This document shows positions 1-36,143 of a stretch of DNA of 36,143 nt, in pieces. The DNA comes from Chrysochromulina tobinii (taxonomy: Eukaryota; Haptophyta; Prymnesiales; Chrysochromulinaceae), in assembly GCA_001275005.1 (NCBI GenBank), contig JWZX01001982.1, forward strand, positions 1-36,143, in the 5' to 3' direction. A program made the translations under genes and the position numbers. The notes under the pieces were generated by a model that did not search any database, had not been told where the DNA came from, and was given only the letters and a program-made list of their open reading frames with translations. Numbering within the stretch: position 1 is the first letter of the stretch; the number at the start of each line of letters is the position of its first letter.

Positions 1-65
1 TGACCGAGGGGAGCGGAGCCGTCCGTCGAGACGGTGGTGGAGTGAGCGTGGGGGGACCGCGAAGA

Positions 66-85
66 AACTGAACTGAACTGAACTG
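66..85. repeat. (AACTG)4 microsatellite
   Basis: Four perfect tandem copies of a 5-base unit lie just upstream of the PH-domain gene. Bases 1-105 otherwise show nothing I recognise. Similar 5-base arrays recur at 1260-1280 and 35003-35052. Confidence 0.9.
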
Positions 86-189
86 AAGCTCTCCAAATTT
101 CATCCTTGTTCTCCCCATGGAAAGTTTGCGTCCCGTTTTGGGAAGAAGAAGAGTGCAACGCGAGCTCCATCCACACAGATCGGCCACCT

Positions 190-885
190 ATGAGGGCGTG
201 CACTCGAACTCCACTCCCACTCCTAGAAGGCACGTTGTACAAGGTGCACAACTCGGCACATGGCTTACATCGTGGCGGTAGCCGCTTTCTCGTCGTGGAC
301 GACTTTCACTCCACGCTCACTTACTATCAGGGCACTAAGGCATATGATGCAGAGAGGCCCTCGCGCTCTCTTGGCCTATCAACCGTCACCGCCGTCGACT
401 CGCTCGACGACGATTGCAGCTTCCGGATCATTGCGGCCGCCCGCACGCTCACCCTCCGCGCGCACACCAGTGCCGAGCGCGACGAGTGGGTCGAGGGCCT
501 GAGGCATAGGATCGGAGGCGCCGGCCGTCGTGCATCCTTGCCGGTGAGACCACCAAGCTTGCTGAGAACGGCTCCGCCGGAGGCGAGCGGCTCGGGGGAG
601 TTGGTGGATGCGGGGGAAATGGAAGAGCGTGTCGATGCTTTCTTCTCCCGGCGACGCGGCGAGGTGCCCGAAGAACATGATGAGCCGAAGTCGCCAGTGC
701 CCGGTGCAGACGCCGCGACAGCCGTTCACGTGACCGGTGTCGGCAGCCCACGAACCTCACCACCAGGTAGCGCTCGCCGCTTCTCCTTTGGCAGAGGCAC
801 TCTCATGTGGAAGGCAAGTGCAAGGCGCGCTGCGAGGGACCCGCCGTCGAGGTCGACCGACCGTTGGCGTGGCGTGTACGCGTAG
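190..885 (+). CDS. PH-domain protein
   Basis: This is a 231-residue protein if translation begins at the first in-frame ATG (190). The frame is open further upstream to a TTG at 106, so an upstream exon or longer start is possible; an acceptor-like CACACAG lies just before 178. Residues about 10-107 look like a pleckstrin homology domain: an opening GTLYKV strand, alternating hydrophobic strands (SRFLVV, STLTYY, SFRIIAA, LTLRA) and a closing helix with the typical tryptophan in AERDEWVEGL. PH domains usually bind phosphoinositides or proteins at membranes, so a peripheral membrane or signalling role is inferred. The C-terminal half is Ser/Pro/Arg-rich, probably disordered, and ends in a basic tail. 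No other domain is visible. The PH call is fairly secure; the ligand is unknown. Confidence 0.72.
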   Translation: MRACTRTPLPLLEGTLYKVHNSAHGLHRGGSRFLVVDDFHSTLTYYQGTKAYDAERPSRSLGLSTVTAVDSLDDDCSFRIIAAARTLTLRAHTSAERDEWVEGLRHRIGGAGRRASLPVRPPSLLRTAPPEASGSGELVDAGEMEERVDAFFSRRRGEVPEEHDEPKSPVPGADAATAVHVTGVGSPRTSPPGSARRFSFGRGTLMWKASARRAARDPPSRSTDRWRGVYA

Positions 886-1087
886 TCCCGGTAGAGCGCG
901 CGTGTAGCTACAATTGTACTCGTCGAACTACCGTCGACTACGTTTTTTTCGCATTTCGGAAAATCGAACGTCGCGTACTCGTCGCGTACGGCCGCTTCGC
1001 GACGCGAAGAAACGAAAGGGGGTAATCGACGAAACGGGGCGGCCACGAGCACCGCATGCCGCAGCGGCGCGCGGCCGCGCGACGCTA

Positions 1088-1190
1088 CTATAGCCGACAG
1101 TGTGAAACCAGCGAGTGCGCCTGACTTGAATAACGGGCCACGCATACCGAGCTACAGTCGACAGTGAGGCCCGCGAGTGTGCCTGACTTG
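1088..1190. repeat. Imperfect direct repeat of about 40 bases
   Basis: Bases about 1088-1128 and 1151-1190 are diverged copies of each other. They share a CGACAGTG core, then GCGAGTG and a closing GCCTGACTTG. They lie between convergent genes and no function can be assigned. Confidence 0.75.
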
Positions 1191-1246
1191 GCACTTGCGG
1201 GCTGGTCGTCCTCCCCTCCTGCCCAACCTCTAGTCGAAGCGGTCGC

Positions 1247-1293
1247 CATGGCGTGCGGGACTTGACTTGACTTGACTTGACATGGCGTGCGGG
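1247..1293. repeat. (ACTTG)n array between 13-base direct repeats
   Basis: A 21-base array of the 5-base unit ACTTG (1260-1280) is flanked by perfect 13-base copies of CATGGCGTGCGGG at 1247-1259 and 1281-1293. The same design occurs inside the ABHD13 intron at 34985-35070. Confidence 0.9.
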
Positions 1294-1345
1294 GCGTGCC
1301 GTGCCGCCCTGTCCTCGTAGAACAATCGAGTAGAACCGTGCCACG

Positions 1346-3197
1346 TCAGCCCGCGGCCGCGGCCTTGGCCTCCTCTAGCTTTGCGTTCTCGGCCTTCATC
1401 ACCTTGAGATCGGCCGAGATGCGTTCGATCGCCTCCGCCGTGTTGCGAGCGGTGAGCTCCTGCACCTGAGCTTGAACCGTCCCCTCCTCGGCGTTGCAAT
1501 TGGAGATCTCCTGCACGTGCTCAACCAGCCGCCCGAAGGAATCATGCAGCGCGGCCACAGCCTTGTAGCACTGCTTGGACGACGCGTTCTTCTTCGCGTC
1601 TTGGAACACAATGTCATCTGTGGCGGCAAAGGAGCGCTGTACCGTCTCCGAGAGCCGGTTGACTTCCATTCGGCTCTCGCGGATGTCGGTCAGGATCTTT
1701 TCGATGCCCACCTTTTGCTTGCGCAGGTTGCGCACCACATCTTGAATGCGATCCGTGTAAGTCGAGCGTACCGCCCCCTTGGCCTTCGCGAGCTCCTTAT
1801 TGAGGCGTACCGAAGTTTCGTCACGCTCGGTGAGCTCGGCCACGATCACCTTCATCTCGGCACGCAGCTGCTTGACTTGCGCCATCTTGAGCACCGACCC
1901 CTCCCGGCGCTTCTCGCGTACCCGCTGCGCATCCCTGATCCGCTGCAACAGCGGCGCGCGGTGCGCCTCCCACTCCTCTGCCAATTGCATCAGAGCCGCA
2001 GCTGTCGTCGCGGAGGCCTTCGTCAGGCGCGACCGGGATCCCTCGGGATCCGTCGCGAGCTCGAGTGCCTTGGCGCGCGACGCGTGCGCCGCGCCGCGCT
2101 TCGCCGCCTCTGCCGCCTCGCGCGCCACTTCCGCCTGTAACTGACGGATCGTGCCCGTCAGGGCCGCCTCGGCCTCCACGGCAGCCTCGTGTGTCCGCCT
2201 CTGCTCGTCGATGGCACGGCTGATGCTCTCGAGCTCCTCGCGCACCTGCGGCAGAGGGGATGGGGGGGGGAGGGGAGGGGGCGGGGCACATTGGAGATAG
2301 GGGGTGGGCCTCGAACAGGGAACAGGTGGGCCAGGGGCTTCAATCAAGGGGAGGTCTCTGGTCTTGAGGCCTCCTTGTCGACTTCGTCACCTGCAGGAGC
2401 TTGTCACGTTCCGCGCGCTCGGCGCGCTGGGCGGCCGTCTCGGTCGCAGCTGCCTCCGACGACACCGCCTCGGTCGCCACCGACGACTCATGACTGAACA
2501 TCGCCGCGTGCGCCACCAGTCCGCCCTTCGATCCAATGATGCTGATGCCTGCGACCGCGGGCCACACCCACTCGGCCCTGCCGAAGCCGCCTTCCTTGGC
2601 GTTGGAGGCGCCACCCTTGCCGCCGGTCAGCCGCGCCTCGGCGGCCGCCTGCCGCTCTGCCTTGCGCGCCGCCGCGAGCGCCGAGGCCGCGAGTGCAGTG
2701 CGCAGGTGTGACGCGCGCTCGGGCTCGATGGGCTTCCGTGCACTCCATGCGGGTGGCGCCCACGGCTGCTCGAGGCCGCGCACGAGCGCCTGACGAAGCT
2801 GCTCGTCAAAGCTCAGCACGCTCAACCCACCCATGTCCCCTTCGCCGTCACCATCCGCCTTTGGCATCTGGTCGATCAGGAAGAGCAGCATGTTGCGCGT
2901 CTCCTTCTCCGACGGGTAGAGGAACTGGTTGAAGCCGATCTCGCCATCAAAGCCGTTGGCAGTGATGGCCGCGGCGAGCGCGGTGCACGCGCGGAACCGT
3001 GCGCCCGGGTTGCGCGGCAGCTTCACGGGCAGCCGCTCCACTTCACCCTTCTCCTGCGCAATCGCATTCAGACAGGTCGCACACGCTGCCACGAGCACCT
3101 CGGTCTCGAAGCCGCCGAGGTTGGAGGTGCCGACGGGGATGTCGACGCCCGCCGAGCGTAGGAAGGTGATCACCATGTCATCCGTGGTCTCCGCCAT
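1346..3197 (-). CDS. CCDC22: CCDC22, Commander (CCC) complex subunit
   Basis: Two exons, 3197-2391 and 2245-1346, are joined by a 145-base intron (2390-2246) with donor CTGCAG|GTGACG and acceptor CCGCAG|GTGCGC. The phase is 0 and the product has 568 residues; human CCDC22 has 627. Residues 1-125 form the N-terminal calponin-homology-like region, including the family motif FLYPSE. From residue 265 onward the chain is coiled coil. The closest match to the human protein is the stretch YTDRIQDVVRNLRKQK and then FAATDDIVFQDAKK. CCDC22 pairs with CCDC93 and COMMD proteins in the Commander complex, which recycles endosomal membrane proteins. Acidic and alanine-rich linkers separate the domains. The intron has a C-rich tract before its acceptor. 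The gene shares a 222-base divergent promoter region with the F-box gene. Confidence 0.92.
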
Positions 3198-3419
3198 TCG
3201 CGCGACGCGGACTTCTGGTGCGCCCCACGAGCCGCGACAGTCGCAATCGCGGCGTTCCCGACAAAGCGGAAGTTGCGAAAGCGAGGCGAGTTTCTGAAAG
3301 GCGAACTGTCCTTTTCAAGGCTGTGATCATACGCTCGCTTTGTCACCGGGGCGAGCTTTCGCGCGCTGTGGAAAACTGTCGCGTCCGCGAGCGCGTCCGA
3401 GCAGCACAAGGTCGCGTCC
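3198..3419. promoter_or_regulatory. Divergent promoter region, CCDC22 / F-box gene
   Basis: These 222 bases separate two start codons that point away from each other, so both promoters must lie here or overlap the genes. An E2F-type octamer, TTTCGCGC, sits at 3357-3364. I see no clear TATA box. The regulatory role is inferred from geometry only. Confidence 0.5.
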
Positions 3420-5274
3420 ATGTCGCTCTTGCAGCCGATCCCCACCCCCCCGCCAGGCCCAGTATCACCTGACGTTGACGATCCTACGAGTCCCTTCGCT
3501 GCCGTGAGTTCAAGCACCGACCTCTGGGCGATGGTTCTTCAGCATGTGCCCCTGCTCGACCTACCCCGTTGTGCTTCCACCTGCCGAGCCCACCTCAGCT
3601 TAATGGAGGAGCTCACACGCCACATCACTCATCTTGGGTTGAGTCTCGCACACCGATGGGCGAAGGGCGAGCCCATCTCCTCGTCAACGCCATACGTGTG
3701 CCTGATCCCCGCTGAGAGTGCCAACGACTTTGTGCGTGTACTTCCGCCGCAATCGTTCGACAACTACGTCAGCATCTACGATGGGCGTGGGCTCGTGCGG
3801 CCCATCTTGCCACGGGTTACGGCGATCATGCCCCATCTCACCCATCTGTGCATCGACCTGACTCTTGGCCTGCCCGAGCAGAAGGGCCAAGGTGCCTTCC
3901 CGCCAAACGAATTCAATCCGCAGGACTCAATCGACTATATTCGTCGCTTGAACTCGGAGGTGGACCATCTGCTCGAGGGGCTGAGCTCAACTGCGCCCCA
4001 CCTTCACGCGGCCCGATCCCCGGCGGAGACTGGTCCTGAGCCCGAGGCGATCCTGCCGATGCGCACGCTCACGCACTTGGCCATCACGGCCGAGGCGGGC
4101 TGGGAGTGCAAACGTCGACGGCAGAAAGAGACTAACGAGAAGCTCGTGGGCATCTTCCTCTCGTGTGCGATCGGCTCGCAGCGCACCCTGCGGCATCTCG
4201 ATCTGACCGGCTTGGGTCCGGCGCTCATACATGGGCTTGAAGGCCTCGAGTTGCCTAATTTGGAACTCTTGCGGGTCGGTCATGAAGCTCCAGGTGTGGA
4301 AGGGAAGCCGGGGCCAGCATTTGCCTGCATGTGCTCACCACGTCGCCTCGCTCTTCCCCACAGGCCAAAGGGAAGCCGGGGAGCTCCAGCGTTTGCCTCC
4401 GAACGCGTTGTCGTTCCTTGCCAAGAGTTTCCCCACACTCACCGCACTCGATGTGGGCTATGCGAGCGTGCAAAGAGGGGTCTCCTTCGAAGAGGTCGAT
4501 CTCCTGTGCCGGCGGTGCGACCGGCTCCGCCACTTGGACCTCTCCATGGTAATGACCTACGTCGACTTCACGCCGTGCCTGCTCACCTTGAGCAAGCACG
4601 CGCCGCAGCTCGTCTCTCTCGCCATCCACGGCCTCGAGATGCAATCGTTCGCCCTCTTGGCGTTTGGCATCGGCTGCCCGCTGCTGATCCGTGTCTATTT
4701 CAGGCACTGTGAACTCGCGCCCAACGGGCTGCTCGCTTTCCTGCGCGTGGCACGCAACCTGCGCGAGATTGATCTCTCCAACGACGTCGCTGGGCACGAA
4801 GAGCCGCATGATGGCGTTCACGAGCCGTTCATCGTGCCCAACGACCTCATCAGTAACTGGCTCGACGAGGCAGCGGCCGACCCTACGAAGGGCGCCCAGC
4901 TTCGATGTGTGTACGGCACGGCCATCGGAGACACCGAAGCTGTTTCAACGCACCCGGGTACTGATACGCAAGTCAAGCTCGTGCCCGCCAAGTGGCAAAA
5001 TGTGCGGCTGCCGGATGTACGACTCGAGGGTGCCATCATGCAGGCCAGGCGAAATGACCCCAAGACGTCGAGGGATTGGTGCCTCAAGGCGCTCTACGTG
5101 AGGTCCGGGCTGTTCCGGCTCTTCCACAACATTGGCGAGGACCATATGCACCCCGGCTCGCGCGCCGGTGGCGAGCAGCTGCAGCCCTGGAGTGGCAAGC
5201 GGATGGTGGCCCCATGGCACCTCCTCTATAACATCGCCGAGGGAATGAATGAGCATGCTCAGCAGAGGGGCTGA
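3420..5274 (+). CDS. F-box/LRR-like protein
   Basis: Two exons, 3420-4293 and 4364-5274, are joined by a 70-base intron (4294-4363; donor CCAG|GTGTGG, acceptor CCACAG|GCC). Splicing in phase 1 restores one frame and gives 594 residues. Residues about 30-70 resemble an F-box: DLWAMVLQHVPLLDLPRCAS followed by TCRAHL. The remainder carries irregular leucine-rich segments such as MRTLTHLAI, LRHLDLTGLG, FPTLTALDVG, LRHLDLSMV and LREIDLSND, which suggests an RNI-like repeat fold. F-box/LRR proteins usually recruit substrates to SCF ubiquitin ligases; that role is inferred here. The C-terminal 120 residues match nothing I know. The intron start and exon 2 start share a 14-base repeat (4300-4313 and 4368-4381). 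Confidence 0.72.
4300..4381. repeat. 14-base direct repeat bracketing an intron
   Basis: AAGGGAAGCCGGGG occurs at 4300-4313, just inside the intron of the F-box gene, and again at 4368-4381, just inside exon 2. AGCTCCAG also appears at the end of exon 1 (4286-4293) and in exon 2 (4382-4389). The repeat spacing of 68 bases is close to the intron length of 70. Confidence 0.9.
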
Positions 5275-6022
5275 GCCCTAGCCTAACCCCTATACGCCAG
5301 GGCTCAGTAGGGGATCCGGCCGAAAGTTCGATGCAAGCACGATGCACCCCTCCATGGAGCATCTGGTCCAGTCCTGTACGGTGTCCGCTCCGTGTAGGGA
5401 AGTGTAGGGTTAATGTTCGTGCTCCATGTCGTGCTCGTCGCCGCGACGTCGTCGGGGTTGTCCGGGTCTCCGGGTGCGTGAGAGGTGAGTGATGAGTTCT
5501 TGTCCGCTCGTCACCACTCACCGGCAGCGTCACGACCCCGCCCCAAGGCCAAGCACGGTTCCAGATTCCAGTTGGCGCGGGCCGGCGGGTGCCGGCTTTG
5601 ACCGCTCGACGAAGGGGGAGTGTGTGTGTATAAGTGCTAAGTGGCTGCCCACAACCCTACACCTGTTAGAGACGATACTCGATATTGAAAATGTAACGTG
5701 TAAGGTTGGAGAGCCGGGGTGCCTGTGGGTCATCCATGCTGTCAGCTTTTTCAGTTACTCGTACTTACTCGTACAGCACATGCGATGTTCAAACCACGCC
5801 ACAGCAGCGAGGTACATTGTAACCCGAGAGGCACGAGCGGGCGAGGCAAAGGCGAGGCACCCGCGCAGCCGCGCTTGCGGGCTTGGAGGTTGCAGGTTCG
5901 CGCGCGTGTACCAGGAAACCAGGGACAAGTGCCCACCTCACGCCCCGCGCGCGGCCCACGGGCACTTCACAGACGTTGCTCAAAACGTTTCACAGAGGGC
6001 TTCCAAAAGTTGGAAAGTCAAT
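5275..6022. other. Intergenic stretch upstream of the duplication
   Basis: I see no gene, RNA or mobile element here. Open frames cross it but have no recognisable domain and unlikely composition. It ends where homology to the second duplicated copy begins. Confidence 0.5.
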
Positions 6023-6444
6023 CCGTTACATAAAAACTTGCAAACCCCCAAAGTTTTCGGACAGGTAAAAGTCAATGCCAATGGTGCTGGACGTGAGTTC
6101 GGCAATCCCTCGTGCGGGCGCGCATTACCCAATGCCCTCGTCGAGCCCGATGGCCTGCTTCGCCCGCTGCTTCGCACGCCCATACCACGCTGCTCGGGGC
6201 CTCGGGAGACAGGCGTTGCGGCAGCCTCGACTGCGCGCCGTGGTCGCTGCGAGCGTTCTCGACGCGCCCTCGCGCCACGGCCGCCGCGGCCACCCGAGCT
6301 CCGAGGGGCGTGTGGGCGCGCTGCATGCGCGCCGCGACAGAGTGCGCGCCGCCGCCTCCCGAGCGTCACAGCGGAGCCGCGCGTGCCCCCCCCGAATGCG
6401 CAGGTGTCCGAGCGGGCAAAGGCTTGTAAAGCGCGGCGGACGCG

Positions 6445-9329
6445 ATGAGCGACTCGATGGGCAAGGCCGTGTTCGAGGCCGCAAGGTACGGCAACGAGGC
6501 GGAGCTCACGCGGCTGATCGGCCTTGGAGGGAACGTCAACTGGCGCAATCCTGATGTGGTGCGCCGCCGCATGTGCCTCGCGTGGGCGCCCGCGTCCTCG
6601 CCGCCTCTGCTGCTTTCGCCGCCCGAGACGGCGCCAGTTCCCCAGAGCTCGCTGTACAGCGCGCTGCGGCGCTGGCTGCGCCGCCACCCCGCCGCCCCGC
6701 CGAGCTTGGCACACGCGTCCTCGTCGCATGGCGCGCGCCGCACCCCCGCGTGCTCGCCCACGCTCCTCGCGTGCTCTGGCATTCGATGACTCCGCGTGTG
6801 CTTCATTTGCCCAGCACGGAGGCACAGCTCTGATGTATGCCTCAATCAACGGGCACGAAGGGTGCGTCTGCATCCTCCTCGCGTCCGAGGCGATCGAGGT
6901 CAACGCCACGGTAAGCCTCGAGCATGCCCTCCCCCAGCACATGCGATGGATCCGCTTCCATGGTGTCATGTCATTCTTGGCCTCTCTTTTATCTTCAGGA
7001 GGTCAACCGTTGGACAGCATTGCATTACGCGGCAATCGAAGGCCGCCTCGCGATCGCCAAGCGCCTCCTCGAAGGGGGCGCCGATCCGACGCTTGGAAAC
7101 AATGTCGGCATGACGGCCCTCGACTACGCACGGCGGGAGGGCAAGAGGGCGAAGAGCGAGGTCGTGGCCCTGCTGAGCGAGCCCAGGTACGCGATGAAGA
7201 CCGAACGACGGAAGCGAACTCGAACGCAGCGGCCGCGCCACAGACAGCGCCCCGACGCACGCTCAGGCGCGCGCTCAGGCGCACTCTGGCGCACTCAGGC
7301 AGCACTCACAGGCAGCACTCAGGCAGCAATCAGGCAGCACTCACGAGCAATCACGAGCAATCAGTAGCACTCGGTCGACCCACGCCGTCGCCCCACGCCG
7401 TCGCCCTCGGAGAGGGCGCTGCTGCCACCACTGCCACTGACTGCCTTGCCAGCTTCACGATCACCCTTCGCAAGCCCTCGCGCTTCCTGATTGCATGCGA
7501 TGGCGCGCCGTGCTGGGCGCCACTGCACAGCGCCAACTGCGTGCGTTCCCCGTGCGCTTCGAAACAGGGATTGGAAGGCGGAGGCGTGCTGGAAGGCGGC
7601 GGCCAACAAGGCGAAGGCGGCCTTCGCAAGGTATGGCTCGGGGCTCGGGGTTTTCTCGCATTTCCCTCCCTCCTAACCCCTGTGATGGCCTTCTGTTCCT
7701 TCCTAAGTTGACTCCCTCCCGTGACTCATCTCGGATGGGCTGCCCCCGCTCCCTCATCCCATCCATCTCGCGCATGCAAGTGATCACCACGGCGTCTGTC
7801 TCCCTCCTCCCCTCCCCCTCTCGCTCCCATCCCTGAGGGCCACTCTAAGTGCTGTGTATCCATCCCTCTCGCGCAGGCTCGGCTTCGGCCTCGCCATTCT
7901 CTATCTCTTACATATGGCTCGCATCGCCGTGGCCCCGCCTGAGGTATCCGCCACTGCGGCATTGTACCAGGAAAGAGGGGGAGGCACGGCCCCTCGGAGC
8001 CCTCCTTTTCCTCCGTTTCCTCCGCCGCCATCACATCCGCCACCACCACCGCCATCCCCATCGCCTCCGCCATCCCCATCGCCTCCTCCTCCAACAAGGC
8101 CAATCCCATTGCCTCCTCCACCGCCTTGGCCTCCCCCACCGCGGCCATCTCCACCTTCGCCTCCACATGCACCATCACTATTCGCGCTCTTCGTCTCCGA
8201 TGACGCTGGCCTTGTTTCGGAGCAGCTAGAGGATGCGCTGCTGGTCCTCATGGTGCTGCTTGCGGTGTGCTTTTGCTGCGTGTCCTTTGCGCTCAGCTCC
8301 TCTCATGAGGTCGAGGCAACGCCGCGCAACGACCTCCCCAAGCCGGCCGTCCTCCCCGAGCCGCGCAACGGCCTCCGCGGCTACGCGCCGCTCGAAGAGA
8401 AACATGTGATACAGGTGGAGGAGGACGGCTTCGCCCTACGGGCTCTTCTGCCGGATGCCGATGCACTCTTGCTACAATCGCTCGAGGCGCTGCTCCAGAC
8501 AGAGCACCCAGAGTGGCTCGGAAAGGGCCAGGACGTGAAGAAAAAGTACGGCGAGTACGACTCGCTCAAGCTCGCGTGTGCGTGGAAGGTCGACCATCCA
8601 AGCAACCTGAAAAAGTACACGACCGGCGTGGAGCGCGTGCAGGAAGAGCTCAAGCGGCTCCAGAAGAAGGGCAAGAATGTCTCTTATGTGCCCGGCCTGC
8701 CCGTGAAGACGGATCGTGCGCGCGGCTTCACCCTCTCGCAGGCTTGCAATGAGGTCATCCTCTTGCATGGTGTCAACCCAGATCGGCTTCTAGACCTGCT
8801 GTCCACGGGCCTGAACGAGCACTTCTCAGGCACCGGCGCGGGCACCGCCTTCGGCGACGGCGTCTACCTAGCGGAGGACGCTGGCAAGACGGATCAGTAC
8901 GTCGGCCCCGACAGCGCGTACGACCCAAGCAGTGAGCTGCACAAGTGGCTGTACAGCGAAACCGTGCCCCACCCGGAAGACGTCCTCTACGTTCTCGTGG
9001 TGCGCGCGGCCCTCGGCTTCCCCGTGCGCACGCAGCGTACGCTGGACAATTCGAAAAAGGCAAAGACACATGACCTTCGAGCCGGACGGGTCAAATCGAT
9101 GGACGATGGTGCGCGCATCTTCCCCGTCAACTGCCGTGAGCTCTCGGCGGTGCCGGGGGTCATGCCACCAATCTTTCACCATTCGCTGATTGCCGAGCTG
9201 GGCAAGGATCTCATGCGCTACCGCGAGTTTGTTCTCTTCAACAGCAACTACGTGCACATCGACTACGTCATCGCATACCACCGCTACAATGGCGGCCAGA
9301 AGCTGCGTATGACTGACAGTCCCGTATGA
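6445..9329 (+). CDS. Ankyrin-TM-PARP protein A
   Basis: Five exons fit: 6445-6558, 6815-6910, 6999-7186, 7568-7630 and 7877-9329, in phases 0,0,2,2, giving 637 residues. All introns are GT-AG and the model matches copy B. Exons 1-3 (residues 1-132) encode ankyrin repeats, for example TALHYAAIEGRLAIAKRLLE and GADP. Exon 4 encodes a short Ala/Lys/Trp helix. Exon 5 has a hydrophobic stretch (155-173), a proline-rich SPPP segment (about 195-254), a strong membrane helix (274-294, ALLVLMVLLAVCFCCVSFAL) and a PARP catalytic domain. The H-Y-E triad is H451 (LLHG), Y484 (GDGVYLAED) and E604 (YREFVLF), so ADP-ribosyl transfer from NAD+ is expected. There is no TIR domain, unlike copy B. Exon 1 could instead end at 6555. 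A separate gene starting at the in-frame ATG in exon 5 is less likely given the matching phases. Confidence 0.78.
7262..7372. repeat. Degenerate 10-base repeat array in intron 3 of gene A
   Basis: The array consists of variants of GGCAGCACTCA and GCAATCAGG with a period near 10. It resembles the arrays in all DNMT5 introns but lies in the intron of a gene on the other strand. Copy B lacks an obvious counterpart in its intron 3. Confidence 0.75.
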
Positions 9330-10741
9330 GGCTCACAATCAGGCATAGCAAGTTCTGGACGCCGGCCAGCTTACGCGTGCTGGCGAGGAAGCCGGGAGCC
9401 GGGCATGCGGTCCATGGAGCCAGGGGGGGTACGGGGGGGGGCGTCTCGCGGTCGTCGCGTGTACGAGTGAATCGAATTTATCCAAAACGGAGCCGAGCTA
9501 CCCTGATCCCTGTTAGTGTTACGCATAACCGCATAACGGCATAAGCGTCTTCGTCAACACGTACTTCTCGCCGTACCGTACGTCCGCTCCCGGGCGCCCT
9601 GAGCACAGGAGAGGGATTGCACCCTCACGGTCGGGTCTCCGCACCCGGCACCGTCAGGGGCGGCGGGGGTGTCGGGTGAGTCTGTATTTTAATCCGTGTA
9701 ATCTACGTGTAATCCGGCCCGTCCGCCGTCGCGCGCGTCGGCTGCTGCGCTGCTCTTGCGGCCCGTCTCGCGAACTCGCCTGTGGCGGCGCTCGCCGGGG
9801 GTCGCGACTGCGCACCACGGCGTCGGCGCCCCCCGCGGGCAGCCGGGGCGTGGGGGCGTCCGGCTTGCGTCCAGGGCGCTCCGCGCGGCCGCGGGCGGGC
9901 GCGCTGGGCGCGCTGGTCTTGCGTCTTTCCCGAACTTGCCTGACGCCTCCAAATAAAAGTTAAGTACTTAACGCGGTTAGAAATTCCTATGAGAGGGAAG
10001 AGGGAGGTGACAAACGACTAAGGCTACCCAACGGGCTACTCTCAGGTCACTCACTGGCCACATTAACAGGACCGCCGCCCCCCCCCCGCAGCTGGAGCTA
10101 TGTCTTGCGCGTTCGGAGTAACCTCGGTAAGCCGCGCTCGCGCTTACCGTTTCAAGAGTCGACGAAACCAGAGCCACCGTAGATCAGAATCATCCGCCCT
10201 TTCGATGGAGTCAGCCCAGCGTCTCTCGCCTCAGTTAATCAATCGCCCTGTCACCCTTCGCCGCACCTGTGTTCATGCATGAAGCATGATAGGGGGTACG
10301 GGGTACTAGAACGGGTACATATCATCTTGCTGTGATAGATTGTAACCGGGCATGACAGGCGTCCGCCACGGTCCACACGCCAGCCAGGCGAGGTGGTTGC
10401 ACGGTCGTCGGTCCGTACCGTGTCCGTGGGGACTACAGGTCCTGCCCGGGGTCGCATACGCGATACGGTGAGGGCGTGAGCCGTGAGGCCCGGCCACGCG
10501 CGAGACGTCAACGGGTGACGAAACTCGGTTTCATCAATGACAAAACTCGCGCGGCGGCCCAACCCACCGTCATCAGGAGGTATTCATGCTAATCAAGAAC
10601 TATGAACAACCGACTCTGACCATCATAAGACGTCTCGCCTCTCCCGTCTCGCGTCGGTCGGTGCGAGGTGTGTCCTCTTGGGTACATGTAGAGCCTCATC
10701 GACTTTCCTGACATACTACTCGTTCGCAAATCGGCATTCAG
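9330..10741. other. Intergenic stretch downstream of gene A
   Basis: The first 195 bases belong to the duplication and include one copy of the CCGGGAGCCGGGCATGCGG motif that is triplicated in copy B. From about 9526 to 10741 I see no domain-bearing frame, RNA gene or mobile element. Confidence 0.5.
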
Positions 10742-11368
10742 TCACCGCACAAAACCACTAAATCGCCTCGGTCTATTATCGCTGGAGGTACGCACATCCC
10801 CAGTTGCTCTGCCGGGACTGCTCTCGTCCGTCTCGAACTCGATCTGCGGCGCAAGGGAAGCCCAACAGACCGACTCATACTTACGCGTGAATTGCGCGGC
10901 GCGCTCCCCACCACTGACTTGCTTGGGCTGGTCTCGGACACGCGTTTGGGTTGCCGCAGCTGCGGCTGCTCTTGTTGCTGGGCGCAGCGTCGCATTCATC
11001 TGCGCCTCGAGCCTCTCAGCGACCGAGCGCCTTGCAGGTATAGCCTTACGGGTGAGCATGTCACGCCGATATTTGACGTGGCGGCCCGAGCCAGTGCCTG
11101 ATTGACGGCCAGCTCGCCAACTCGGAACCAAGCTCGTCGGAAGCTGTGCGCGCTCCTCCTCCTCCTCACTACGTGCCGCCTCTAACTCGACAAAAATCGA
11201 GCGCTGCTGCTGCGGCGCATCTGGTTGCAGCATATTGGTTGCAGGCGCCAGTGCAGCATCGGCCACACGATCGAGTGCGTCTCCAAGCCGTTGCTGGGCC
11301 CGCAGCAGGCTGCTCGGAGACGGCGCGAAGTTCGAGGCCAGCGAGAGACCGAGCCACGCTTTCAGCAT
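10742..11368 (-). CDS. Hypothetical protein
   Basis: This 208-residue frame begins with ATG (11368) and lies divergent to the armadillo gene, 223 bases away. The product has no domain I recognise. It starts with a short hydrophobic stretch (MLKAWLGLSLASNF), then has a Gln/Asp-rich part, an acidic EEEEER run, an Arg/Ala-rich centre containing AERLEAQMNATL, and an IEFETDE near the end. A splice site before the stop would change the C-terminus. The composition is plausible for a real protein, but without homology this is weak. It could be an antisense or chance frame in GC-rich DNA. Confidence 0.35.
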   Translation of the reverse strand: MLKAWLGLSLASNFAPSPSSLLRAQQRLGDALDRVADAALAPATNMLQPDAPQQQRSIFVELEAARSEEEEERAQLPTSLVPSWRAGRQSGTGSGRHVKYRRDMLTRKAIPARRSVAERLEAQMNATLRPATRAAAAAATQTRVRDQPKQVSGGERAAQFTRKYESVCWASLAPQIEFETDESSPGRATGDVRTSSDNRPRRFSGFVR

Positions 11369-11591
11369 CTTGGAAGCGAGGAGTGAAATTGATGTGTGAA
11401 ATCATGTTCTTCTCTGAAAACATTGGGCATATGCTCGCAGAGCGGGAGATTCTCGTTTCGGAAGACCCCGAATTTCGCAAGTTTTCAGGGCGACGCTTGT
11501 GTGCGCGCGGGCCAAAACAAGCTTCAGCTCGCCTCCGTCCGCGCACGCACGGTCGTGCTGGGGTGTAGGCGCGCCGCTGCCCGGAGGCAGT

Positions 11592-14500
11592 ATGCCGCCT
11601 GCTACTAGTCCGGCAGGCAAACGAGCTCAGCAGCCCGCCGCTCATCTACCTGGCGGAAAAACTCAACCGCGGCAAAAGAGCGTCCAGGGGAGCATTCCGG
11701 CCGCACGCCCAGAAGAGAATGTGAGCTTGCCGCCCATAAGAGAGTATGACACGGCCATCGAGTTCAATGATGCCGATTTTGGGTGGGAGCCTCGATGGGT
11801 TGCACCAGTGAATGGCTCGATCATTGATGGGGTGCCACGATCGTGGATGAAGCCATACACGCTGCCATACCAATTGCCGTGTTCCATTCCTCCGCTCGAC
11901 ATGGTTACCATCAGGAAAACATCTATGTTCGTGTTGAGTCCAGGAGCGCTTGCTTCGATGTTTCGACTTCCCGAGAGTGGGACTCCTGTCATCGGCCCAT
12001 CCTGGACGTTTGAGGTGTTCCCCGACCCCGACAATCCTGATCCCGTGAACAAGCCGGAGGACGGCGAAGAGAAAGAAGAAGAGAAAGTACATGAGAAAGC
12101 AGAGAACGGAGCGAAAGATAAGGGGGGTGAGAAGGGTGAGAAGGGCGAGAAGGGTGAGAAGGGACCCGCCGAGGCGCCGGCGGAGGCACTCACAGTCGCC
12201 AATGCATCGGCCGACGGCAGCGCCTCCGAGCCGGCCGACAAGGCAGCTGAGGCCACAACGACATCGCCCGAGCTGACGCAGGCCGATCTCAAGCTTCTGG
12301 ACGAGAAGGCAGAGAAGGCGAAGCACGCCACATCGGCAAAGCTCGCAAAGCAGGCCGCAATGAAGGGTGACCTGAGAGCGAAGAGGCAGTCAGCGCAGCT
12401 GGCCAAGGACGCCAAGGCCGCCGCCGTTGTTGCGCTCCGCGAGGAAAAACGGAAGATCCAGGCCGCCACCCGCATCCAAGCTGTCCAACGCCGACGTGTT
12501 GCAAAGCAGGAGGTGCGGAGCATTCGGAGGGAATTGTGGGCCCGCGGCGTCTTGAAGAAGGGCATCATCCTGTGGCGAGAACGAGGCAGGCGCAGGCTCG
12601 AGAAGCTAGCGAAAGAGCAAGAGTTGGAACGGCAACAACGTGAGCGACGGGCGCAGGAGGCGGAAGCGCGTCGTTTGGCAAAGGAGGAGGCCGCGAGGCA
12701 GAAGGAGGAGCGTGAGAAGGAGGAGGCGGCTGCGCCAGGTGGCGCACGGAGGAAAGCAAAGTTGAAGAACATGATCGACCGAACCCTCGAGGAGCAGAAG
12801 CGGCAGAAGCAGCGCGAAAAGACCGCTCTCGCTGCAAAGGATGCGGCCAGACGTGCGCAGGAGGAGGTGATCGAGGCAATGAAGCGCCAAGTAGAGCTGC
12901 GGGAGGCGGCGCTTCGCAAGCAGGAGGAAGATGCGAAGCGGCAACAGGATGAGAAGATAGCCAGGGAAGCGCAGGAAGCGCAGGACGAACTCGTGGCCTT
13001 TGAGGAGGCTACGGCCGCCATTCACGGCTTTGTAAAGGGCCTTCAGTCCATGGCCTTTATGGGCGATGAGCAGAGAGAACAAATACGCGTTGCCGGTGGC
13101 ATCCAGCCCCTCGTCTCGATGCTCAGCGATACCAATAACGACCAAGCCGCGGCCGTGGCCCTAAGCCACGTCTGCCAGGACAACCAACAAAATTGTGCCG
13201 TGGTCCTGGAGACCGGCGGCTTTGCACCGCTCTTCGCGCTCGCAGACGAGTCTCGAAAGACCCTAGCAGGGCACGGCGAGATGGGGGGCAAGGAAGGGCG
13301 CAAAACTGGTCGCAAGACGGGTCGCAAGACGGGCCGCACCACAAGCCGAAGTAGCGGGGGAGCAGGGGAGGTGAAAGTAGATCCTGAGCAGGAGCGCCGT
13401 GATCACAAGCGTATCATCATCGCGGCCACCAACATCGCGCGCTGGCCAAACCGGAAATGCCAGGACGCTGTTCGTGAGGGCGCCGGCATTTCGCTGCTCG
13501 TGAGTTTGCTGCCGGGTGGGCCGGACAATGATGTAACAGCCGCGGCCATCCAGGCTCTGCGGCAGGTGACCTTCGAAAATGTGGCCAACAGCGACGCGAT
13601 ACGAGAAGCTGGGGGCATCCGTTGGTTGATCTTGCTTCTGACCGCGAGGCATGCGCATCCTGTCGCGATCGATGCTGCAGCAACGCTTGCCCAAATCTGC
13701 GTCGGCAACCCTACCAACCAAGACGCAATTCACGAGGCCGGTGGCACTCGCTCACTGATCGGATTCCTCTCGGCAGACGTCAAGTCTCAGGGCCTCATTT
13801 GGGCTGCACGTGGCCTTGCAAACCTGTCGCGAGACAACAGCACCAACCGCACCTACATCTCGGAGCAGCAAGGCGTCATTGCGCGGCTTGTGGACTTGCT
13901 GAGCGTGGGCCCAACATCCGAGGGCGCGCATTGCGCGGCAGATGTTCTGCGCTGCCTCATGACTGGTCACGATGATCGTGTCGCCGTCGCAGTACTCGCA
14001 GCGCTTCGTCGACAGGGCGTGGGCCTGGGCCCTGATGCTACGTTCGCCTTGTCCGAAGCGTTTCCCGAGCTGCTTCAAGGCCTGGCACATGCTGTAGAGA
14101 TGAGGCTTGCGGCGTCCATGAAGAGAGGCACCGATCGAGCTCTTGTTCAAATGGCCTTGAACGACGCATTCTCTCTGGGAATGCCAGAGGAGATGTTATC
14201 CCAGGCACAGCAATGGCTGGACTCAATGGAGGCCGCGCGCGCTGAGGCCATCGCGGCACGAAAGCTGCTGGCTCGAGTCAAGAAGGATGCGAATAAAAAG
14301 GGTGGAAAGAAAGCGGGTGACAAGGACAGGGCGGCAGGGCCGGAATCGCCTTCCAAAGCCGAGATGGACGGATCTCATGGATCTCGGGGTGACGAGCAGA
14401 GTACGCGCCAACCACCACACGATGAGCAGCAGGGCGCGCCAGGAGAGAACCCCAAGGATAGCGACGCAATGGAGGGCGGCGCAGGAGAGGATGCAGGAGA

Positions 14501-14978
14501 GGATGCAGGAGAGGAGTCGGTGCAGGAGAGGAATAAGGGCCGAGACAAAGAAGGCAGGACGAAAGACGGCGGCTCGAAAGACGGCGGCTCGAAAGACGGC
14601 GGCTCTGGCACTGGCCTCCAGCAGACCCAACCAAACGTTGCGTCGTCCGCCGCGCTGACAGCACTTCTGGAGTCACAACAGCGCCTCGCCGCCGAGTTGG
14701 CTTCCCTGCAGCTCGCGGCGGCCGCGGCGCAGCGTGCCGCGCGCGTGGCGGCGAAGGAGCGCAAGGAGCGCTCACGCAGTGGTCACGCCATTACGCCGAG
14801 TCAGCGGCGGGAGCGTTTGGCGACAACGGTTGCCGCCAGAAGCACCCGCCGAGGCAGTGTCGAGTCAGCTAATACGGGCGACGATCTCCATTCTCAGGTG
14901 GGCGACGAGTCTTTTACGTTGCCGTCGTCCCCCGAGAAGATCTCTCCAGGTGCTCAGACCTTTCTGTCTGGTATCTAA
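11592..14978 (+). CDS. IQ / coiled-coil / armadillo-repeat protein
   Basis: This is an intronless 1128-residue protein from the first in-frame ATG; the frame is open to a GTG at 11499. Residues 1-150 are an unrecognised folded region rich in Trp and Pro. A KGEKGEKGEKGEKGP tract follows near 178-192. An IQ-type motif (ATRIQAVQRRRV, near 290-303) suggests calmodulin binding. Residues about 315-475 form a long charged coiled coil. Residues about 478-810 contain several armadillo repeats, seen in phrases such as IRVAGGIQPLVSMLSD, IREAGGIRWLILLL and IHEAGGTRSLIGFL, with a TGRKTGRKTGR insert between repeats. The tail is low complexity (KDGGS and EDAGEDAGE repeats). Armadillo arrays bind protein partners; this may be a cytoskeletal or ciliary scaffold, but the sequence does not decide. 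Confidence 0.82.
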   Translation: MPPATSPAGKRAQQPAAHLPGGKTQPRQKSVQGSIPAARPEENVSLPPIREYDTAIEFNDADFGWEPRWVAPVNGSIIDGVPRSWMKPYTLPYQLPCSIPPLDMVTIRKTSMFVLSPGALASMFRLPESGTPVIGPSWTFEVFPDPDNPDPVNKPEDGEEKEEEKVHEKAENGAKDKGGEKGEKGEKGEKGPAEAPAEALTVANASADGSASEPADKAAEATTTSPELTQADLKLLDEKAEKAKHATSAKLAKQAAMKGDLRAKRQSAQLAKDAKAAAVVALREEKRKIQAATRIQAVQRRRVAKQEVRSIRRELWARGVLKKGIILWRERGRRRLEKLAKEQELERQQRERRAQEAEARRLAKEEAARQKEEREKEEAAAPGGARRKAKLKNMIDRTLEEQKRQKQREKTALAAKDAARRAQEEVIEAMKRQVELREAALRKQEEDAKRQQDEKIAREAQEAQDELVAFEEATAAIHGFVKGLQSMAFMGDEQREQIRVAGGIQPLVSMLSDTNNDQAAAVALSHVCQDNQQNCAVVLETGGFAPLFALADESRKTLAGHGEMGGKEGRKTGRKTGRKTGRTTSRSSGGAGEVKVDPEQERRDHKRIIIAATNIARWPNRKCQDAVREGAGISLLVSLLPGGPDNDVTAAAIQALRQVTFENVANSDAIREAGGIRWLILLLTARHAHPVAIDAAATLAQICVGNPTNQDAIHEAGGTRSLIGFLSADVKSQGLIWAARGLANLSRDNSTNRTYISEQQGVIARLVDLLSVGPTSEGAHCAADVLRCLMTGHDDRVAVAVLAALRRQGVGLGPDATFALSEAFPELLQGLAHAVEMRLAASMKRGTDRALVQMALNDAFSLGMPEEMLSQAQQWLDSMEAARAEAIAARKLLARVKKDANKKGGKKAGDKDRAAGPESPSKAEMDGSHGSRGDEQSTRQPPHDEQQGAPGENPKDSDAMEGGAGEDAGEDAGEESVQERNKGRDKEGRTKDGGSKDGGSKDGGSGTGLQQTQPNVASSAALTALLESQQRLAAELASLQLAAAAAQRAARVAAKERKERSRSGHAITPSQRRERLATTVAARSTRRGSVESANTGDDLHSQVGDESFTLPSSPEKISPGAQTFLSGI

Positions 14979-15108
14979 ATCGTGGTGTTATAATCACCCA
15001 TTCTACGAAATAGGATCTCCATGACTCAAACAAAGAAGTACTGAGAGAAGAGATACAATCATTGCTGTGAATGTGAAGCCATCGCGTCGCCCTGGGCAAC
15101 ATCCTTGG

Positions 15109-15885
15109 ATGGCCGACAATGAGGACAAGCTGGGCGAGCTGAAGAGCCTCCTTGCTTGCACGAAACCTGCCGGCCTTCCGTGCCTTATTCGTGCCTTTGG
15201 ATCGGTGGATCGCTGCCTCCGCTGCTTCCTGCGCGCCATTGACGGTAACGCTGCCAAAGCAGCTGCGCGCATTGAGAGCACGCTGGCCTTTCGGAGGGAG
15301 CAGCGCCTCGATGAGTATGCGTGCAGGGCCGACTTGGAGAAGGCCTTTGAGTCGCACCCGCTGCGTGGACACCTGCCAGTGGCCTTTGCCGGCACGGCTC
15401 CCGATGGCACCATCATTCAGTATGCGCGGATGCGAAGTATGAACATGCGCGAGCTCGTTGCTGCGTCGAATGAGGGCGAGCTGCGCCGATTGGTGGCCCT
15501 CTGGCTCGAGTGTGCGCTGCAGCTGCAGGGCGAGAGCACCCGAGAGCGTGGCGAGCCTTGCAAGGGAACGTACGACGTCTACGACATGAAGGGCACGAAT
15601 ATGTGGAGCCTCCTGTGGGATGCGAAGGAGACGAGGCATGTCATCGGGCCCGTGCTTACGATGGGCGAGGCGCACTTTCCTGAGAACCTGTGCAAGTGCT
15701 TCGTCATCAACGCCTCCTCCCTCTTTGGCGCGATCTGGAAGATTGCGACGCCCTTCTTGTCACAGCGCACAGTGGACAAGGTGTCGATTTCGTCCAGCGT
15801 GCCCACGGAGCTGGTGAACGTTCTCGGCGGGCCTACCAAGGTGCACGAGATGATGGCGAGCGTGCCCGAGAGCAGCGGCGCCTGA
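15109..15885 (+). CDS. CRAL-TRIO (Sec14-like) lipid-binding protein
   Basis: This is a single exon of 258 residues from the first ATG (15109); the frame extends to a GTG at 15067. Residues about 25-70 form the helical CRAL-TRIO N-terminal part, with DRCLRCFLRAIDGNAAKA and an FRREQRLDEY helix. Residues about 90-235 form the lipid-binding domain, with YDVYDMKGTNMWSLLWDA corresponding to the strand-and-turn region and the typical NLCKCFVINASSLFGAIWK segment ahead of the gate helix. These proteins move phosphoinositides, tocopherols or retinoids between membranes; the ligand here is unknown. It is shorter than yeast Sec14 but complete in both parts. It is convergent with DNMT5. Confidence 0.85.
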   Translation: MADNEDKLGELKSLLACTKPAGLPCLIRAFGSVDRCLRCFLRAIDGNAAKAAARIESTLAFRREQRLDEYACRADLEKAFESHPLRGHLPVAFAGTAPDGTIIQYARMRSMNMRELVAASNEGELRRLVALWLECALQLQGESTRERGEPCKGTYDVYDMKGTNMWSLLWDAKETRHVIGPVLTMGEAHFPENLCKCFVINASSLFGAIWKIATPFLSQRTVDKVSISSSVPTELVNVLGGPTKVHEMMASVPESSGA

Positions 15886-16537
15886 CGAATTCGTCCTTCG
15901 CTGCGCCGTTAAACTCTCCGCGTTCCCTAAATATAATCGGTCGTCGCGTTCCACGTTGACGTTAGGCGTACTGTTCGCTTTACCTGACGCTTTACCATTA
16001 CCGGGTACGCGTATTAATACGCGCGCCCACGGACATTTCTTCACCACACGACGGACGACGCGCCGCCCCGGCCGATTTTCCGAAACGATAGACGAAGCGA
16101 ATACGCCACAAGCGACAAGGCCATCCTCGACGCTCGCATCAAGTGCATCATGCCCACAGCACATTCAATCAACCCCTCCCGCTCATGGTCTGCATTCCGC
16201 CTGACCGTTCCCCGCTCGTCGCTGCCATCGCCGCCTGCATCCGTCGCGGCTCGAGATCGCCCCTCGCGGTCATTCTCATCCGCGTCGACGCTCACCACGG
16301 CGCACTCGCTCACCACGGCGTTCGAGACCCAGCTGCTCCTGATTCGAGCGACGCCCTGTCTCCTCACAGGCACCCTGGTGCTTCCTGATGGCTCTTCCGC
16401 CCCCTCGCCTGCCGTCTCCCCACCACCAAATAGCAAAGTTTCGTCATTAGTACCGGTAGGCGCCGTCTCGGTGTAAGATAAAAGGTAAAAGGGGTGTGAC
16501 CCCTGCGCCCTCATCAAGGGGCGCCTCCCAAGCCGCC
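15886..16537. other. Intergenic stretch between convergent genes
   Basis: The 3' ends of the CRAL-TRIO gene (+) and DNMT5 (-) face each other here. No gene, repeat array or RNA is supported. Open frames on both strands lack domains. Confidence 0.5.
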
Positions 16538-18824
16538 TCACTCGATGGGTCTCACCTTGTCGCCGCTGGCTGCGCTGGCAAGTAGCACCTCTGCGTCGGC
16601 CGCACGCCGGTCACGAAAGATGTCCTCATCGATCGAATTGGCGACGAGGAAGCGGTAGAGCTGCACCGTGCGGCTCTGGCCGTATCGGCGAACGCGCCCG
16701 ACTGCCTGCGTGTCGCAGGACGTGTACTCTTGCTGCGAGCCCACGAGCAACGGATGAACGAAGATGGCGTGCGAGGCGGCCGTCAAGTTGGCACCCGCTG
16801 CCGACTCGTCGCGCAGGTTGAGCAGCAGCACGCGCGGCTCTCCCGCCTTGAGCTCCAGCTGCTGGAAGTTGTCAATGATGCTCGAGCGCTGTAGCGGCGT
16901 ACCCACAAGCATCACGGCGGCCACCTTTTGCTCCTTGAGTGCGTCGGCCACCTGATGAGGGGGAGCGCAATCAGAGGCACTCAGAGGCACTCAGATGCAC
17001 TCAGATGCAATCAGATGCAGTCAGAGGCAGTCAGAGGCACACTCAGAGGCGCTCAGAAGCACTTGGAGGTACTCAAGGGCACTCGAGAGCACTCGTGAGC
17101 ACTCAAGGGCGAGTCGGCCACCTTGAGGAGAAGGTCTGGGAATTGAACGAAGATGAGCACTCGTTCCTCGGACGGCAGGCTCTTGACCAGCCGGACGATA
17201 GACGCAAGCTTCACTCCATACGAGGTCGAGCCTGCCTGCGCCGAGGCACCCTTTGCAGAGCTCACCTCGTTGCCGAGCTCCGCGACGGAGATGACACACG
17301 AGGGATGCGCGGGCGCCTTGCACCCGGGCTTGATGCACATCTGCTCGGCCGCCGCACGGAACATGGCGTCATACTCGCCCACGTGGCCGCAGCACGAGAG
17401 CACGCCCGTGCGCCTTGCCCTTGCCCCCAAACTTGGCCACGGCGTCGGTGGGATCCATCTGGAGCTTGCGCACATTCTCAAAGAAGCGGAGAGAGCGCAC
17501 TCGTCCGGTGACCTCTTTGGTGAGTCGTCGGAGCAGGTGCACCTGGTCGCGCGTCCACGCCATCTTGTCCTTGAGATTCTTCTCCTTCTCGGAGATCTTC
17601 ACCTGGGGAGAGGAAGGGGGGGGAAGCAATCAGATGCCATCCGAAGCCATCTTAGGCGCACACTCGGAGGCCATCCGAGACCATCAGCCACTCCAGATCG
17701 AGTCTTCGTCTTCATCGCACCTTCTTGTCGACCGCGGGTGCGAGGCCCTGCTTGACGAGAGGCCCGAGGAGCTCATTCGCCTCCTCGTCACCGCAGTCGA
17801 GGATCTCGGTGCTCTGCCAGAGCTTGAACGAGAGACCGGGCGAGCACCGAAGAGCGTATTCCTTGTGCTTGTCGCTCATGCCCTTGGTCGGGAACTCGCT
17901 CTCGAATTTCGCGATGCAATTGCGCGCGAAGGTCACCTGCTTGACGAGCTCGGCGGTGCATGCATCGAGCTGGTCCTTGCGCATCGCGATGATCGCGTCG
18001 CACGCGGCGGTGGCCGTCTTGGCCTTGCCCTCCATGTCGAAGTGCGCGCACCGCTTGAGCAGAGCCTCCTCGGGGCACGACGAGCCCGAGAGCACCTGCG
18101 CGAGGCGCGACTCGCGGTCATTCTCGGACTTGCACTTGGCCTTGATCGTCTTGTGGTTGTTCTTCATGTCGAGCGCCTCGAGGTGGTTCTGGAGCTCGAC
18201 GTAGAGCGCGCGCTCCGCCGCAGGCAGCGCGATGCGCACCGCCTGCTCGCGCCATGGGATCTCGTCAATCTCGGCGATATTCTGGCGCACGAAGAGGTCG
18301 AGGAACTGTTGGGCGGTCGCATGCCGCTCCGCGTACCACGCGGGCGTGTGCACGTCGCGAAAGTATTGGAAGCGCTCGACGGATGTGAGCGATTTGTTTT
18401 CAGACTTGGTCAGGTCGGTCGCGTCCGCCGATCCGAGGCGAAGCCCGAGCCACTGCGCCGTCTCATTGACCGCCGCGAAGCCCGAGATGTCAGGCGTGCC
18501 CGAGAGGACCCAGCGTGCACTCGCCTGGAGCCCGTTCACGATGGCGATCACATCGCGCTCCTTGTTGTACGTGTACTCATCCACCACGAGCCGATTCCAA
18601 TAGAAGAGCTCGAGGGGCGCCGCCTTGAGCGACGTGTAGTCCTTGTCAGCTTTGCCTTGGAAGAGGCCCCAGGGATCGGCCTCCTCTGCCTCCTCGATAG
18701 TCTTGGTGAGCTTGGGGGCAGCTGCCTTCTTCTTGGGCGGCGCCTTCTTGCGCTTCTTGCCGGCGCCGCCGTCCTCGTCCTCCTCGTCCTCGTCGTCCTC
18801 GTTGTCCTCGTCGTCCTCGTCTTC

Positions 18825-18872
<48 letters not shown>

Positions 18873-21800
18873 CTCCTCCTCCTCCTCCTCCTCCTCCTCG
18901 TCTTCCTCCTCAACCTCGAGCTCCTCGTCCTCCTCAACCTTGGCCTTCTTGGCGCCCGCACCGCCCGCCTTGGCCGCCTTCTTCTCGGCTGCATACGTGG
19001 CCTTCTTGCCCTTGAGCCCGACCGCCAGCCCGACGCCCTCGAGCTGCAAGCCCGAGGCCAGCCGCTTCTGCATGTTGCCGAGCTTCGCGGCGCCCCCCCC
19101 GCGCCCGCACTCGCGTGCCGCCTTGCGCCGCGCCTGCCCGCCTTTGACGGCCTGGCGTGCCTCAGCGACCCCCTGTGCGCCGGCCGCCAGACGCGCGGCC
19201 TGCTCCTGCAGCCGCTCAGTCGCGCTGGCGTACGCGGCTCCAAAGTGGCGCATGTTGGTCTTCGAATGTGGCAGCGCATCGGCCCCGGCGAGGTTGGCGA
19301 GGCGCGCAAAGTACAGGTCGTTCCGCAGGAGCGTGATCGAAGCCACGACCACGTCGACCGCCTGAAGGTCGCGGATGGACAGCTTGTTGATGTCCGCCAT
19401 CGTGGCGATCGTGACGCACTTGAGCGCGCCGCCCGAGAACTTATGCACCTCCTTAGGCCACTGCTTGAGCAGGTGGGACGGCGCGAGCACAAGCGTCGCC
19501 TTGAGCGGAATGAAACCGTCTGCGCGCAGCGGTGGCGGCGGCGTGCGCGGCACTCGCGGCGTGGCGTCGATGAGCGCGATGGTGATCACCGTCTTGCCGT
19601 AGCCGACCTCATCGGCCAGCACGCCGCCACGCACGACGCGCGGCATGCTCGCACGGGCCTCGAGGCGCCAGCGCAGCGCGGGAAGCGTCGACTCGGCCAC
19701 CTCCGTCTCCATGAAGGGCGGCACGTCCTCGGCCTCGCGCGCGAGCATCCAGGAAAGCGAGCGCTGCTGCTCGATCCGGAGCTGCAGCACGGGCAGACTC
19801 TTCGGGCGCCCCGCAAAGGGCCCAAAGTGCTCCGGCTGCGCGGCGGGCGGGTCGCGCTTGTTGGACGAGAGCCGAAGCAGCGGTAGGGCGATTGGCTGGT
19901 CCGAGTGCTCCACCAGACGCCACTCAAGCGTTGTGCGCGTGGCGAGGCGCGAGGGGGGAATGAGCGCCAGCGCGCGCAGCGCGAGCGCCATTGGGTTGGC
20001 GCTGATCCGGATCGAGCCGATGGCCTTGTCGTGGGCGTCCGCCACGTCGAGCATCGCGCTCTCGCCGCCCGCGACGGCGCCAATCGAGTCGGCACGCCGC
20101 TCGACGACGAACGCGGGCGGACGCCTCTTGAGCCGCTGCTCGTACGCCCCAGCTTGCACCGGATCCTCGACGGCGACGATCTTGGAGCGCGACATGGGGA
20201 CCCACTGAAGCTGCGGCATCATGGGCGCGCAGGCCTCGCATGGCGAGCGGCCGTTGGCCCACGCCGACAGCGCCGACGGGTGCGAGAGCTTCGCCCATTC
20301 ACGGCACGCGGGCGGGAGTGTGAGGCGCTCCGTGATCCACGCAATCGAGCCAAAGGTCATCTTGGATTTCGTCAGCGGGATCAGGCCCCACTGGCCGAAG
20401 GTCCATTCGGAAACCTCGGCGCGGAGCAGCGGCACAGAGCAGCGCAGGAGCGGCACCGCCGCCGGCCCCTCCGCCGGCCCCTCCGCCGCTGGCCCCTCCG
20501 CTGGCGCCGTGTTGGGCACATCGAGCACGAGCGGCTGGGTGGGCGCGGCGATCGTCGCGTCCGCAAAGCGGATGGGCGTGAGCGTGAGGGCGGGCGCTGC
20601 CTTCCACAGCCCGCGCACCTGATGAGGGAGGCCATCAAGCTGATGAGGGAGGCAATCAAGCTGATGAGGGAGGCACTCACGCGCACCGTGGTGGGCTGAT
20701 GAGGGAGGCAATCAGCAATCAAGCGCGCACCGTGGTGTCCACCGCCTCCTCGGAGGGTCGGGGCTTCCCATGCTGGCGATCCAGCACGACCACATTCTTC
20801 TTGGACGAGCCGAGAGTCTTGCCGCCAGTGGCCGAATTCGCATCGCGGAGCTGGTCCTGTGGACCGGGCGTCGGTGTGGCCCACGGACGCCAATCCGAGG
20901 GTAGCTCGGCGTACACCTCGCGCGTCTCGCGATAGGGCAGCCGTTCAAACGAGGGCGCGAAGACGAAGTGGTCCTCATCCTCCTTGCCCGTGCGCGACGG
21001 GTCGAGGAAGAAGTAGCACTCCTTACCGTCTCCGCCCTTGACGCGCTTATGCAGAGAGCCCATCGCTCCTCCACACTGCTCGAGGAGCTCATACTCGCCC
21101 GACACGTCACCGTCGAGGGCCGCCCGTGCGCCCGCGCCGAGCGAGAAGGACCACGTGCGATAGCGTGAGTGGCCGTCCCAGGGACCGGTCAGACCGATCG
21201 TCGCCTGGTACGAGTCAATCGGAGTGCCGAGGGCGCCGACGACGATGGGCACAGTACGGATCGTAGGCAAACATAGTTCCCACTGACCCGCGAGCAGTTG
21301 CGCCGCGACGCCGCCGGTGCGCGCCGCGCGGCGGATGGCCGCGTCCGTCGGGTTGATGCTCATCCGTGCGACGGGCAGGCCGAGTAAGGTGCGAAGGTGG
21401 CCGCGCTGCGCGGGTTGGGTCGCGTAGAGCTTCCACTCAGCCTCCGTCGGTGTGAGCACCAGCTGCAGGGTGCCGTGCGCGCTCTTGTACCTGAGCAGGT
21501 GAGCCCTCGGCGGTCATCAGAGGCAAGCAGAGGCCATCAACGCCCATCAGCGGCCATCAGCGGCCATCAGCGGCCACCAGAGGCCATCAGCGGTCATCAG
21601 AGGTTATCAGAGGTCATCAGAGGTCATCAGAGGCCATTAGCGTACGTGGCCGTCCAGCGCTCGGCGCGCGTGACGCTCTCAAAGTAGAAGCGCGTGCTAC
21701 CAAGCTTGCGCAGGCTCTCTGCCCACGCGTTCCACAGCTGCTCCTCCTCGCTCAGGGGCGTGGCTGGCTTGCCGCCGCTCGCTTTGGAACGCTTCGAAGC

Positions 21801-22947
21801 GGCGAGTACGTTGCTCTCGTCGGCCGCCCCCTCGTCGCGCGTCGCTTTCTTGGAAGCGGGCGCTGCCATGGCCTCGTCCTCGTCCTTCTGAGCCATGGAT
21901 TCGTCGGCCTTGGGGAGCTCGAGGGGAGTCTCTACGGCAGCTGCAGCGGCTTTCGGCTTGAAGAAGGCCATCATGCCTACCTGCTTCATGGCGGGCTTGG
22001 CGGGCGCGATGGGAGATGGGGTCGCGTTCGCAGCCGAGGCCGCACCCTTGCCCTTTGACGAAACCTCGAGCGAGGCGCCCGAGGCCTCCGCCGCCGCGAG
22101 CGCCGTCTTGAGCGCCGCCGCCTCCTCCGCGTCCTTGTCGACGCGCGCCGCCGCGGGCGCGCTCGAGGTCGTCGGCGCGTCGGCATTCGGGGCCGGCCCG
22201 ATGAGCGCCGTGTCGGGCTTGAGCGCCTCGAGCGCCGCCACGTCCGCCAGCCCGCTCAGCTCGACGCACATTGGGAGCACTCTCTTGAGCGTCATCTCGA
22301 AGGTCGTCGGTGCGAGACGCGCCGTCCTGAGCGGCTCGAGGCACTTGTGTTCGGGCCAGCCGGTGCACTTTCGGGAGACGGTGCCGCCGCACGCGACGCA
22401 CTGCAGGATGTCGCTCGCCAACCCATCGCGCCCCTCACTCACGCACATGCGTCGAGACGCTCCCGCCTGCGCCAGCAGCGCGTCGAGATCGAGCGAGATC
22501 GCTGAGATCGCTGCGAGCTCGAGAGGCTCCGAGCGCAGCGCGTGCGCTCCCGTGGCCTCGCTCACCCTCGGCGCCGTACCGCTCACCCCATTGGACGTGA
22601 TCAACCCGCCCGCGGGCGAGCGCGGCAGCGCGGGCGACGAGAGGGTTTCGTCAGAGGGGCCTGCCTCCGTGCTCTTCCTCTGCTGACGCACGGGCGAGGC
22701 CCCACGGGCGCCGTCGCGGGCGCTGCTGCCGCCGCCGCTCTTCTTCATCGACGCGACGCCGCTCGTGCCCGCGACGGCGCCCGGCTCAGGCACGGCAAGG
22801 TCGAAGGCGTAGAGGTACTCCTTGCCAAGGAGCAGCGCGGTTAGGATGCACGTGCCCACGATGGTCGAGGTCATCGCATTGCCCGCGAGGTCAGCCATCT
22901 GGTCGGTCGACTCGCGAGTGAGCAGCAAATCGTCCACCGGGATCCCC

Positions 22948-22978
<31 letters not shown>

Positions 22979-25978
22979 CACACCTCCTTAATGACGGTCG
23001 CAATCAGAGGTCTTCAGAGGCCATCAGAGGCCATCAGAGGCGAATGAGATCGACGCACCTGGAGCGAGAGCACCTCCTGCCCGATCAGCGGCCCTCCGCG
23101 GTTCGTCACGTACGGCACCATGTTCGGCGTCAGGCACGGGCACACGCCCGGCTTGCCCGAGCCAGTCTCGCGGTCGACATTCTGCGACAGGTTCCAGATC
23201 TGCGTCTTGTACGCGCAGTCGATCCCCTTGGACACGTCACGCAGGTAATTAATGTCCATCAGGTCGAGCACCCGCTCCACCTGTGATGAGGGGGGCCATT
23301 CGCGCTCATCAGAGGCCATCAGAGGCCTTCAGAGGCCATCAGAGATCATCAGGGAGGCATGATCTCGAGTGGCGGCGCAGCGCACCTGCGCCGAGCCCCA
23401 GTCATGCCAGGCAAAGTCGGGCAGAGTCGCGTGCCCTTGGGAGACCCATCGCGTGAGCGGCCGCTTGTTGCCGAGGCACTCCTGCGTGCGCGCGCGCTCG
23501 TGGCGCGTGATACACCTTCCCCAATCGACGACCTTACGCTGGTCATTCTTGGGCTTCGAGAGCTCCATGCGGGCGCGATGCACGCGTGGGTCGTCGCTCG
23601 GCAACAGGAAAGCCTCGAGAGAGGACGAGGACGGGCGCGCCATCTCGTCAATCGACGCCTTCCACCGAGGGAGCTCGTTACAGCGCGCCCTGGTGGGCTT
23701 GGGGGCGAGGGGCGCCGCTGAGTTGCCCTCCTCGCCGCCGCCGGTGCCCGCCTCCTCGTCCGCCTCCTCGTCCGCCTCGTGGACCTTGGGTTTCGTTATC
23801 GCCTCCTTGGGCTTGGCGGCTGGTCCGCGCGCGAGGGCCGCCTTGAACCGATTGGGCGCCTTCATGTCGATTGCGAGCAGGTAGACGCGCGTGCGTGTGT
23901 GCGGCACGTAGTGGTTCTTCGTGTCGACGCGCAGAAAGGTTGCCGCGTAGCCCTCCAAGGCGTAATACTCCGTCATCTTCTCCCACGGGGCGCTGCACAC
24001 ATTCTCCTGGATGACGATGGGCGGTCGGTGGCGGCGCACCCATCCGAGCATCCCCCAGAACGTTTGGCCCGACTCGCCCTTCTGCTCGATGCCCTTCTGC
24101 TTCGTGTTCAAGTTGGAGTAGTCGACGCACGAGGTCCCCGCGATCAGCACGTCCACCTCGCCCGGCACCGGACGCTTGGCGCCGTACGCGGTGGTCGCGG
24201 CGTCGTTGCCGAGCTCGCGGATATCGCGGAAGAGCAGCGGCGGCGCAAAGTTGCGCTCGATGTACGCCTGAGAAGCAATCAGTGACGAGCAGTGACAATC
24301 AGTGGCTAGCAACGGCAATCAGTGGCAATCAGTGGCAAACGCTCGATGCACGCCTGAGGAGAAAGGCTCTCACGAACCATCAGCGGCGCTCTCAGCGGCA
24401 CTCAGGGGCTCTCAGTGGCAATCAACGGCACTCAGAGGCACCCAGAGGCTCTTGGGAGGTCATCGGGAGGTCCTCGGGTGGTCCTATCAGCAGCGTGCCG
24501 TCCTTTACCTGCTTGAACGGCTCGATCTCACAGGAGAAGACATGCTCCACGTTGATCGGCGTCCCGTGCTGCTCGTGCACCGCCTTGCAGATCAGGTCGA
24601 GCGCAAGCAGCGGCGACTCGGTCCCCGAGCACATCGTCGCCACTCGGATCGGCCGTCCCTGCAAGTCCATCGCGAGCCGCTTGAGAGAGAGACCCTCGAG
24701 GGCGCCGCCCTTGAGCTGCGCCTTGAGCTCCGCGTTCCTCACCATGTCGCGGAACATCTCGACGGGCTCGGTGATCACCGGCAGCTCATCCGACTGCTCC
24801 TCGGACATAGTGCGCGACGAGAGTTTGCGCGACGTGTCGCTCGCCGTCCACGTGGCCTGCTCCGCGCCCGGTGTCTGGCCCTTGAGGAGCGGTGCGGCTG
24901 AGCTCGCGGCTGATCTCGCGGCCTGCCGCTTGGCCGATTGGTCCGCGGCCGCCTTCGACTTGGACGCTGCGGCGGCGTCAAACGCTCCACTCGAGTCCTG
25001 CGAGCCCTTACCGGCGCGCTCCTGATCGCGTTCGCCCGCCGCATCGCCCTTGTCCTCGTCGCCGCCGTCCTCGTCGCCGTCGTCGTCGTCGTCGTCCTCG
25101 GGCGCCGCTGCCTTGGTCTTCTTCGGCGCCGCCTTGGCAACGCCCGCGCCCTTACGCGACGCCGCTGCCGCCTTCTTGGGCGCGGCCGGCGTCTTCGCCG
25201 GCGGTGCGGCAGGCGTCTTGGCCGGCGGCTTGGCCGGCGGCTTGGCCGGCGGCTTGGCCGGCGGCTTGCGCGAGCGTTTCTTTACGGGCTCTTTGAAATC
25301 GTCGTCCGAGTCGTCGACGGCCGCGGAGCCGTCCTCATCGTCCTCCGAGTCCTCATCGTCCGAACCGGACTCTTCAAAGCTCGCCGAGCTATCGTCCGAG
25401 TCCGACTCGACCTTCTTCTTGCCGCCGGCGCGCTTGGGGCGCGACGCGGCCGCCGCCTTCGAGGCTCCCGCCGCTGCCTTCTTGGGCAGCACGTCGTCCT
25501 CGTCCTCGTCCTCGTCGTCCTCTCCCGAGAGTTCCATATCGTCGAGTGCCTTCTCTTGCTTGGCGTAGTCGACGACCGGCCGTGCGCGGCGCGCGCGGCC
25601 ACCCGGGCTCTCCTGCGAGGATGTGCTCTCCGACGCGGCTTCGGCACTTGCGGCTTGAACCTTTTTGACTTCCTCGCTCGCGGCGTCCGCAACTTGCTTG
25701 ACGTTGTCGCTGAGGAGCTGGATGTACTCCGGCTCGACATCCTCCTCCTCCTCGCCATCGTCGTCGTAAAGGATGTTGAACGTGCCGTCCTGATTAACCG
25801 AGGTCACCGTGCCCTCGTACCATTTGGTCGCCTTCTCTGGCAGGACGGAGGCCATGTAGCGGGCCTTGACCCGGGCACCGGGCTTCAGCGTGCCACTCAC
25901 TGGGGCAGGCGTCTTGAAGGCGCCGCAGCCCACGTCACCAGAGGCCTTGGCACTGAGCGTGGGGGTGACCGACGACAT
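16538..25978 (-). CDS. DNMT5: DNMT5-type cytosine methyltransferase / SNF2 ATPase
   Basis: Eight exons fit GT-AG rules: 25978-24509, 24267-23386, 23280-23059, 22946-21646, 21490-20731, 20618-17721, 17602-17122 and 16951-16538, about 2808 residues. Residues 29-88 are Tudor-like (KWYEGTVTSVNQDGTFNI). A Lys/Pro/Ala H1-like tail follows. The C5-methyltransferase has motif I (VATMCSGTESP, near 446), motif IV with cysteine near 537 (AGTSCVDYS in place of PCQ), ENV near 578 and LAGNAM near 878. The SNF2 part has DEVGYGKT (K1887), DEYT (D2225) split by an acidic insert, a RING-like Cys/His cluster, and QAVGRVRRYGQ. This domain order is that of DNMT5, an ATP-dependent maintenance CG methyltransferase in fungi and algae. 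Exon 7 needs one extra base removed near 17413 to stay in frame. It is divergent from the S51-like/TPR/LRR gene. Confidence 0.92.
16952..17121. repeat. DNMT5 intron 7 with 10-base repeat array
   Basis: This 170-base intron is mostly degenerate tandem copies of a unit like GGCACTCAGA. Nine bases, GTGGCCGAC in the sense strand, occur both at the donor (17112-17120 region) and at the start of exon 8 (16943-16951). Confidence 0.85.
17409..17420 (-). other. Apparent one-base frame disruption in DNMT5 exon 7
   Basis: The frame upstream (VRKLQMDPTDAVAKFGG) and downstream (TGVLSCCGHVGEYD) differ by one base. The exon length of 481 equals 160 codons plus one. Removing one G/C base near 17413-17414 would join them as KGK-R-TGVLSCCGH. 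No plausible splice pair explains it. Confidence 0.75.
17603..17720. repeat. DNMT5 intron 6 with degenerate 10-base repeats
   Basis: A short, worn array of CCATCCGAGA-like units fills the centre of this 118-base intron. Donor AAG|GTGCGA and acceptor CCCCAG|GTGAAG. Confidence 0.75.
18774..18945 (-). repeat. Acidic coding repeat in DNMT5
   Basis: A trinucleotide and hexanucleotide repeat (GAG, GACGAG in sense) codes for about 55 nearly uninterrupted Glu/Asp residues. It is followed by a basic Lys-rich patch (KKRKKAPPKKK). It sits inside the SNF2 ATPase between the Walker A region and the DEYT box. Confidence 0.92.
20619..20730. repeat. DNMT5 intron 5 with 21-base repeats
   Basis: Units of about 21 bases, each containing CTGATGAGGGAGGC, repeat four times on the + strand. 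In sense each supplies a CCTCATCAG acceptor-like end. A 13-base copy of the exon 5 donor region (GCGCACCGTGGTG, + strand) lies at 20681-20693 as well as at 20725-20737. Confidence 0.85.
21491..21645. repeat. DNMT5 intron 4 with 10-base repeat array
   Basis: About a dozen tandem units like CCATCAGCGG or TCATCAGAGG fill this 155-base intron. This is the clearest array of the family. The splice is phase 2, GCCAC|GTACGC to CTCAG|GTACAA. Confidence 0.9.
22947..23058. repeat. DNMT5 intron 3 with (GA)14 and 10-base repeats
   Basis: A perfect 28-base AG dinucleotide run (22951-22978) lies directly before the exon 4 acceptor. In sense it is a (CT)n tract ending in GCAG, so the microsatellite serves as the polypyrimidine tract. 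A short run of CCATCAGAGG units lies next to it. Confidence 0.9.
23281..23385. repeat. DNMT5 intron 2 with 10-base repeats
   Basis: Five or six units like CCATCAGAGG occur in this 105-base intron. Donor GCGCAG|GTGCGC and acceptor ATCACAG|GTGGAG. Confidence 0.85.
24268..24508. repeat. DNMT5 intron 1 with repeats and exon-edge copy
   Basis: Degenerate AATCAGTGGC and CTCAGAGGCA units fill this 241-base intron. Bases 24341-24360 match 18 of 20 bases of 24255-24274, which span the acceptor and start of exon 2, so the intron carries a second acceptor copy. Use of that copy would lead to an early stop. Confidence 0.85.
25190..25268 (-). repeat. Lys-Pro-Ala coding repeat in DNMT5
   Basis: A 12-base unit codes for repeated KPPA, then KTPA and PAAP blocks, giving a histone-H1-like basic tail within DNMT5 exon 1, between the Tudor-like domain and the methyltransferase. 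Confidence 0.88.
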
Positions 25979-26176
25979 GTGCGTCGAGCGCCCGCAAACG
26001 ACGGTACTCGTGGTGATACGCGCCAAAAACGAATGTCGAGAACACGAAAACGTCGTCGCGGGCGTTCGATGACGCGCCGAAGTATACAGCAAGCCGCCCT
26101 GGCGTTCGCAACCGTGTTCAGAAAGTTTGGGGGCTTTCTGCCGATAGTTTCGTCACGAGACGCGACCTTCAGCAAT
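25979..26176. promoter_or_regulatory. Divergent promoter region, DNMT5 / S51-TPR-LRR gene
   Basis: These 198 bases separate the two start codons. An E2F-type octamer, TTTGGCGC on the minus strand, lies at 26020-26027, about 45 bases upstream of the DNMT5 ATG. No TATA box is clear. The regulatory role is inferred. Confidence 0.5.
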
Positions 26177-28929
26177 ATGCCGGCCGATCCAGGCAACACC
26201 TACCGTTCGATCGAGGCCTACCTCAAGGACCTTGAGGTGCGCCAGCAGCTCGAGAAGGCGCCGTGCGCCGCCGTCTTCATGCTCGGCTCGGAGGAGGTGC
26301 TCTCCATCCGGTACGGCAACCACCCGTGGATCGTGCGCGTGCGGTGTGAGCTGCCGACGCGGCCGCTAGGCCCGGGCGGCATGGAGGAGCCCGTGCGCGC
26401 GACATACATCGGCGCCAACTCTAACGAGGACACGCAGCGCTTCGCGGCCTTCGTCGAGGCGATGCGCACGATCGACGTCTTCTCGTGCGTGCACCTGAAG
26501 CTGGCCAAGCCGTCCGCGCGTGCGCTCGCGCACCTCGAGGAGTCGGACATTGTGTGCCTCGGCGACGGGCCGCACGTGCTGCAAACATGGAGGATGCTCT
26601 CCTTGAACGAGGAGTGCGTCCTCGAGCGCGTCAAGTGGCGCTACTACACAGGCGCCGTGCTGATCGGGCTGGGCACGGGCTGTCAGTTCCTTGGGCAGCG
26701 TTGGTGGGTGGGCGAGCCACGGCATGAGCTCGAGTCGCGCGAGGCGGCCAAGGCTGGTCAGCCCGACCCGCACGCTCACCAGCCGATCGAGGCGCGCTAC
26801 TGGGGCGAGAAGGCGACGGAGATTGTGCCGTGCCTTGTGGCGATCGACGATGCACAGGCGGAAGCGCTCGCGGAACTCCAAGGCGCGGGTGCGCTCTGCA
26901 TCGTGCTGCCGCCCAAGGGGTCCCTCATCTTCAACGTGGACGGCTGCCTCGAGCCGTGTGGCGCGCTGCTCTGCGAGTACCGGTATGATTGGAAGGCAAA
27001 GGAGGTGCGGATGGCAATCCTCTCGCCTCCGGATGAGACGACGAATGTGCTCGCATGCCTTTCGTTCCTCGAGCGGCGGACGGCACGGCGGCAGGCTCGT
27101 CGGCGCAAGGCGATCGGGCTGGTGGAGGACGCGCCGCTGCCCGAGGATGCAGCCGGTGATCCCCAGGAGGAGGGCGAGGAGGAGGAGGGCGAGGAGGAGG
27201 AGGGCGAGGAGGAGGAGGCGGAGGGCGAGGAGGCGAAAGAGGAGGCGCGCCGTGCCGAGCGCAAGGCGCGCGAGGAGAAGCATCAGTGGCGCGCACAGCT
27301 CGACAAGCGCAAGCGCGCCGAGGCCGAAGCTGAGCGTCTCACAGGTGTAACGGCTTTCAAGGCGGCGGATTGGGAAGGAGCTCTAGACGCCTTCACGAGG
27401 GCCTCTGAGCTCGCGCCCGACGACCACCGCGCTCACCTGAACCGGTCCGCTTGCTTACTGAAGCTGGGGCGCGAGCGCGAGGCCGTTCTCGCCGCCGACG
27501 TTGCGCTCCACCGATGCAAAGGCGCCGACGCGAAGGCTTGGTACCGTCGAGCGTCTGCATGGCTCGCTTCGGGCGAGTTCAACGAGTGCCTTGCGGACTT
27601 GGAGATAGCTCGGCGCATGGAGCCCGCGGATAAGGCTATAGGGACGCTCAAGGCCAAGGCTGAGGAGGAGCGCGAGACGGCCACGTTTAGCTTCTCAGTC
27701 GACCTCAAGCTCGCCCAGAATGAGGACGCCCAGGCTGCAGGCGAGCCAGTGCCGCACCCAAACCAGCTCCGGATGGGTCTGAAGCCTCGAGGCGATTTAC
27801 GCGCCGTGCGCACCATGAATGCAATCGAGGCTTTTGACGGGGCGAGCTTGACGTTGCGCGACGACACGCTCATCTTGGCGCACGCGCCGAGCCGAGCGCT
27901 CTCCGACGGAGCGACTCGGGTCCTCGCCCCGGCCTTCCTCGACCATCGCGCCCTCTTCTCTCTCGAAGCGTGCGCCAAGCGATCGTCGCTCGAGACGCTC
28001 GAGCTGCATGGCGTCGTGTTGGGCGCCTGGGGCGCGGCGTTCCTCGCGCGCGGTGCACGCCTCCAGGGAGGTGCGGGGCTCGAGCGCCTCTCTCTGGTCG
28101 AGTGTCGGCTGCGCGATGAGGGCGCCAGGTCGATTGGCTCCCTGCTCTCGAGGGGCAGTCGGCTCGTGGAGCTCGAGCTGAGCGCGAATCGAATCGGGGA
28201 TGAGGGGCTGCTCGCTCTCGCCACGGAGCTCGGTATGAATGAGTTCTTGCAGGTGCTGTGAACGGCTCGTCCCTGTGAATGCTTCTCGTCCCTGTGAACT
28301 GCATGCGTGAGCCTCACGCCTGCCTTTCCCAAACCTTCTTGCAGGTGCTGCTGCTTGCACGCAACCGGATCGGCGATAAGCGCATGGGTGCCTTGGCGAG
28401 GGCTGTGGGGCGCCACAGGGCGCTCCGATGCGTCGACCTCTCGTGCAATGCGATCCGGTTCCCAGGCGCGTGCCATCTCGCAGAAGCCGTGCGTGAGTCG
28501 GCCACGCTGCAGAAGCTGAGCCTGGCGGGCAACAAGCTGCGCGCCGATGGGGTCTTCCGTCTTGCACACGTGGCCATCGGGCACGCGAGTATGGCCGTGC
28601 TGGATCTGCGCGGTGTCGAGCTGCGCAAGGCAGACCGCCGGAAGCTCGACGGGCGCACGCGCTACACGCGGCTCACCTTTCTCATCGATCAGGGCGCGGA
28701 GGCGGATCGGGGAGCCTGGCAGGGGCGTGGCGGCGCGACGGCCCCTGGTGGAGGCGGCATGGTGATGGAAGACGAGTGCGCGCCGCCGCTGCCGCCGCCG
28801 CTGCCGCCGCCGCCGCCGGCGGCAGTGCCGGCCAGCGACGGCGCGATAGGGTCGGATGAGACGCCATCCAAGCTGAGCGTTGCAGCCTGGCTGGCCAGAG
28901 TAGGCAAGGCGGACGTAGCGTTGTATTGA
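26177..28929 (+). CDS. S51-like pseudopeptidase / TPR / LRR fusion
   Basis: Two exons, 26177-28252 and 28345-28929, are joined in phase 0 and give 886 residues. Residues about 75-290 resemble the peptidase S51 / type 1 glutamine-amidotransferase-like fold: RATYIGANSNEDTQRF, then LEESDIVCLGDG, then YYTGAVLIGLGTGCQFLG. Family members have G-x-S-A-G at the last site; here the nucleophile position is Gly166, so the domain is probably inactive. An acidic stretch follows (about 334-360), then a charged helix, then TPR-type repeats (about 389-491, AFKAADWEGALDAFTRASEL). Leucine-rich repeats start near 598 and continue across the intron (LVELELSANRIGDEGLLAL, then LRCVDLSCNAI). The tail has a polyproline run. 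TPR and LRR bind proteins, so an adaptor role is inferred. The S51 assignment is by eye. Confidence 0.78.
28244..28350. repeat. 15-base direct repeats at both ends of an intron
   Basis: TTCTTGCAGGTGCTG occurs at 28244-28258, across the donor, and at 28336-28350, across the acceptor. The 92-base intron (28253-28344) is exactly one repeat period. Inside it CTCGTCCCTGTGAA is itself duplicated. Confidence 0.95.
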
Positions 28930-29540
28930 GCAATTAGTACACGTTTCTGACGTTTCGTGTACAAATCCCTCCAAGTCGTGTATGTTAGTCGTGTGGCGTA
29001 TTAATAGACGAGAGTTCGGGCTTCGGCGTTTCAGGGGCTATTCTTGTTTCTCGTCGCTTAATAATTACGATTTCGGTATCTAGTATCGCCTATTCGATTT
29101 CGGGGTGCCCGCACGAGTAGTGCTTGGCGGCCTCGGCACCGCACGCACAGCAGCCGAGCCGCAGCGTAGAGCGTTTCGTGAGTTTTTCGTCGTTAGCTTG
29201 GTTGCTTTCATGCTTTCTGTGAAATTATAATATTATATTAACCAGTCGATCTGAAAACTCACAGAGAGACCGCGGGGAACCAAATCCTTACCGGATCCAC
29301 AGGCACGACATTGGCCCTTAACATGGCCCAGAACGCCTTGGTGTTCCGTTGCGCGTTAGCGGGCGGGTGCCGCTGCCCGGCTAGGCTATAGTTGACAGTG
29401 ACTCTGGTATGTGTAGACTATGTGTGTCCCGGCTCGGTAAGAGAGGCTTGTTAGAAAGAAACCATACCGGTCCGGCGGCTGGTCGTGCTATGCCGAACCG
29501 GCTCCCCCGGTGTCTTTTTACCGGTACCGGTAAGCACAGA
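28930..29540. other. Intergenic stretch upstream of the second duplication copy
   Basis: No gene is supported. It holds a markedly AT-rich run (29222-29241, AAATTATAATATTATATTAA) in otherwise GC-rich DNA, and a palindrome at 29518-29533. The AT-rich run could be a 3' processing or promoter element, but nothing decides. Confidence 0.5.
29518..29533. repeat. 16-base perfect palindrome
   Basis: TTACCGGTACCGGTAA is self-complementary over all 16 bases. It lies about 460 bases upstream of gene B, just outside the region shared with copy A. Confidence 0.95.
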
Positions 29541-29579
29541 CCGTTACATACAAACTTGCAGAACCCCCAAAGTTTTCGG

Positions 29580-29593
29580 TGTACCATGGTACA
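29580..29593. repeat. 14-base perfect palindrome in the gene B upstream region
   Basis: TGTACCATGGTACA is a perfect palindrome inside a short insertion that copy A lacks, about 400 bases before the ATG. It could be a dimer-binding site or an insertion footprint. Confidence 0.9.
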
Positions 29594-29994
29594 TTCGGAA
29601 CAGGGTAAAAGTCCTTGCCAATGGTGCTGGACGTGAGTTCGGCAAACCCTAGGCAAACCCCTCGTGCGGGCGCGCATTACCCAATGCCCTCGTCGAGCCC
29701 GATGGCCTGCTTCGCCAGCTGCTTCGCACGCCCACACCACGCTGCTCGGGGCCTCGGGAGCCAGGCGTCGCGGCAGCCTCGACTGCGCGCCGTGGTCGCT
29801 TCGAGCGTCCTCGACGCGCCCTTGCGCCACGGCCGCCGCGGCCACCCGAGCTCCGAGGGGCGTGTGGGCGCGCTGCATGCGCACCGCGACTGAGTGCACG
29901 CCGCCGCCTCTCGAGCGTCACAGCGGAGCCGCGTGCCCCCCCCCAATCCGCAGGTGTCCGAGCGGGAGAAGGCCTGTAAAGCGCGGCGGACGCG

Positions 29995-32900
29995 ATGAGC
30001 GACTCGATGGGCGAGGCCGTGTACAAGGCCGCAAGGGACGGCAAGGAGGCGGAGCTCAGGCGGCTGATCGGCCTTGGAGGGAGCGTCAACTGGCGCAATC
30101 CTGAGGTGCGCCGCCGCATGCCTCGCGTGGGTGCCCGCGTCGTCGCCGCCCCTGGTGCTTCGGTCGCCTCGCCGCCGACACGGCGCTCGCCCGACACGGC
30201 GCCATGTCCCCACAGCTTGCTGCACGGCGCGCGGCGGCGCTGGCTGTGCCGCCGACCCGCCGAGCTCGGCACACGCGTCCTCGTCGCATGGCGCGCGCCG
30301 CACCCCCGCGTGCTCGCCCACGCTCCTCGCGTTATGGCACTTGAGGACTCCGGTGAGGACTCCGGTATGCTTGTTGTGCCCAGCACGGATCCACAGCTCT
30401 GATATCGGCCGCAAACCACGGGCACGAAGGGTGCGCCCGACTTCTCCTCGAGTCCGAGGCGATCGAGGTCAACGCCACGGACGTAAGCCTCGAGCGTGCC
30501 CGCTCCCCAGCGATGGGTCCGCTTCCAACCTTCCATGTGTCGTGATTTCGTTCGTCTCCTCCCTTCTGTCTTCAGAACGGCGGAAGCTCAGCTCTGCATG
30601 GCGCGGCATACCACGGTCACCTCGCGATCGCCAAGCGTCTCCTCGAACGAGGCGCAGATCCGACGCTCCGAACCAATCCGAGGCTCGGAACCAAGCGCGA
30701 CTGGGGCAGCAAGACGGCCCTCGACAACGCAAAGAGGCAGAAAAAGTGGGAGGTCGTGGCCCTGTTGAGCGAGCCTAGGTACGCGGATGAAGACCGACCG
30801 ATGAAAGCGAATCGAACGCAGCGGCCGCGCCGTCTTGGGCACACGCCGTCGGCGGATTGCTGGCCGACGGCGAACAAACGGCGGCGACTCGCCATTGGAT
30901 GCGGCCGAGAGGACGCGACGGCCGACATGCGTCGCGTCAGAGTGCCTTGCAATTGCGCTTCCTTCCCAGGCGATGATTGATGCCGAGTGGGCGCGTGCCC
31001 AGCGCGCCGTGATGGGCACATCGGGAGTCGGCGGCACTGGCGGCCTGGGTGGCCACTCTCGTTGCGGCTGAGTTTGGCCGCACCGGCCGCGCCAAACGCT
31101 GCTGCCACTGCCTCTGGCTGCCTTGCCATCTTCACGACCACCCTTCGCAAGCCCTCGCGCTTCGTGATTGCATGCGACGACGCGCCATGCTGGGCAAAAT
31201 TGCTCAGCGCCAACAGCGTGCGTTCGCCCGTGCGCTTCGAAACAGGTGGGACACGGCGGCGGCCGCGAGAGAGGCGGAGGAAAGGGCGGCGGCGGCGGAA
31301 AGGGCGGCGGCGGAAAGGGCGGCGGCCGAGAAGGCAGCGGCGGACAAGGCGGCGGCCGACAAGGCGATGGCGGCCTTCCCTTGGTACGGCTCGGGGCTCG
31401 GGGTTTTCTCGCATTTCCCTCTCTCCTAACCCCTGTGATGGCCTTCTGTTCCTTCCTATGTTGACTCTCTCCCGTTTGCAATCCCGTGACTCATCTCGGA
31501 TGGGCTGCCCCCGCTCCCTCATCCCATCCCTCTCCCATCCCTCTCGCGCATGCAAGTGATCACCACGGCGTCTGTCTCCCTCCTCCCCTCCCCCTATCAC
31601 TCCCATCCCTGTGATGGCCACTCTAATTGCTGTGTATCCATCCCTCTCGCGCAGGCTCGGCTTCGGCCTCGCCATTCTCTATCTCTTACATATGGCTCGC
31701 ATCGCCGTGGCCTCGCCCGAGGTATCCGCCACTGCGGCATTGTACCAGAAAAGAGGGGGAGGCACGGCCCCTCGGAGCCGTCCTTTTCCTCCGTGGCCTC
31801 CGCCGCTATCGCCTCTCCCTTCGCGGCCTCCGCCATCGCCTCTCCCTTCGCGGCCTCCGCCGCCATCACATCCGCCATCACATCCGCCACCTCCACCGCC
31901 ATCCCCATCGCCTCCGCCATCCCCATTGCCTCCTCCGCCACCACCACCGCCATCCCCATCGCCTCCGCCATCCCCATTGCCTCCTCCTCCAACACGGCCA
32001 TTCCCATCGCCTCCTTCACCGCCTTCGCCTCCCCCACCGCAGCCATCTCCACCTTCGCCTCCACACGCGCCATCACTATTCGCGCTCTTCGTCTCGGATG
32101 ACGCTGGCCTTGTTTCGGAGCAGCTTGAGGATGGGCTGACTGTCACCGAGCAAGGCAAAGTTGCTGTCGGTGCGGCGGTCAGCGCGGCTACCGTTGCGGC
32201 CACGGCGGCCGTCCGCGCGGCCACCGTAGCGGCCACGGCGGCCACGCCGTACGTCTCCGCCGCGGCCGAGTCCATCAAGCTCGGTGACAACAAATCGTTG
32301 CTTGACGCGTATACGGGCATTCCGGCCGAATACCGGCCCGCTGTGGCCGTTGCGGTGCTCTTCTTCTTCTTCTTCTGTTTGCTACTGATGCTTCTGATCT
32401 GGCTGCCTGCGTGCGTGATGTGGCTTTACGGCTACGTGCGGATCGATCCCGATCCGCCGATCCCGATCCGCCGATCTAAGAACCGCTTCGCCGGCTTCGC
32501 CGTGCCACGCGTGATCACAATCGATATGTTGGAGGAATACAAGCGCCGAGTGAAATCGCTGGTTCCAAAAGGCATCAAGTACGAAGACTACTTCCCCCCA
32601 ATCGTTCTGTCGTATGCTTCGGGCCGCCGCCCCGACGATTGCGAAGGCTCCGGGCCCGGCGTGGTGTACGTCATGGGGCTGGCCGAGTTCCTCCATGATC
32701 GCGGCCTGCGGTGCTTCTCCGGGCTGCAAGTGCCCCCAGGCGTGGACTGGCAGACCTTTATGCTGCGCCTGACTGGCGAGAACGGGAAGCGTGAGAAGCC
32801 CAAGGTGCTCATCGTCCTCCTCACTGCGGCCTTGTACCAGTCCGAGCCCTGCCTGAAAGAGATTGACACGGCTATAAGGCAAGAGATACCCATCCTCCCA

Positions 32901-34055
32901 GTGCGTTTCGAGGATGATTTGCCCGGCAACACCGAGCAGTGGACAAATCTCAAGGGTGCGGAGTGGGAGATGCGGAAATTTCGAGTGCAGGAGAAGCTCA
33001 ACTCGCTCAACAACATCCCCAACCCCGGCACAGTGCTCGACAGACCCAGTGCTCTGGATGACATCATGGCGGAGCTCGATGCACGTGGTCTACCGGCATT
33101 GGCTGAGCCAGTGCCGGATGGCCAAGTGCAGGAGAACGGCTTCGCCCTCCGGGCTCTTCTGCCGGAGACCGATGCACCCATGCTACAATCGCTCGAGGCG
33201 CTGCTCAAGACAGAGCCTTCAGAAGAGCTCGGCACGGGCAGGGACGTGTCAAAAAAGTACGGCCCGTACGACTCGCTCAAGCTCGCGTGTGCGTGGAAGG
33301 TCGACCATCCAAGCAACCTGGACAAGTACACGACCGGCGTGAGGCGCGTGCAGGAAGAGCTCAAGCGGCTCCAGAATAGGGGCAAGAATGTCTCCAATGT
33401 GCCCGTGAAGACGGATCGTGTGCGCGGCTTCACCCTCTCGGAGGCTTGCAATGAGGTCATCCTCCTGCATGGCACCAACCCAGATCGGCTGCTAGACCTG
33501 CTGTCCACGGGCCTGAACGAGCACTTCTCAGGCACCGGCGCGGGCACCGCCTTCGGCGACGGCGTCTACCTCGCGGAGGATGCTGGCAAGACGGATCAAT
33601 ACGTCGGCCCCGACAGCGCGTACGACCCGAGCAGTGAGCTGCACAAGTGGCTGTACAGCGAAACCGTGCGCCACCCGGAGGACGTCTTCTACGTTCTCGT
33701 GGTGCGCGCGGCCCTCGGCTTCCCCGTGCGCACGCAGCGTACGCTGGACAATTCGAAAAAGGCAAAGACACATGACCTTCGAGCCGGACGGGTCAAATCG
33801 ATGGACGATGGTGCGCCCATCTTCCCCATCAACTGCCGTGAGCTCTCGGCAGTGCCGGGCGTCATGCCAACAATCCGTCACCATTCGCTGATTGCCGAGC
33901 TGGGCCAGGATCTCGTGCGCTACCGCGAGTTTGTTCTCTTCAACGACAACTACGTGCACATCGACTACGTCATCGCATACCACCGCTACAATGGCGACCA
34001 GAAGCTGCGTATGACCGACTCAATGACCGACTCAATGACCGACAGTCCCGTATGA
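29995..34055 (+). CDS. Ankyrin-TM-TIR-PARP protein B
   Basis: Five exons fit: 29995-30105, 30384-30482, 30576-30778, 31246-31383 and 31655-34055, in phases 0,0,2,2, giving 983 residues. Residues 1-137 hold ankyrin repeats (SALHGAAYHGHLAIAKRLLE). Residues 139-183 are an Ala-rich charged helix. A hydrophobic stretch (185-203), a proline-rich SPPP segment (about 223-325), a strong membrane helix (413-441, VLFFFFFCLLLMLLIWLP) and a TIR domain (about 495-640) follow. The TIR shows IVLSYASG, FLHDRGLRCFSGLQVPPGV, KVLIVLLTAALYQSEPCLKE and IPILPV; E586 in SEPCLKE sits where NAD+-cleaving TIRs have their glutamate. The PARP domain (about 680-975) keeps H789, Y822 and E942. The last residues repeat MTDS three times. 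NADase and ADP-ribosyltransferase activity in one membrane protein is inferred from motifs. A role in stress or immune signalling is possible but unproven. Confidence 0.82.
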
Positions 34056-34655
34056 GGCTAACAATCAGGCAGAGCAAGTTCTGGGCGCCGGCCCAGATTA
34101 CGCGTGCTGGAGAGGGAGTCTGAGAGAGGGAGCCGGGAGCCGGGCATGCGGTCCATGGAGCCAGGGGGGGCGTCTCGGTCGGGAGAGCCGCGGGAGCCGG
34201 GCATGCGGTCCATGTGGAGCCGGGGGGGGGGGTCTCGGTCGGGAGAGCCGGGAGCCGGGCATGCAGTCCACCAGGAGCCGGGGGGGCGTCTCGCGCGGTC
34301 GTCGCGTGTGAGTGAATCGAATTTATCCGAACCGAGCCGAGCCGGCCCTGATGCTGTTCCCTGTTCGTGTTACACTAAGCGAAGTGACCAAAACGATAAC
34401 GGTGTGACCGGGTACCCGCGCATCCCGGATCCCCCGCTCCGCTTCCCGCGGGTGCGCGGGGACCTGACCGTCTGGGCACGTCGTGTGAAACCGTGTGATA
34501 TCGTATACGAGCGAAACACGTATCTATACGATAATCTAAGTTCACCACGAGATGGTCCCCGCGTCCAATGGGGCAATGCGCAGGGCGGGCGGGTAGAAAG
34601 TCGAGTGCACTGGTCCCACCAACTAAGGCTGGGTTGTAGTCTCCTAGTCTCTGAG
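34056..34655. other. Intergenic stretch between gene B and ABHD13
   Basis: Gene B (+) and ABHD13 (-) converge here. The stretch holds the end of duplication copy B, a minisatellite and a small inverted repeat (34499-34507 with 34525-34533, TATCGTATA arms). No gene is supported. Confidence 0.55.
34129..34300. repeat. Minisatellite, three units of about 55 bases
   Basis: Each unit contains GAGCCGGGCATGC, then a TCCA segment, then a run of G and GTCTCG. Copy A has one such unit at about 9390-9455, so the array expanded after duplication or shrank in A. Confidence 0.88.
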
Positions 34656-35963
34656 CTACGTGGCACGGGAGGCGGGCCCTCGGCCGGCCTTTCGAATGAA
34701 CTCATCCAACCAGTGCACCAACTGAGGCCCCGCCTTCATCCACGTGTCATTGTGCGTGCCCTCGGCCACCTTGTGCATCTCGACGGCGGGCGAGGCGACG
34801 GCGGCTAACTCGAGGAGACGCATTTGGGCAGGCGGGACTATCTCGTCCTTCATGCCTGCGATGAACAGGAGCGGCACCGTCACGTGCGCGATGTGCTCGA
34901 TGCTGCGCCATTGCAGCCGGAGCATGTGCCGGCGCACAAGAGCCCAATCGAGCCACGCGAACTTGGCCCCTCTGTGCCGCGCCAGCACACGCGCGAATCG
35001 AGGCAAGGCAAGTCAAGGCAAGTCAAGGCAAGGCAAGGCAAGGCAAGGCAAGGCACACGCGCGAATCGAGCGGGCGGCACGGTGGAGTCGGTCTGCAGGC
35101 ATTGCTCGGCACACGATGTGAGAGTGCATGCGCGGATTCAGCCTCGCTCTTGGCAGAGGCGGAGGTAGCCCGCAGTGTGCATCGGTGTCCATCAGTCTCA
35201 ATCCATGCCGATCAGTGCCAAAAGTCAGTGGCCCTTCTTACAGCATAGCCTCGATGGAGGTGAAAGTGTTCATCAACACAACCCCAAGTGGGAGAGGGAG
35301 AGTCGCATCTTGGGACTTGGACTTGCAGAGATCGCGAGCGAGCTGGATGGTGACGGCGCCGCCGAGCGAGGAGCCGAAGAGCACAATGCGAGTCGCGTCC
35401 ACGCGAGACTCGCCCACGAGCCATCGCCAAGCTGCATGCGCATCGCGCATCAATCCAGTTTCGTCGATCTGGACCTGATCCGAATTGCCATAGCCACGGT
35501 AGTCGTAGCACAGGACGTTGGCCCGTAGGTGGTGGCGCAGCACCTCGATGAGAGGGAGACGCAGCGACATCGGGCCTGCATTCTCGTGGGAGAAGAGAAT
35601 GGTTGGCGCCAACTCTCGGTTTGCCGCGGGGATGAACCATGCGTGGCATTTGACACCGTCAGAGCATTCGAGCTGGACGTCTTCGAACTCTAGGCCTCGC
35701 TCGGTTGGGGATTTGAAGCCCTCGGGGCAGTCCTGCGGGCGCTTCATCGTGCCGCCAAAGGCGGGGTTGGATGGGTTTGGCAGCGCTGGCACGTAGAGGA
35801 TCGACTCTTGCCAATGCCAAATCGAACCGAGGAGCAGTCCTCCAGCGACGATGACGTAGATCGTGACCCGCCCGTACCATGGCAACCCAACATCGAAGAG
35901 GAAGCTGGACAAGCGGTGGAAGAGAGCGTTTCCGATGAACGCGAGCGCGATCCTCCAGTACAT
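34656..35963 (-). CDS. ABHD13: ABHD13 / Bem46-like alpha/beta hydrolase
   Basis: Two exons, 35963-35242 and 34971-34656, are joined by a 270-base intron (donor ATGCT|GTAAGA, acceptor GGCACAG|A), phase 2, giving 345 residues. The first in-frame ATG is 35963; the frame runs up to a TTG at 36008. Human ABHD13 has 337 residues, and the spacing between NTF and the LFIAG strand matches it exactly. Residues 33-49 form one membrane helix (VTIYVIVAGGLLLGSI), followed by the hydrolase domain. The triad is S199 in GSSLGG, D283 in GMKDEIVPP and H314 in GTHNDTW. ABHD13 homologues are membrane-anchored serine hydrolases; palmitoyl-thioesterase activity is proposed for relatives, but the substrate here is unknown. 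The intron holds a (GCAAG)10 array between 18-base direct repeats. Confidence 0.92.
34985..35070. repeat. (GCAAG)10 array between 18-base direct repeats
   Basis: GCACACGCGCGAATCGAG occurs at 34985-35002 and 35053-35070. The 50 bases between are ten 5-base units (GCAAG with AGTCA variants). The whole structure is inside the ABHD13 intron. Confidence 0.95.
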
Positions 35964-36008
35964 GCGGCTCGCCGCGCCGATGCACGGCGGGTGCTCGTGT
36001 GGCGACAA

Positions 36009-36143
36009 GAGAGGGCCGGCTGTGGGAACATGCCTTTCAGGGCCGGCCGCGCGTTAACCCCACCGTGAAGAGGGGAAAACATGGGAAAAGAAGAGAACCC
36101 ACTTGTTACGAAGACACCCGGCCCGTCGCCGGGGCGGATACAG
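36009..36143. other. Right end of window
   Basis: These bases lie upstream of ABHD13 and probably include its promoter. No element can be identified. Confidence 0.4.

Follow-up and report, generated by a model that had tools for sequence, protein, structure and literature searches.

Among the arms of stress and immune signalling that use NAD+, TIR and PARP enzymes are two major ones, and to our knowledge the two domains are normally found in separate proteins. A motif of the S-x-x-C-L-x-E type is that of plant TIR receptors; many TIRs have an assembly-only role, and these usually lack the catalytic glutamate. On the PARP side, the H-Y-E triad does not by itself decide between mono- and poly-ADP-ribosylation, and tankyrase follows the order ankyrin repeats, SAM, PARP. 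Passages of PMC7282519 describe how SARM1 and plant TIRs self-associate by clustering, which leads to NAD+ cleavage, and how the TIR NAD+ hydrolase SARM1 sets off cell death, even in leaves of plants. The parts of tankyrase are likewise given in passages of PMC9712121 as ankyrin repeats, SAM and PARP, with SAM filaments lining up the PARP domains.

The window, that is the whole stretch of DNA analysed here (36,143 nucleotides of the haptophyte Chrysochromulina tobinii, contig JWZX01001982.1), contains a gene, gene B, in which a TIR and a PARP are encoded together. One + strand frame (31560-34055; 831 codons without a stop) carries both TIR_2 (frame aa 372-474; 34.1 bits for a Pfam cut-off of 28) and PARP (frame aa 629-807; 42.8 bits for a cut-off of 26.7). 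A five-exon model, in which four of four introns are GT..AG, gives a predicted protein of 983 aa with ankyrin repeats at aa 11-104 (Table 1); its numbering is used for E586, H789, Y822 and E942. The first-pass annotation of this DNA had proposed the domain order, the motifs, the exon and these residue numbers, all of which match the five-exon model and Pfam, with the TIR and PARP parts each above the Pfam cut-off in the same open frame. It had also named one membrane helix; hydropathy maxima mark a strong helix at 414-432 and a weaker one at 185-203, so that the protein probably has more than one. The TIR–PARP architecture within one frame, its motifs and their conservation are confirmed, while the splicing, the domain folds and the membrane helices are predictions.

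Table 1. Features of gene B and of its tandem copy, gene A, in the window (aa, residue of the five-exon gene B model)
Feature	Positions	Strand	Basis
Gene B exon 1, predicted start and first ankyrin repeat	29995..30105	+	donor GTGCGC; Ank_2 aa 11-102
Gene B exon 2, ankyrin repeat	30384..30482	+	borders CAG/GTAAGC, in frame
Gene B exon 3, ankyrin repeat	30576..30778	+	borders CAG/GTACGC; Ank 73-104
Gene B exon 4, alanine-rich stretch, likely coiled coil (by eye)	31246..31383	+	borders CAG/GTACGG, in frame
Gene B exon 5: helix 1, proline-rich stretch, helix 2, TIR, PARP, stop	31655..34055	+	acceptor GCGCAG; open to TGA
Predicted membrane helix 1, weak (aa 185-203)	31656..31712	+	Kyte–Doolittle 1.81
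Proline-rich stretch after helix 1 (approximate borders)	31770..32070	+	translation
Predicted membrane helix 2, strong (aa 414-432)	32343..32399	+	Kyte–Doolittle 3.26
Gene B segment without gene A counterpart (alanine-rich part, helix 2, TIR)	32139..33122	+	self-BLAST gap
TIR domain (aa 524-626)	32673..32981	+	Pfam TIR_2, 34.6 bits, spliced protein; fold matches
E586 codon, predicted TIR catalytic glutamate	32859..32861	+	alignment conservation
PARP catalytic domain (aa 781-959)	33444..33980	+	Pfam PARP, 42.4 bits, spliced protein; tankyrase match
H789 codon, H-Y-E triad	33468..33470	+	exon model, alignment conservation, tankyrase match
Y822 codon, H-Y-E triad	33567..33569	+	exon model, alignment conservation, tankyrase match
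E942 codon, H-Y-E triad	33927..33929	+	exon model, alignment conservation, tankyrase match
Gene A, tandem copy, 636 aa: exons 6445-6555, 6815-6910, 6999-7186, 7568-7630, 7877-9329	6445..9329	+	
Gene A segment (most of helix 2 and linker) in place of gene B helix 2 and TIR	8241..8411	+	self-BLAST, hydropathy

At E <= 0.001, Pfam finds no SAM, ARM, NB-ARC, LRR or PARP regulatory domain in the spliced gene B protein. Unlike SARM1, an ARM-SAM-TIR NAD+ hydrolase, it lacks ARM and SAM, has predicted membrane helices and carries a PARP after the TIR. It resembles tankyrase in combining ankyrin repeats with an H-Y-E PARP without a detected PARP regulatory domain, but has about three ankyrin repeats where tankyrase has five clusters, and a TIR with predicted membrane helices where tankyrase has SAM. 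With plant TNLs (RPP1, RUN1) it shares the TIR fold and the S-x-x-C-L-x-E type motif, whereas ankyrin repeats, predicted membrane helices and a PARP stand in place of NB-ARC and LRR, neither of which was detected. It is also unlike SPARTA TIR-APAZ, a prokaryotic argonaute partner with no PARP. The protein belongs to neither the SARM1 nor the tankyrase group, as Pfam detects no SAM, expected in both, and no ARM, expected in SARM1; it would rather mix the logic of SARM1 (repeat, oligomer, TIR) with that of tankyrase (ankyrin, oligomer, PARP). The reading favoured here, held tentatively and at a little under even probability, is that gene B encodes a membrane-anchored signalling protein, with a TIR followed by a PARP, both with the expected catalytic residues, that is switched on by clustering.

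Tankyrase is the nearest PARP both by fold and by profile, and the H, Y and E of gene B align with those of tankyrase-1. When 139 database rows are aligned locally, the triad is kept in 94 of the 96 rows reaching H789 (the exceptions being one gap and one doubtful local alignment), in 93/93 reaching Y822 and in 92/92 reaching E942. The triad is complete and ADP-ribosyl transfer is predicted. For the TIR, the same rows show a glutamate at E586 in 50 of the 50 that cover the position, and the column is also E in 8/8 other aligned TIRs of the C. tobinii genome; against eight same-genome relatives, dN/dS lies between 0.34 and 0.51. The TIR fold proposed at the outset for this part was indeed predicted, with two of five models poor; TIR matches head the Foldseek list with modest TM-scores (0.33-0.48 by query), and the closest solved folds are enzymes. 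A two-domain model of TIR and PARP reached a pTM of 0.61, with a poor TIR part and a domain packing that is not reliable. In searches of PDB chain sequences, the TIR profiles found no TIR (the sole row in one search being an antibody chain, E 0.14) and the whole frame matched only PARP15 (E 0.0058). Since only 4 of 10 scanned own-genome TIR frames pass the Pfam TIR_2 cut-off, the family borders on the limit of TIR_2. The expected catalytic glutamate is present, and NAD+ cleavage is predicted.

These data bear on a tankyrase-like alternative in which the TIR would be an assembly module only, TIR packing replacing SAM packing, and the PARP would be the sole working enzyme. It would fit the better score of the PARP, the proximity to tankyrase with its ankyrin repeats, SAM and PARP, and the existence of many TIRs of that sort; however, the glutamate that such TIRs usually lack is kept in every aligned row that reaches it, and the closest solved folds are those of enzymes, so that this alternative appears somewhat unlikely.

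The join between the two domains recurs in other data sets. Among the 120 matches listed of 173, three have TIR_2 and PARP together in alignments spanning 95-96% of the query, namely P0004 from a metagenome (89% identity, 96% of query), P0005, the Chrysochromulina entry Chrpa1 of EukProt, whose species name we take to be parva (84%, 96%), and P0006 (80%, 95%). A second database search returned them again among the 120 matches listed of 208, and 2/53 matches carry TIR_2 and PARP when the search is restricted to longer proteins. Two further proteins align across the junction: P0007 begins inside the TIR, upstream of E586, and P0011 breaks off in the leading PARP region, short of the triad; further fragments of these types appear to be present in P0008 and P0009. 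Five proteins of other data sets thus show the join, and this recurrence, together with the retention of E586, H789, Y822 and E942, argues that it is not due to chance. An assembly chimaera is ruled out, as P0004, P0005 and P0006 join the same modules independently of this assembly. By eye, P0005 and P0006 have no obvious helix at the start of the predicted proteins, which means either that membrane anchoring is not constant or that those gene models are cut. As to a viral or prokaryotic origin of the fusion, short peptide patterns of the gene B protein gave 4 matches in viral_contigs and 23 in genome_contigs, none of them confirmed relatives.

It might be supposed that an internal start or splicing separates TIR from PARP in the cell, yielding two messages, as a TIR-less form does exist as a gene (gene A, see below). 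Against this, TIR and PARP share one open frame in gene B and in relatives, with no stop between them in gene B, and in other data sets the gene models of P0004, P0005 and P0006 each give a single protein; two messages are extremely improbable.

Trees were built from 45 of the 103 extracted PARP rows and 40 of the 45 TIR rows. In the PARP tree, gene B groups with P0004 (97/89) and gene A with P0010 (100/97), and the fusions fall on three branches (gene B with P0004, P0005 with P0006, and P0007) that alternate with non-fusions; P0005 and P0006, neighbours there, are separate in the TIR tree. This alternation and the differing TIR positions are signs that the TIR of the gene A/B family is best seen as an exchangeable cassette.

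Gene A belongs to the same family and has no TIR. It has the layout Ank-helix-Pro-helix-PARP, with an intact PARP and no TIR, and its exon borders correspond to those of gene B. The two genes lie ~20 kb apart; the PARP, the exon borders and ~420 bases of DNA upstream are common to both, and self-BLAST blocks 77-94% identical flank the replaced segment on both sides. Identity in the aligned parts is 83-97% for introns and 82-93% for exons 1-4, and introns as alike as exons imply that the copies are young or homogenised. The dN/dS between them, based on few changes, is 0.73 for the PARP part and 0.80 for the front portion of exon 5, and gives no sign of strong selection on the pair. Each form is also seen in other data sets. 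In P0004, a close counterpart of the second helix and linker of gene A is followed by TIR and then PARP, and in P0010 the gene A-type helix is joined directly to PARP, without TIR. Gene B may have gained the TIR, or gene A may have lost it.

Members of the two domain families are abundant in C. tobinii. The published assembly is given in passages of PMC4580454 as 59 Mb in 3,472 contigs with 63.4% GC, and the genome searched here comprised 53 Mb in 2,253 contigs; in the main text of that paper, a word search found no 'ankyrin', 'TIR', 'PARP' or 'ADP-ribos'. P0086, a protein that NCBI assigns to Chrysochromulina tobinii, is 100% identical over 360 aa to a contig of the searched genome other than that of gene B, and further stretches match at that locus with 82-100%. 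At least 26 matches to TIR_2, at least 20 to the gene B TIR, at least 58 to PARP and at least 9 to Macro were obtained. Among the matches listed, TIR occurs on at least 29 contigs and PARP on at least 50, the overlap being one contig, that of gene B. Within 58 loci (~1,500 bases on each side, 30 of the 58 PARP matches included, on contigs so short that distant or intron-split cases could escape), TIR and PARP share a frame only in L032 and L039, the two copies of the gene B locus. The idea that the fusion is common in this genome is therefore rejected as far as tested.

Other partners are numerous. In own-genome frames (10 TIR and 10 PARP, some cut at locus ends) these are protein kinases, a laminin-G-like domain, WW and decapeptide repeats, besides a PDZ-like stretch below the cut-off, and ankyrin, Arm, LRR, FHA and AIG1 are added in 10 scanned database rows; Pfam assigned TIR or PARP in these 20 frames and 10 proteins, and both in none. 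Other Chrysochromulina proteins include TIR-kinase, LamG-TIR-kinase, kinase-PARP, Arm-PARP and Ank-TIR arrangements, with PARPs and TIRs related to those of gene B (the TIRs up to 73% in this genome); unlike gene B, those scanned never have both domains, although some frames repeat one. Such variety would be expected if the TIR–PARP join were a by-product of cassette shuffling in large gene families (at least 26 and at least 58 matches, with many partners), the domains having no shared function, and the disagreement of the PARP and TIR trees on fusion placement points the same way. Fusions on three branches of the PARP tree, each with all four active-site residues intact, speak against a mere by-product, which we regard as very unlikely.

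Returning to the favoured reading of a signalling protein activated by clustering, the ankyrin repeats would be intracellular, the two helices would hold a proline-rich loop on the far side of the membrane, and TIR and PARP would again be intracellular. It is the two membrane crossings that would put ankyrin, TIR and PARP on the same side; if the alanine-rich stretch at 352-370, with a marginal hydropathy maximum of 1.62, also crossed, or if helix 1 did not, the membrane would separate the ankyrin repeats from the TIR–PARP part. Judging by relatives, copies of the protein would gather once the ankyrin or proline-rich part had bound a partner; the clustered TIRs would then pack in the way of SARM1 and the plant TIR receptors, and NAD+ cleavage would begin. 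The same packing would align the PARPs, in the manner of tankyrase SAM filaments, and these would ADP-ribosylate each other and nearby proteins. Output from the shared NAD+ would be graded, mild clustering giving ADP-ribose marks and the TIR product, strong clustering draining local NAD+ and perhaps killing the cell. Gene A, which shares the front part and the PARP with gene B and lacks the TIR, would represent a version limited to ADP-ribose marking, with no NAD+ cleavage. As TIR and PARP are both predicted to consume NAD+, a two-part alarm switch is likely; NAD+ cleavage and ADP-ribosylation by the gene B protein, competition for NAD+, cell suicide and an immune role are inferences.

Two other uses of the pair can be envisaged. 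In a self-timing switch, clustering would let the PARP mark its neighbours before the TIR drained the local NAD+ that both use, stopping the PARP or killing the cell, with gene A as the untimed form; we hold this to be unlikely, but if true it would be the first described case of a TIR NAD+ hydrolase and a PARP working in cis. A plain suicide device would have TIR and PARP exhaust NAD+ on infection, ADP-ribosylation being a side effect. It would accord with the prediction of two NAD+ consumers, with the cell death that SARM1 triggers even in plant leaves (passages of PMC7282519) and with the known haptophyte viruses being giant viruses (passages of PMC11953307). However, a single NAD+ consumer would be enough, nothing in the window is tied to infection, and PADLOC returned 0 families for either the TIR part or the PARP part at E <= 0.01; the device appears decidedly unlikely.

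The modules of gene B and their logic are known; their order appears to be new. The earlier statement that no described protein has this order is not contradicted by the open-licence PMC, where literal TIR–PARP phrases retrieved no paper and, among the papers listed for broader queries, no title or abstract start named a TIR–PARP protein; a protein with both domains is not described in passages of PMC8195603, PMC9503650, PMC7075850, PMC9334734 and PMC4236053. The present analysis adds a second predicted helix, a TIR-less copy in tandem and the signs of an exchangeable TIR cassette. With genes A and B as a natural pair with and without TIR, the question of NAD+ sharing becomes directly testable, and Chrysochromulina is seen to possess, outside the lineages of animals and plants, a large set of TIR and PARP proteins of mix-and-match composition.

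Several other frames of the window may be mentioned. Between genes A and B are found a + strand frame with armadillo repeats (11418-14978), in which no PARP was seen, Arm-PARP proteins existing among the relatives, and two − strand frames, SNF2-like (17715-20711) and C5 cytosine methylase-like (23332-24318). Upstream of gene B, a + strand frame (24914-28929) carries TPR and a leucine-rich repeat, followed by a frame at 28279 that looks LRR-like by eye. Elsewhere in the genome, one − strand frame (L053:244-3606) combines a laminin-G-like domain, a TIR and a protein kinase and looks like a TIR receptor kinase; its TIR is below the Pfam cut-off, yet matches the gene B TIR family. In L017, L019, L021 and L027, a protein kinase is followed by a gene B-type PARP in a single frame. 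In the database proteins P0033, P0039 and P0129, a gene B-type TIR is combined with a unit that bears the motifs SHRWE and RFWT, besides SMPQ or CMPQ, and gives the impression of being TIR-like; in P0033, Pfam names only TIR_2 at E <= 0.001. Finally, one 1182-codon frame on contig 661 (L054 and L057) holds two TIR stretches of the gene B TIR family.
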